Part shown: in pieces, positions 1-64,000 of the stretch | Layout of the letters: each line of letters begins with the position of its first letter | How positions within the stretch are numbered: the first letter of the stretch is position 1 | Source: Phlebopus portentosus | Lineage: Eukaryota; Basidiomycota; Agaricomycetes; Boletales; Boletinellaceae | NCBI GenBank assembly: GCA_037892935.1 | Contig: JAYXKI010000018.1 | Coordinates: forward strand, 310,001 to 374,000 | Direction of reading: 5' to 3' | DNA length: 64,000 bases | Translations under genes and position numbers: made by a program | Notes under the pieces: generated by a model | What the model saw: the letters and a program-made list of their open reading frames with translations, nothing else | What the model was told of the DNA's origin: nothing | Database searches by the model: none

Positions 1-181
1 TGGGAGATGACGATGAAGGAGGAAAGAGCGTCGCGCTAATTCTCTGGTTCTCGAGACGGGACAAGACAGGCATATACTCTACCGAAGAATGTGGTCAGTC
101 AGGACGACGTCTCAGGAGACGGCAACGATATACCTGTTATCATTCATATTGCTCTCAAATAAGAGATATCGTCTGTTGCCT

Positions 182-514
182 TCACACGCATATCTGTTAT
201 ATCATCAACGCCAGATTTCAGTGGCTATGGTTCAGACTTTAAAAAAATCTTACCCCGCCGGCAACTGTAACATTATTCAAAGTGACACTGCCAAGCTGCA
301 CACATGTTGTTCCAGCCGAGCATTGAACAACAATAGCAGGAAGTTGAAATGGCCCAACGCTGAGGGTGACTGCAGTATTGACTGGAAATGTACCGGGAGG
401 GATCGTACAGACACCTAAGGCGGCGCGTTTTTCGAGAGAAACATCAGACGTAGGAGCGGCAAAGGCCATCGTGCCAAGAGACATAGCAATGAGTAGCTTG
501 TTGAGCAATACCAT
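182..514 (-). CDS. Small secreted four-cysteine protein (SSP1)
   Basis: Two exons, 514-254 and 193-182, with a 60-nt GTAAGA...AG intron (253-194), give a 90-residue protein. It starts with a hydrophobic signal peptide (MVLLNKLLIAMSLGTMAFAA), then a short propeptide ending in LEKR (Kex2-like site). The mature part has four Cys: C-x28-C-x5-C-x17-C, the last in the C-terminal tripeptide ICV. The intron falls just before this last Cys codon; without splicing the frame ends in VRFF. The ATG at 514 is chosen because the signal peptide begins there; the upstream extension starts only with GTG. Same architecture as the gene at 15617-15940, so the two are probably paralogues. Function unknown; secretion is inferred. 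Hydrophobin is excluded because there are four, not eight, Cys. Confidence 0.72.
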
Positions 515-601
515 GATGGGAAGAAGTGTATGAACTTTGAGCTGTCTAGTGTCGTTTATCCTTTGGGATGACACTAAGAAATCCGTCTCTAGAATTGTGC
601 T

Positions 602-608
602 CTTTTAT
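602..608 (-). promoter_or_regulatory. TATA-like box of SSP1
   Basis: ATAAAAG on the minus strand, about 88 nt upstream of the ATG at 514. The second small secreted protein gene has the same motif at a similar distance. Position is seen; function is inferred. Confidence 0.4.
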
Positions 609-1505
609 GTAGGTCGTGAATTTGTTTGCCGATGTTTGCACTTGATGACATGTCTTTGGGATAACTCAGGAGAGGCGCTCGCCATATAGTTTCTTGAAAA
701 AGGCATGAGATGTGCCGTCACCACCTGTTTCAGGAGCATGTTAAGCAGTGCTCGGGATTGCAAAAAGCGATTTCAGCTCTCAGGTATTTCCATTTCGGAA
801 TCTTGGGATACAGTAAAGCCAGCTCATTGCGGAGAGCATTTCTTTGGACTTCCAAAAGGAGACGCTAACCTGAGGGGCAGGAAGCAGAACTAAATACGCA
901 ATGAATCTCCACGTTGCTCGTCAGTGCCCATGATTGTAGTAAGATTTTACTTATTGAGAACGCGGTTTATCAAGTCCCGGACGCTCAAGCAGCGGTACAC
1001 ATATCGTCATTCCGTGTTTCGGAAATGAGAGCATTTGATGTTCTTGTACTGCAGCAACGCAGGATAAGACCGCCAACATTTGCAGCGTCGAAAACCTAGG
1101 ATAGAAATTTATCCGCTTTATGCTGAAGTGATTTCCCCACACACACAGTAGAAATAGAACGTCAACCTGAAGCTCTGTTTCATATGTTTGCAGGGAGAAC
1201 ATATGAATCCATGCTTGAATGAAGAGAGTGATGTTTCTATACAGACAAAAAACCGAACCAATAACTCACTCTGTTCATTCCAGGAATGAGTCCACCTCCG
1301 GGGCAGAGCGGCGCAAAGCGCAATGCCTTCGGATCCATGACGGAAAGGAGGTTCCGAATAATTGAGAGTGATCATTTGGAAGATACATCATGAGTTTTTC
1401 CCCTAGATGCAAAGCAGAGACAGACGAACGTCTTCTATGCGGCCTTAGGTAAGCCGGTGAATGCAGGCCAGAGCGAGTAATTGGCATTCGAGTAATAGAA
1501 TGCGT

Positions 1506-1907
1506 CTTTCAACGCACCAATTATGAGCCAAGGATCATCACCTGAACCCGCGAAGGCCCTGGCGAAGCGCGTATTAAAAGCGTGATCACCAGACTGTATT
1601 CTTAGTTCCAGTCATGGAGAAGCTCTGAATAAGATCAGGAGAGATTTGACAGCATATCATCGCCAATAGTGTATGATTTATTTTGGAATAATTTATCAGA
1701 AACTGATCTGCAGACGAACGAAAATGAGCGTGAGCGAACAAGTACCGCTAAAAGCTGCAAACGCGTGGCAACCAGCATCTCGATGCACAAGTTCAGAGGA
1801 TAATTGGCATAAACATAATTACGAATGTCCTAATAAGTGAAAGTTCTTGTCGAAAAATCAGAGAAACGGTTCTCAAATCGAAAACCGACGGATAAACTCA
1901 CCGTTCA
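1506..1907 (-). repeat. Diverged duplicated segment, copy 1
   Basis: Matches 3493-3883. The left ends share a block reading CTTCAACGCACCAATTA followed by near-identical sequence through AAGGATCATCACCTGAACCC. The right ends share GATAAACTCACC with similar flanks. The middle is strongly diverged. On the minus strand a short frame reads DDPWLIIGALKDAFYYSN before a stop, which may be residual coding sequence. Confidence 0.5.
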
Positions 1908-3492
1908 TAGCCAAATGTACATACCAGACTTCCGAAAGGAAAGCGAGATATTTTCCAAAAGTAGTGTTTCTGTGTTTTTCGAGTCTTGCAATGCTTGTGT
2001 CATGTTACGCCACTAGGGTGTGTCGTTTCAAATATATTGAGATCATGATGTACACTCATTACTGTGCTGCATAACAGTTGCTGTAGCTGACAAGAAGTTT
2101 CAGCTTTGGCTGATGCTTGGTAGAAGCATATTCAGCCCAGGCGACTGGGACGTACATACAATGTGAATGTTTCGGGCACGTCTAAAGGAAGAGCCGGTAT
2201 TCAAAGTGGTTCGTTGGCCATTATGACCCGAGCACGCAGAAGAAAAAGCTCAAATGAATTGTGTCCCAAAACGAAGAGCGTTATTTGGGCATCTGCGAGA
2301 CAGCGGAGACTGTCAGACGAATATGAGAGGGATTACGAATGTCCATGCTTGATTACCGTTTCCCTGCATGAGTCTGGAAACAAATGTAAACAAACAGACC
2401 AGTGTCGCCCCATGTGAGCCTTGACTTTTCAGCCCCGATGCGGCCAATTTCAACTGTAACTTGAAGATGGACTTCGGGCGCGGATAAAGTTGGGCGCACG
2501 TTCGGTATTACGGAAATTATATATGTCCCTGATGCTGTGAAGGGAATTTGAGAATTCAGGAAAGCCTCGAGCAAGAGCCGACAGCTAGCGATGGGTCAGA
2601 TGGCCATGTGCGCGTCTTCGGATCTTGCTGATCTGATATGTACGTCGATCTCTAGTTACGCTTACGACAAAATTTTGCTCTGTTAACGTCAATAGGGCAC
2701 GAATTATCATTTGTACCGTTTAACGGCAGATTTCCCGCACGGAGAGTACCATGATCCATTACGTGCAGATCTGGACGGATTCCAAGCTCGGAAAACTGGG
2801 CTCAGGGAATAAACACAAATAAATGAGAGAGAGAAAGAGCAATTCACGCGCTTCGCACGACAAAGTTGCTTTGAGATGAGATGAACAAGAGCGAGCTTTG
2901 CAACAACTGATTGTCCGCTCCGGACATATAACTTCTCGCATACATCGCTCGTCGGTGGCCGAAAAAGGACTGCCCGCTGGAAGAGAGATAATGGTGAGTC
3001 GAAAGCGCCATGTTTTGATGGCACATCTGCTACCGTTATCCCGAAATTAAGGCAAAGGCAGCGCTCCCATGGTGCCTTCCTGAGCTTCGAGTTCAATAGC
3101 ACCGACAGAGGTTAAGAGCAGGTATGGTACTATTATCCGCATTAGAGCCGATACGGTCTTTTCTCCCTTAGGAACGCTACCGAAAGAGAAACTCTCAGTG
3201 CTAGAAAGTTACAAGAACAAGTCAATGAGCCATCTTCGGTTCAATTGAGGAACATAGCAACAAGTTGCCGTCTTCTCGTTTTGCAAATGAATCCGGCATT
3301 TTTGTAGACACGTAAAGCACAATATGGTCCTGGAAAACGGGAAGTCCCGAACGGTCAACCTCATAGATTCAGAAGGTAAGTACGTCAAGATCCTTGACCT
3401 CACGCGAAGTGGAGATCCTATCGAGAAGCGGAAATGCCTAGCCGGCCTTGAGTAGACCCGTACATTCCCGTCAAGCGAGTAGTTGGGGTGGC

Positions 3493-3883
3493 CTTCAACG
3501 CACCAATTACGTGCCAAGGATCATCACCTGAACCCGCGAAGGCTTTGACGAAGCGCGCATCAAAGGGTTTGTTGTCATTCCTGGATAAAGTTTGAAATCA
3601 TGGGGAATGACGGATGACCAAGCATATCGACGGAAATAACGTACGACTCCAAACGAAGTCCTTTATACGATTGAGATGATCTGCACTTGAACAAAAACGA
3701 ATATAACTAAACGAGAGGGGCCAGTAAATGAGATCGAAAGAAATTGGACAACAGCAACCCGTGTCAAGATGTTCGGTTGCAGAGAAAACATGGCGCTTGA
3801 TACAACCGCGAAGGACATGAATTTATATTGAATATCAGAGAAACAGCGCTCAAGAAGAAAGCAAGTGGATAAACTCACCTCTC
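3493..3883 (-). repeat. Diverged duplicated segment, copy 2
   Basis: Second copy of the segment at 1506-1907, in the same orientation about 2 kb away. The minus strand reads DDPWHVIGALKATP at the position matching DDPWLIIGALKDAF in copy 1. It looks like an old tandem gene duplication now decayed. Confidence 0.5.
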
Positions 3884-4233
3884 ACTGGGCCGTTTGTGAA
3901 CGTCGAATGTTTCCAAAGCAATTGCACATATCACCTTTGAACAACGCTGCGCCCTCGCGTCGTTTCGATGGACATGATCGCTGCTGAAAGGATATACAAA
4001 GACCAGAACATGGCTGCGGCTACGAAAGAAGCGAGCACGGAATAAAAGACATTCTCGTAATCTTACACGCGGTTGACGAAGACCGCGAAGTTTAAAACGG
4101 ATTCTACCGCCATATCTCTCCCCAGGACTTCATGCCACAAAACCAAGCCGCTCACTCAAGAGGATGGCAGACTCTTTGCGTGCGTGCTGCTTTCTCTTAA
4201 AGCCATCCTTCGTTGATTAAGGGTCCTTCGACA

Positions 4234-4620
4234 TCACCAGTTTCGCAACTCTGCATGAACTGGGGCATGATGAGTTCGTGCTTCCTTCTCTGAGTCTAGC
4301 TGATTCATCAAACGATTGCTTCTAGAGCCGTCCATTCGCGGTGGTGGGTGCAGAGGGTGCTGTTGTTGTGGAGGAACCGACGAAGGTGTATTGGAGGAAG
4401 TGGAACGCGAGCAACGCGAAAGACGGATATTGCGGCAGCCACTGTCAGAGGAACAGAAGAACATGGTCGTCACAGGACGAACGAGAGTCACAGTAACAGT
4501 CACGAACGTCGAGAAAGCGATCAGGCAAACAAATATCAATTCAACTGAAGACGGGATCGCCGGAAGCAAGAACGAATGACGGAAAGCAAGAACGTCGTCT
4601 CCAGCTATTTTGTTTGTCAT
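4234..4620 (-). CDS. Hypothetical single-span membrane protein (uncertain)
   Basis: An ATG-initiated 128-codon frame, divergent from the flippase gene that begins 326 bp away. Residues ~16-48 are hydrophobic (FLLPAIPSSVELIFVCLIAF and onward), followed by a Ser/Pro/Gln-rich, probably disordered tail. A donor-like GTGATG lies at the stop, so this could be a first exon. No family was recognised and the opposite strand is also open, so a chance ORF is possible. Confidence 0.3.
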   Translation of the reverse strand: MTNKIAGDDVLAFRHSFLLPAIPSSVELIFVCLIAFSTFVTVTVTLVRPVTTMFFCSSDSGCRNIRLSRCSRSTSSNTPSSVPPQQQHPLHPPPRMDGSRSNRLMNQLDSEKEARTHHAPVHAELRNW

Positions 4621-4945
4621 TTTTCATAGAGATTTCTTTCTGTTGAGTAGACCGCATTGTTAGCATCATGCTGTGGATTAAGTGAATACTTCAAACAGTT
4701 TGCAGTCAGGGAAACAAACACTCAGGGCATATCGCGAATTCGCAATGCATCTGATTTTCGAGAAAAGATTGTTGTCAGGTACGGTGTTGTTTTGGAGTGT
4801 TTGGAATGGTAAGCGGTACATCACGTGAGCGGGAATGCGACGCTCACTCTCATCGTCGCTGTCGTCGATTTCGGTACATCGCGCCCATCGTTGAGCTCTT
4901 GCTTGAGGCCTTTTTCTCTTTCGCTCGTCTGTGACGGTGGCAACA

Positions 4946-7900
4946 ATGAACACTGATGACTTCTCTCGCCTTGTTTCGTCTGCCAACCCTGCAACACGAC
5001 AGTACCAGCCTGCTAATGGCGGCTATCCGCCGTCTCACTCGCCGCAGCAGCTTGATCCATTTTTCGACGATGAGGACGACATTCCTGATAGCGCCTTTGG
5101 ACGACCAATCCCTATGCAGAGCACCGAGTCAAACTTGGCTCTCCGCAGTGCGGCTGCCAATCCCGCTGGACATTCGAAAATATCACTTCCTGGCTCTGGA
5201 CAGCCGCAAGGGTGGAACTTCGACGAAGACATCCCTGTTGAGCAACCTTTCAGCGGGTCCGGGTCATTTCCAGGATCAAAGAATGGATTAGGAGATGGGC
5301 TGACTGAGTCTAGGAGAAAGAGAGTGTGGAAATGGAAATGGCCTTGGGCGAGACAGGATCAGGTCCTGAAAGGAGAGCGCGTTGTCGCTCTTAATGATTT
5401 CGCGCTCGCGCACAATACAGACTTCTGCTCAAACTATGTCAGCACGAGCAAGTACAATGCAGCCACCTTCGTGCCCAAGTTCCTCGTTGAGCAGTTCAGC
5501 AAATACGCCAACCTTTTCTTCCTTTTTACGGCATGCATTCAGCAAGTTCCTGGTGTGTCGCCCACGAACAAATATACAACAATCGTACCCTTGGCCGTGG
5601 TTTTGCTCGCATCTGCCTTCAAGGAAGCTCAAGAGGATATGAAGCGCCATCAAAGCGATAAGGAGCTGAATTCCCGATTTGCTAAAGTGCTACGTGCAGA
5701 TGCGTCGTTCGAAGAACGCAAATGGAAGAACATTCGTGTCGGTGAAGTCATCCGTCTCGAGTCCGACGACTTTATTCCTGCAGACGTGATTATTCTCTCA
5801 AGTTCGGAGCCCGAAGGTCTTTGTTACATTGAAACTTCAAACCTTGATGGCGAGACAAATCTGAAAATCAAGCAAGCGAACCCACTCACCTCGCATCTCA
5901 CGTCTCCGTCACTTGTCACTTCTCTTCGCGGATCCCTTCGTAGCGAGCAACCCAACAACTCACTATACACATTTGAAGGAACACTGGACTTGGTCTCAGA
6001 ACAGGGTGTTCCGAGGCAGGTACCACTAGGACCGGACCAGATCTTACTCCGAGGAGCTCAACTTCGCAACACGCCGTGGGCATACGGGCTTGTCGTCTTC
6101 ACTGGTCACGAAACAAAGTTGATGAGGAACGCTACGTAAGTACTACGCTACCTGCAGTCAAGCTAACGTACTGAATACTCGTTAGCGCCGCTCCAATCAA
6201 ACGCACGGCCGTGGAAAGACAAGTCAACGTGAATATCATTCTTCTTTTCATCCTTCTCCTGGCTTTGTCAATCGGAAGTACTATCGGGAGCAGCATTCGC
6301 TCGGTGCGTGGGAGCCCTTGAGGGACCTATCTGATACTTACAGCTTCACGTTAGTGGTTCTTTTCTAGCTCTCAATGGTATCTATTCGAAGGGAACACGA
6401 TCTCCGATCGCGGTAAGTCTCATTCAGAGCTGTATTAGGGCTGTATTGGTGCATGTTTCTCATGGCACCTTGAATTGAATTGTAGCGAAGGGTTTCATTG
6501 AAGGTACGTTTGCTTGGTCTCCTTGCTCACGGAATCCCTCTCATGTATTCTACTTAGATATTCTAACATTCATCATTCTCTACAACAACCTTATTCCTAT
6601 ATCGCTTATCGTGACGATGGAAGTGGTCAAGTTTCAGCAGGCGCAACTCATCAATTTTGACCTCGACATGTATTATCCTGATACGGATACTCCGGCGCTC
6701 TGTCGAACGTCGTCCCTAGTGGAGGAGCTCGGACAGATCGAGTATGTCTTCTCAGACAAGACAGGCACTCTGACGCGCAATGTGATGGAGTTCAGGTGCT
6801 GCTCCATTGCCGGCATTCCATATTCTGACTCTATTGACGATAACAAGCGCGGTGAAGCTGACGAAGGCAAGGAGGGCTGGCGTTCCTTCGCGGAGCTTCG
6901 TGCTGTCCTTCGAGGCAATGCTGGTGATACCCGCAACCCGTTCATAGATGTCGGCGATAACAAGGATGGTGCGCAGGACATTCATGTCACGAGGGAATTT
7001 CTCCGGTTGCTCGCCGTGTGCCATACGGTTATTCCAGAGGTGAAGGATAACGGCAAGATAACATATCAAGCTAGTAGTCCAGATGAAGCCGCGTTGGTAG
7101 CAGGTGCTGAACTGCTCGGCTATCAGTTTCATGTGAGTTGCAGTTTGTAACTTTTTGGCACTCACGGCTGATGCTCTTTTCCTCCTAGACTCGAAAGCCT
7201 AGATCGGTGTTCATCAATATCGACGGATTGCCTAAGGAGTTTGAAGTTCTGAATGTGTGCGAGTTCAATTCAACACGAAAGCGCATGTCTACCATTGTAC
7301 GAAATCCCGAAGGCCAGATAAAGCTGTACTGCAAGGGCGCAGACACTGTCATTTTGGAGAGACTTGGCAAGAACCAACAGTACGTTGAGAAAACTCTTGC
7401 ACATCTTGAGGTAGGTTACGGATAAACTTCGTACCCGTGAACATCAGTTTAATATGTTTGGGTATTTCAGGATTATGCCACCGAGGGCTTGCGCACTCTT
7501 TGTATCGCCTCCCGAGATGTTTCTGAAGCAGAGTATCGCGAGTGGTCGAAGGTTTACGACCAAGCAGCGGCGACGATCAACGGACGAGGCGAAGCGCTGG
7601 ACGCTGCAGCGGAAATTATAGAAAAAGACCTTTTCTTACTGGGCGCGACCGCCATCGAAGACAAGTTACAGGAGGGAGTTCCTGACACTATCCATACGCT
7701 TCAAATGGCAGGCATCAAGGTTTGGGTGTTGACAGGCGACCGGCAGGAAACTGCAATAAACATTGGGATGAGTTGTCGGTTGATTTCGGAGTCGATGAAT
7801 CTGGTGACTGTAAACGAGGAGTCTGCACTAGCAACGAAGGAATTCCTTTCCAAGACACTAAGTGCGATATCGAGCCAGAGAAAATCCGGAGAGTTGGAAG

Positions 7901-9579
7901 ACTTAGCTCTCGTCATTGGTAAGCGCATTACCTTCGAACCCTTTCCCGTTGCTGATGAAGGGCGTAGATGGCAAGAGTTTGACTTTCGCGTTAGAGAAAG
8001 ACCTTTCGAAGACGTTCTTAGAACTTGCGATCATGTGCAAGGCCGTCATCTGTTGTTAGTACTCTTCTTTCAACCTGGTTCGGTTATTGAATCTGATGAG
8101 CCACTCCTTCATTTCAAAGGTCGTGTCTCTCCACTTCAGAAGGCGCTCGTGGTAAAGCTTGTCAAAAAGAACCAGAAGGCGATTCTCCTGGCTATCGGAG
8201 ATGGTGCGAATGACGTGAGCATGATTCAGGCAGCTCATGTAGGAGTCGGTATTTCTGGAGTGGAGGTTCGTAATCTTGTTCTTCCAATCTGTCCTATTCT
8301 TCAATCAATGTTTAGGGTCTGCAAGCGGCTCGTTCATCAGACGTTGCAATTTCGCAATTCCGATACCTGAAGAAACTGCTATTAGTACACGGTGCATGGA
8401 GTTACCGGCGGCTATCAAAGCTCATCCTCTGTGGGTTCTTTTCGATACTTCTACGAACTGTTGCACTGATCCGTTCGTTTCATCGAAGACTCGTTCTACA
8501 AGAACATCACTCTGTACATGACACAATTTTGGGTACGTTCACGTGAAGTATGGCGAATGCAGACTACTGATACTTCGTGCAGTTCTCATTCTTCAACAGC
8601 TTCTCTGGTCAGACGTCGTTTGAGTCATGGACCTTCTCTTTATACAACGTGCTTTTCACCGTTCTGCCTCCTCTCGTTATCGGAATCTTTGATCAGTTCG
8701 TGTCTGCACGGGTTCTGGACAGGTATCCGCAACTCTATGTGCTCGGTCAACAAAACATTTTCTTCACGAAGACTTCGTTCTGGCAATGGGTCGCAAATGC
8801 TTTTTACCATAGTCTTGTGTTATTTGCATTCACCATTGTTCTTTTCTGGGGTGATCTAAAGCAGAGCACGGGCTTTGATAGTGGTCTGTGGTTTTGGGGC
8901 ACGACATTGTATCTTACAACGCTCCTGACGGTTTTAGGAAAGGCTGCTTTGGTATCTGAGTGCGTAAATAATGTCTTTCTTTTGTACGGCGCTTCTGACT
9001 TTAACATCGGGATAGTATCTGGACAAAATATACCGTCGCAGCCATTCCCGGATCCTTCGTGTTTACCATGTTGTTCCTCCCGGTTTACGCGGTTGTCGCG
9101 CCCAAGATCGGCTTCTCAAAGGAATATGAGGGCATTGTACCAAGGCTATGGACAAATACGGTATTCTATCTTATGATGATCCTTGTTCCCGTGGTCTGTT
9201 TGGCTCGTGACTTCGTGTGGAAATAGTGAGCATTACAGCATAGCGGCGCCCGATATCATACTCATTTCATTTAGCTACCGACGGACGTATATGCCCTTGT
9301 CCTATCATATCGCGCAGGAACTGCAAAAGTATAATATTCCGGATTATCGACCTCGACAAGAACAGTACGTTTCCTCAAATAAGTATGCCTCAGGTAGATT
9401 GCTTACTGTACAACTCCAGATTCCAGAAGGCAATCAAGAAAGTTCGCGCAGTGCAGCGCATGCGAAGAAGTCGAGGTTTTGCATTTTCACAGACAGAGGA
9501 TCCCGCTAAGCAGGATCAAGCTCGTCTTATTCGTGCATATGATACCTCAAAAACACATTCGCGACCAACGGGATATTGA
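4946..9579 (+). CDS. DRS2: P4-ATPase, Drs2-type aminophospholipid flippase
   Basis: Fifteen exons: 4946-6135, 6186-6303, 6355-6412, 6486-6503, 6558-7132, 7189-7410, 7471-7918, 7968-8054, 8120-8265, 8316-8430, 8489-8532, 8583-8959, 9016-9225, 9275-9364, 9420-9579. They keep frame throughout and encode 1285 residues. P4 ATPases move phosphatidylserine/ethanolamine to the cytosolic leaflet of Golgi and endosomal membranes. Seen: [20 protein letters not shown] (M1-M2), the P4 actuator motif DGET (~residue 301), the phosphorylation site DKTGT (~528), the hinge [20 protein letters not shown] (~931), [10 protein letters not shown], and a Drs2-like tail ([17 protein letters not shown]). The first in-frame ATG, in context CAACAATGA, is the start; the frame upstream offers only GTG. 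Exon 4 is 18 nt. Partner (Cdc50-type subunit) not in the window. Confidence 0.95.
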
Positions 9580-10075
9580 ACTTACTTTCCTTCCGAACTC
9601 TTATCTGGATATTCATTTTCTATGTTTATTATTCTCGATTACCTTTGTTGTCCTTCTCGTTTCGATTATGTTGAATACTCATCTGTAATGCCTGTCTGTA
9701 GACATCGTCAAGTATACCCAGGCATCCGGTCTTTACACCACATTTAAACTATTACATTACATACATAATTCTGCTATCTCGTACCGCGGAGGTTCTTGAC
9801 CATGTATCAACAACAATGGCACCGTATTGCGATATCTTGAATGTTTTGTCTCACTCAGGACTGCACAGTACAGAAACTACAAGTAACATACAGAACTTGT
9901 GTGATTGGCTCATCCAAGAAAGTCTCTTGGACCAAGTGTCGCGCATTGGATCTGGATGAAATCAACCCTGGTTGCCTAATAAGGAGTATTGATGATTATA
10001 CCAGCTTGCTTCGTCAATTCATTCTCAATATTGAATCACACCACACCATCCGAGACCACATGACGGCCCGCACAG
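9580..10075. other. Intergenic, flippase to COX8
   Basis: 3' flank of the flippase and 5' flank of COX8. Short ORFs only; nothing recognised. Confidence 0.5.
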
Positions 10076-10082
10076 TATATAT
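10076..10082 (+). promoter_or_regulatory. TATA-like box of COX8
   Basis: TATATAT 97 nt upstream of the COX8 ATG (10179), followed by a C/T-rich stretch typical of fungal transcription starts. Inferred from position. Confidence 0.4.
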
Positions 10083-10178
10083 GGCTCATCGCCATATCTA
10101 CACCCGTACTTCACAAGGCCATCCTCTCCTCTCCACTGCTTCTCGCCCACGTAGTCACTGTCCATTCACTATCACACC

Positions 10179-10512
10179 ATGCTTTTCGCTCGTGCTGTCC
10201 GCTATGCGCCCCGAGTCGCGCAGCAAGCTCGCGGAGTGCATATTGAAAACACAATCAACAATGTAAACATTATCACCTACGTTTACGATTGATGATGTCT
10301 GACGATTTACCAATCTAGAACTTTCCCTTCAAGTATGACCGAAAGAAATCGTTCTTGATTAAGTCGACCGCATTCATGGGTGTTGGATTTGCGGTGCCTT
10401 TCGTTGCTTGCGAATATAAGAAGTGCGTAGATTTCGTTCGGTTCGCAGTGACATGCCCGACTTACTTGTATGGTTAATCGTAAAACCACTATGCTCTAGG
10501 AATAAGCAGTAA
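10179..10512 (+). CDS. COX8: Cytochrome c oxidase subunit VIII (COX7C homologue)
   Basis: Three exons: 10179-10262, 10319-10422, 10500-10512, with introns of 56 and 77 nt; 66 residues. It is a small nuclear-encoded, single-span subunit of mitochondrial complex IV. Residues 1-22 form an Arg-rich, acid-free presequence (MLFARAVRYAPRVAQQARGV). Then comes the family signature NFPFKYDRKKSFLIK, followed by one membrane helix containing GVGFAVPFVAC, which aligns with yeast Cox8 and mammalian COX7C. The last exon adds only NKQ. The length fits the family (60-80 residues). Confidence 0.88.
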
Positions 10513-11019
10513 TTACATCTCTGCGCCGGAGGATGATTCAGCGTGGGTGATTAGAAGGGATAGATCATATACACCATGATCCTAGAGAACATCGTCTTCG
10601 TAACGTACTAAACGTGCGACTTGTCCCATGCATTTCTAATCTAAAACAGTACAATGTTTGAGCACTTTTACCCACTTAGCTTGTTCCCAAGTAAGGGATT
10701 TCCTTTTATTTCAAGGACTCGGTGCATTGAGTAAACGAAAGTGATCCGTTGTAGGGATTGGTTTTGTCTTTGGTTTTAGACGCCTGCGCCGACTATCGCG
10801 AACAAATCGCGGTGCATAGGAAGAGAAGTAACGTATGTACAGCGGACGAGAAAGGAATGATGATATGTTCTGCGCTTCCAGACATCGACTACCAAGATGA
10901 GATAGCAAGAACAAAAGCAACGAAAGTTCCGTGATAGTAACGAACGATCATGAGACAAAATTATAAATCAAAAATTAGGAGTGAGGGTTAAGTAATTCAT
11001 CCATATCCATATGCGGAGC
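10513..11019. other. Intergenic between convergent COX8 and P450
   Basis: The 3' flanks of two convergent genes. AT-rich; no ORF with support and no RNA gene seen. Confidence 0.5.
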
Positions 11020-12851
11020 TTAGTACCATGATGGGAAAGGCGAAGGTTGCTTCGTCCATTTGATGCCTTCGATGAGGTCAGAATCTCCCTTTTCGAAGGG
11101 TTGATCGATCGTGATACTGTTGATCAACGATTCGGCCTTGGGAGAACGAGGTGTGAACAGAGCAGAGTAATTGGCGGGCTTGGCGATGAGTCCAGGTGAA
11201 AAATCGATTGGAGTCACGATCGGATTACCGGAATCATCAAGTGGCCACGAAACGTCGAAGACCGCAAGCGACATAGCAAGCGTGAGATAAAGCGTGTGGT
11301 CTGCCAGTTCCTTACCAGGGCAGATTCGACGACCGAAGCCGAATGTAATGTGATGCGGGTCTGGCTCAGGATGTTCGCCAAGGAAACGCTCGGGACGGAA
11401 AGCGTGAGGATCTTTGTAAATCTCGGGGTCATGCAGAAACTGCCAAATATTCGCCTGAATGATTGAGCCCTTCGGAATATAATACCCGTTGAACACGCAA
11501 TCCTCCGAGGCAACATGAGGGAGACCCATTGGTACCACCAAACAGTAACGAAGTGTTTCCTTTACCAGCGCATTAATGTAGGGAAGGTTCGGCCGATCCG
11601 CAAAAGTCGGCAGCCGGTCTGGACCAATGACGGAATCAATCTCAGCCTGAGCCGCTTGCTGGACTTCCGGATGGTTCAATAACGTCAGGTAAAAGCCGTA
11701 TGTCGCAGTGACGGTAGTATCTGCGCCACCTCCGTAGACAGCTCCTGCAGAATATTTAATGATATATTCTTCCTGAGGAGTTGGTGCGTCCTTGCACTCC
11801 TCTAACAACTGTTTCGTGAGAGAGGGCCTGGCAGTACCGCGAGCAACTTGCTGTTTTGCGAATGCATGTGGCTTTTCGATGAGCTCATCCGCGACGTGGG
11901 CCCATTCAGCCCCTGTCCGCTTGAAACCTATTCCAGGCAGCCATTCCGGAAGGAATCGAACTGCAGCCAATAATTCAGAGACGGAAGACAAGAAGAATAC
12001 GGCGTAACTCACGGAACGGCAGAAAGTCAACGATCCATTTGCCGGTCTCTGCAGCGAGCGAGAACTGGAGCAACGTTTTCTCGCCAAGCTCAACCATAGG
12101 ATCAGGCTTGAGATGTTCGATCTGATATCCATGGGAAATCGAGAGGATCAATGCGCCGGTAACACTGTTCGACAAGTCAACTCAAGCCTGGACGTGCATG
12201 CAAATGAACATACTTTCGAATATTCTCAAACAGTTTTGAGGGGTCGCGCATCGTTTTGTAAAGGAAGCGTCGGACTTCGACCTCCTCTTGAGGGTAAAAC
12301 CTACGCATCGCATTGTTCGATCCGATAGTCTGGTGCAAATTCTTGCGAATTTGCTTGAAGCGCTGCCCGTAGTGGAGCAAAGCTAGACAGTTCTCCCATC
12401 CGACCCTACGAGGTTCTTTTAGCATTAGATGCAATACGGTCAACCGGATGCATGGCTACACACATGATTCCGGCAAAGACGAGCACAGGTCTTTCCGAGA
12501 ATATAGACGACTTCTTGTCAAGAAGATCGATGGCTATCTGCAGGTCATTGAGTATGACAATGGTTTGTCCAAACACAGTGACCGAGCTGATTGGGCCTGG
12601 GCAAAGCGTATGTTAGTTTGTACACGGCCTAACAAGCCAGGTCCGTCCCTACCATAGAGTTCCTTGTGCTTCGCCCAGTGGATCCATTCCTTCTCATCCG
12701 GCTTCGGGATGTCAAGCAAATTACCGATTATGGGCTTCGGCTTCGGACCCGGAGGGAGAGGATACTTAGGGCGAGAAGCAATATAACGGCCGATGATGTA
12801 GACGGCAATGCTACCGGCGAGGACATCAACGTAAGATACGGCACCCATCAT
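11020..12851 (-). CDS. Cytochrome P450 monooxygenase
   Basis: Five exons on the minus strand: 12851-12653, 12596-12464, 12405-12214, 12164-12013, 11960-11020; introns 49-58 nt; 538 residues. Domain order is typical of a microsomal fungal P450: N-terminal membrane anchor (residues ~5-25), proline hinge PLPPGPKPKP, VGWENCLALLHYGQRFKQIR in the B-C region, I-helix GGGADTT, K-helix ExxR as ETLR, PERF as FRPERF, and hame-binding FGFGRRICPGKELAD with the Cys thiolate. Intron 2 uses GTGTGT, chosen because it restores the conserved VGW. It resembles the expanded agaricomycete P450s often annotated as O-methylsterigmatocystin oxidoreductase-like; the substrate cannot be told. No reductase or other pathway gene lies next to it. 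Confidence 0.93.
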
Positions 12852-12900
12852 GGTACTCAAGAGTGTTTGATGAGGGAAGCGGGGCAATCAAAGAAGAGGA

Positions 12901-12906
12901 TATATA
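12901..12906 (-). promoter_or_regulatory. TATA box of the P450
   Basis: TATATA within GTATATATCC on the minus strand, 50 nt upstream of the ATG at 12851. Inferred from position. Confidence 0.4.
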
Positions 12907-15497
12907 CGAAGCGGATGCTGTTCTGAGTTTTTTGAGGGTGCAAACGCAGTTTTGTAGATTTTGCGAAACTACCACGTGTCAATGTTACTAGTCTCGAAAA
13001 ATGTATTGATCATTCTGATGGACCTCTCGTTAGACTAGTCTAATCGAAAAGAGTTTACTACACGATTCCATAATAGACCTCATAAGACTGGTCAAGGGAC
13101 ATTCAGGATGATAAGTAGAGTCGAGGCGGATCAATCGCCAAAGCACAAATAAGTGCAAATAAGTATACTCGGAAATCGGTGCGGAGATCGGAGATCCGAG
13201 CTGGAAAAGGAAGGCGCTTCCGACGTTGTGGTCCGATCAACGGCTTGGCAGTTTCATCTTTAACTCTGGTGGAAGAAATTTAGTCGAAACGAAAAAATAT
13301 CTCGTAGACTTGCGGACTGAGCATTCCACTCATTGGAAAGTCGATTTTGTTTTTGTAGCCTCTTGCAATACGTTCTTTCAGCGATCGACTGGAGCACTTG
13401 TGATATTCTACACGTTCCCCGCCTACCCTCAAATATACAATCTCTTACACCTTTAAGAAAGAACTAAGACTTTCTAGTCGTTATTGTTATTGCCTCGTCC
13501 CTCGGGGGTTGTAACTTGCTGTACCTTAGAAAGGCTCCTAACCTGTCCCATGCCGGTAGAGTCTCTGCAGATTAGCTTCTTCCGCGTGAAGTTGAGATGA
13601 CGCACCATGGATTGATCTGAAACATATTTAGGGAAAGCCGTCTTTCCAGTGATTCTTCTTTTCATGATAACCTTTCTACCAAGGTATAAGGGCATAAGAC
13701 TAAACTATGTACACAGAGGCCGCTCTGCGTTCGTCAGAGCACAACTCATGTGTGTCATTATATCGTCGTACAATGGGCGGATCCAACGAGGCGCATATAC
13801 ACATCCCAATATATTCATCAAGTTCTTCCTTTCGCGTCATCATTCTAGTACTCGGGGAAGAACTCTGGTCGTGCATACATTATACATAACAGACTCAGAG
13901 TGATGTCTGATTTCACAACTAGATATCCGTTACCTGATATATCTTGGGACAGACTCTGGACCTATCATGTGCTCGCCCTCTCCAGTTCTTTCATCTGTCC
14001 ACGCATTGGTTTGTTATAAGAACATTTGGAGAAATTGAAGCACGTATCTTGATTCGATTTACGGCCTGTAGATGCGACAATGGGACGCGAACGTTGGTCA
14101 ATCCTGATGTATCGTTGACTTGCTCATACGCGGGCACGCACAGGATAGCGACCATTTTCCTGGGCACACCTACATACTACCCATAGTCCGTCTCACTTCG
14201 AGGCGTCGGTACATTCCAGGAGTACCTAATCAGTGCACCCGGACAAAAATCGTCTCCTGTACTTACTATGTGCGTGTGATCATCACTTATCTCTGACTTA
14301 CGGGGGCATGTAGCCTGCAAGCGAATAAACGGAGACGGCCCGCACCATCGCGGGAGTCTCGTCGTACCTTCGCGCGAGGCATTTCAAAACAGACGTCGTA
14401 CAAGTGTCTTCTCTACTGACCATGATCTCACGCCTTCGCTTCTGTCCTTTCCTTTGCAACTTCAATGATTAAGGAGATCGACCTCGAAATCTATAGCGTG
14501 TCATCACGTTGCCCGACCAGTTGGCGTCTAAAAAACATGGGCACATCACAATGATCCGCGGCCTCCACATGTCTTCGGTGGCACTCAGGTTCTATTTTAC
14601 TCCTGAGCGAGAATTTGCCATAATGAGCCTCCCTAATGATCTTCAGCACCAGGTCTTCTCCGGAACCAGGTCAACATCATTTCTCTGAAAAGGTACGTTC
14701 GCCAGATCTTCAATTCGCAAACATCATGGGAGCTGAACTCAGAATCCAGAATGGGTCCTCGGTGTTTCCTTGGCCGTCCGCTCCGTCAACTACTCTATGT
14801 AGATCTATCTGGTATGTTCTGTTTTCCGCAGACATTTATGCGGGGCATATCGAGGTTCCGAATGATCTACTCTAGAGGCGATTAGAGCGGGTATGCGCCT
14901 GATTCTGTGAGTTATTTATACAGTTTATGTAATTGAAATCTCGAGTGACTCGGAGCCGCTTTGAAGATCCGTCAGCTTTTGCATGTTTGCAAATGTAGGT
15001 GCAATCAGAGAACAGCGAACAAGGATGGAGAACCGCGCGACGCGATTACAGTCTCGGAGATTCAATCGACTGAAATTCCGTGATCAATTGTTCCAATAGC
15101 TTCAGGAAGTTCTTCTTTCAAGGCCGTATCTTTGACGTCCATCACCTAATTCTGTCGAGAAGTTGGGCAGTGCATCAACCAATCGTCCAATCGTAGGATA
15201 GGGCTGTTTCTTTCCCCCGAGTCGGAGCGATTCAATCGACCAATCCTGCCTGCCTTTTCGCAGATCGTCCATGTCCTTCGGTGCTAAGGTTGAAACTAAC
15301 TCTTGTTTACTGAATACAGTGCTTTCTAGCTTTGTCCCGTGCGCTCTTTCGCACCATCAAAATATAGTCCCTTGGGAGAACTCGGATCGTCGAATGTGCC
15401 TCTTATATGTAAGTGCGCGCTGGTTGGAAACTCACTGCATGCACAATTGCATAATTCACCACTGAACAAACTTGCCCAAACACTGTTACTGAACTGC
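12907..15497. other. 2.6-kb intergenic region, nothing recognised
   Basis: Short ORFs on both strands (none above about 85 codons) without domains, signal peptides or consistent splice frames. No tRNA fold or transposon end was seen. It may hold unrecognised noncoding transcripts or decayed sequence. Confidence 0.45.
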
Positions 15498-15504
15498 ATA
15501 AAAG
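15498..15504 (+). promoter_or_regulatory. TATA-like box of SSP2
   Basis: ATAAAAG within the CATAAAAGG at this site, about 115 nt upstream of the ATG at 15617; the same motif as in front of SSP1. Confidence 0.35.
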
Positions 15505-15616
15505 GCGGTCCACTTCAATGCTCAATCCCCCAGCACAGCTGAGTCCTCTTCAGACTTCAAGCAGCATATAGTCCCTCCAACTCTTGACCAGTTTCATACT
15601 AGCTCGTCTACAAATC

Positions 15617-15940
15617 ATGCAGTTCTTCAGCAAGATTGCTATTGTCGCTATGTTCACTGCGTCTGTCGCTGCGACGCCCATCACGGAGACCGACAAACGT
15701 CAGCTCAGTGGTATACCGTCCATCGTATGTCTTACGGGTCCACTTGGAGATATCGGCTCCAGTATCATCGATGGATCAGGCATTGGCATCATCGGTTGCC
15801 CTTCTGACGAAACTTGCACGGCGCTGGACATCCCGATTATTGGAGAGCTCCTGCCTATCGGCGTAAGTCTCGCAGCTGATTCGCATAAAGCAAGACATGA
15901 ACTGACCAATCTTCTATGATTTCAACAGACCTGTGACTGA
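15617..15940 (+). CDS. Small secreted four-cysteine protein (SSP2)
   Basis: Exons 15617-15862 and 15929-15940 around a 66-nt GTAAGT...AACAG intron; 85 residues. Signal peptide MQFFSKIAIVAMFTASVAA, propeptide ending TDKR (Kex2-like), then a Gly/Ile-rich mature part with four Cys, C-x22-C-x5-C-x16-C, the last Cys in the terminal TCD. The intron sits immediately before the last three codons, exactly as in SSP1 (182-514). Shared features are the KR site, the C-x5-C pair and the intron position; the rest has diverged. Extracellular location inferred; function unknown. Confidence 0.75.
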
Positions 15941-16560
15941 ACGCCCGGCACGTTGACTGCGTTGACGCGACGCGGAAACTTTCAGAACACCATTGTAAGC
16001 TAGACTGAAAATTACTCCGTGATGCTTAGCTCGAATCTCATTTGTCTAGTGTTCGAGAACGTTTTTGTTTGGATCAAGTAACGTCTTGAAGCCCCGTATT
16101 GTTAGGCCTCCCCTCGTGCAGTATTCATGTACATTCGCTCGCGTTTCTGTCAATAAGTTTGATTATCCTTTTAATAATAAATAACCTTTGACCCTTGCGT
16201 CGCTTTACTGAAGAAAATAGAAGGTAAACTCACAGTTGTTTTTTGAAAGCCAAAGGAAGACTCTCGAAAGCCCATGATAGAGCATGCAAACTTTTACTGT
16301 CTGAGGGCATTTATCAAGAGATACTGTCAGCATCCGAGGAAAGAAGTCAGCGCTCCGAAGGCCTGCGATAAGTACGGGATGCAAAGAAGGATAGGGAGAG
16401 AAAAGAAGACACTTAAAACAGTCTCTAACGGACACGAGAAGACGAAGCGTCGAGAAAGTGTGGAGTCAGGCTAATATAGGTACTGACAGCGCAGCGAAAA
16501 GATGGATCAGCAGTATCGTAGAGGGACTAGCGATTTGCTATGCTGAGGAGTACCAGAATG
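15941..16560. other. Intergenic, SSP2 to Leu/Pro-repeat ORF
   Basis: No supported gene. A plus-strand stretch around 16.27-16.47 kb is open for 66 codons but lacks any family feature. Confidence 0.4.
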
Positions 16561-16568
16561 TATAAAAG
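16561..16568 (+). promoter_or_regulatory. TATA box before the Leu/Pro-repeat ORF
   Basis: Perfect TATAAAAG, 74 nt upstream of the ATG at 16642. It supports transcription of this otherwise doubtful ORF. Confidence 0.4.
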
Positions 16569-16641
16569 CGTCTTAGTTTGCCAGATACTCTCGGAAACAA
16601 CAGTTATCCTCGCCTTGAGCTCAACCGATTTGTTTACCATC

Positions 16642-16950
16642 ATGCTACTCGTCACCAGTATGTCCGTCGCGATAGTCGCAGTCGCAGTCCTTACGAGAGC
16701 AGCACTCATCCCGACGTCCATCTCGATTGCCACGACCATTTCTCTCGACGTACCAGAGGTAACAGGTCTCCCCATCAATCAGAGGGACCTGCCGTCCGTG
16801 TCCATACATGACCTTCCGTTGCCAACGTCACTCCCGATCAGCCTACCGCTGCCAGTGCCGACGTCGCTTTCACTGAGCCTCCCGCTCCCTCTCCCAACCG
16901 ACACGACTATTTCGTTGGAGCTGCCCCTTCCCACTGGAGTCAATCTATAA
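16642..16950 (+). CDS. Leu/Pro-repeat small protein, possibly secreted
   Basis: A 102-codon frame. Residues 1-21 are hydrophobic (MLLVTSMSVAIVAVAVLTRAA) and could act as signal peptide or anchor. From about residue 55 the sequence is built of repeated Leu-Pro/Ser-Leu units (LPLPTSLPISLPLPVPTSLS and similar), with almost no charge and no Cys. This ATG is preferred over those at 16540 and 16561 because the hydrophobic start and the TATA spacing fit it. No family was recognised. It could be a cell-wall or surface-active peptide precursor, but that is a guess; a chance ORF in biased sequence is possible. Confidence 0.4.
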   Translation: MLLVTSMSVAIVAVAVLTRAALIPTSISIATTISLDVPEVTGLPINQRDLPSVSIHDLPLPTSLPISLPLPVPTSLSLSLPLPLPTDTTISLELPLPTGVNL

Positions 16951-17668
16951 TCCCAGGCATAAAGGTCGAAGCAGAACAAAGACTAGGTAGTCTAGTTTCA
17001 GCCTAGTTCGTGATATATCTGATGTCTTGCCAGCTTTACACAAGTAGCCCCCGTGCAAGGATTTCATAGCATGTTATTTTACAGCAGTTCATTGTGCGGA
17101 TCCGCCTCAGAGTGCAAATTGAGACATTTGGAGAAATAATTGTAGCTTGTGAGAGCAATGAAAGTTAACTCTGGCTACTGAAGATCTGAGATGTTGTCAA
17201 AAAGAGGAAGAAGCTAAGCAAGACGAATCAGACATAACGCCGCGTAGGTGCCCACCCTCAAGTATCACGTGCATCCATCGCAGAGGTAATGTATTTTTCT
17301 GTTCAGGACAGGAGCTGGCGGCCGCTACCGTAAAGAGCTCTGCGACTCTCAGCTGTGCGGGAGAGTGTTTGAAAACGAGGAGTCTTGTGGTTGGTCATTC
17401 CGACTCGTCCCGCACGCAAATTATATCGATGGGATTTTGCATTCCCGTCTCCCGTCCAATCCGAGCCTGAGCTGCATCAGAGTGTGAACTGAGTCGCATC
17501 TCACTGAACAACCGTCGCTGTGCGGTGATATGTATTTAAAGGAGGGGACACATGAAGAAACAGGACTGGAAATGGTGGTGGTAAGGCGTAGCCGCGGTGA
17601 GGTGTGAGGCCGAACTGATTTCACCACAAATTGAAGCGCGGAGGCCGAAAGCGGAAGGTGCAGGTGAC
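16951..17668. other. Upstream region of FBA1
   Basis: No ORF with support. It probably holds FBA1 promoter elements; pyrimidine-rich stretches lie close to the gene. Confidence 0.4.
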
Positions 17669-17677
17669 TATATATAA
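17669..17677 (+). promoter_or_regulatory. TATA box of FBA1
   Basis: TATATATAA 98 nt upstream of the FBA1 ATG, followed by a long C/T-rich tract (17700-17760), the usual layout of highly expressed fungal glycolytic genes. Confidence 0.6.
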
Positions 17678-17774
17678 TTTATTTATCTCCGAACTCGGTT
17701 CTCCGTCATTCCTGTCCTCATCTCTTGTTTCTCATCCACCACCATCTCCCAACATCCCATTGCTTATCGACACT

Positions 17775-19304
17775 ATGGGCGTTCTTGATATCGTACCCGT
17801 AAGTCTCGATTCCTTCGCCGTCTCTTCTTCCAATCTCACGACGCTTGCCACGGAAGGCCGGTGTAATCACAGGCGACCACGTTCGCAAGGTCTTTGAGTA
17901 CGCTCGCGAGCACAAGGTGAGCTTTCTGATTCTCTGATGTCGTTCAGTTGGCTTATGAATATCAAAGTTCGCCATTCCGGTGAGTCCCAGCCAATGCCAT
18001 GTCGTTGGGGAAGAAGGCTTGGGCCGCGATTCGACCGGATTCTTCTAGGCTATCGTATGTTGCCACCGTCCTATCTCGTAGAGCGGGATGACTAAATTTC
18101 CGTCAGAATGTAACATCCTCATCGACAGCCAACGCTGTCCTTGAAGCTGCTCGGTACGTCTGCCTTGGAAGTAGCATTAAATTTGTTAATACCGACGCGT
18201 ACACCCAGTGACATCAAAGCGCCGATCATCATTCAGGTTTCACAAGGCGGTTCAGCGTACTATGCTGGCAAGGGCCTTTCTAATGACGGTCAAAAGGCAT
18301 CCATCACTGGTGCCATTGCCGCCGCACATCACGTCCGAACGGTCGCAAAAGAATACGGCGTGTAAGTATTCACCTCACCTCAGTCCGTCTTTCTCCGCAT
18401 CTTTGACCGCTCTATTGTTAGCCCCGTTATCCTCCATTCAGATCACTGCGCGAAGAAGCTACTGCCTTGGTTTGACGGTATGCTTGAGGCAGACAAGGCG
18501 TACTTTGCGCAGCATGGTGAGCCACTGTTCAGTTCGCACATGCTCGACCTTTCGGAGGAATCGAAGGAAGAGAACATTTCCACGTGTGTCAAATACTTCA
18601 CCGAAATGGCCAAGCTTAATCTTTGGCTCGAGATGGAGATCGGAATCACTGGTGGCGAGGAAGACGGCGTAGATAACACCGGAGTCGACAATTCGGCCCT
18701 TTACACGCAACCCGAAGACGTTTACGATATTTCCACCGCATTATCCAAGATCAGTCCTAATTTCTCTATCGCCGCTGCCTTTGGGAACGTCCACGGTGTC
18801 TACAAACCTGGTAACGTCCGTCTGCACCCCGAGCTATTAGGCAAGCATCAGGCATACGCAGCCCAGCAGCTTAAGGGCAAGGATCCGAAACCTCTGTTCC
18901 TCGTATTCCACGGTGGTTCCGGCTCATCGAAAGAAGAGATCAAGACAGCGGTCGAAAACGGCGTGGTGAAGATGAATGTGGACACCGACACGCAGTTCGC
19001 ATACCTTCAAGGAATTAGGGACTTTGTCCAGAGCAAGAGCGGCTATCTGCAAACTCAGGTCGGAAACCCCGAGGGTCCTGACAAGCCGAACAAGAAAGCA
19101 AGTATACTTCGTTTGAATTATTATAATTGTTTACTTAAGGCCTGCTTTTTAGTACTACGATCCTCGCGTCTGGGTTCGCGAAGGAGAGAAGACACTGGTA
19201 ACACGCGTGAAAGAAGCTTGCACCGACCTGGGCAACACCAGTGCGTACTACATGTCTCTGATTTACTATTACAATCGCTTACGCTATCTCCAGATCGCCT
19301 GTAG
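17775..19304 (+). CDS. FBA1: Fructose-bisphosphate aldolase, class II
   Basis: Nine exons: 17775-17798, 17857-17916, 17968-17979, 18049-18054, 18107-18153, 18209-18361, 18422-19097, 19153-19240, 19294-19304; 358 residues (yeast Fba1 has 359). Zn-dependent cleavage of fructose 1,6-bisphosphate to dihydroxyacetone phosphate and glyceraldehyde 3-phosphate in glycolysis. Seen: FAIPAINVTSSST, HSDHCAKKLLPWFDG (metal/catalytic His-Asp), GGEEDGVDN, AAAFGNVHG and FHGGSGSS with metal-binding His, and VDTDTQFAY. Exon 4 is six nucleotides (Ala-Ile) and is required by the invariant AIPAINV. Intron 7 is GC-AG (GCAAGT), needed to join NKK to YYDPRVWVREGEKT. The last exon codes three residues plus stop. Confidence 0.95.
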
Positions 19305-20193
19305 GATACCTGCAGCCGAAAACCTATGTTGATGAACAAAAAGTGTATGTTACAGTGATGATGGGAACGAAAGGAATACATAACGTGTATGATCATCTCT
19401 CTATAGCTCCCATATATGTACTTTACCTTGAGTCTACATTTGGCGGCTAGTCTGAAATGATGATTTTCCGCCACTATGGACATTGTTACGAGCTGTGAAT
19501 TTGTTAATTGTGTCTTTGTAGACTATATAATGCGCATGTAGAAGACATCTCTCGTTGATGGTAGTCGGTGGGTGCAACGATCAGTAGCGGACAACTTCCA
19601 TCACCGCCCAAAAAGTTTAGTTGGAGGAACTGAATCAATCTGTAGTTCCCCTGACAAAGTAAACGTCTGTAACGTATATCACTAAGACGGTATCTTTGAC
19701 AACTTGAGACTGCTGCAACCGGCCTGATGGACTATTGGAATATTCGGTCACTTCGGAATATTTGCTCCGTGGTAAATCTAGAATGTTCTTAATCCGTAAT
19801 GTCCGAATGATAGAAGAAATGCTCTTTGATTGTGATCTTTTTGTAAGGAAGGAGTACAGTACACATTAGTATGTCCTGTCATAGGGAACGCCCCAAAAGG
19901 ACAATATTAGAGAATTTCAGAAAGAAAAGTCCGAATGAATCGAGATTATGAGAACCCTAAAAAATCTCAAGGTGCGAGACCATTGCTTGTCATATCATAC
20001 GGTTGTTTAGGTATCTGATTCCAGCGGCAGATATCTAATTCCGCGTAACTGGCAATACTAGTACGTTATAATTGATCCCTATGCATCAATGCTCAGGCCG
20101 TCGTACACGGCATTGAGCTGTGAACGGAGTTTCTTCACTGAACTTCCCTCGAGATCGATGCACATCAATGATTCATATGAATTTGACAGTCTG
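19305..20193. other. Intergenic, FBA1 to seven-helix gene
   Basis: Nothing recognised: AT-rich, short ORFs only, no tRNA-like fold or repeat noticed. Confidence 0.45.
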
Positions 20194-20200
20194 TTATAAA
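20194..20200 (+). promoter_or_regulatory. TATA-like box of the seven-helix gene
   Basis: TTATAAA 73 nt upstream of the ATG at 20273. Inferred from position. Confidence 0.35.
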
Positions 20201-20272
20201 TGAGTCTTTACCCGCTCATCAATTCATGAAACTACTCAGCTCATACCCACCTTTTCGACCTTGGTGTCTATC

Positions 20273-21600
20273 ATGTCAATTGGTATCGTCGAAGCGAACT
20301 TTGTGTCAGTCGTGGTAGAGTCGATTCTCTTTGGCACGTCGCCCTCTTCATAAGCGGGCGCTTTCTCCTAATAATAAATCTTCATAGGGTTCTTCTCAAT
20401 GTTATTCGCGTTATCGTCGTACTTGCTGCTTTGCAAGGAGACAGTCTCGCGTCCACTGAGAACGAGGTTCGCGTGTGCCTTATCAGTCATGTATATACTA
20501 GCAATTACGGTGACCTTGTTTCCAGAAGAAGTATGAGCATTACTTACTGTGAAGAATTTAGCATGAAGCAATCAACTTCAAGCGAGCCTTGGACGGATTT
20601 ACCACAAGTCGCGATGGATCTGAATTCTTCAGCATAAATCAGGGGGGTATAGACCTTTGCAAATTGATCATTTACGCACTACAGAGCTTACTCGGTGACG
20701 TGTTGATGGTGAGCATCAGGTCCTTCATCTGAAGAGCGTGGCTTACCCGAAGCCTTAGATATACCGCCTATGCATCATCTGTAGCGGTTATAGACGAGTT
20801 CTTATTCCTTCTCTCATCTTGATGACCGGAAGTTTTGGTGCGCACACATTCCAACCGGACCTATCTTCTTGACCTTCATCGTAAAGCACAGCGAGCGGCA
20901 TAGTTATGCTAGTTGGATTTTCAAAGCAACGAGTCGTTTCTCCCTTCGCTTCTGCAACCTCCTATCGCTGGATGTTTGCTTTCTTTTTCTTCAGTTTTAT
21001 CATCAATCTCGGTGGAACTCGTGAGACTTACACTTACACTTTCCTTTGTGTTTGTACGCTGAGGATAGTTCAACCTCTCGAGTCACGATTACAATTCGCA
21101 TTTGGTTGACGAGACGAATGGCGGCGAGACCTATGACGGAGCTTTCCCCGTTTACAGTCGTTCTTCTTGACCCCGGGATCATTTACTCGGCCAGCCTAAT
21201 TTGCCTTTTTGGTGTATTCTTAGCAAAAAATTACGGTGTGCTTTTGCTGCTTGATTGGGTAAGCTCAGGCTTGAAAAGCCAGGATATATATGTCACTCAC
21301 ATTTCGTCCCTTGACCATAACACTTCCGTAGATTCCACAGATAATTGTGAGGCATCGGCTCCAGGCCGATAGGTCATATTGAGTCTTTCTCTGACAATAT
21401 ATCTTCTCTTTTAGGGAATTGTCGCCTCTCTTGTCATTGTGCGAATCGGATTCAAGAGCCTTTGGAACGGAAGATTGGACTTTACGCCACGTCCTGATCA
21501 CCGAGACAGACCGCCGATGGTGCCTCCAAAAGACGACGCCTGGCTCGCAGCGCTCGAGAAAGGAGGAGTCGAGTCTCGTTCAACCATTGGACCGCCGTAA
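20273..21600 (+). CDS. Seven-helix membrane protein, basidiomycete family
   Basis: Eight exons: 20273-20333, 20388-20509, 20562-20708, 20759-20837, 20892-21011, 21083-21258, 21332-21346, 21415-21600; 301 residues. Hydrophobic segments fit seven helices: VESILFGFFSMLFALSSYLL, ACALSVMYILAIT, LIIYALQSLLGDVLMIYRLC, VLIPSLILMTGSF, WMFAFFFFSFIINLVTITIR, IIYSASLICLFGVFLA and IIGIVASLVIVRIGF, followed by a ~45-residue polar tail. The pattern (acidic N-terminus before helix 1, LLGD-x-YR before helix 4, SPF-x-VLLDPGIIYSAS before helix 6, Q-IIGIV-x-IVRIG in helix 7) matches the large agaricomycete family of uncharacterised seven-helix proteins. Intron 1 begins GC (GCACGT); exon 7 is 15 nt. Ligand and role unknown; receptor-like function is only a guess. 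Confidence 0.78.
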
Positions 21601-21994
21601 TCGAACCTGACAAAAAAAACATTGTCACTTCATGATCGATATATATATATGCATTACTATAGTTGTTTGTTTAAAAAGAATGAACCCCTGTTCAACTTCT
21701 CCGTCTGGAATCGATGCACCCAAGGGAATACCGGTATCGCGAATTCGCGTCAAAGTAGAAATTGCCGTACCCCGTATGTTCAACACGAGCATCTGTTGCT
21801 AATCACAGTACAATTCCAGAGAGACAGAAGATACAACAAAGGTATTATTTATGGTTCTTATATTAAATTCGTCAATCAGGAAACTGTCAATGAATTTATA
21901 TAAATACATTGTTGCTTGCAATTGATAGGTGATCTGTGCGTGTATGTACACGAAGTAAAACATGTTAGTAGTTGGATCGAGTCGTAATCGCAAA
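21601..21994. other. Intergenic between convergent genes
   Basis: 3' flanks of the seven-helix gene and PCMT; AT-rich, no gene seen. Confidence 0.5.
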
Positions 21995-22933
21995 TTAGAA
22001 AAATCGTGAAGCCTGCTTCTCCTGGTCCGTTAGCGGGACATACTAAGTTGTAGGAGATCGCTCGATCAGAACTATAGCATCCAGATGAAAGCGTAACGAT
22101 AAGGCGCACCATTACATCAAGAAGCGGCTTGGTCTGCACATTGCCTGCCTCATCCTTGTCTACCTGATAAATCTTCTGCGCTCCTATACCGACGGGAATA
22201 AACATGCGACCGGGCGCCTTCAGCTGGTCCACGAGTGCCTCTGGCAATTCTGGAGCTGCAGCACCTACATGGATTGCATCATATGGAGCTGCAGGAGGCC
22301 AGCCTTTCCTGCCATCGCCGGCGACCATCTCGATTTCACCCTTGTCGACAGCAGGGCCGAGGCCGTCCTTACGAAGGTTCTCGATGGACCAAGAAACCAG
22401 GTCTGGCATGTGGTCGATACCTACGACCTTGCCGGGTGGACCGTTCCCTGCGGAATCGTCGGATCGGACGAGATGGTAGAAGATAGCCGCGGTGTATCCT
22501 GAGCCGCTGCCGACATCGAGCACACGAGCGCCGGGCTTGAGGAAAGGAAGAAGGTTCATAGTTGCCTCTGCATGCTGAGATCATCAAGGATCAGTTGAGA
22601 ACCAGCAACGGGATTGTGGAAGAAGAGACGGACCATATGAGGCGCAGAAATTGTTGCGTTGCACTTAATTTGTCTGTGGATGTGTAAGGGGGAAAAGATG
22701 CTGCCGAGAAGCAGATCAATACTCGCTGAGGAGCGTCAATGTAGGCATCGCGTTCGTCAAGGACATAGTTTCTTCTGTCTACTTTCTTGAAGACCTACTT
22801 GGATTTAATCGTGAGTGATTGTGTGATTGTGTTGGTTGTTGCTAACCTCCGCGATTTCATTTGAGAGAAGACCGTAGCCACGCATGTTGTTGACGAGCTG
22901 ATCATTTGAGTTGCCAGATGTACGATACGCCAT
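21995..22933 (-). CDS. PCMT1: Protein-L-isoaspartate O-methyltransferase
   Basis: Five exons on the minus strand: 22933-22847, 22794-22727, 22673-22634, 22574-22110, 22042-21995; 235 residues (human PCMT1 227). Uses S-adenosylmethionine to methylate isoaspartyl residues in damaged proteins, in the cytosol. Seen: N-terminal SNDQLVNNMRGYGLL, substrate motif ATISAPHMHA, SAM-binding VLDVGSGSGYTAA, VVGIDHMPDLV, YDAIHVGAAAPELPEALVDQ, PGRMFIPVG, and the C-terminal YVPLTDQEKQ that ends the family. Intron 2 is best read as GC-AG (GCGAGT, 22726-22674), giving DAPQQIKCNATIS at exactly the family spacing; a GT alternative 4 nt downstream with a later acceptor would lose two residues. Confidence 0.92.
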
Positions 22934-23507
22934 TCCAATTGACCTTTTTGTATTTTTAATATTGAGGAGTAGTGACACTGCGATTGTGTACGAGCGGCGT
23001 AAGTTCAAGTTCATGGAGTGGAGGAGTCACGGTCCCGCCGACACCCGATACCATTCCATTCTAAACAAGATGATCGACGCTTTCCCACGAGTATAATCAC
23101 TTATATGTATATGATACAGGCATGTAGATAGATGTCAGAGACGCTAGATTTCCAGGGGTATGTACACCACTTAATTTGAACTGCGCACATTAACAAATTT
23201 ATCACACCAGCTCTATATACACGCAAGCCTAAACGACAACACCTCCAAGCACCTCCGAATACACGATGCGACATGAAGCAACCCAGTTCATCACGCATAT
23301 AGTGTGCTTCGATGACGTTCTCTTCATCTGCAAGCGGATACAGAACACAATGAATTGAGGCAAAGGCCTGATCGAGGACAGTCTTGTGGCTGCATGTTCG
23401 GTTTTTGTACAGAGATATGGACACGTTTGATGTTGACTGGTATGAGACAAACAAGATCATCATCCGCCAGCAAATTCGTATGGAGTACAAAGACGTACGA
23501 TGAGTTG
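22934..23507. other. Intergenic, PCMT promoter to broken gene
   Basis: Nearest 150 nt is probably the PCMT promoter; the rest lies beyond the 3' end of the broken gene on the same strand. Only short ORFs. Confidence 0.45.
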
Positions 23508-24308
23508 TTATTCCTCTGGATGTTCCACATTGTACCTGGCGAGTAAAGCAAGCAAAATTGCTTGCTTTTCGGCTTTCTTCAACATTATCTTCTCAGCAGG
23601 TACGTCGGTTGGATAAAATTTTTTGAATTTTGCAAGCTGAATTTTCATCATATAGACGGTCATTCGCTCGACAGCAGAACATTCCTGCTCCAAAGGGACA
23701 GATTCGATGAGCTCGTCACGCTCCTTCCTCTTCTGCGTCAGTAGGTCGGTCTTCAGTTTCTTTGCGGCATGTTCCTGATCCTTCTCTGCAGTAACTTCAC
23801 GCCGCCGTTTCCTCTCCAGACCACTTGAATCCTCAGCGCGTGCGTGCGCGCGCAAAAACTTCTGGTCTTCGTCACTGGTGAGTACAGTTTTGATAAATTC
23901 TTCTGTGTTGTTGCGCCGATATCTGAATATTGAATTGAAGAGCCGCAAAGATCCACTTGGATTATGTCGGGAGAAAAGTCTGAGGGAGCCAAGTGCTCCC
24001 TCATTCGCATCATTTGTTGCAGGCATCCATGCCTGCTCCTTCTCTGCTTCGGTAAGTGCTGCAATTGCTCCGTCATCATTAAATTCTGACAAAAATCACC
24101 CCCAGGTAGACAGTGCACCAGTCAAAAAGGCCCTGAAAAGGGCCTCCAGCTTTGGTAGCCTCCCTTCGGCAATAAGGGTTTGAATAGCTTCGATTAAATC
24201 GGGGCAATTCCAACCTTTATTTCCATCCAGGGTCACCTCTTGAGGCTTCGCCTGTGATGAAATGATGAGCTGTGGTGAGCAGATCAGTTTCCGCAAGTGT
24301 TGCTTGAC

Positions 24309-24371
24309 CTGTGTAAACATGCGAGACTCGAGTAAGTATGTTTGATAGATCCTAGCTGAGTATAGTCTCAC
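24309..24371 (-). repeat. Introner-like intron A (63 nt)
   Basis: Intron starting GTGAGACTATACTCAGCTAG and ending TTTACACAG. It shares its first 25 nt exactly, and most of its remainder, with introns B and C. It contains no stop in the host frame, so retention would add 21 residues. Confidence 0.7.
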
Positions 24372-24724
24372 CTGCTCTAACCGTGGCCCAATTTCTAGGG
24401 CATTGACTTCTTCAATAGAGTTGCCACGAATAGATGCAATAAAGTCCACTGAGACGGCCTCTCGGTACAGTGTAAGACAGGCGAGTTCGGTGAGAGTTGG
24501 TGAGTCCTGAAGTCCATAATAAACATTTTCTTCAAGATGATTGAATGCCGGCCTGACTTTAGAATAGCGAATTGAGTCCATAAATTCAAGATATGCATTG
24601 AGATGTGCAAGAATCTCTGCAGCCGCATCAAGATATGACGAATACCGGGTATTCGACGTGTCTGGAAAAGTAAACACTATTTCTAGGTGCTTCTCAGCCC
24701 AATCGCGAAATACATGGTGCCATC

Positions 24725-24792
24725 CTGCATGTGTAAACATGCGAGACTCAAGTGAGTACTCATATAAAGATCCTAGCTGAGTATAGTCTCAC
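24725..24792 (-). repeat. Introner-like intron B (68 nt)
   Basis: Same 5' 25 nt as A and C; the 3' half GAGTCTCGCATGTTTACACA matches A, then ATGCAG. An inverted pair GAGACT...AGTCTC lies near its ends. Confidence 0.7.
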
Positions 24793-25431
24793 CCTTTTTA
24801 TCATCCTTATCATTCAACAGCATTCCCATCAATGAGCCGAGCTTCACACCCCCGGCCTTCGAAACCTCCACAGCGCGCTTCTCAGCTGGCGTTTCCTCGC
24901 ATTCTTTGCCATCACCATTCTCTTCGGCCAGCTCCAAGACAGCTGCATTATCCTTATTGGCAAGTATTCGTGGTGAGATTTCGTGTTTTTTCCATTCCTC
25001 TCTCATTGCTGAATCGCCTCCTTTCACAGAGTTAAGTTCCTTATGCATCCCACAACCAGCCCACACGAAAAGGCGCACCATGCGTCTTTCGTGCTCTGGA
25101 AGAGCTCGTATGGCCTCACCAGCAAGTTCCTCGGCCAACTCGTTCATAAGAGATAAGTCTTTTTTGTTTCGTTCTTCAGCGCTCAATGAAGTCCAAGCTG
25201 ATTCGCCTCCCAGCTCCTCAACCATTTTTTTCCTTCCTTCAAGAACGAATGAATTCCTCTTCTCTTCTGTCAGCGAGAAAAAATGGTGCGTTCCGAGTGC
25301 CAGGTGAGTCATTTCTTCCTTCCATAATGCCAGTAACCGATGTTTTGCCTTCTGATCTTCAGCATGATCCCCATGCGAACCATGATACTTTAAAGCAAGA
25401 TTCTGAACATTTAGAGACTCGCTTTCTTGTC

Positions 25432-25486
25432 CTGAAGAGACTCGAGTTAGCACCTATACAAAGATCCTAGCTGAGTATAGTCTCAC
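25432..25486 (-). repeat. Introner-like intron C (55 nt)
   Basis: Same 5' 25 nt as A and B and the shared CGAGTCTC, but a shorter 3' end (TTCAG). It lies four bases from the Y insertion point. Confidence 0.65.
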
Positions 25487-25490
25487 CGTC

Positions 25491-25951
25491 TGTTAGGCGG
25501 ATGGCTCAAGGACTGAGTCGAGGCAGGCCAACACAACAACAAACAAGCGTGAATGAGATAATCCCAAACACGTCGCTCAGGTCAAGACAGCTAAGACGAG
25601 GCTTAAGTCCAGACCGTCGAACGCTAGGTCGCAGTGAAGGTAAGTAGAATTCAGCAAACTAATAATACAAGAGTAGATACCTAGGTCGCAGTGAAGGTAA
25701 GTAGAATAGAAAGACAAGGAACGAAAGAGTCAAACTATCTACTTATATAGACTTTGGGTGCGGGAAAGGTCTACCCTAATGGGAAGTCACATGACAAGGA
25801 ATGGGATGATTAGTGAGCGTGATAGAACATTGTGGAATGTTCCGGCAAAAGGATGAATAAGCGCATAAGAAAAATAAAAGAAAAGAAAAAGAATATTAAA
25901 ATAAATGATGACGTCAGAAAAGAAAAGGAAAATGTTCGAGTCCTTACATCA
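25491..25951 (-). repeat. LTR of element Y (461 bp, 3' LTR)
   Basis: TG...CA ends: read on the minus strand it begins TGATGTAAGGACTCGAAC and ends CCGCCTAACA. It is preceded by the purine tract AAAGGGGGGG. The target duplication partner is outside the window. Confidence 0.75.
25624..25707. repeat. 27-bp direct repeat inside the Y LTR
   Basis: Two identical 27-bp copies (25624-25650 and 25681-25707) beginning CTAGGTCGCAGTGAAGGTAA, 57 bp apart. Possibly regulatory; role unknown. Confidence 0.6.
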
Positions 25952-27835
25952 CCCCCCCTTTAAGGTTGGGCGTCCCGACCAACCACATAAGCCTTCTGAG
26001 GACGTGAACTTGTACAGCGCTCGCAGGCTTTGTCGAGGTATCGTTAACTTCCTTGGAGCTCCAGGATGTTTGCGATAGAATTCTTGAATTGACTCCTGCG
26101 CATTATCCTTGACGTCGGATTCTGGCTGCCAAGTCGCTTCCTCATATCCAACCCACTTGACCAGGAATTGGAGCTTGCCTCGATGCAGGCGCGAGTCGAG
26201 TATTTCTTCAACCTCGTACTCTTCCTGCTCATCAATGATCACTGGCGGTGGTGGAGGTGGTTTCTTCTGCGATTCAAAGGACGGTTGGATGGCTGGTTTG
26301 AGCAAGATCTCATTGAAAACTGGATGGACCTTCTTCCAGGTCTTCGGTAGTTTGAGTCTGTATGCGCTTGCGCCAACCTTTTCCACTACCTCGAAGGGAC
26401 CGAACCATTTATCATCCATCTTCTTCGTCGGTCGGATCGTCTTGATATTTCGTCCATCTAAGAAGACTTTCTGCCCTGCCTCATAGGTAATGGACTTCCC
26501 AGCATGGCGGTCGTAGAAACGCTTCATGTCTTCGTTTGCTTGGGTTAGGTTACCTCGAGCGAGTTCATGCACCTCCTTGACATGTTTGGCAAATTCTTCT
26601 GCTGACAGGTTCGATGATGCTGTTCCAACCCCCGTGAAGTCTAAGGGGTGCATTCCCGTATTGACGAAGAAGGGAGATAGCTTTGTCGCTGAATGTTCAC
26701 GATTGTTGTATGCGAATTCTGCGAGAGCCAGCCAGTCCGCCCAGTCCGACTGCCGATGGTTGACGTATAGCCGCAGGTATTGTTCTAGTTCCTGATTAAC
26801 CCGCTCTGTCTGTCCGTCAGTTTGTGGGTGATACGCTGTCGATGGGTTGCCTTCAATGTGGAGGAGCTTATACAACTCCTTCATCATCTTTGCGTCGAAT
26901 TGCACCCCTCGGTCATGAATGATCTTCCGTGGTAGTCCGTGTAATCGGAAGATGTGGTCTCTGTAGATCCTAGCCATGCCTTCCGCCGTTAACTTTGTCG
27001 TTGTTGGAATTGCATGGATTTGTTTGCTAAAGCGATCGACCACTACACAAATCGCATTGAACCCATTCGATTCTGGCAACTCTCCGATTAGGTCGACCGT
27101 GACAATCTGCCATGGCGCCTCCGGCACCTCATTAGGGTGCAAAACCTTTGTTCTCGTTGTCCTTAGAGCCTTCGTCCGCTGACAACGATCACACCCCCGC
27201 ACGTACACCCGCACATCTGCACTCATCCTCGGCCACCAGTACCTGCGTGCTATCAGCTGGATCGTCTTTGTTGCTCCTGGATGTCCTGCCAGGGTCGAGT
27301 CATGGTGTTCCTTCATGACGTCCTCTCTGATGCTCGCTGGTACATATAGTCGGCGGCCCTTTCTCCACATGTCCCCTCTCTTCTCGACGTCCTTCGGCCT
27401 CACTCCCTCGTCCTCTTGTCTCTGCGCTTCCACGACCTTCTCAACGAGTACTTCTCTTGACGTCTGAACCATTCCTCTAACCAGCCATTCCTTCTTGATG
27501 AAAGTCACGTTCTCATTATCGCGCTCGCCCTTGTCATAATCCGCCCGGCGTGACAACAGATCAGCTTTTCCCAACGTCTTTCCGGGTTTATGGACTAGCG
27601 TGAAATCGAACTCAGCTAAATCGAGTCGCCAACGAGCTTGTCGACGATTTAACTTCTGCGGCGATCGGAAGTACGTTAGATTTGCATGGTCTGTCCATAC
27701 CTCAAAAGGTTGGTTAGCTCCCTGGAGATATTGTCGCCATTCCTTTAGGGCTTGAACGATGGCGAGCATTTCCTTGTCGTAAATCTCATAGTTTCGCTCT
27801 GCCTCTAGGAATGTTGACGACCGATAAGCGATCAC
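25949..27835 (-). CDS. Element Y Pol, RNase H-integrase-chromodomain part
   Basis: An uninterrupted 628-codon frame continuing the Y RT fragment at 40638-41451. Order: RNase H (IAYRSSTFLEAERNYEIYDK), connection, integrase zinc finger (HH...CDRCQRTK), integrase core (TVDLIGELPE, IHDRGVQFDA, QTERVNQELEQ), a GPF/Y-like module (WFGPFEVVEKVGASAYRLKL), and a chromodomain (YEVEEILDSR...FLVKWVGYEEATWQPE). The last codons are encoded by the polypurine tract and the stop TGA is the first three bases of the LTR. The frame is intact but split by M1, so it cannot be expressed whole. Confidence 0.88.
   Translation of the reverse strand: MIAYRSSTFLEAERNYEIYDKEMLAIVQALKEWRQYLQGANQPFEVWTDHANLTYFRSPQKLNRRQARWRLDLAEFDFTLVHKPGKTLGKADLLSRRADYDKGERDNENVTFIKKEWLVRGMVQTSREVLVEKVVEAQRQEDEGVRPKDVEKRGDMWRKGRRLYVPASIREDVMKEHHDSTLAGHPGATKTIQLIARRYWWPRMSADVRVYVRGCDRCQRTKALRTTRTKVLHPNEVPEAPWQIVTVDLIGELPESNGFNAICVVVDRFSKQIHAIPTTTKLTAEGMARIYRDHIFRLHGLPRKIIHDRGVQFDAKMMKELYKLLHIEGNPSTAYHPQTDGQTERVNQELEQYLRLYVNHRQSDWADWLALAEFAYNNREHSATKLSPFFVNTGMHPLDFTGVGTASSNLSAEEFAKHVKEVHELARGNLTQANEDMKRFYDRHAGKSITYEAGQKVFLDGRNIKTIRPTKKMDDKWFGPFEVVEKVGASAYRLKLPKTWKKVHPVFNEILLKPAIQPSFESQKKPPPPPPVIIDEQEEYEVEEILDSRLHRGKLQFLVKWVGYEEATWQPESDVKDNAQESIQEFYRKHPGAPRKLTIPRQSLRALYKFTSSEGLCGWSGRPTLKGG
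27831..27835. other. Target-site duplication ATCAC of M1 (left)
   Basis: ATCAC directly before the M1 LTR end and again at 40633-40637 directly after the other LTR. The 5-bp length is usual for Gypsy integrases. Confidence 0.9.
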
Positions 27836-29440
27836 TGTTAGGACCAGCGTTTTCGGACGAGGTGGTCAGTCCGAGCGTACCGGAACAAGTCCCTGCTTCC
27901 TCCTTCTGACAATGTATAATTGGAGAGTAGAGTAGCAAAGGTTAGATGTACTACTAAGAAGCGAGCTATAGGCTCAAGCTTGACCCAGCAGTAGAGCAGA
28001 GGTTCAATCAAAGGGGTACAGTTATGATTGAAGGTACAAAATAATTTTGCTGAGGGACAACACCCCACTCAGCTGGCGCCTTAAATAAAGTTTCTACTGA
28101 ATACTACCGACTACCAAATACTACCGACCATGCCTCGCCATTGGTCAGGACAATGTGTTTCAGCTGGTGTCACTACTACTTTCTTAAGTCTGTAGTACCA
28201 CTGACAACTCTGGTGGTGCTACCGAAACTCCTGGTTGCACCACCAACTACTTCCTTCCCTATTAGGCAGGCCCTAATTTCCTTCCGTTCCGAAGAAGCTT
28301 TCCCCAGGCTTCTGTCGATCTCCGTTCCTATCACATGTTAATCCTTAACGCCAATCCTCCCACGAGAGACTTCTTCCATGTGCCGCGATCTCGCTTCGCC
28401 GGCGCTCCGTTACTCCGGCTGAGCTTCTGCCGTTAGTCTTCCATCATGGGGCTGACCGTTATCTCGGGATTCATGACCGGCAACCCCTGCCGATCTTCGG
28501 GGATTAACCTTGGCGGCTGTGTAAATTTAGCAGACACTCTTCTGTGCCTAGCCGCGATATCGATGTCGGAGAATTGTAGTCCAGTACCCGACGTTAACCT
28601 GTATCTTCTTCCCAGGTGATTCGTCCCGCGCCATTCGTCGACTGTAATAACCCCTTCTTCCGATCGTTCCCATGCTTCTAGCATTCGATCCGTTGCTTCT
28701 TCGATAAGACTTTCGACGTCCGATGGCGCCCTGTAATAGATTGGCCAATCGACTTCCACTGCAGTGTTTTGACACAAGGTCTGGTGACGATGCTGATTGA
28801 TCCAAGCTCTCACGCCAACCTTCAGTGCATAGATATCCCTATCGCCGAGCCATACAGATACCTCGTGGTCGTATGCGCTCATTCCGCGGTTCGGTAATGG
28901 TTGGTCAAACGTTCGTTCTGAGGGTCCGGGTTTATGCCGAATCTTGACATCGGCTCCTTCCCTAGTTACTAAGCGCTCCACGAAGTTCTTGAGGAGCCAC
29001 TCCGAAAGAACCCAACTCCTTTGGTATGCCAAATAGCAGTTTGTACAGACCAGGCTTTCATGAACAAAGCGTCTGGTTGCACTATGTCGATATCGTCTCT
29101 TCTGCAGGAGTTCCACGTATCTTGCGATGTTCCGTTCTTCCATGTCCATGTAGCTTCGCTCGGGTGGAGGAGTATGTCCAATATGCATTCCAGCTAGTCC
29201 TTGCTGTAAATCGTATGGGTCCTCCCTTTCGTCGCGTTCGTCCTCATAATATCGTCGATCGGGTTCCTCTTGAATATATTCCACAGCGACCTCCCCAGGT
29301 CCTTGCTGTATTAGTGGGCGAGAATCGCCTCCACTATTCTGTCCTTGAAGCCTTTCGACATGTTCTTGATTAGGCTGCATAATTCGGTGTGTAAAGTGTC
29401 TGATACCACGCCGCATTGTATATCCACAATTTTCGTAACA
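27836..29440 (-). repeat. M1 3' LTR (L1, 1605 bp)
   Basis: TG...CA ends (sense TGTTACGAAAATTG ... GGTCCTAACA). Contains an intact LTR ORF (28433-29416) followed by the promoter-like region. Same length as the M1 5' LTR. Confidence 0.92.
28433..29416 (-). CDS. LTR-encoded protein of element X, intact (L1)
   Basis: A 327-codon ORF from an ATG at LTR nucleotide 25. No domain recognised. The N-terminal third is charged (EEPDRRYYEDERDEREDPYD), followed by CTNCYLAYQRSW with a C-x2-C, a helical WVLSEWLLKNFVERLV, a middle part (MSAYDHEVSVWLGDRDIYAL), IEEATDRMLEAWERSEEG, and the end ITVSPMMED. No signal peptide or membrane helix, so it is probably intracellular. Comparing the first ~145 codons with L5 by eye gives about 11 synonymous against 6-7 replacement differences, which points to selection on the protein. 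It lies upstream of the likely TATA, so in U3; in the 3' LTR it would be part of genomic RNA. Confidence 0.75.
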   Translation of the reverse strand: MRRGIRHFTHRIMQPNQEHVERLQGQNSGGDSRPLIQQGPGEVAVEYIQEEPDRRYYEDERDEREDPYDLQQGLAGMHIGHTPPPERSYMDMEERNIARYVELLQKRRYRHSATRRFVHESLVCTNCYLAYQRSWVLSEWLLKNFVERLVTREGADVKIRHKPGPSERTFDQPLPNRGMSAYDHEVSVWLGDRDIYALKVGVRAWINQHRHQTLCQNTAVEVDWPIYYRAPSDVESLIEEATDRMLEAWERSEEGVITVDEWRGTNHLGRRYRLTSGTGLQFSDIDIAARHRRVSAKFTQPPRLIPEDRQGLPVMNPEITVSPMMED

Positions 29441-29451
29441 TTCCTCCCCTT
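29441..29451 (-). other. Polypurine tract of M1
   Basis: AAGGGGAGGAA on the minus strand directly abuts the 3' LTR; it is the expected plus-strand primer for reverse transcription. Confidence 0.85.
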
Positions 29452-29625
29452 AAGATCCACTTCGGACTGCAAGGAGAGTGTGGATCCCTTAATTGTAGTA
29501 GCCATAATCTTGCTGTTTCGTATCGTTGCTTCCTAGACCAGGCCCTTCTTGTGTACTAGTGTCTCATTCCTCTTGTCTGGAATAACTGTAGCACTGTACA
29601 TCCAGAGTCCTCATCTCGTTATTGA

Positions 29626-29764
29626 TCATGTGACCTGACGCACAACCCATCCGGACAAAAGTGCGGCAGTCATGTGACTTAAACACTTCCTGTTTTGGAT
29701 GAGAGGGTGGCAATCACGTGATTGACGCTCAACCTCTTCTCAGAGAAAGGCGGTGGTCACGTGA
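29626..29764. promoter_or_regulatory. Cluster of CACGTG/CATGTG motifs
   Basis: Four sites in 140 bp: ATCATGTGAC (29625), GTCATGTGAC (29669), and TCACGTGA twice (29714, 29757), spaced about 43-44 bp apart. The palindromes are E-box-like, bHLH-type sites. They lie between pol and the 3' LTR; an enhancer role is inferred only from regular spacing. Confidence 0.45.
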
Positions 29765-29834
29765 CACTTGCTCAATAATTCAAAGCCTCGCTGAGTGTCG
29801 GCTTCCAACATACTAGATGCTTCCCAACATGCTA

Positions 29835-30029
29835 GGAATAGTTTAACGACCTATTCAGGTCAAATATGACCTCGATAGTGTCGGTCCCAACTTACAAGGT
29901 ACGTCCCAGTACGCTTGGAATAGTTTAATGACTTGTTCAGGTCAAATATGACCTCGATTAGTGTCGGTCCCAACTTACAAGGTACGTCCCAGTACGCTTG
30001 GAATAGTTTAATGACTTGTTCAGGTCAAA
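29835..30029. repeat. 82/83-bp tandem repeat, ~2.4 copies
   Basis: Units begin GGAATAGTTTAA at 29835, 29917 and 30000 (last one partial) and differ by a few bases and one indel. Between the pol stop and the polypurine tract of M1. Confidence 0.85.
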
Positions 30030-30042
30030 CATACAGGCCTTC

Positions 30043-33000
30043 CTAAGCCTCGCTGTACTCACTATCCGAGGAGTCAGCCCAAAACCAATCCTTGTATGAA
30101 GGATCTCCTTTCTCGTCCGGCAGATCCCATCTGCGAACCGGCAGCGCTTTGTTTCGAGTGAATGGCCTTTTCGCGGCTCTCCAATGACGCTTGTGCCATT
30201 CCGGATAACCGAAATCTCGCTGCTTGATACCTGTCTTACTCTGGTATCTTCTTCTCTTGATTACCCTCTGAGCTACGGACTCTCCCAGTGCCGTCCTCAG
30301 GAACTCGTCATCTTCTTTCTTGATGTCGATTACTCTCTGCGTAGAGTCTATAATATCTGCGATCTTCTTTCTAGAGGGAAGATCTATCGTGTCCGGCCAA
30401 CAATTCCTCTCGTGATACTCCCGCAATTTCTCTGGGGCATTGCGCAGCCCTTCCACAGGTTCCCAGGTATTCTCTTCCTCCGGGTAGCCGAGCCATTTAA
30501 CCTGATATTCCCATCTTCCGTGCCTTTTCCTCATGTCCCGGATCGCTTCAACCTCGTATTCGGTTTCTCCAGCGATAACTTCTGGTGGTGGTCTTGTTCT
30601 TTGTGCCGGATCTTTCCTTTCCCGATAGGGAATTAATAGTCCTGCATAGAACACCGGATGGATCCTCAATTCCTTTGGGAGATCCAATTCGTAGTTGACT
30701 AGCCCATGCTTTGCGATAACTTGATAAGGTCCCAGGTTTCTATCCCCTAGCTTCCTCGTGGGAACTAGCAAGGTTAGATTCCGACCATCTAACATAACTT
30801 TATCGCCAACTTCGAATGACGGCATCGGGCCTCGGTGTCTGTCTGCAAATCTCTTCATCGCGTCTCGTGCCTTCTCTAGCGCCTTCGTTGCTTCTTCTTG
30901 ATTCTTCTTTCGCATAGCCACATAGTCCTGAGTTCCTCGGATTGGAAGCTTGAATCCTAATTCCGGCTGAAATCCATACACCAATTCAAACGGTGTCTTG
31001 CCTGTGCTAGAGTGAGAGCGACTGTTATAGGCGAATTCTGCCATAGGCAAATGTTCGTCCCAGTCGTCCTGCTGCAAGCTGGAATAGCAACGTAACAACT
31101 GTTCCATTTCTTGGTTTACTCGCTCCATTTGACCATCTGTTTGTGGATGATACGCCGTACTAAGCTTCGTTTCAATCCCGAGGGCCTGGTTCACCTGTTC
31201 TGTAAACCGGCTAGCGAATTGAGGTCCCCTGTCGCTGATTACTGTCTTCGGAGTTCCGACCTTGCTGTAGACATAATTGATCATCAAGTCCGCAGTGGTC
31301 TTCGAGTTTGCATTTACTGTAGTAGGTATAAAAGTTCCCATTTTAGAGAACCTGTCTACCACCACTAGTATCGCATTGTTTCCTTTGCTCGTCGTTGGAA
31401 GTCCGGTGACATAGTCCATAGTAATCTCGTCGTAGGGCCTTGTTGCTATCTGCAATGGTTGTAGTGGTGGTTGCGTCTTTCCTCGTCGCGCTTTCGTCCT
31501 TTGGCACACGTCGCATGTGCGCACATATTCTTCGACCCATTCCCTCATCTTTGGCCACCAAACTCTTCTTTCCAGTTTGTCTATAGTCTTCTGTAACCCT
31601 GGGTGTCCTGACGCCGGTGCGTCATGGCACTGTCGTACAATTTCCTTCTTAACTTCTTCATCTGGTGGGATAACCAATTTATCATCCTTCCACCAATATC
31701 CTTCTTCGAACGTTCCGATTGCTGGCTCTTTGGATCATTCATAGGCGTCTCGAATTTTCTCTCCCAGTTCAGGGCCCCCTGTAAGCTCAAATACCCGTAC
31801 TGTGCGCATGGGCAGGTCCGATGTTCTGAACAATTGCGGAGGAAGTAGGACTTGTTCTGGCTGGTCCTCTTGGCCCTGTTCATAGTCTGGCCTCCTCGAT
31901 AATGTGTCCGCTCGTGAATTCTTGGTTCCAGGTCGATACTCGATTCGAAATCGAAATCTGCTGAGAAATGTTGCCCATCTTGCTTGGCGGCCACTTAGCT
32001 TCCTAGCTCCCATAAAATATCGAAGGTTAGCTTGATCGCTGACCACTCGAATCTCATGTTTAGCTCCTTCCAAGTGGTGCCTCCAGTTGCTCAAGGCCTT
32101 GACAATCGCTAGTAATTCCTTGTCCATTACTGGATAGTTATTCTCGGCATCTCGATAGGTGTTCGACCAATATCCAATGGGGTGCAAAATTTCATCGTCC
32201 CCAAGCTGCGAGAGCACGGCTCCCATCGCAAAGTTTGACGCGTCGGTTTCCAGCACAAATTGCTTCTCGTGATCCGGTCGTACTAGCATTGGCGCAGTGG
32301 TGAAAGCTTCCTTGAGTTTCCTAAAGCTTTCCTGTTGTCGTTCTCCCCAGGTAAATGTCTTCTTGCCAGACATAAGTTCCGTAAGTGGCCTAGCGATCTT
32401 GGCGAAGCCTTCGATAAATTTCCGGTAGAAGTTTGCAAAACCAATAAACTTTCGAATGTCTCGCTTGCTTGATAAATCTGGCCATTCTTGGACTGCCTTT
32501 ACCTTGTAGGGATCCATCTGCATGCCCGACTGGTTAACCACAAATCCTAAATAGTCGAGTTCCTTCTTTCCGAAGTAGCACTTCTCTGGTTTACAGAAGA
32601 AGTCTGCTTCCCTTAACCTGCGCAATACCTCTGCTAGCAGGTCCCAATGTTCCTGTTCCGTTTCCGCATAGACTATAATGTCGTCCAAATAAATGAGTAT
32701 GCCCTGCCCAATCATGTCCTGAAAGAGCTCGTTCATTGCACGTTGGAATACCGCAGGTGCATTCATTAATCCAAACTGCATTACCATCGGCTGGTATACT
32801 CCCATGTGAGTCCTGAAGGCGGCATACTTCTCGTGCCCAGGGTGTATTCGAATGTTGTTATACCCACTTCGCAAATCCAGTGTAGAGAACCATTTGGCAT
32901 GCGCAAGATCGTCCGGGAGCATATGTAACAGAGGCATCGGTTGGTGGTCTGGAATGACCACCGCATTCAGCCCTCTATAGTCGATAACAATTCTATACTC

Positions 33001-35334
33001 CGGCTTGCCATCCTTCCCTATTGTCTTCTTGGCTATGACAAATACTGGTGTGCAAGTGTTTGCCTTTTCTTCAGCTGGTACTCGGTTTCCTACAACACGA
33101 ATCCATCCCTTCTTCAAGTCCTCGCGAATCCATTCTTCTACCGCTCACTTTTCGGCAGGAGCGAGTGGATATACCGGTCCAGGTTTCGGGAGCTCTGCTC
33201 CTGGTAGGAGCTCGATCTTCATGTCCCATTGTCCCGACTTCGGCAGCCGTTTGGCGGCGTCCTTGTCGAACCTATCCCTGAACTCCCATATTTGTTTTGG
33301 AAGAATTTCTTCGAGAGATTTGTTGCCAGCAGAGTCTGCCATCCTTTCATCGAGTGCTTTCTCCTGCGCATATTTTTGAGCTATGCTGTTATACTTGAGT
33401 AGGCGTTCTCTCCGAGATGCGACTTGTCGATGCTCTAGACGGCGGATCCAGTGAGGAGGCTTGGGTGGCCTTCCTCTTCGAGAGGCGTCCTCCGCTTCCA
33501 TAGAGGTAGCGGGCTTGTGCGATCCTAGGATACCCTTGAACTCCGTCTCAGATCCAGCTCTTCTCTCTAGCACTTTTCCTTCCACTTTGGGCAGCTGCAT
33601 AACCGAGTCAACAGGCGTGCGCCATCGGCGCCTCTTCTGCCCCTGCGAGAGCCCCTGCTCCATCGCGGCATAATTCGAGATGAACCTGTTACCTTTACCA
33701 TTTGTTTTCCCTGTTGGAGCAGGGCCCTGCATTTGGTTCTCAAACCGTGGTCTTCGCGGGCGCACTTGAGCTCCCGAAGCTAGCCTACTTGATGATTGCG
33801 GCGTACTAACTTCGGCCCTGTGCCAATTGAGTGGGACTACCCTCCCTTTGGGGTGGACCACTTTCCTAGACACTAGCCTACCCTTGAACGGCGTCTCATG
33901 TCTAGTCACTCCTCGGTCTCTCGTAGGAGGAGATCTCGCTAGGTGGCCGAACCTAGTACGCTTCGTAGCCTTAGTTCTACGGCGCTCCCGACCCGAAGTA
34001 CTCCTGCTTGTACCCCTGCTTCGTGTGGTGAAGCTTACCGACTGCTTCTGCACTGCCAGGGTTGAGTCATTTTGGCCCTCGTGCACGGATGGAGGAGTCC
34101 ACTCCACCCTAATACTCCTTATGACAGGGTTCGAGTCTGTACCACTTCCTCCACTCTTCTGTCGTCGTATCCTGAGCGGATCTGCTGTATAGTGCCCCGG
34201 CTTTCCTCCCTTCGGCGGCACACTAGGCTTCTTCCTTTTTGTTGTATCAGATCCCTCGGCATCGACCGTCATTTGCGCATGTATTTCTTCTCGCATTCTT
34301 GCCTGTGCTTCCGAAGTCGTTGGCGACGCTGCCATTCCGACGTTCTCCTGTATCGCCAGTAATTGGAGCCGTGCCGCATACATGCTGCCATACTCGTTGA
34401 AGAGTTCATCTTTACTTGCGCCCTTGTCCATGTCTCTAACCATGGTGCAGTAAACCGTGTTATCCGCATCTTCAAGACTGTCAAAGTCATGCCACTTCTG
34501 TTCGTCCTTAGTGATTTGGCACTTGTCCCCAAACCAGAAGAATTTCCAGCTTCCTTCCTGTTTGATGAAGGAAAGCTCCGGTGGTTTGTGCATGACTTCA
34601 TCGAACATGACAAGCGGCTTTGTCGTTTCCCTTTCCTTTCCTTTATCTGGTGGTACGATCGTAGGTTCTTCTTCTATGTCTTCCTTCTCGGTTTCTTGTC
34701 CTGTTTCGATGTCGCTGTGGTAGTAGACCCTAGTTTCCCAAGCTTCTTCCTTTTCATCATCGGCATCCCATTCGGGTGGAATGTAGTCTGGAATTCTTCG
34801 CCATTTTCTGCGTTTTCGGAGCTTCCTTGGGGCTAGGATTAGCTGTATGGAGCGCAATCGTGCTGTTCCATTAAAAGCGATTTCCTTCCCGCCTTTGCGA
34901 AGAATCCCCTTTGTCCAGTCGATGGTTGGCTTATGCTGTTCAAGCCAATCATTTCCTATGAGAAACTTGTCTTCGTGTGTATCTACCACCGCGATGTCCA
35001 TTAAACCTCTTGTAATCCCTGTGTCCACTATTGCTCTAACGTTCCGAGTCCATCCACCATGATTAATCGATCCATCAGCATTCCGGATGGTATAATTACC
35101 TTCTGCAGGCACTGTTCTCAGCCCTAGGCTCTGTACAACCGTGGGGCTAATAGTAGTGATCGCAGATCCGGAGTCAATCATAGCCGAGAGATTAACCTTT
35201 TTCTGTCCCTGAATGACGTCAATGGGTATAGTAGGATGGTTGGAATTTGGTCTAGCAATAGTCCATCGGCGCTTTATCTCTTGTATGTCCTTCGAGCCCT
35301 CGCCAGTGTCCGATGTCAACTGGCGGCCCTTCAA
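30043..35334 (-). pseudogene. M1 pol: PR-RT-RNase H-integrase-chromodomain, two stops
   Basis: A single frame of 1764 codons entered from gag by a -1 shift, interrupted by TGA at 33147-33145 and 31737-31735. At the first site the P2 and P3 copies have CGA. Order: aspartic protease (AMIDSGSAITTISP), a basic low-complexity spacer of several hundred residues, RT (DYRGLNAVV, QFGLMNAPAVFQR, YLDDIIVYAE), RNase H (LETDASNFAMGAVLSQ, NYPVMDKELLAIVKAL), integrase (zinc finger ending CDVCQRTK, then MDYVTGLP, ISDRGPQFAS, MERVNQEMEQ), GPYQVIAKHGLVNYELDLPK, and a chromodomain (YEVEAIRDMRK, YQVKWLGYPEEENTWEPVEG). Without the stops it would be complete; this is the only copy showing the 3' half of X pol. Confidence 0.9.
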
Positions 35335-36353
35335 AAATCCTCCTCGGAATCCTCCTCGAGGGAATACGAAGCCCGTTCCTTACACCTTGGTAACTTCGTT
35401 CTCTTGTCCAGTAGTTCTTCCATCTCAGAATCGCTGCTAATCCCAACTTCCCGGCATTTTAGGAAGCGGCCAGTCTTGCCAGATCGTCTCTTCTGCACCC
35501 GTCTCTTGTAGTTGGTTCGGTGTCCACGGCTTCCCTGTGTGTCTCGCCCTACGTTGTTGCAGTCCCGTGCGAAGTGACCTGTCTTGCCGCATGCCCAGCA
35601 TATCCCGGCATCTCCTCGGGACCCCCTAGTAAAGCGCCTAGACATGTCAATGTCCATAGGCTCACCCAGAAACTCAGCTGGACGGCGAGCTTCTGGGGGC
35701 ACTGGCGTGTACGATACCGCCTGCCCATCTTTAAACATAGGGGTGTATTTCCTATTACTGCCTATCACCTTGGCAGCCATCAGACTGGCCTCCAGATTAC
35801 TAGCGTTCTCCTTCCATTGGTTCAGGTCCCAACCTGGGTGGTCTGTATTCGTAAGCAGGGCCTTTAGGATCGTCTGATTGAGTCCTCTCTTGTACTCATA
35901 AATCAGCGCCTGGTGGTCGTAATGCTTTGGCAGCCTCATCCTAATATCGTCGAAGGCCCTGTTATACTGCTTCACCCGCGCCCGTTCCTGATAAATTGTC
36001 CTAATATTTCGCTCGGCTTCTTCTTGAAGTCCAAAAATGCCGTTATGGTTGAGCGCTAATTCGTTCCATAGATCGTCCTCGTCGTCCCATCCACCCTTCT
36101 TGTCCATAACAAGCTCATTGTTCGCATTCCGCTTGTAGGTGGAGACTAATTGATTTCTGTTCACGGCCCATTTGCCATTAACCCAAGTCTGAGCTTGACC
36201 TCGCAGACATTCCAGAATAATCTTAACCCTCTTGACTGGGTCGCTCGGATGTTTTTCATTCAACCGGCTGATCATTTGATTCTGGAAGTTCTCAAGCGAC
36301 TCATAAGGGTTTCCCTTAAACAAGGGATATTTCATGATGTCTTTGTTTGACAT
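35331..36353 (-). CDS. M1 gag
   Basis: 340 residues, intact. It begins MSNKDIMKYPLFKGNPYESL and has the retrotransposon capsid-type core (AQTWVNGKWAVNRNQLVSTY; EEAERNIRTIYQERARVKQY). A single CCHC zinc knuckle CWACGKTGHFARDC lies near residue 252, followed by a Lys/Arg-rich and then acidic tail (EEDSEEDF). The stop TGA overlaps the first bases of pol. Confidence 0.9.
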   Translation of the reverse strand: MSNKDIMKYPLFKGNPYESLENFQNQMISRLNEKHPSDPVKRVKIILECLRGQAQTWVNGKWAVNRNQLVSTYKRNANNELVMDKKGGWDDEDDLWNELALNHNGIFGLQEEAERNIRTIYQERARVKQYNRAFDDIRMRLPKHYDHQALIYEYKRGLNQTILKALLTNTDHPGWDLNQWKENASNLEASLMAAKVIGSNRKYTPMFKDGQAVSYTPVPPEARRPAEFLGEPMDIDMSRRFTRGSRGDAGICWACGKTGHFARDCNNVGRDTQGSRGHRTNYKRRVQKRRSGKTGRFLKCREVGISSDSEMEELLDKRTKLPRCKERASYSLEEDSEEDF

Positions 36354-36554
36354 ATTGACCTAGACGAATTCAACCAACATTTTTTTTTATGAGTATCACT
36401 CTCATTCAGCGCATTACAATAATACATGGTTTAGTAGCTAAGTTATCCAGCGAGTACCACCTCCGCTTTCCAACTAGCCACCTTACCCTTCCTCCCCGGT
36501 CGGTTCTTGGGCGTCTTCCTTCCTCCTGGCAAGCTCCCAGCTCTAAACCAGGGC

Positions 36555-38204
36555 CTATCTCCTTTCTTCCCGAGCTTCGTATCGTTCCTCGCCGCTTTCG
36601 TGTTCCTCGCTTTCCTCTTCTGTCTCCCAGTCGTCGTTCGCATCGAAGTATTCTTGCTCCTCGCTGGTTGGCTCTTCTACGTCGCTACCTCGCACCCAAA
36701 CTACCCTCGCCATGTTCGCTACCCCCTGCCTCGGTGGTCCCTCTCGTATGTCGAGAGAGTCCGATGGTATAGGGCAGCTGTTAGGATGAATGATAGGACC
36801 ATAGATGTAATCAGAGTCTGGGGAGTACTCACTGACCGCCTGGAGCCTTGCTTCTCTCTCCTCAAGCTCAAGAGCACTTGGAGTAGGCGATCCTGGCGGC
36901 GAGTCCTGGTGCGGGTGCTGGAGGTGGTTCCTTTCGACGTAGTGGCCGTTCCATCCCAGCCGTTGGATTGCTCCCTCGACGAGCTCTCCTTGCTCGTTCC
37001 ACATGAGTTCCCGGATTCCTGTGCCATACCCCGTCTCTTGAGTGTTGTCCGCCTCCCATGCTTCCCCAGCATCGGGAGGCGGTCCCCATCCGTCATTGGA
37101 TGGCCAGGGCTGTGGCGACTCAGGAATTACCTCCCTCAGCAGTTCTTCTGCTTGCTGGTCCAGGCTTCCGGGTTGCGTGTCTGTGGAGACGTAGTCCGGG
37201 AGATCTTCTTCAACTTCGATGCTTCCTTCGACCTCTTGTTCCTCTTGGGCGAGCGCAGTAGGCGCTACCAGCCCTCTTTCTGCTACTACTTCAGCGACAT
37301 AGCCTCTTCCGACTTCTACTGCCTGCTGTCGCAACTGCGACGACGGTTGTCCTGTTCGAGTGTCTGTTCCTCCTGGTTCCCTGCTCTGGCGAATGATCTC
37401 GACCATCTGATCCACAAAGCGTTCACTGGCTGGGATCAGGCTGGGCATCTGGTCGTCGTCGGAGTCTGAGCTCACGCTTGCAAAGCGGTTAGCTAGACTT
37501 AGGCCTCTACCTTGCAGCGGGGAGTCAGGGCTCAACCTTGCCCCTCCTCGCCTAGCTCGTTGCGTTAGGTAGGATTGACAAAGCCTAATCGTTTGTTGGA
37601 TCCGACGAATGCCTTCCGTGATCGAGTGCTGGGCCGCGAGTTCTTCCTCGGCATTGCTGATCCGGGCTCGAATAGCCTCGACCTGTTCGACCAGGTAGCT
37701 AGCCTGCGTGTGTAACTGCAGGAAGTCCGTACCAGTCAGCCAAATAATCTCTTGCTGGGAGTTGACCACTTGTTGAGCAAGGGCTGATTAACTGCCCTGA
37801 ATGGCCATTGTTACCGCTCCCAGAATACGAGCCTGCAGAATACCGAACGCGTAGTTGATCCGTACGTCTCGCTGTTCGCCTTCTCGCCTGAGGCTGGTGA
37901 TGACTGCCTCGGCGATTGCATCCCCGACATGTCCCTGAATATGCGCCAGAAACTCCCCCAGTGTCTGCCCTTCTATGGTAAGGTTCTCAGAGTATTGAGA
38001 GCCCATGTCGTAGAGTCGAGCGACAGTAGCTGTGAGAGTTCTGAGGGACCGATCAACGCTAGTAAGTCGATTGTCGAGGTCGATGACGGCGTGTCGCAGG
38101 GCGGAGACAACTTGGTTGGGTTGCCCGTCAGTACTGACCATTCGGTCCAAGCGTCCGTGTAGACTGTCGAGTCGTTCGCTGATGCGTGCCAGAGCGGATT
38201 CCAT
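36555..38204 (-). pseudogene. M1 ORF2 (coiled-coil/acidic protein) with one stop
   Basis: Same protein as the intact ORF2 of P1-P3 (about 549 residues from MESALARISERLDSLHGRL). A TAA at 37790-37788 replaces the CAA/CAG seen in the other copies, just after AIQGS. See the ORF2 entry of P2 for the description. Confidence 0.75.
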
Positions 38205-38890
38205 ACGTTCTCCAGGTCCGGGTTGAGGAACTGCCAGTCGTTGAGTCTGGAGTAAAAATCTCCGACCGGCACAACGGAATGGGGAACTTCTTTCGTTGTC
38301 TTGCCGTTCCACCCACGTCCATAGCGTTCCAAAGCCTCGAAAAAGGCTGACTCGACCTCGGAGTTGTTGAGCAACGACGTATACCAGGGAAGAAAGCCAG
38401 ATGAAGCAGAGTGTAAACCAGAGACTAGACCAACCAGCTTGCCACAGTTCCATCGGTGACATAGCTGTTTCGCAGTAGCGTAGTTGCCTTGATAGATTTG
38501 TAGTAGGACTTGGTGGAGGAAATGAGAATGTTCGAGTAGGGTGTATTCGAACGCTTTATATTCCTGACACAGAGCGAGTAGTTCTTCTTCAACTGGCGTC
38601 GGACCTCTGAGTGCCTCCCAATTGAAACTGTGTCCGTTCAATAGGTTGTCCGCGTGTACCAGCAAGAACTTCCTCCCAACTCTCTCGTGTCTTTCGGCGG
38701 TGATTTGAAGCTCCAGGGCGGATAGTATAACCGACCGGTAGGGTTCTAGGATAGGGGTGTTTGAGTGCTTCTTACCTCGATAGAAGTTTATCGTGCTAAA
38801 CGCCGAATTGACTTCTTCTTCGAATGTATGGAGCGCTCTAACAAAACTCCGATGGAGTGTGTAAGCCTGCTTTAGCCGTCGACGATACGC
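37973..38890 (-). CDS. M1 ORF1, pre-gag frame without ATG
   Basis: Open for 305 codons from the codon after a TAA (38893-38891) to TAG at 37975-37973, with no Met codon. Between M1 and P2, nearly all changes in the upstream overlap region (38462-38205) are silent in this frame, so it is a real coding frame. See the ORF1 entry of P2 for content. Confidence 0.6.
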   Translation of the reverse strand, partial: AYRRRLKQAYTLHRSFVRALHTFEEEVNSAFSTINFYRGKKHSNTPILEPYRSVILSALELQITAERHERVGRKFLLVHADNLLNGHSFNWEALRGPTPVEEELLALCQEYKAFEYTLLEHSHFLHQVLLQIYQGNYATAKQLCHRWNCGKLVGLVSGLHSASSGFLPWYTSLLNNSEVESAFFEALERYGRGWNGKTTKEVPHSVVPVGDFYSRLNDWQFLNPDLENVWNPLWHASANDSTVYTDAWTEWSVLTGNPTKLSPPCDTPSSTSTIDLLALIGPSELSQLLSLDSTTWALNTLRTLP

Positions 38891-39014
38891 TTATCGGTGA
38901 TCAGCTAATTGTATTGACAGGCACAGAAGAAACCCTCCCAGGGCAGAGCAATACTTACTGATCGATAGTGGGTATTGCACTATGAAACAGCAAGATTGAT
39001 TATCCCAGGATTGG

Positions 39015-39025
39015 AGCAAAATTAT
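39015..39025 (-). other. Self-primer binding site of M1
   Basis: ATAATTTTGCT on the minus strand, two bases inside the 5' LTR; exactly complementary to AGCAAAATTAT in the LTR at 39243-39233, the likely RNA 5' end. Confidence 0.6.
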
Positions 39026-39027
39026 AA

Positions 39028-40632
39028 TGTTAGGACCAGCGTTTTCGGACGAGGTGGTCAGTCCGAGCGTACCGGAACAAGTCCCTGCTTCCTCCTTCTG
39101 ACAATGTATAATTGGAGAGTAGAGTAGCGAAGGTTAGATGTACTACTAAGAAGCGAGCTATAGGCTCAAGCTTGACCCAGCAGTAGAGCAGAGGTTCAAT
39201 CAAAGGGGTACAGTTATGATTGAAAGTACAAAATAATTTTGCTGAGGGACAACACCCCGCTCAGCTGGCGCCTTAAATAAAGTTTCTACTGAATACTACC
39301 GACTACCAAATACTACCGACCATGCCTCGCCATTGGTCAGGACAATGTGTTTCAGCTGGTGTCACTACTACTTTCTTAAGTCTGTAGTACCACTGACAAC
39401 TCTGGTGGTGCTACCGAAACTCCTGGTTGCACCACCAACTACTTCCTTCCCTATTAGGCAGGCCCTAATTTCCTTCCGTTCCGAAGAAGCTTTCCCCAGG
39501 CTTCTGTCAATCTCCATTCCTATCACATGTTAATCCTTAACGCCAATCCTCCCACGAGAGACTTCTTCCATGTGTCGCGATCTCGCTTCGCCGGCGCTCC
39601 GTTACTCCGGCCGAGCTTCTGCCGTTAGTCTTCCATCATGGGGCTGACCGTTATCTCGGGATTCATGACCGGCAACCCCTGCCGATCTTCGGGGATTAAC
39701 CTTGGCGGCTGTGTAAATTTAGCAGACACTCTTCTGTGCCTAGCCGCGATATCGATGTCGGAGAATTGTAGTCCAGTACCCGACGTTAACCTGTATCTTC
39801 TTCCCAGGTGATTCGTCCCGCGCCATTCGTCGACTGTAATAACCCCTTCTTCCGATCGTTCCCATGCTTCTAGCATTCGATCCGTTGCTTCTTCGATAAG
39901 ACTTTCGACGTCCGATGGCGCCCTGTAATAGATTGGCCAATCGACTTCCACTGCAGTGTTTCGACACAAGGTCTGGTGACGATGCTGATTGATCCAAGCT
40001 CTCACGCCAACCTTCAGTGCATAGATATCCCTATCGCCGAGCCATACAGATACCTCGTGGTCGTATGCGCTCATTCCGCGGTTCAGTAATGGTTGGTCAA
40101 ACGTTCATTCTGAGGGTCCGGGTTTATGCCGAATCTTGACATCGGCTCCTTCCCTAGTTACTAAGCGCTCCACGAAGTTCTTGAGGAGCCACTCCGAAAG
40201 AACCCAACTCCTTTGGTATGCCAAATAGCAGTTTGTACAGACCAGGCTTTTATGAACAAAGCGTCTGGTTGCACTATGTCGATATTGTCTCTTCTGCAGG
40301 AGTTCCACGTATCTTGCGATGTTCCGTTCTTCCATGTCCACGTAGCTTCGCTCGGGTGGAGGAGTATGTCCAATATGCATTCCAGCTAGTCCTTGCTGTA
40401 AATCGTATGGGTCCTCCCTTTCGTCGCGTTCATCCTCGTAATATTGTCGATCGGGTTCCTCTTGAATATATTCCACAGCGACCTCCCCAGGTCCTTGCTG
40501 TATTAGTGGGCGAGAATCGCCTCCACTATTCTGTCCTTGAAGCCTTTCGACATGTTCTTGATTAGGCTGCATAATTCGGTGTGTAAAGTGTCTGATACCA
40601 CGCCGCATTGTATATCCACAATTTTCGTAACA
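39028..40632 (-). repeat. M1 5' LTR (L2, 1605 bp)
   Basis: Partner of L1 (27836-29440) with identical length and the ATCAC duplication outside. The TATA-like region and the AGCAAAATTAT primer (39243-39233) lie in its promoter-proximal third. Confidence 0.92.
39625..40608 (-). pseudogene. LTR-encoded protein, L2 copy, one stop
   Basis: Same ORF as 28433-29416 but with TGA at 40107-40105 in place of CGA, after KPGPSE. The identical stop is in L3 (41978-41980) and absent from L1, L4 and L5. Confidence 0.8.
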
Positions 40633-40637
40633 ATCAC
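40633..40637. other. Target-site duplication ATCAC of M1 (right)
   Basis: Partner of 27831-27835; the two bracket a complete element of 12,797 bp. Confidence 0.9.
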
Positions 40638-41451
40638 CTTCCATTTACCGTCTTGTTTCTGGAGAAGGACTCCACCAGTCGCAAAGTCCGACGCATCTGC
40701 TTCTACACGGAAAGGGTCCTCGTTGTTGGGTATCGCTAACATGGGAGGACTACTCAAACGACGCTTCAATTCCTCAAACGCTGCCTGCTCATCTTCGCCC
40801 CATTTCCATTCCACCTTACCCGTTAGGGTAGTCAAGGGTTTGACGACCGAACTGTAATCCTTAACAAAACGTCGCAACCAATTTCCTAATCCCAGGAATT
40901 GTTGCAGTTCGTGGACGTTCCTTGGAACTGGCCAGTCCTGTACTGCCGCCGTCTTCTTGGGATCCATTCGAACTTCGCCATTGCCAATAATGTGCCCGAG
41001 GTACTTGACTGTATCAACTTCGAACTCGCACTTCTGCGGCTTTAGGAAAAGTCCGTTTTGGCAAAGGATCTCAAAGACTCGTTTGGTGCGTCTGCGGTGT
41101 TCTTCTAGATCATTCGAGAAGATGAGAATGTCATCGAGGTAAATGATGACGATACCCTCATGAATTAGCTCCCGAAAGATGTCATTCATAAAGCCTTGGA
41201 ACGTCGCTGGCGCATTACACAAGCCAAAGAACATGACTGTGGGTTCAAATAAGCCTAGATTTGTCCGGAACGCTGCCTTCCACTCGTCTCCCTCGCGAAT
41301 CTGGATGTTGTAGTATCCCCAACGAACGTCGAGCTTCGTGATGTACCTTGCATCCTTAACCTTGTCGATGAGCTCATTTATCAGCGGCAATGGGTATTTG
41401 TTCTTGACCGTTCCTTCATTGAGCTTTCGATAGTCTTGGATTGCTCGTAAG
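40638..41451 (-). CDS. Element Y Pol, reverse transcriptase fragment
   Basis: A 271-codon open piece: QDYRKLNEGTVKNKYPLPL, ITKLDVRWGYYNIQI, FFGLCNAPATFQGFMNDIF, catalytic YLDDILIF, KYLGHIIG, then the start of RNase H (FRVEADASDFATGGVLLQKQ). It is cut on the right by P1 and on the left by M1, and continues in frame at 27835. Past 40633 the frame reads into the M1 LTR by chance. Confidence 0.88.
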
Positions 41452-41476
41452 TGTTACGAAAATTGTGGATATACAA

Positions 41477-42460
41477 ATGCGGCGTGGTATCAGACGCTTT
41501 ACACACCGAATTATGCAGCCTAATCCAGAGCATTTCGAAAGACTTCAAGGACAGAATAGTGGAAGCGATTCTCGCCCACTAGTACAGCAAGGACCTGGGG
41601 AGGTCGCTGTGGAATATATTCAAGAGGAACCCGATCGACGATATTACGAGGACGAACGCGACGAAAGGGAGGACCCATACGATTTACAGCAAGGACTAGC
41701 TGGAATGCATATTGGACATACTCCTCCACCAGAGCGAAGCTACGTGGACATGGAAGAACGGAACATCGCAAGATACGTGGAACTCCTGCAGAAGAGACAA
41801 TATCGACATAGTGCAACCAGACGCTTTGTTCATGAAAGCCTGGTTTGTGCAAACTGCTATTTGGCATACCAAAGGAGTTGGGTTCTTTCGGAGTGGCTCC
41901 TCAAGAACTTCGTGGAACGCTTAGTAACTAGGGAAGGGGCCGATGTCAAAATTCGGCATAAACCCGGACCCTCAGAATGAACGTTTGACCAACCATTACC
42001 GAACCGCGGAATGAGCGCATACGACCATGAGGTATCTGTATGGCTTGGCGACAGGGATATCTATGCACTGAAGGTTGGCGTGAGAGCTTGGATCAATCAG
42101 CATCGTCACCAGACCTTGTGTCAAAACACTGCAGTGGAAGTCGATTGGCCAATCTATTTCAGGGCGCCATCGGACGTTGAAAGTCTTATCGAAGAAGCAA
42201 CGGATCGAATGCTAGAAGCATGGGAACGATCGGAAGAAGGGGTTATTACAGTCGACGAATGGCGCGGGACGAATCACCTGGGAAGAAGATACAGGTTAAC
42301 GTCGGGTACCAGACTACAATTCTCCGACATCGATATCGCGGCTAGGCACAGAAGGGTGTCTGCTAAATTTACACAGCCGCCGAGGTTAACCTCCGATGAT
42401 CGACAGGGGTTGCCGATCCCAAATCCCGAGATAACAGTCAGCCCCATGATGGAAGATTAA
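41477..42460 (+). pseudogene. LTR-encoded protein, L3 copy, one stop
   Basis: ATG at 41477; TGA at 41978-41980 splits the 327-codon frame at the same codon as in L2. The rest of the frame is intact to PMMED. Confidence 0.8.
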
Positions 42461-42842
42461 ACGGCAGAAGCTCGGCCGGAGTAACGGAGCGCCGGTGAAG
42501 CGAGATCGCGGCACATGGAAGAAGTCTCTCGTGGGAGGATTGGCATTAAGGATTAACATGTGATAGGAATGGAGATCGATAGAAGCCTGGGGAAAGCTTC
42601 TTCGGAACGGAAGGAAATTAGGGCCTGCCTAATAGGGAAGGAAGTAGTTGGTGGTGCAACCAGGAGTTTCGGTAGCACCACCAGAGTTGTCAGTGGTACT
42701 ACAGACTTAAGAGAGTAGTAGTGACACCAGCTGAAACACATTGTCCTGACCAATGGCAAGGCATGGTCGGTAGTATTCGGTAGTCGGTAGTATTCAGTAG
42801 AAACTTTATTTAAGGCGCCAGCTGAGCGGGGTGTTGTCCCTC

Positions 42843-42853
42843 AGCAAAATTAT
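42843..42853 (+). promoter_or_regulatory. Likely RNA 5' end / self-primer of P1
   Basis: AGCAAAATTAT about 35 nt downstream of a TTTATTTAA TATA-like box; complementary over all 11 nt to 43062-43072. Confidence 0.5.
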
Positions 42854-43061
42854 TTTGTACTTTCAATCATAACTGTACCCCTTTGATTGAACCTCTGCTC
42901 TACTGCTGGGTCAAGCTTGAGCCTATAAGCTCGCTTCTTAGTAGTACATCTAACCTTCGCTACTCTACTCTCCAATTATACATTGTCAGAAGGAGGAAGC
43001 AGGGACTTGTTCCGGTACGCTCGGACTGACCACCTCGTCCGAAAACGCTGGTCCTAACATT

Positions 43062-43072
43062 ATAATTTTGCT
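43062..43072 (+). other. Self-primer binding site of P1
   Basis: ATAATTTTGCT two bases after the LTR. No tRNA-type TGG sequence sits at the LTR edge. Confidence 0.6.
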
Positions 43073-43196
43073 CCAATCCTGGGATAATCAATCTTGCTGT
43101 TTCATAGTGCAATACCCACTATTGATCAGTAAGTATTGCTCTGCCCCGGGAGGGTTTCTTCTGTGCCTGTAAATACAGTTAGCTGATCACCGATAA

Positions 43197-44114
43197 GCGT
43201 ATCGTCGACGGCTAAAGCAGGCTTACACACTCCATCGGAGTTTTGTTAGAGCGCTCCATACATTCGAAGAAGAAGTCAATTCGGCGTTTCGCACGATAAA
43301 CTTCTATCGAGGTAAGAAGCACTCAAACACCCCTATCCTAGAACCCTACCGGTCGGTTATACTATCCGCCCTGGAGCTTCGAATCACCGCCGAAAGACAC
43401 GAAAGAGTTGGGAGGAAGTTCTTGCTTGTGCATGCGGACAACCTATTGAACGGACACAGTTTCAATTGGGAGGCACTCAGGGGTCCAACGCCAGTTGAAG
43501 AAGAACTACTCGCTCTGTGTCAGGAATATAAAGCGTTCGAATACACCCTACTCGAACATTCTCATTTCCTCCACCAAGTCCTACTACAGGTTTATCAAGG
43601 CAACTATACTACTGCGAAACAACTATGTCACCGATGGAACTGTGGCAAGTTGGTTGGTCTAGTCTCTGGTTTACACTCTGCATCGTCTGGTTTTCTTCCA
43701 TGGTATACGTCATTGCTCAACAACTCCGAGGTCGAATCAGCCTTCTTCGAGGCTTTGGAACGCTATGGACGTGGATGGAATGGCAAGACAACGAAAGAGG
43801 TTCCCCATTCCGTCGTGCCGGTCGGAGATTTCTACTCCAAACTCAACGACTGGCAGTTCTTCAACCCGGACCTGGAGAACGTATGGAATCCGCTCTGGCA
43901 CGCATCAGCGAACGACTCGACAGTCTACACGGACGCTTGGACCGAATGGTCAGTACTGACGGGCAACCCAACCAAGTTGTCTCCGCCCTGCGACACGCCG
44001 TCATCGACCTCGACAATCGACTTACTAGCGTTGATCGGTCCCTCAGAACTCTCACAGCTACTGTCGCTCGACTCTACGACATGGGCTCTCAATACTCTGA
44101 GAACCTTACCGTAG
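43197..44114 (+). CDS. P1 ORF1, pre-gag frame without ATG
   Basis: Open from after TAA (43194-43196) to the TAG at 44112-44114, without Met. Content as in P2 ORF1. It overlaps ORF2 from 43883. Confidence 0.6.
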   Translation, partial: AYRRRLKQAYTLHRSFVRALHTFEEEVNSAFRTINFYRGKKHSNTPILEPYRSVILSALELRITAERHERVGRKFLLVHADNLLNGHSFNWEALRGPTPVEEELLALCQEYKAFEYTLLEHSHFLHQVLLQVYQGNYTTAKQLCHRWNCGKLVGLVSGLHSASSGFLPWYTSLLNNSEVESAFFEALERYGRGWNGKTTKEVPHSVVPVGDFYSKLNDWQFFNPDLENVWNPLWHASANDSTVYTDAWTEWSVLTGNPTKLSPPCDTPSSTSTIDLLALIGPSELSQLLSLDSTTWALNTLRTLP

Positions 44115-45532
44115 AAGGACAGACATTGGGGGAGTTTCTGGCGCACATTCAGGGACACGTCGGGGATGCGATCGCCGAGGCAGTCATCACCAATCTCCGG
44201 CGAGAAGGCGAACAGCGGGACGTACGGATCAACTACGCCTTCGGCATTCTTCAGGCTCGAATTCTGGGAGCAGTAACAATGGCCATTCAGGGCAGTCAAT
44301 CAGCCCTTGTTCAACAAGTGGTCAACTCCCAGCAAGAGATTATTCGGCTAACTGGTACGGACTTCCTGCAGTTACACACGCAGGCTAGCTACCTGGTCGA
44401 ACAGGTCGAGGCTATTCGAGCCCGGATCAGCAATGCCGAGGAAGAACTCGTGGCCCAGCACTCGATCACGGAAGGCATTCGTCGGATCCAACAAACGATT
44501 AGGCTTTGTCAATCCTACCTAACGCAGCGAGCTAGGCGAGGAGGAGCAAGGTTGAGCCCTGACTCCCCGCTGCAAGGTAGAGGCCTAAGTCTGGCTAACC
44601 GCTTCACAAGCGTGAGCTCAGACTCCGACGACGACCAGATGCCCGGCCTGATCCCAGCCGGTGAACGCTTTGTGGATCAGATGGTCGAGATCATTCGCCA
44701 GAGCAGGGAACCAGGAGGAACGGACACTCGAACAGGACAACCGTCGTCGCAGTTGCGACAGCAGGCAGTAGAAGTCGGAAGGAGCTATGTCGCTGAAGTA
44801 GTTGCGGAAAGAGGGCTGGTAGCGCCTACTGCGCTCGCCCAAGAGGAACAGGAAGTCGAAGGAAGCATCGAAGTTGAAGAAGATCTCCCGGACTACGTCT
44901 CCACAGACATGCAACCCGGAAGCCTGGACCAGCAAGCAGAAGAACTGCTGAGGGAGGTAATTCCTGGGTCGCCACAGCCCTGGCCATCCAACGACGGATG
45001 GGGACCGCCTCCCGATGCTGGGGAAGCATGGGAGGCGGACAACACTCGAGAGACGGGTTATGGCACGGGAATCCGGGAGTTGATGTGGAACGAGCAAGGA
45101 GAGCTCGTCGAGGGAGCGATCCAACGGCTGGGATGGAACGGCCACTACGTCGAAAGGAACCACCTCCAGCACCCGCACCAGGACTCGCCGCCAGGATCGC
45201 CTACTCCAAGTGCTCTTGAGCTTGAGGAGAGAGAAGCAAGGCTCCAGGCGGTCAGTGAGTACTCCCCAGACTCTGATTACATCTATGGTCCTATCATTCG
45301 TCCTAACAGCTGCCCTATACCATCGGACTCTCTCGACATACGAGAGGGACCACCAAGGCAGGGGGTAGCGAACATGGCGAGGGTAGTTTGGGTGCAAGGT
45401 AGCGACGTAGAAGAGCCAACCAGCGAGGATCAAGAGTACTTCGATGCGAACGACGACTGGGAGACAGAAGAGGAAAGCGAGGAACACGAAAGCGGCGAGG
45501 AACGATACGAAGCTCGGGAAGAAAGGAGATAG
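43883..45532 (+). CDS. P1 ORF2, coiled-coil/acidic protein
   Basis: 549 residues from MESALAR, intact. The frame is open a further 86 codons upstream to an ATG at 43625, but substitutions there follow the ORF1 frame. Description under P2 ORF2. Confidence 0.7.
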   Translation: MESALARISERLDSLHGRLDRMVSTDGQPNQVVSALRHAVIDLDNRLTSVDRSLRTLTATVARLYDMGSQYSENLTVEGQTLGEFLAHIQGHVGDAIAEAVITNLRREGEQRDVRINYAFGILQARILGAVTMAIQGSQSALVQQVVNSQQEIIRLTGTDFLQLHTQASYLVEQVEAIRARISNAEEELVAQHSITEGIRRIQQTIRLCQSYLTQRARRGGARLSPDSPLQGRGLSLANRFTSVSSDSDDDQMPGLIPAGERFVDQMVEIIRQSREPGGTDTRTGQPSSQLRQQAVEVGRSYVAEVVAERGLVAPTALAQEEQEVEGSIEVEEDLPDYVSTDMQPGSLDQQAEELLREVIPGSPQPWPSNDGWGPPPDAGEAWEADNTRETGYGTGIRELMWNEQGELVEGAIQRLGWNGHYVERNHLQHPHQDSPPGSPTPSALELEEREARLQAVSEYSPDSDYIYGPIIRPNSCPIPSDSLDIREGPPRQGVANMARVVWVQGSDVEEPTSEDQEYFDANDDWETEEESEEHESGEERYEAREERR

Positions 45533-45729
45533 GCCCTGGTTTAGAGCTGGGAGCTTGCCAGGAGGAAGGAAGATGCCCAAGAACCGACCGGGGAGGAAGG
45601 GTAAGGTGGCTAGTTGGAAAGCGGAGGTGGTACTCGCTGGATAACTTAGCTACTAAACCATGTATTATTGTAATGCGCTGAATGAGAGTGATACTCATAA
45701 AAATGCTGGTTGAATTTGTCTAGGTCAAT

Positions 45730-46752
45730 ATGTCAAACAAAGACATCATGAAGTATCCCTTGTTTAAGGGAAACCCTTATGAGTCGCTTGAGAACTTCCA
45801 GAATCAAATGATCAGCCGGTTGAATGAAAAACATCCGAGCGACCCAGTCAAGAGGGTTAAGATTATTCTGAAATGTCTGCGAGGTCAAGCTCAGACTTGG
45901 GTTAATGGCAAATGGGCCGTGAACAGAAATCAATTAGTCTCCACCTACAAGCGGAATGCGAACAATGAGCTTGTTATGGACAAGAAGGGTGGATGGGATG
46001 ACGAGGACGATCTATGGAACAAATTAGCGCTCAACCATAACGGCATTTTTGGACTTCAAGAAGAAGCCGAGCGAAATATTAGGACAATTTATCAGGAACG
46101 GGCGCGGGTGAAGCAGTATAACAGGGCCTTCGACGATATTAGGATGAGGCTGCCAAAGCATTACGACCACCAAGTGCTGATTTATGAGTACAAGAGAGGA
46201 CTCAATCAGACGATCCTAAAGGCCCTGCTTACGAATACAGACCACCCAGGTTGGGACCTGGACCAATGGAAGGAGAACGCTAGCAATCTGGAGGCCAGTC
46301 TGATGGCTGCCAAGGTGATAGGCAGTAATAGGAAATACACCCCTATGTTTAAAGATGGGCAGGCGGTATCGTACACGCCAGTGCCCCCAGAAGCTCGCCG
46401 TCCAGCTGAGTTTCTGGGTGAGCCTATGGACATTGACATGTCTAGGTGCTTTACTAGGGGGTCCCAAGGAGATGCCGGGATATGCTGGGCATGCGGCAAA
46501 ACAGGTCACTTCGCACGGGACTGCAACAACGTAGGGCGAGACACACAGGGAAGCCGTGGACACCGAACCAACTACAAGAGACGGGTGCAGAAGAGACGAT
46601 CTGGCAAGACTGGCCGCTTCCTAAAATGCCGGGAAGTTGGGATTAGCAGCGATTCTGAGATGGAAGAATTACTGGACAAGAGAACGAAGTTACCAAGGCG
46701 TAAGGAACGGGCTTCGCATTCCCTTGAGGAGGACTCCGAGGAGGATTTTTGA
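45730..46752 (+). CDS. P1 gag
   Basis: 340 residues, intact, with the same zinc knuckle and acidic tail as M1 gag. Its stop TGA (46750-46752) overlaps the pol frame, which opens at 46749 in the -1 frame. Confidence 0.9.
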   Translation: MSNKDIMKYPLFKGNPYESLENFQNQMISRLNEKHPSDPVKRVKIILKCLRGQAQTWVNGKWAVNRNQLVSTYKRNANNELVMDKKGGWDDEDDLWNKLALNHNGIFGLQEEAERNIRTIYQERARVKQYNRAFDDIRMRLPKHYDHQVLIYEYKRGLNQTILKALLTNTDHPGWDLDQWKENASNLEASLMAAKVIGSNRKYTPMFKDGQAVSYTPVPPEARRPAEFLGEPMDIDMSRCFTRGSQGDAGICWACGKTGHFARDCNNVGRDTQGSRGHRTNYKRRVQKRRSGKTGRFLKCREVGISSDSEMEELLDKRTKLPRRKERASHSLEEDSEEDF

Positions 46753-47258
46753 AGGGCCGCCAGTCAACATCGGACACTGGCGAGGGCTCGAAGGACACAC
46801 AAGAGATAAAGCGCCGATGGACTATTGCTAAACCAAACTCCAACCATCCTACTATACCCATTGACGTCATTCAGGGACAGAAAAAGGTTAATCTCTCGGC
46901 TATGATTGACTCCGGATCTGCAATCACTACTATTAGCCCCACGGTTGTACAGAGCCTAGGGCTAAGAACAGTGCCTGCAGAAGGTAATTATACCATCCGG
47001 AATGCCGATGGATCGATTAATCATGGTGGATGGACTCGGAACGTCAGAGCAATAGTGGACACAGGGATTACAAGAGGTTTAATGGACATCGCGGTGGTAG
47101 ATACACACGAAGACAAGTTTCTCATAGGAAATGATTGGCTTGAACAGCATAAGCCAACCATCGACTGGACAAAGGGGATTCTTCGCAAAGGCGGGAAGGA
47201 AGTTGCTTTTAACGGGACGGCACGATTGCGTTCCATACAGCTAATCCTAGCCCCAAGG
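46749..47258 (+). pseudogene. P1 pol, protease end only, cut by P2
   Basis: 170 codons covering the aspartic protease (MIDSGSAITTIS; NDWLEQHKPTIDW) as far as LAPR, where the P2 LTR begins. The frame continues by chance through the LTR into its ORF, making a 505-codon protease-LTR fusion frame (46749-48266). Confidence 0.85.
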
Positions 47259-47282
47259 TGTTACGAAAATTGTGGATATACA

Positions 47283-48266
47283 ATGCGGCGTGGTATCAGA
47301 CACTTTACACACCGAATTATGCAGCCTAATCAAGAGCATTTCGAAAGGCTTCAAGAACAGAACAGTGGAGGCGATTCTCGCCCACTAAGACAGCAAGGAC
47401 CTGGGGAGGTCGCTGTGGATGATATTCAAGAGGAACCCGATCGACGATATTACGAAGACGAACGCGATGAAAGGGAGGATCCATACGATTTGCAGCAAGG
47501 ACTAGCTGGAATGCACATTGGACATACTCCTCCACCCGAGCGTAGCTACGTAGACATGGAAGAACGGAACATCGCAAGATACGTGGAACTCCTGCAGAAG
47601 AGACGATATCGACATAGTGCAACCAGACGCTTTGTTCATGAAAGCCTGGTTTGTACAAACTGTTATTTGGCATACCAAAGGAGTTGGGTTCTTTCGGAGT
47701 GGCTCCTCAAGAACTTCGTGGAGCGCTTAGTAACTAGGGAAGGGGCCGATGTCAAGATTCGGCATAAACCCGGACCCTCAGAACGAACGTTTGATCAACC
47801 ATTGCCAAACCGCGGAATGAGCGCATACGATCACGAGGTATCTGTATGGCTCGGCGACAGGGATATCTATGCACTGAAGGTTGGCGTGAGAGCTTGGATC
47901 AATCAGCATCGTCACCGGACCTTGTGTCGAAACACTGCAGTGGAAGTCGATTGGCCAATCTATTACAGTGCGCCATCGGACGTCGAAAGTCTTATCGAAG
48001 AAGCAACGGATCGAATGCTAGAAGCATGGGAACGATCGGAAGAAGGGGTTATTACAGTCGACGAATGGCGCGAGACGAATCACCTGGGAAGAAGATACAG
48101 GTTAACGTCGGGTACCGGACTACAATTCTCCGACATCGATATCGCGGCTAGGCACAGAAGAGTGTCTGCTAAATTTACACAGCCGCCAAGGTTAATCTCC
48201 GAAGATCGGCAGGGGTTGCCGGTCGCGAATCCCGAGATAACGGTCAGCCCCATGATGGAAGACTAA
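47283..48266 (+). CDS. LTR-encoded protein of element X (L4)
   Basis: Intact 327-codon ORF from the ATG at LTR nucleotide 25; identical or nearly so to the L5 copy and about ten replacements from L1 (for example VEYIQ in L1 against VDDIQ here). Description under 28433-29416. Confidence 0.75.
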   Translation: MRRGIRHFTHRIMQPNQEHFERLQEQNSGGDSRPLRQQGPGEVAVDDIQEEPDRRYYEDERDEREDPYDLQQGLAGMHIGHTPPPERSYVDMEERNIARYVELLQKRRYRHSATRRFVHESLVCTNCYLAYQRSWVLSEWLLKNFVERLVTREGADVKIRHKPGPSERTFDQPLPNRGMSAYDHEVSVWLGDRDIYALKVGVRAWINQHRHRTLCRNTAVEVDWPIYYSAPSDVESLIEEATDRMLEAWERSEEGVITVDEWRETNHLGRRYRLTSGTGLQFSDIDIAARHRRVSAKFTQPPRLISEDRQGLPVANPEITVSPMMED

Positions 48267-48609
48267 CGGCAGAAGCTCGGCCGGAGTAACGGAGCGCCGG
48301 CGAAGCGAGATCGCGGCACATGGAAGAAGTCTCTCGTGGGAGGATTGGCGTTAAGGATTAACATGTGATAGGAACGGAGATCGATAGAAGCCTGGGGAAA
48401 GCTTCTTCGGAATGGAGGTAGATTAGGGCCTGCCTAATTGGGAAGGAAGTAGTCGGTGGTGCTACCAGGAGTTTCGGTAGCGCCACCAGAGTTGCCAGTG
48501 GTACCACCGACTCAAGAAAGTGGTGGTGAAACCAGCTGAAACACATTGTCCTAACCAATGGCGAGGCAGGGTCGGTAGTATTTGGTAGTCGGTAGTATTC
48601 AGTAGAAAC

Positions 48610-48658
48610 TTTATTTAAGGCGCCAGCTGAGCGGGGTGTTGTCCCTCAGCAAAATTAT
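48610..48658 (+). promoter_or_regulatory. LTR core promoter and likely RNA start (P2)
   Basis: TTTATTTAA (48610-48618) followed, about 35 nt from the TATTTAA, by AGCAAAATTAT (48648-48658), which pairs with the primer site at 48866-48876. This places the U3/R border near 48648, so the LTR ORF (to 48266) is in U3. Inferred. Confidence 0.5.
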
Positions 48659-48865
48659 TTTGTACTTTCAATCATAACTGTACTCCTTTGATTGAACCTC
48701 TGCTCTACTACTGGGTCAAGCTTGAGCCTATAGCTCGCTTCTTAGTAGTACATCTAACCTTCGCTACTCTACTCTCCAATTATACATTGTCAGAAGGAGG
48801 AAGCAGGGACTTGTTCCGGTACGCTCGGACTAACCACCTCGTCCGAAAATACTGGTCCTAACATT

Positions 48866-48876
48866 ATAATTTTGCT
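48866..48876 (+). other. Self-primer binding site of P2
   Basis: ATAATTTTGCT, two bases after the LTR end at 48863, perfectly complementary to 48648-48658; flanking bases do not pair, so the match is exactly 11 nt. Confidence 0.65.
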
Positions 48877-49000
48877 CCAATCCTGGGATAATCAATCTTG
48901 CTGTTTCATAGTGCAATACCCACTATCGATCAGTAAGTATTGCTCTGCCCTGGGAGGGTTTCTTCTATGCCTGTTAATACAATTAGCTGATCATCGATAA

Positions 49001-49918
49001 GCGCATCGTCGACGGCTAAAGCAGGCTTACACACTCCATCGGAGTTTTGTTAGAGCGCTCCATACATTCGAGGAAGAAGTCAATTCGGCGTTTCGCACGA
49101 TAAACTTCTATCGAGGTAAGAAGCACTCAAACACCCCTATCCTAGAACCCTACCGGTCGGTTATACTATCCACCCTGGAGCTTCGAATCAACGCCGAAAG
49201 ACACGAAAGAGTTGGGAGGAAGTTCTTGCTTGTACACGCGGACAACCTATTGAACGGACACAGTTTTAATTGGGAAGCACTCAGAGGTCCTACGCCGGTT
49301 GAAGAAGAACTACTCGCTCTGTGTCAGGAATATAAAGCGTTCGAATATACCTTACTCGAACATTCTCATTTCCTCCATCAAGTCCTTTTACAAGTTTATC
49401 AAGGCAACTATACTACTGCGAAACAACTATGTCACCGATGGAACTGTGGCAAGTTGGTTGGTCTAGTCTCTGGTTTACACTCTGCATCGTCTGGTTTTCT
49501 TCCATGGTATACGTCATTGCTCAACAACTCCGAGGTCGAATCAGCCTTCTTCGAGGCTTTGGAACGCTATGGACGTGGGTGGAACGGCAAGACAACGAAA
49601 GAAGTTCCCCATTCCGTCGTGCCGGTCGGAGATTTCTACTCCAAACTCAACGACTGGCAGTTCCTCAACCCGGACCTGGAGAACGTATGGAATCCGCTCT
49701 GGCACGTATCAGCGAACGACTCGACAGTCTACACGGACGCTTGGACCGAATGGTCAGTGCTGACGGGCAACCCAACCAAGTTGTCTCCGCCCTGCGACAC
49801 GCCGTCATCGACCTCGACAATCGACTTACTAGCGTTGATCGGTCCCTCAGAACTCTCACAGCTACTGTCGCTCGACTCTACGACATGGGCTCTCAATACT
49901 CCGAGAACCTTACCGTAG
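49001..49918 (+). CDS. P2 ORF1, pre-gag protein, no ATG
   Basis: 305 codons from after a TAA (48998-49000) to the TAG ending at 49918. No domain recognised. Recognisable stretches: LHTFEEEVNSAFRTINFYRG, RVGRKFLLVHADNLLNGHSF, EEELLALCQEYKAFEYTLLE, CHRWNCGKLVGLVSGLHSAS, ESAFFEALERYGRGWNGKTT, LNDWQFLNPDLENVWNPLW. It has no Met, so it must start at a non-ATG codon, be joined by splicing, or be an N-terminal part of ORF2. Between M1 and P2, about ten of eleven differences at 49421-49650 are silent here but mostly replacements in the ORF2 frame. The last 232 nt overlap ORF2 from 49687 and are less diverged (4 differences), as expected of dual coding. Confidence 0.62.
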   Translation, partial: AHRRRLKQAYTLHRSFVRALHTFEEEVNSAFRTINFYRGKKHSNTPILEPYRSVILSTLELRINAERHERVGRKFLLVHADNLLNGHSFNWEALRGPTPVEEELLALCQEYKAFEYTLLEHSHFLHQVLLQVYQGNYTTAKQLCHRWNCGKLVGLVSGLHSASSGFLPWYTSLLNNSEVESAFFEALERYGRGWNGKTTKEVPHSVVPVGDFYSKLNDWQFLNPDLENVWNPLWHVSANDSTVYTDAWTEWSVLTGNPTKLSPPCDTPSSTSTIDLLALIGPSELSQLLSLDSTTWALNTPRTLP

Positions 49919-51336
49919 AAGGACAGACACTGGGGGAGTTTCTGGCGCATATTCAGGGACATGTCGGGGATGCAATCGCCGAGGCAGTCATCACCAACCT
50001 CAGGCGAGAAGGCGAACAGCGAGACGTACGGATCAACTACGCGTTCGGTATTCTTCAGGCTCGTATTCTGGGAGCGGTAACAATGGCCATTCAGGGCAGT
50101 CAGTCAGCCCTTACTCAACAAGTGGTCAACTCCCAGCAAGAGATTATTCGGCTCACTGGTACGGACTTCCTGCAGTTACACACGCAGGCTAGCTACCTGG
50201 TCGAACAGGTTGAGGCTATTCGAGCCCGGATCAGCAATGCCGAGGAAGAACTCGTGGCCCAGTACTCAATCACGGAAGGCATTCGTCGGATCCAACAAAC
50301 GATTAGGCTTCGTCAATCCTACCTGACGCAGCGAGCTAGGCGAGGAAGGGCGAGGTTGAGCCCTGACTCCCCGCTGCAAGGTAGAGGCCTAGGTCTAGCC
50401 AGCCGCTTCGAAAGCGTGAGCTCGGACTCCGACGACGACCAGATGCCCCACCTGATCCCAGCAAGCGAACGCTTTGTGGATCAGATGGTTGAGATCATTC
50501 GCCAGAGCAGGGAACCTGAAGGAACGGACACTCGAACAGGACAACCGTCGTTGCAGTTGCGACAGCAGGCAGTAGAAGTTGGAAGGAACTATGTTGCTGA
50601 GGTAGTTGCGGAACGAGGGCTGGTAGCACCTAATGTGCTCGCCCAAGAGGAACAGGAAGTCGAAGGAAGCATCGAAGTTGAAGAAGATCTCCCGGATTAC
50701 GTCTCCACAGAAACGCAACCCGGAAGCCTGGACCAGCAAGCAGAAGAACTGCTGAGGGAGGTGATTCCCGAGTCACCACAGCCCTGGCCATCCAACGACG
50801 GATGGGGACCGCCTCCCGATGCTGGGGAAGCATGGGAGGCGGACAACACGGCGGAAACGGGTTATGGCACGGGAATCCGGGAGCTCATGTGGAATGAGCA
50901 GGGAGAACTCGTCGAGGGAGCGATTCAACGGCTGGGATGGAATGGCCACTACGTCGAAAGGAACCACATTCAATACCCGCACCAGGACTCGCCGCCAGGA
51001 TCGCCTACTCCAAGTGCTCTTGAGCTTGAGGAGAGAGAAGCAAGGCTCCAGGCGGTCAGTGAGTACTCCCCAGACTCTGATTATATCTATGATCCTATCA
51101 ATCGTCCTAATAGCTGCCCTATACCATCGGTCTTTCTCGACATACGAGAGGGACCACCAAGGCAGGGGGTAGCAAACATGGCGATGGTAGTTTGGGTGCG
51201 AGGTAACAATGTAGAAGAGCCAACCAGCGAGGATCAAGAGTACTTCGATGCGAACGACGAATGGGAGACAGAAGAGGAAAGCGAGGAACACGAAAGCGGC
51301 GAGGAACGATACGAAGCTCGGGAAGAAAGGAGATAG
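49687..51336 (+). CDS. P2 ORF2, coiled-coil/acidic protein
   Basis: 549 residues from the ATG in GAACGTATGG. The N-terminal ~250 residues are heptad-rich (ARISERLDSLHGRLDRM; DLDNRLTSVDRSLRTLTATV; YLVEQVEAIRARISNAEEEL), then RRGRARLSP, SSDSDDDQMP, and a long acidic, Pro-rich C-terminus ending in a run of Glu/Arg (EEESEEHESGEERYEAREER). No enzyme motif, zinc knuckle or membrane helix. It lies in the -1 frame relative to ORF1 and 197 nt upstream of gag. It could be a second structural protein or an extension of ORF1; both are inferences. An upstream in-frame ATG at 49429 is less likely to be the start, because that stretch evolves as ORF1. Confidence 0.7.
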   Translation: MESALARISERLDSLHGRLDRMVSADGQPNQVVSALRHAVIDLDNRLTSVDRSLRTLTATVARLYDMGSQYSENLTVEGQTLGEFLAHIQGHVGDAIAEAVITNLRREGEQRDVRINYAFGILQARILGAVTMAIQGSQSALTQQVVNSQQEIIRLTGTDFLQLHTQASYLVEQVEAIRARISNAEEELVAQYSITEGIRRIQQTIRLRQSYLTQRARRGRARLSPDSPLQGRGLGLASRFESVSSDSDDDQMPHLIPASERFVDQMVEIIRQSREPEGTDTRTGQPSLQLRQQAVEVGRNYVAEVVAERGLVAPNVLAQEEQEVEGSIEVEEDLPDYVSTETQPGSLDQQAEELLREVIPESPQPWPSNDGWGPPPDAGEAWEADNTAETGYGTGIRELMWNEQGELVEGAIQRLGWNGHYVERNHIQYPHQDSPPGSPTPSALELEEREARLQAVSEYSPDSDYIYDPINRPNSCPIPSVFLDIREGPPRQGVANMAMVVWVRGNNVEEPTSEDQEYFDANDEWETEEESEEHESGEERYEAREERR

Positions 51337-51533
51337 GCCCTGGTTTAGAGCTGGGAGCTTGCCAGGAGGAAGAAAGACGCCCAAGAACCGACCGGGGAGG
51401 AAGGGTAAGGTGGCTAGTTGGAAAGCGGAGGTGGTACTCGCTGGATAACTTAGCTACTAAACCATGTATTATTGTAATGCGCTGAATGAAGGTGATACTC
51501 ATAAAAATGTTGGTTGAATTCGTCTAGGTCATT

Positions 51534-52556
51534 ATGTCAAACAAAGATATCATGAAGTATCCCTTGTTTAAGGGAAACCCTTATGAGTCGCTTGAGAACT
51601 TCCAGAATCAAATGATCAGCCGGTTGAATGAAAAACATCCGAGCGACCCAGTCAAGAGGGTTAAGATTATTTTAGAATGTCTGCGAGGTCAAGCTCAGAC
51701 TTGGGTTAATGGCAAGTGGGCCATAAACAGAAATCAATTAGTCTCCACCTACAAGCGAGATGCGGATGGCAAGCTTGTTATGGACAAGAAGGGTGGATGG
51801 GACAGCGAGGACGATCTATGGAACGAATTAGCGCTCAACCACAATGGCATCTTTGGACTTCAAGAAGAAGCCGAGCGGAATATTAGGACGATTTATCAGG
51901 AACGGGCGCGGGTGAAGCAGTATAACAGGGCCTTTGACGACATTAGGATGAGGCTGCCAAAGCACTACGATCATCAGGCACTGATTTACGAGTACAAGAG
52001 AGGACTCAATCAAACGATCCTAAAGGCCCTGCTTACGAATACAGACCACCCAGAATGGGACCTGAACCAATGGAAGGAGAACGCTAGCAATCTGGAGGCC
52101 AGTCTGATGGCTGCCAAGGTGATAGGCAGCAATAGGAAGTACACCCCTATGTTTAAAGATGGGCAGGCGGTATCGTACACGCCAGTGCCCCCAGAAGCTC
52201 GCCGTCCAGCTGAGTTTCTGGGTGAGCCTATGGACATCGACATGTCTAGGCGCTTTACTAGGGGGTCCCGAGGAGATGCTGGGATATGCTGGGCATGCGG
52301 CAAGACAGGTCACTTCGCACGGGACTGCAACAACGTAGGGCGAGACACACAGGGAAGCCGTGGACACCGAACCAACTACAAGAGACGGGTGCAGAAGAGA
52401 CGATCTGGCAAGACTGGCCGCTTCCTAAAACGCCGGGAAGTTGGGATTAGCAGCGATTCTGAAATGGAGGAACTACTGGACAAGAAAACGAAGTTACCAA
52501 GGCGTAAGGAACGGGCTTCGTATGCCCTCGAGGAGGATTCCGAGGAGGATTTTTGA
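51534..52556 (+). CDS. P2 gag
   Basis: 340 residues, intact; capsid-like core, CCHC knuckle CWACGKTGHFARDC near residue 252, basic stretch (RVQKRRSGKTGRFLKRR), acidic end. The stop TGA lies within GATTTTTGA, where pol opens in the -1 frame. Confidence 0.9.
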   Translation: MSNKDIMKYPLFKGNPYESLENFQNQMISRLNEKHPSDPVKRVKIILECLRGQAQTWVNGKWAINRNQLVSTYKRDADGKLVMDKKGGWDSEDDLWNELALNHNGIFGLQEEAERNIRTIYQERARVKQYNRAFDDIRMRLPKHYDHQALIYEYKRGLNQTILKALLTNTDHPEWDLNQWKENASNLEASLMAAKVIGSNRKYTPMFKDGQAVSYTPVPPEARRPAEFLGEPMDIDMSRRFTRGSRGDAGICWACGKTGHFARDCNNVGRDTQGSRGHRTNYKRRVQKRRSGKTGRFLKRREVGISSDSEMEELLDKKTKLPRRKERASYALEEDSEEDF

Positions 52557-55505
52557 AGGGCCGCCAGTCAACATCGGACACTGGCGAGGGCTCGAAGGAC
52601 ACACAAGAGATAAAGCGCCGATGGACTATTGCTAGACCAAACTCCAACCATCCCACTATACCCATTGACGTCATTCAGGGACAGAAAAAGGTTAATCTCT
52701 CGGCTATGATTGACTCCGGATCTGCAATCACTACTATTAGCCCCATGGTTGTACAGAGCCTAGGGCTGAGAACAGTGCCTGCAGAAGGTAATTATACCAT
52801 CCGGAATGCCGATGGATCGATTAATCATGGTGGATGGACTCGGAACGTCAGAGCAATAGTGGACACAGGGATTACAAGAGGTTTAATGGACATCGCAGTG
52901 GTGGATACGCACGAAGACAAGTTTCTCATAGGAAATGATTGGCTTGAACAGCATAAGCCAACTATCGACTGGACAAAGGGGATTCTTCGCAAAGGCGGGA
53001 AGGAAATTGCATTTAATGGAACGGCACGATTGCGTTCCATACAGCTAATCCTAGCCCCAAGGAAGCTCCGGAAACGCAGAAGATGGCGAAGAATTCCAGA
53101 CTACATTCCACCCGAATGGGATGCCGATGATGAAAAGGAAGAAGCTTGGGAAACTAGGGTCTATTACCACAGCGACATCGAAACAGAACAAGAAACCGAG
53201 AATGAAGACATAGAAGAAGAACCTACGATCGTACCACCAGACAAAGGAAAAGAAAAGGAATCAGCAGCACCGCTTGTCACGTTCGAAGAAGTCATGCACA
53301 AGCCGCCAGAACTCTCCTTCGCTAAGCAAGAAGGAAGATGGAAATTCTTTTGGTTCGGGGACAAGTGCCGAATAACGAAGGACGATCAAAACTGGCACAA
53401 CTTTAACAGTCTCGAGGATGCAGATGGTGCAGTATACCGCACCATGGTCAGAGAAATGGACAAGGGCGCCAAACATGATGAACTCCTCGATGAATATGGC
53501 GGCATGTATATGGCGCGTCTTCAGGTGATAGCGATTCAGGGAGGCCTGGGAACAACGACCTCACCAACAACATCTGAAGACCAAGCAAGAGTGCGGGAAG
53601 AAATACAGGCACAAATGACAATCGACGCAGAAGGATCTGATACGAGTAGAAGGAAGAAGCCTAGTGTACCACCTAAAGGAGGAAAGCCTGGACACTACGC
53701 ACCTGATCCTCTCAAGATGCGTCGACAGAAGAGCGGAGGAAGTGGTACGGATTCAAACCCTGTCATAAGGAGTATAAGGGTGGAGTGGACTCCTCCATCC
53801 ATGCACGAGGGCCAAAATGACTCAACCCTGGCAGTGCAGAAGCAGTCGGTAAGCTTCACCACACGAAGCAGAGGTACAAGCAGGAGTACTTCGGGTCGGG
53901 AGCGCCGTAGAACTAAGGCTACGAAGCGTACTAGGTTCGGCCACCTAGCGAGATCTCCTCCTACGAGAGACCGAGGAGTGACTAGACATGAGACGCCGTT
54001 CAAGGGTAGGCTAGTGTCTAGGAAAGTGGTCCACCCCAAAGGGAGGGTAGTCCCACTTAAGTGGCACAGGGCCGAAGTTAGTACGCCGCAATCATCAAGT
54101 AGGCTAGCTTCGGGAGCTCAAGTGCGCCCGCGAAGACCACGGTTTAAGAACCAAATGCAGGGCCCTGCTCCGACAGGGAAAACAAACGGTAAAGGTAACA
54201 GGTTCATTTCGAATTATGCCGTGATGGAGCAGGGGCTCTCGCAGGGGCAGAAGAGGCGCCGATGGCGTACGCCTGTTGACTCGGTCATGCAGCCGCCCAA
54301 AGTGGAAGGAAAAGTGCTAGAGAGAAGAGCTGGATCTGAGACGGAGTTCAAGGGTATCCTAGGATCGCACAAGCCCGCTACCTCAATGGAAGCGGAGGAC
54401 GCCTCTCGAAGAGGAAGGCCACCCAAGCCTCCTCACTGGATCCGCCGCCTAGAGCATCGACAAGTCGCATCTCGGAGAGAACGCCTTCTCAAGTATAATA
54501 GCATAGCTCAAAAATATGCTCAGGAGAAAGCACTCGATGAAAGGATGGCAGACTCTGCTGGTAACAAATCTCTCAAGGAAATTCTTCCGAAACAAATATG
54601 GGAGTTCAGGGATAGGTTCGACAAGGACGCCGCCAAACGGCTGCCGAGGTCGGGACAATGGGACATGAAGATCGAGCTCCTACCAGGAGCAGAGCTTCCG
54701 AAACCTGGACCTGTATATCCACTCGCTCCTGCTGAAAAGCGAGCGGTAGAAGAATGGATTCGCGAGGACCTAAAGAAGGGATGGATTCGTGTTGTAGGAA
54801 ACCGAGTACCAGCTGAAGAAAAGGCGAACACTTGCGCACCAGTATTTGTCATAGCCAAAAAGACAATAGGGAAGGATGGCAAGCCGGAGTATAGAATTGT
54901 TATCGACTATAGAGGGCTGAATGCGGTGGTCATTCCAGACCACCAACCAATGCCTCTGTTACATATGCTCCCGGACGATCTTGCGCATGCCAAATGGTTC
55001 TCGACACTGGATTTGCGAAGTGGGTATAACAACATTCGAATACACCCTGGGCACGAGAAGTATGCCGCCTTTAGGACTCACATGGGAGTATACCAGCCGA
55101 TGGTAATGCAGTTCGGATTAATGAATGCACCTGCGGTATTCCAACGTGCAATGAACGAGCTCTTTCAGGACATGATTGGGCAGGGCATACTCATTTATCT
55201 TGATGACATTATAGTCTATGCGGAAATGGAACAGGAACATTGGGACCTGCTAGCAGAGGTATTGCGCAGGTTAAGGGAAGCAGACTTCTTCTGCAAGCCA
55301 GAGAAGTGCTACTTCGGAAAGAAGGAACTCGACTATCTAGGATTTGTGGTTAACCAGTCGGGCATGCAGATGGATCCCTACAAGGTAAAGGCGGTTCAAG
55401 AATGGCCAGATTTGTCAAGCAAGCGAGACATTCGAAAGTTTATCGGTTTTGCAAACTTCTACCGGAAATTTATCGAAGGCTTCGCCAAGATCGCTAGGCC
55501 ATTAA
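52553..55505 (+). pseudogene. P2 pol, protease to RT, cut by P3
   Basis: About 984 codons, open throughout: protease DSG near residue 53, a spacer of over 500 residues rich in Arg/Lys/Ser/Pro, then RT (VFVIAKKTIGKDGKPEYRIV; YLDDIIVYAE near residue 882) to FAKIARPL, where the P3 LTR starts. RNase H, integrase and chromodomain lie beyond the window. Confidence 0.9.
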
Positions 55506-57110
55506 TGTTACGAAAATTGTGGATATACAATGCGGCGTGGTATCAGACACTTTACACACCGAATTATGCAGCCTAATCAAGAGCATTTCGAAAGGCTTCA
55601 AGAACAGAACAGTGGAGGCGATTCTCGCCCACTAAGACAGCAAGGACCTGGGGAGGTCGCTGTGGATGATATTCAAGAGGAACCCGATCGACGATATTAC
55701 GAAGACGAACGCGATGAAAGGGAGGATCCATACGATTTGCAGCAAGGACTAGCTGGAATGCACATTGGACATACTCCTCCACCCGAGCGTAGCTACGTAG
55801 ACATGGAAGAACGGAACATCGCAAGATACGTGGAACTCCTGCAGAAGAGACGATATCGACATAGTGCAACCAGACGCTTTGTTCATGAAAGCCTGGTTTG
55901 TACAAACTGTTATTTGGCATACCAAAGGAGTTGGGTTCTTTCGGAGTGGCTCCTCAAGAACTTCGTGGAGCGCTTAGTAACTAGGGAAGGGGCCGATGTC
56001 AAGATTCGGCATAAACCCGGACCCTCAGAACGAACGTTTGATCAACCATTGCCAAACCGCGGAATGAGCGCATACGATCACGAGGTATCTGTATGGCTCG
56101 GCGACAGGGATATCTATGCACTGAAGGTTGGCGTGAGAGCTTGGATCAATCAGCATCGTCACCGGACCTTGTGTCGAAACACTGCAGTGGAAGTCGATTG
56201 GCCAATCTATTACAGTGCGCCATCGGACGTCGAAAGTCTTATCGAAGAAGCAACGGATCGAATGCTAGAAGCATGGGAACGATCGGAAGAAGGGGTTATT
56301 ACAGTCGACGAATGGCGCGAGACGAATCACCTGGGAAGAAGATACAGGTTAACGTCGGGTACCGGACTACAATTCTCCGACATCGATATCGCGGCTAGGC
56401 ACAGAAGAGTGTCTGCTAAATTTACACAGCCGCCAAGGTTAATCTCCGAAGATCGACAGGGGTTGCCGGTCGCGAATCCCGAGATAACGGTCAGCCCCAT
56501 GATGGAAGACTAACGGCAGAAGCTCGGCCGGAGTAACGGAGCGCCGGCGAAGCGAGATCGCGGCACATGGAAGAAGTCTCTCGTGGGAGGATTGGCGTTA
56601 AGGATTAACATGTGATAGGAACGGAGATCGATAGAAGCCTGGGGAAAGCTTCTTCGGAATGGAGGTAGATTAGGGCCTGCCTAATTGGGAAGGAAGTAGT
56701 CGGTGGTGCTACCAGGAGTTTCGGTAGCGCCACCAGAGTTGCCAGTGGTACCACCGACTCAAGAAAGTGGTGGTGAAACCAGCTGAAACACATTGTCCTA
56801 ACCAATGGCGAGGCAGGGTCGGTAGTATTTGGTAGTCGGTAGTATTCAGTAGAAACTTTATTTAAGGCGCCAGCTGAGCGGGGTGTTGTCCCTCAGCAAA
56901 ATTATTTTGTACTTTCAATCATAACTGTACTCCTTTGATTGAACCTCTGCTCTACTACTGGGTCAAGCTTGAGCCTATAGCTCGCTTCTTAGTAGTACAT
57001 CTAACCTTCGCTACTCTACTCTCCAATTATACATTGTCAGAAGGAGGAAGCAGGGACTTGTTCCGGTACGCTCGGACTAACCACCTCGTCCGAAAATACT
57101 GGTCCTAACA
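55506..57110 (+). repeat. P3 5' LTR (L5, 1605 bp)
   Basis: TG...CA ends; essentially identical to L4 (one difference noticed, near the end of the LTR ORF). Primer AGCAAAATTAT at 56895-56905. Confidence 0.92.
55530..56513 (+). CDS. LTR-encoded protein of element X (L5)
   Basis: Intact 327 codons, same protein as L4. Ends ITVSPMMED, about 380 nt upstream of the likely RNA start. Confidence 0.75.
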   Translation: MRRGIRHFTHRIMQPNQEHFERLQEQNSGGDSRPLRQQGPGEVAVDDIQEEPDRRYYEDERDEREDPYDLQQGLAGMHIGHTPPPERSYVDMEERNIARYVELLQKRRYRHSATRRFVHESLVCTNCYLAYQRSWVLSEWLLKNFVERLVTREGADVKIRHKPGPSERTFDQPLPNRGMSAYDHEVSVWLGDRDIYALKVGVRAWINQHRHRTLCRNTAVEVDWPIYYSAPSDVESLIEEATDRMLEAWERSEEGVITVDEWRETNHLGRRYRLTSGTGLQFSDIDIAARHRRVSAKFTQPPRLISEDRQGLPVANPEITVSPMMED

Positions 57111-57112
57111 TT

Positions 57113-57123
57113 ATAATTTTGCT
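57113..57123 (+). other. Self-primer binding site of P3
   Basis: ATAATTTTGCT two bases after the LTR; complementary to 56895-56905. Confidence 0.6.
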
Positions 57124-57247
57124 CCAATCCTGGGATAATCAATCTTGCTGTTTCATAGTGCAATACCCACTATCGATCAGTAAGTATTGCTCTGCCCTGG
57201 GAGGGTTTCTTCTATGCCTGTTAATACAATTAGCTGATCATCGATAA

Positions 57248-58165
57248 GCGCATCGTCGACGGCTAAAGCAGGCTTACACACTCCATCGGAGTTTTGTTAG
57301 AGCGCTCCATACATTCGAGGAAGAAGTCAATTCGGCGTTTCGCACGATAAACTTCTATCGAGGTAAGAAGCACTCAAACACCCCTATCCTAGAACCCTAC
57401 CGGTCGGTTATACTATCCACCCTGGAGCTTCGAATCAACGCCGAAAGACACGAAAGAGTTGGGAGGAAGTTCTTGCTTGTACACGCGGACAACCTATTGA
57501 ACGGACACAGTTTTAATTGGGAAGCACTCAGAGGTCCTACGCCGGTTGAAGAAGAACTACTCGCTCTGTGTCAGGAATATAAAGCGTTCGAATATACCTT
57601 ACTCGAACATTCTCATTTCCTCCATCAAGTCCTTTTACAAGTTTATCAAGGCAACTATACTACTGCGAAACAACTATGTCACCGATGGAACTGTGGCAAG
57701 TTGGTTGGTCTAGTCTCTGGTTTACACTCTGCATCGTCTGGTTTTCTTCCATGGTATACGTCATTGCTCAACAACTCCGAGGTCGAATCAGCCTTCTTCG
57801 AGGCTTTGGAACGCTATGGACGTGGGTGGAACGGCAAGACAACGAAAGAAGTTCCCCATTCCGTCGTGCCGGTCGGAGATTTCTACTCCAAACTCAACGA
57901 CTGGCAGTTCCTCAACCCGGACCTGGAGAACGTATGGAATCCGCTCTGGCACGTATCAGCGAACGACTCGACAGTCTACACGGACGCTTGGACCGAATGG
58001 TCAGTGCTGACGGGCAACCCAACCAAGTTGTCTCCGCCCTGCGACACGCCGTCATCGACCTCGACAATCGACTTACTAGCGTTGATCGGTCCCTCAGAAC
58101 TCTCACAGCTACTGTCGCTCGACTCTACGACATGGGCTCTCAATACTCCGAGAACCTTACCGTAG
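57248..58165 (+). CDS. P3 ORF1, pre-gag protein, no ATG
   Basis: Same frame and content as P2 ORF1; translated parts compared are identical. Confidence 0.6.
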   Translation, partial: AHRRRLKQAYTLHRSFVRALHTFEEEVNSAFRTINFYRGKKHSNTPILEPYRSVILSTLELRINAERHERVGRKFLLVHADNLLNGHSFNWEALRGPTPVEEELLALCQEYKAFEYTLLEHSHFLHQVLLQVYQGNYTTAKQLCHRWNCGKLVGLVSGLHSASSGFLPWYTSLLNNSEVESAFFEALERYGRGWNGKTTKEVPHSVVPVGDFYSKLNDWQFLNPDLENVWNPLWHVSANDSTVYTDAWTEWSVLTGNPTKLSPPCDTPSSTSTIDLLALIGPSELSQLLSLDSTTWALNTPRTLP

Positions 58166-59583
58166 AAGGACAGACACTGGGGGAGTTTCTGGCGCATATT
58201 CAGGGACATGTCGGGGATGCAATCGCCGAGGCAGTCATCACCAACCTCAGGCGAGAAGGCGAACAGCGAGACGTACGGATCAACTACGCGTTTGGTATTC
58301 TTCAGGCTCGTATTCTGGGAGCGGTAACAATGGCCATTCAGGGCAGTCAGTCAGCCCTTACTCAACAAGTGGTCAACTCCCAGCAAGAGATTATTCGGCT
58401 CACTGGTACGGACTTCCTGCAGTTACACACGCAGGCTAGCTACCTGGTCGAACAGGTTGAGGCTATTCGAGCCCGGATCAGCAATGCCGAGGAAGAACTC
58501 GTGGCCCAGTACTCAATCACGGAAGGCATTCGTCGGATCCAACAAACGATTAGGCTTCGTCAATCCTACCTGACGCAGCGAGCTAGGCGAGGAAGGGCGA
58601 GGTTGAGCCCTGACTCCCCGCTGCAAGGTAGAGGCCTAGGTCTAGCCAGCCGCTTCGAAAGCGTGAGCTCGGACTCCGACGACGACCAGATGCCCCACCT
58701 GATCCCAGCAAGCGAACGCTTTGTGGATCAGATGGTTGAGATCATTCGCCAGAGCAGGGAACCTGAAGGAACGGACACTCGAACAGGACAACCGTCGTTG
58801 CAGTTGCGACAGCAGGCAGTAGAAGTTGGAAGGAACTATGTTGCTGAGGTAGTTGCGGAACGAGGGCTGGTAGCACCTAATGTGCTCGCCCAAGAGGAAC
58901 AGGAAGTCGAAGGAAGCATCGAAGTTGAAGAAGATCTCCCGGATTACGTCTCCACAGAAACGCAACCCGGAAGCCTGGACCAGCAAGCAGAAGAACTGCT
59001 GAGGGAGGTGATTCCCGAGTCACCACAGCCCTGGCCATCCAACGACGGATGGGGACCGCCTCCCGATGCTGGGGAAGCATGGGAGGCGGACAACACGGCG
59101 GAAACGGGTTATGGCACGGGAATCCGGGAGCTCATGTGGAATGAGCAGGGAGAACTCGTCGAGGGAGCGATTCAACGGCTGGGATGGAATGGCCACTACG
59201 TCGAAAGGAACCACATTCAATACCCGCACCAGGACTCGCCGCCAGGATCGCCTACTCCAAGTGCTCTTGAGCTTGAGGAGAGAGAAGCAAGGCTCCAGGC
59301 GGTCAGTGAGTACTCCCCAGACTCTGATTATATCTATGATCCTATCAATCGTCCTAATAGCTGCCCTATACCATCGGTCTTTCTCGACATACGAGAGGGA
59401 CCACCAAGGCAGGGGGTAGCAAACATGGCGATGGTAGTTTGGGTGCGAGGTAACAATGTAGAAGAGCCAACCAGCGAGGACCAAGAGTACTTCGATGCGA
59501 ACGACGAATGGGAGACAGAAGAGGAAAGCGAGGAACACGAAAGCGGCGAGGAACGATACGAAGCTCGGGAAGAAAGGAGATAG
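57934..59583 (+). CDS. P3 ORF2, coiled-coil/acidic protein
   Basis: 549 residues, same protein as P2 ORF2; overlaps ORF1 by 232 nt. Confidence 0.7.
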   Translation: MESALARISERLDSLHGRLDRMVSADGQPNQVVSALRHAVIDLDNRLTSVDRSLRTLTATVARLYDMGSQYSENLTVEGQTLGEFLAHIQGHVGDAIAEAVITNLRREGEQRDVRINYAFGILQARILGAVTMAIQGSQSALTQQVVNSQQEIIRLTGTDFLQLHTQASYLVEQVEAIRARISNAEEELVAQYSITEGIRRIQQTIRLRQSYLTQRARRGRARLSPDSPLQGRGLGLASRFESVSSDSDDDQMPHLIPASERFVDQMVEIIRQSREPEGTDTRTGQPSLQLRQQAVEVGRNYVAEVVAERGLVAPNVLAQEEQEVEGSIEVEEDLPDYVSTETQPGSLDQQAEELLREVIPESPQPWPSNDGWGPPPDAGEAWEADNTAETGYGTGIRELMWNEQGELVEGAIQRLGWNGHYVERNHIQYPHQDSPPGSPTPSALELEEREARLQAVSEYSPDSDYIYDPINRPNSCPIPSVFLDIREGPPRQGVANMAMVVWVRGNNVEEPTSEDQEYFDANDEWETEEESEEHESGEERYEAREERR

Positions 59584-59780
59584 GCCCTGGTTTAGAGCTG
59601 GGAGCTTGCCAGGAGGAAGAAAGACGCCCAAGAACCGACCGGGGAGGAAGGGTAAGGTGGCTAGTTGGAAAGCGGAGGTGGTACTCGCTGGATAACTTAG
59701 CTACTAAACCATGTATTATTGTAATGCGCTGAATGAAGGTGATACTCATAAAAATGTTGGTTGAATTCGTCTAGGTCATT

Positions 59781-60803
59781 ATGTCAAACAAAGATATCAT
59801 GAAGTATCCCTTGTTTAAGGGAAACCCTTATGAGTCGCTTGAGAACTTCCAGAATCAAATGATCAGCCGGTTGAATGAAAAACATCCGAGCGACCCAGTC
59901 AAGAGGGTTAAGATTATTTTAGAATGTCTGCGAGGTCAAGCTCAGACTTGGGTTAATGGCAAGTGGGCCATAAACAGAAATCAATTAGTCTCCACCTACA
60001 AGCGAGATGCGGATGGCAAGCTTGTTATGGACAAGAAGGGTGGATGGGACAGCGAGGACGATCTATGGAACGAATTAGCGCTCAACCACAATGGCATCTT
60101 TGGACTTCAAGAAGAAGCCGAGCGGAATATTAGGACGATTTATCAGGAACGGGCGCGGGTGAAGCAGTATAACAGGGCCTTTGACGACATTAGGATGAGG
60201 CTGCCAAAGCACTACGATCATCAGGCACTGATTTACGAGTACAAGAGAGGACTCAATCAAACGATCCTAAAGGCCCTGCTTACGAATACAGACCACCCAG
60301 AATGGGACCTGAACCAATGGAAGGAGAACGCTAGCAATCTGGAGGCCAGTCTGATGGCTGCCAAGGTGATAGGCAGCAATAGGAAGTACACCCCTATGTT
60401 TAAAGATGGGCAGGCGGTATCGTACACGCCAGTGCCCCCAGAAGCTCGCCGTCCAGCTGAGTTTCTGGGTGAGCCTATGGACATCGACATGTCTAGGCGC
60501 TTTACTAGGGGGTCCCGAGGAGATGCTGGGATATGCTGGGCATGCGGCAAGACAGGTCACTTCGCACGGGACTGCAACAACGTAGGGCGAGACACACAGG
60601 GAAGCCGTGGACACCGAACCAACTACAAGAGACGGGTGCAGAAGAGACGATCTGGCAAGACTGGCCGCTTCCTAAAACGCCGGGAAGTTGGGATTAGCAG
60701 CGATTCTGAAATGGAGGAACTACTGGACAAGAAAACGAAGTTACCAAGGCGTAAGGAACGGGCTTCGTATGCCCTCGAGGAGGATTCCGAGGAGGATTTT
60801 TGA
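59781..60803 (+). CDS. P3 gag
   Basis: 340 residues, intact, identical in protein sequence to P2 gag where compared; stop overlaps pol by the same GATTTTTGA. Confidence 0.9.
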   Translation: MSNKDIMKYPLFKGNPYESLENFQNQMISRLNEKHPSDPVKRVKIILECLRGQAQTWVNGKWAINRNQLVSTYKRDADGKLVMDKKGGWDSEDDLWNELALNHNGIFGLQEEAERNIRTIYQERARVKQYNRAFDDIRMRLPKHYDHQALIYEYKRGLNQTILKALLTNTDHPEWDLNQWKENASNLEASLMAAKVIGSNRKYTPMFKDGQAVSYTPVPPEARRPAEFLGEPMDIDMSRRFTRGSRGDAGICWACGKTGHFARDCNNVGRDTQGSRGHRTNYKRRVQKRRSGKTGRFLKRREVGISSDSEMEELLDKKTKLPRRKERASYALEEDSEEDF

Positions 60804-63800
60804 AGGGCCGCCAGTCAACATCGGACACTGGCGAGGGCTCGAAGGACACACAAGAGATAAAGCGCCGATGGACTATTGCTAGACCAAACTCCAACCATCC
60901 CACTATACCCATTGACGTCATTCAGGGACAGAAAAAGGTTAATCTCTCGGCTATGATTGACTCCGGATCTGCAATCACTACTATTAGCCCCATGGTTGTA
61001 CAGAGCCTAGGGCTGAGAACAGTGCCTGCAGAAGGTAATTATACCATCCGGAATGCCGATGGATCGATTAATCATGGTGGATGGACTCGGAACGTCAGAG
61101 CAATAGTGGACACAGGGATTACAAGAGGTTTAATGGACATCGCAGTGGTGGATACGCACGAAGACAAGTTTCTCATAGGAAATGATTGGCTTGAACAGCA
61201 TAAGCCAACTATCGACTGGACAAAGGGGATTCTTCGCAAAGGCGGGAAGGAAATTGCATTTAATGGAACGGCACGATTGCGTTCCATACAGCTAATCCTA
61301 GCCCCAAGGAAGCTCCGGAAACGCAGAAGATGGCGAAGAATTCCAGACTACATTCCACCCGAATGGGATGCCGATGATGAAAAGGAAGAAGCTTGGGAAA
61401 CTAGGGTCTATTACCACAGCGACATCGAAACAGAACAAGAAACCGAGAATGAAGACATAGAAGAAGAACCTACGATCGTACCACCAGACAAAGGAAAAGA
61501 CAAGGAATCAGCAGCACCGCTTGTCACGTTCGAAGAAGTCATGCACAAGCCGCCAGAACTCTCCTTCGCTAAGCAAGAAGGAAGATGGAAATTCTTTTGG
61601 TTCGGGGACAAGTGCCGAATAACGAAGGACGATCAAAACTGGCACAACTTTAACAGTCTCGAGGATGCAGATGGTGCAGTATACCGCACCATGGTCAGAG
61701 AAATGGACAAGGGCGCCAAACATGATGAACTCCTCGATGAATATGGCGGCATGTATATGGCGCGTCTTCAGGTGATAGCGATTCAGGGAGGCCTGGGAAC
61801 AACGACCTCACCAACAACATCTGAAGACCAAGCAAGAGTGCGGGAAGAAATACAGGCACAAATGACAATCGACGCAGAAGGATCTGATACGAGTAGAAGG
61901 AAGAAGCCTAGTGTACCACCTAAAGGAGGAAAGCCTGGACACTACGCACCTGATCCTCTCAAGATGCGTCGACAGAAGAGCGGAGGAAGTGGTACGGATT
62001 CAAACCCTGTCATAAGGAGTATAAGGGTGGAGTGGACTCCTCCATCCATGCACGAGGGCCAAAATGACTCAACCCTGGCAGTGCAGAAGCAGTCGGTAAG
62101 CTTCACCACACGAAGCAGAGGTACAAGCAGGAGTACTTCGGGTCGGGAGCGCCGTAGAACTAAGGCTACGAAGCGTACTAGGTTCGGCCACCTAGCGAGA
62201 TCTCCTCCTACGAGAGACCGAGGAGTGACTAGACATGAGACGCCGTTCAAGGGTAGGCTAGTGTCTAGGAAAGTGGTCCACCCCAAAGGGAGGGTAGTCC
62301 CACTTAAGTGGCACAGGGCCGAAGTTAGTACGCCGCAATCATCAAGTAGGCTAGCTTCGGGAGCTCAAGTGCGCCCGCGAAGACCACGGTTTAAGAACCA
62401 AATGCAGGGCCCTGCTCCGACAGGGAAAACAAACGGTAAAGGTAACAGGTTCATTTCGAATTATGCCGTGATGGAGCAGGGGCTCTCGCAGGGGCAGAAG
62501 AGGCGCCGATGGCGTACGCCTGTTGACTCGGTCATGCAGCCGCCCAAAGTGGAAGGAAAAGTGCTAGAGAGAAGAGCTGGATCTGAGACGGAGTTCAAGG
62601 GTATCCTAGGATCGCACAAGCCCGCTACCTCAATGGAAGCGGAGGACGCCTCTCGAAGAGGAAGGCCACCCAAGCCTCCTCACTGGATCCGCCGCCTAGA
62701 GCATCGACAAGTCGCATCTCGGAGAGAACGCCTTCTCAAGTATAATAGCATAGCTCAAAAATATGCTCAGGAGAAAGCACTCGATGAAAGGATGGCAGAC
62801 TCTGCTGGTAACAAATCTCTCAAGGAAATTCTTCCGAAACAAATATGGGAGTTCAGGGATAGGTTCGACAAGGACGCCGCCAAACGGCTGCCGAGGTCGG
62901 GACAATGGGACATGAAGATCGAGCTCCTACCAGGAGCAGAGCTTCCGAAACCTGGACCTGTATATCCACTCGCTCCTGCTGAAAAGCGAGCGGTAGAAGA
63001 ATGGATTCGCGAGGACCTAAAGAAGGGATGGATTCGTGTTGTAGGAAACCGAGTACCAGCTGAAGAAAAGGCGAACACTTGCGCACCAGTATTTGTCATA
63101 GCCAAAAAGACAATAGGGAAGGATGGCAAGCCGGAGTATAGAATTGTTATCGACTATAGAGGGCTGAATGCGGTGGTCATTCCAGACCACCAACCAATGC
63201 CTCTGTTACATATGCTCCCGGACGATCTTGCGCATGCCAAATGGTTCTCGACACTGGATTTGCGAAGTGGGTATAACAACATTCGAATACACCCTGGGCA
63301 CGAGAAGTATGCCGCCTTTAGGACTCACATGGGAGTATACCAGCCGATGGTAATGCAGTTCGGATTAATGAATGCACCTGCGGTATTCCAACGTGCAATG
63401 AACGAGCTCTTTCAGGACATGATTGGGCAGGGCATACTCATTTATCTTGATGACATTATAGTCTATGCGGAAATGGAACAGGAACATTGGGACCTGCTAG
63501 CAGAGGTATTGCGCAGGTTAAGGGAAGCAGACTTCTTCTGCAAGCCAGAGAAGTGCTACTTCGGAAAGAAGGAACTCGACTATCTAGGATTTGTGGTTAA
63601 CCAGTCGGGCATGCAGATGGATCCCTACAAGGTAAAGGCGGTTCAAGAATGGCCAGATTTGTCAAGCAAGCGAGACATTCGAAAGTTTATCGGTTTTGCA
63701 AACTTCTACCGGAAATTTATCGAAGGCTTCGCCAAGATCGCTAGGCCATTAACGGAACTTATGTCTGGCAAGAAGACATTTACCTGGGGAGAACGACAAC

Positions 63801-64000
63801 AAGAGAGCTTTAGGAAACTTAAAGAAGCTTTTACCACTGCACCAATGCTAGTACGACCGGATCACGAGAAGCAATTTGTGCTGGAAACCGACGCGTCAAA
63901 CTTTGCGATGGGAGCCGTGCTCTCGCAGCTCGGGGACGATGAAATTTTGCACCCCATTGGATATTGGTCGAACACCTATCGAGATGCCGAAAATAACTAT
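60800..64000 (+). CDS. P3 pol, protease-RT-RNase H, partial at window end
   Basis: 1067 codons without a stop, starting at the TTG overlapping the gag stop. Protease (MIDSGSAITTIS), long spacer, RT with YLDDIIVYAE, then RNase H start (GKKTFTWGERQQESFRKLKE; LETDASNFAMGAVLSQLGDD; GYWSNTYRDAENNY). Integrase and chromodomain, seen in M1, should follow outside the window. Confidence 0.9.
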   Translation, partial: MKGRQSTSDTGEGSKDTQEIKRRWTIARPNSNHPTIPIDVIQGQKKVNLSAMIDSGSAITTISPMVVQSLGLRTVPAEGNYTIRNADGSINHGGWTRNVRAIVDTGITRGLMDIAVVDTHEDKFLIGNDWLEQHKPTIDWTKGILRKGGKEIAFNGTARLRSIQLILAPRKLRKRRRWRRIPDYIPPEWDADDEKEEAWETRVYYHSDIETEQETENEDIEEEPTIVPPDKGKDKESAAPLVTFEEVMHKPPELSFAKQEGRWKFFWFGDKCRITKDDQNWHNFNSLEDADGAVYRTMVREMDKGAKHDELLDEYGGMYMARLQVIAIQGGLGTTTSPTTSEDQARVREEIQAQMTIDAEGSDTSRRKKPSVPPKGGKPGHYAPDPLKMRRQKSGGSGTDSNPVIRSIRVEWTPPSMHEGQNDSTLAVQKQSVSFTTRSRGTSRSTSGRERRRTKATKRTRFGHLARSPPTRDRGVTRHETPFKGRLVSRKVVHPKGRVVPLKWHRAEVSTPQSSSRLASGAQVRPRRPRFKNQMQGPAPTGKTNGKGNRFISNYAVMEQGLSQGQKRRRWRTPVDSVMQPPKVEGKVLERRAGSETEFKGILGSHKPATSMEAEDASRRGRPPKPPHWIRRLEHRQVASRRERLLKYNSIAQKYAQEKALDERMADSAGNKSLKEILPKQIWEFRDRFDKDAAKRLPRSGQWDMKIELLPGAELPKPGPVYPLAPAEKRAVEEWIREDLKKGWIRVVGNRVPAEEKANTCAPVFVIAKKTIGKDGKPEYRIVIDYRGLNAVVIPDHQPMPLLHMLPDDLAHAKWFSTLDLRSGYNNIRIHPGHEKYAAFRTHMGVYQPMVMQFGLMNAPAVFQRAMNELFQDMIGQGILIYLDDIIVYAEMEQEHWDLLAEVLRRLREADFFCKPEKCYFGKKELDYLGFVVNQSGMQMDPYKVKAVQEWPDLSSKRDIRKFIGFANFYRKFIEGFAKIARPLTELMSGKKTFTWGERQQESFRKLKEAFTTAPMLVRPDHEKQFVLETDASNFAMGAVLSQLGDDEILHPIGYWSNTYRDAENNY

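Follow-up and report, generated by a model that had tools for sequence, protein, structure and literature searches.

MMTV expresses its Sag protein from the 3' LTR, foamy virus tas is not known to lie wholly within U3, and the self-priming match of Tf1 is 11 nt long. To our knowledge Tf1 and Tj1 have no U3 gene. Genes are sought between the LTRs, which are themselves regarded as control sequence. Excerpts of one report present MMTV Sag as an LTR-encoded protein (PMC11998498), and excerpts of another place the last genes of foamy viruses between the envelope gene and the LTR, where they are served by an internal promoter (PMC7828637). The extra open reading frames (ORFs) of plant LTR retrotransposons are placed in the internal region in extracts of PMC7264820, and a title cited in PMC11963269 describes the extra protein of Grande as nuclear and under its own promoter. 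Self-priming of Tf1 and Tj1, through complementarity between the RNA start and the primer-binding site, is described in parts of PMC4600332. A figure legend in a survey of fungal chromoviruses mentions one more ORF, whose function is unknown, and section 5 of that paper does not put it in an LTR (PMC2864245, in part). Among the open-access titles, abstracts and extracts surveyed we found no description of a protein gene inside a fungal retrotransposon LTR, in agreement with the preliminary description of the present locus, which knew of no fungal Gypsy precedent.

The ORF analyzed here has 327 codons and lies in the LTR of a fungal element that we call family X. As far as the MMTV excerpts go, sag and the X ORF share the property of coding for a protein in the LTR, and X has the Sag-like trait of an LTR ORF upstream of the RNA start. 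X differs from MMTV in its fungal host, in being a chromovirus, in having no env recognized by Pfam and in an ORF that begins 25 nt into U3, and neither Pfam nor PDB sequences, searched to an E of 1, gave a relation to Sag. Compared with foamy virus tas/bel, which has an internal promoter, X has a phased array of boxes before the 3' LTR that may act as a promoter; again Pfam indicates no sequence relation. Grande, Retand and others resemble X in having extra proteins near the 3' end, but theirs are internal whereas that of X is in the LTR itself. X and a related family, Y, share the self-priming layout of Tf1/Tj1 with an 11-nt complement; X has in addition its U3 gene and, upstream of gag, an ORF of 635 codons.

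We consider it fairly likely that the U3 ORF is a functional accessory gene of a Ty3/Gypsy chromovirus that lies wholly in U3, which is overall the best explanation of the data below. It would behave as the U3 accessory genes of complex retroviruses do, but its sequence places it in none of their families. The LTR-coded design is already known from MMTV sag; for its occurrence in a fungal chromovirus we found no precedent in the open-access literature surveyed. If this reading is true, a layout of the nef/sag kind also exists outside vertebrate retroviruses, and a solo LTR can be a gene copy.

Structure of the element and its copies in the genome

The window, that is, the whole 64-kb stretch of DNA analyzed, contains five family X LTRs, L1 to L5 (Table 1). 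The 327-codon frame reported earlier inside L5 was recovered from ATG to TAA, and the same ORF is found in all five LTRs, as had been claimed. It is likewise correct that L1, L4 and L5 are intact and that L2 and L3 have one common stop, which is a C-to-T change at a CpG (LTR position 526) present in 7 of 97 copies. The ORF starts 25 nt into the LTR and makes up 61% of its length. In 500 simulated LTRs the longest ATG ORF had 199 codons (mean 87), so a 327-codon ORF by chance is excluded. The partner 3' LTR of the L5 element, L012, lies beyond the window edge.

Table 1. Positions of family X features in the window
Feature	Position	Strand	Remarks
LTR L5	55506..57110	+	1,605 bp, ends TGTTAC...CTAACA; 5' LTR; target duplication ATTAA at 55501-55505
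U3 ORF of L5	55530..56513	+	327 codons, ATG to TAA, intact; LTR nt 25-1008
Core pattern C124xxC127xxA130xQ132xxW135 ... H211xxxC215	55899..56174	+	X, S. vaninii protein, family Y
TATA-like box TTTATTTAA	56857..56865	+	LTR nt 1352
AGCAAAATTAT, likely R start	56895..56905	+	LTR nt 1390; exact 11-nt complement of primer-binding site
Primer-binding site ATAATTTTGCT, candidate self-priming	57113..57123	+	bases 3-13 after 5' LTR
Possible splice donor GTAAGT	57180..57185	+	70 nt past 5' LTR; kept in 39/40 5'-LTR copies
Internal ORF, 635 codons	57676..59583	+	precedes gag; no match above Pfam cut-offs
gag, 340 codons, CCHC knuckle	59781..60803	+	ORF and Pfam
LTR L1	27836..29440	-	3' LTR of two-LTR element 27836-40632
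U3 ORF of L1	28433..29416	-	intact
CAG of acceptor-like site ACTCTCCTTGCAG followed by TCCGA	29467..29469	-	before purine tract of 3' LTR
Four TCACRTGA boxes	29626..29764	-	43-44 bp apart, between pol and 3' LTR
pol of L1/L2 element (protease, RT, RNase H, integrase, chromodomain)	30043..35181	-	broken into several ORFs
LTR L2	39028..40632	-	5' LTR; U3 ORF 39625-40608, stop at codon 168
LTR L3	41452..43059	+	U3 ORF 41477-42460, stop at codon 168 as in L2
LTR L4	47259..48863	+	U3 ORF 47283-48266, intact

Element X is a Ty3/Gypsy chromovirus. Its LTRs show TG...CA ends, a purine tract and 5-bp target duplications, and Pfam matches and ORF order give the chromovirus domain order protease, RT, RNase H, integrase, chromodomain. 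The TATA-like box and the self-priming match, which none of 300 shuffles equaled, place the RNA start after the ORF, and the ORF (nt 25-1008) would therefore lie wholly in U3. Because it is upstream of the RNA start, the ORF of the 5' LTR would not be transcribed from the element's own promoter. The predicted arrangement thus leaves the 5'-LTR copy of the ORF outside the element RNA, whose last gene would be the ORF copy supplied by the 3' LTR. The preliminary description had also called the ORF a U3 gene from its position upstream of the TATA box and RNA start, and the self-priming match backs this independently.

We searched the genome (38.4 Mb, 23 contigs) with the ORF and obtained matches at at least 122 places that are 84-100% identical; the best 100 of the 122 by similarity were examined as copies. 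Among these 100 are 40 5' LTRs with TTATAATT directly downstream, 42 3' LTRs with the purine tract GGAGGAA directly upstream, 15 solo LTRs with 5-bp target duplications and three unclassified copies. The presence of 5' LTR, 3' LTR and solo LTR contexts indicates that the X repeats are true LTRs. Both candidate start codons (ATG at codons 1 and 13) and the TAA are kept in all 100 examined copies. Since the gene sits in the LTR, a complete insertion would hold two copies of it and a solo LTR one, so that the genome would contain more than 100 portable gene copies, with the ORF open in 76 of the 100 examined. The ORF is already in a public protein collection as hypothetical mushroom proteins (the 26-member cluster described below), and such elements may therefore inflate mushroom gene counts.

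Several other features of the family were observed. An extra A at LTR position 1006, at the stop codon but with TAA retained, marks a group of 38 of the 100 examined copies. Solo LTRs L106, L107, L109 and L110, on four contigs, agree in their target duplication (ACCCC) as well as in the few flanking bases seen, which suggests one duplicated segment, not four insertions. From window position 41452 to 64000 and beyond, same-family insertions are nested: the L4 element (target duplication CAAGG) lies inside the protease region of the L3 element (target duplication GTAAG), and the L5 element (target duplication ATTAA) is inserted into RT of the L4 element, with LTR pair divergences of 0.44%, 0 and 0 for the L3, L4 and L5 elements. 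Eight LTR pairs in the genome that match in target duplication (TSD) are identical, and family X was therefore active recently. On the minus strand, the pol of another Gypsy family (25949-27769 and 40503-41234) seems, from its ORFs, to be split by the X element at 27836-40632.

Selection on the ORF

Variants were counted in 97 copies, leaving out the truncated L021, L086 and L099, and were grouped by how many copies share them, with the replacement/silent (N/S) ratio corrected for mutation type and CpG. Singletons are mostly post-insertion changes, and variants found in many copies are those transmitted through replication. As summarized by the corrected N/S ratio, variants in at least 10 of the 97 copies (20 N, 47 S, with 42.5 and 20.4 expected; binomial P 4e-10) gave 0.20, far from 1 in the many-copy dN/dS check that the preliminary description had proposed. 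The ratio was 0.37 for variants in 3-9 copies (72 N, 89 S), 0.72 for two-copy variants and 0.65 for singletons (64 N, 43 S), the singletons being much less skewed than the common class (Fisher P 1.7e-4). For singleton, two-copy, 3-9-copy and at least 10-copy variants, respectively, the ratios were 0.53, 0.44, 0.23 and 0.21 outside CpG and 1.20, 1.88, 0.69 and 0.17 at CpG.

The 67 common variants are distributed over the three codon positions as 8, 8 and 51, and the non-coding rest of the LTR has no codon phase (11, 19, 11; P 0.21). The 97 copies have only two indels in the ORF (3 and 9 bp), both of which keep the frame, versus 15 in the 597-bp LTR rest, none of which is a multiple of three (P 2.6e-5). 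Sister LTRs of one insertion, whose differences are post-insertion changes, were compared using the 29 of 34 TSD-matching 5'/3' LTR combinations that are <2% divergent; they differ by 56 N, 36 S and 7 stops, with at least one of the 29 pairings wrong because one 3' LTR falls in two pairs. The fall of the N/S ratio with copy number and the lesser bias of sister-LTR changes show that the protein is selected during multiplication and more weakly after insertion. In the comparison of L1 with L5, silent changes over the whole ORF number 19.5 and replacement changes 13.5 (dN/dS 0.187); an earlier count over the first ~145 codons had been taken to fit selection on the protein. The same comparison gave 0.12 for gag, 0.16 for the pol N-terminus, 0.04 for RT, and 0.57 and 0.145 for two parts of the 635-codon ORF. 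Collectively these patterns indicate purifying selection on the U3 protein during multiplication of the element, and we regard the U3 ORF as almost certainly a real gene.

The U3 protein and related families

The U3 protein gave no Pfam match above cut-off, including none to capsid or integrase families, and a PDB sequence search gave no match at E up to 1. Pfam hits to DUF7419 and GST_C_7 were far below their cut-offs and were set aside. Structure predictions were of low confidence (mean pLDDT 37.7 for the whole ORF, 41.3 for the core). In the protein database the ORF comes closest to a hypothetical protein of Sanghuangporus sanghuang (Basidiomycota, Hymenochaetales), which is 95% identical and belongs to a cluster of 26 member sequences; the genome is probably that of this species, a medicinal mushroom that rots wood. 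The next matches are two S. vaninii proteins (65% and 62% identical), and the core of the 65% homologue is nearly unchanged. Searches for distant relatives, by a method that requires shared 5-residue words, gave no species other than S. sanghuang and S. vaninii. The earlier statement that the protein has no recognizable domain thus holds for Pfam and for PDB sequences, but comparison with family Y reveals an invariant CxxCxxAxQxxW and HxxxC. All 97 X copies keep the seven core residues, and HxxxC is located 76 residues past the W in X. The protein may bind metal via CxxC...HxxxC.

Family Y is the nearest other family in the genome, with an RT 68% identical to that of X. Its LTRs (1,504 bp, 99.87% alike) carry a 246-codon ORF that starts at LTR nt 57, and in five Y elements copies of this ORF lie ~10 kb apart and flank RT. 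The X and Y proteins align with hhalign at E 3.6e-5 (probability 71), and their local score of 109 compares with a maximum of 60 in 1,000 shuffles. Searching the genome with the Y protein gave 144 places, of which 30 belong to family Y. The other 114, with E between 2e-6 and 9e-4, are mostly X copies, and at least nine of them are outside the X copy list. The ORF is stop-free in 12 of 28 near-full-length Y copies. Y also has the self-priming layout, with TATA at 1298, a match of 11 nt at 1333 and the offset from the LTR end seen in X. These comparisons indicate that the Y ORF is homologous to the X U3 ORF and occupies the same part of the LTR, so that the ORF is present in a related family, where the preliminary description had proposed to look for it. 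For the 635-codon ORF, comparison with the ORF at the corresponding position in Y gave no significant similarity (277 of 1,000 shuffles scored as high).

Family Z (RT 51% identical) has an LTR ORF of 213 codons, copies of which lie ~10.8 kb apart around RT in 11 elements. Its motif CQTCARA...HNSC is near the X-Y pattern, which is held by 17 of 20,000 Z shuffles. The hhalign comparison gave probability 0.6 and E 0.1, and in shuffle tests X-Z and S. vaninii-Z were not significant and Y-Z was borderline. We have for now rejected Z as a proven homologue because the similarity is not significant and only pattern and position favor it. A fourth family in the genome has an RT at 44%.

Probable expression and candidate roles of the U3 ORF

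The U3 ORF is probably expressed from the 3' LTR copy, as its placement suggests, and we infer that it would be translated from a 3' subgenomic RNA. One route to such an RNA would be splicing from the GTAAGT after the 5' LTR to a pyrimidine-rich CAG before the 3' LTR. The acceptor-like CAG begins 29 nt before the 3' LTR, and CTCTCCTTGCAG followed by TCCGA is present there in 42 of 42 X copies; at the matching place family Y has ATTCTCCTTTTAG followed by TCCGA (TTCTCCTTTTAG, then TCCGA). Against splicing, family Y has no GTAAGT, and the acceptor-like sequence is beside the purine tract and may be kept for priming instead. The other route would be an internal promoter marked by the four phased TCACRTGA boxes upstream of the 3' LTR. 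This array ends ~186 bp before the 3' LTR, and none of 2,000 simulations of the stretch had four boxes. Within the 300 bp upstream of the 3' LTR, which reach three of the four boxes, the CACRTG cores of these three are kept in most of the 42 3'-LTR copies.

The U3 protein might act in trans on the nucleic acid of the element, in transcription, silencing escape or RNA handling. That it is a regulator of the element is a tentative reading, for which we would give somewhat less than an even chance; we base the view of a metal-binding regulator on how selection has acted, on the invariance of the C and H residues and on analogy with complex-retrovirus U3 genes. A broader proposal, on which we are close to evenly divided but lean against, is that a fungal chromovirus lineage independently evolved the complex-retrovirus layout, namely a U3 trans-acting regulator from a 3' subgenomic RNA together with extra leader and pre-gag proteins, across X, Y (RT differs 32%) and perhaps Z (49%).

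In favor of a captured host gene fragment, a chance passenger that is now decaying, the ORF is not open in 24 of the 100 examined copies, and 8 of 16 stop-making alleles are C-to-T at CpG. However, the codon-phase pattern and strong silent bias of the shared variants largely refute such an origin, no non-LTR paralogue was recognized among the places examined from three ORF searches, and a homologue is kept at the same LTR place in family Y; we consider it very unlikely. Enhancers reside in U3 regions and the ORF is upstream of the TATA box, as would suit an untranslated conserved U3 control region that is open by chance. This is hardly credible given the concentration of common variants at third codon positions and the frame-keeping of all ORF indels. 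In addition, X and Y are alike as proteins, yet blastn with the X LTR gave no match to Y loci at 1e-20.

Two further alternatives accept a functional protein and give it another role. MMTV Sag, which is LTR-coded, protects against related viruses according to excerpts of PMC11998498, and the U3 protein could in the same way limit new element copies through copy-number or superinfection control. The ORF is open in 10 of 15 solo LTRs and is therefore able to persist once internal genes are lost, but these are no more intact than 5' (32 of 40) or 3' (31 of 42) LTRs. Purifying selection is moreover strongest in replication-transmitted variants, which fits a gene needed for spreading, and we find a copy-limiting role unlikely. 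Metal-binding-like C..C...H...C patterns occur in nucleocapsid and integrase proteins, and the presence of one in the U3 protein, together with a constraint near that of gag, would be consistent with a structural or integration cofactor made late and associated with Gag or integrase. Such a cofactor seems improbable to us, as the U3 ORF lacks a Pfam capsid or integrase match and Gag and integrase are already there in their usual forms.

Further frames and repeats were seen in the three families. In X, a leader open frame extends from window position 57248 to at least 57690, so that it precedes the 635-codon ORF and overlaps its start, and is similar to the Y leader of L112 (local score 67, with none of 1,000 shuffles as high). 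By eye, the Y leader frame may join the next ORF via a short retained intron, GTAAGG...TTTAG. A tandem repeat of ~three copies with a unit of ~83 bp was noted by eye on the minus strand at window positions 29780-30030, directly after the pol stop. The stretch from pol to the 3' LTR holds an open frame of 397 codons in family Z (L115:693-1883) and, by eye, an ORF of ~89 codons in family Y (L111:2350-3960 complement). The same Y stretch also has an apparent two-exon gene, again seen by eye, for a small single-span membrane protein with the intron kept in the DNA.
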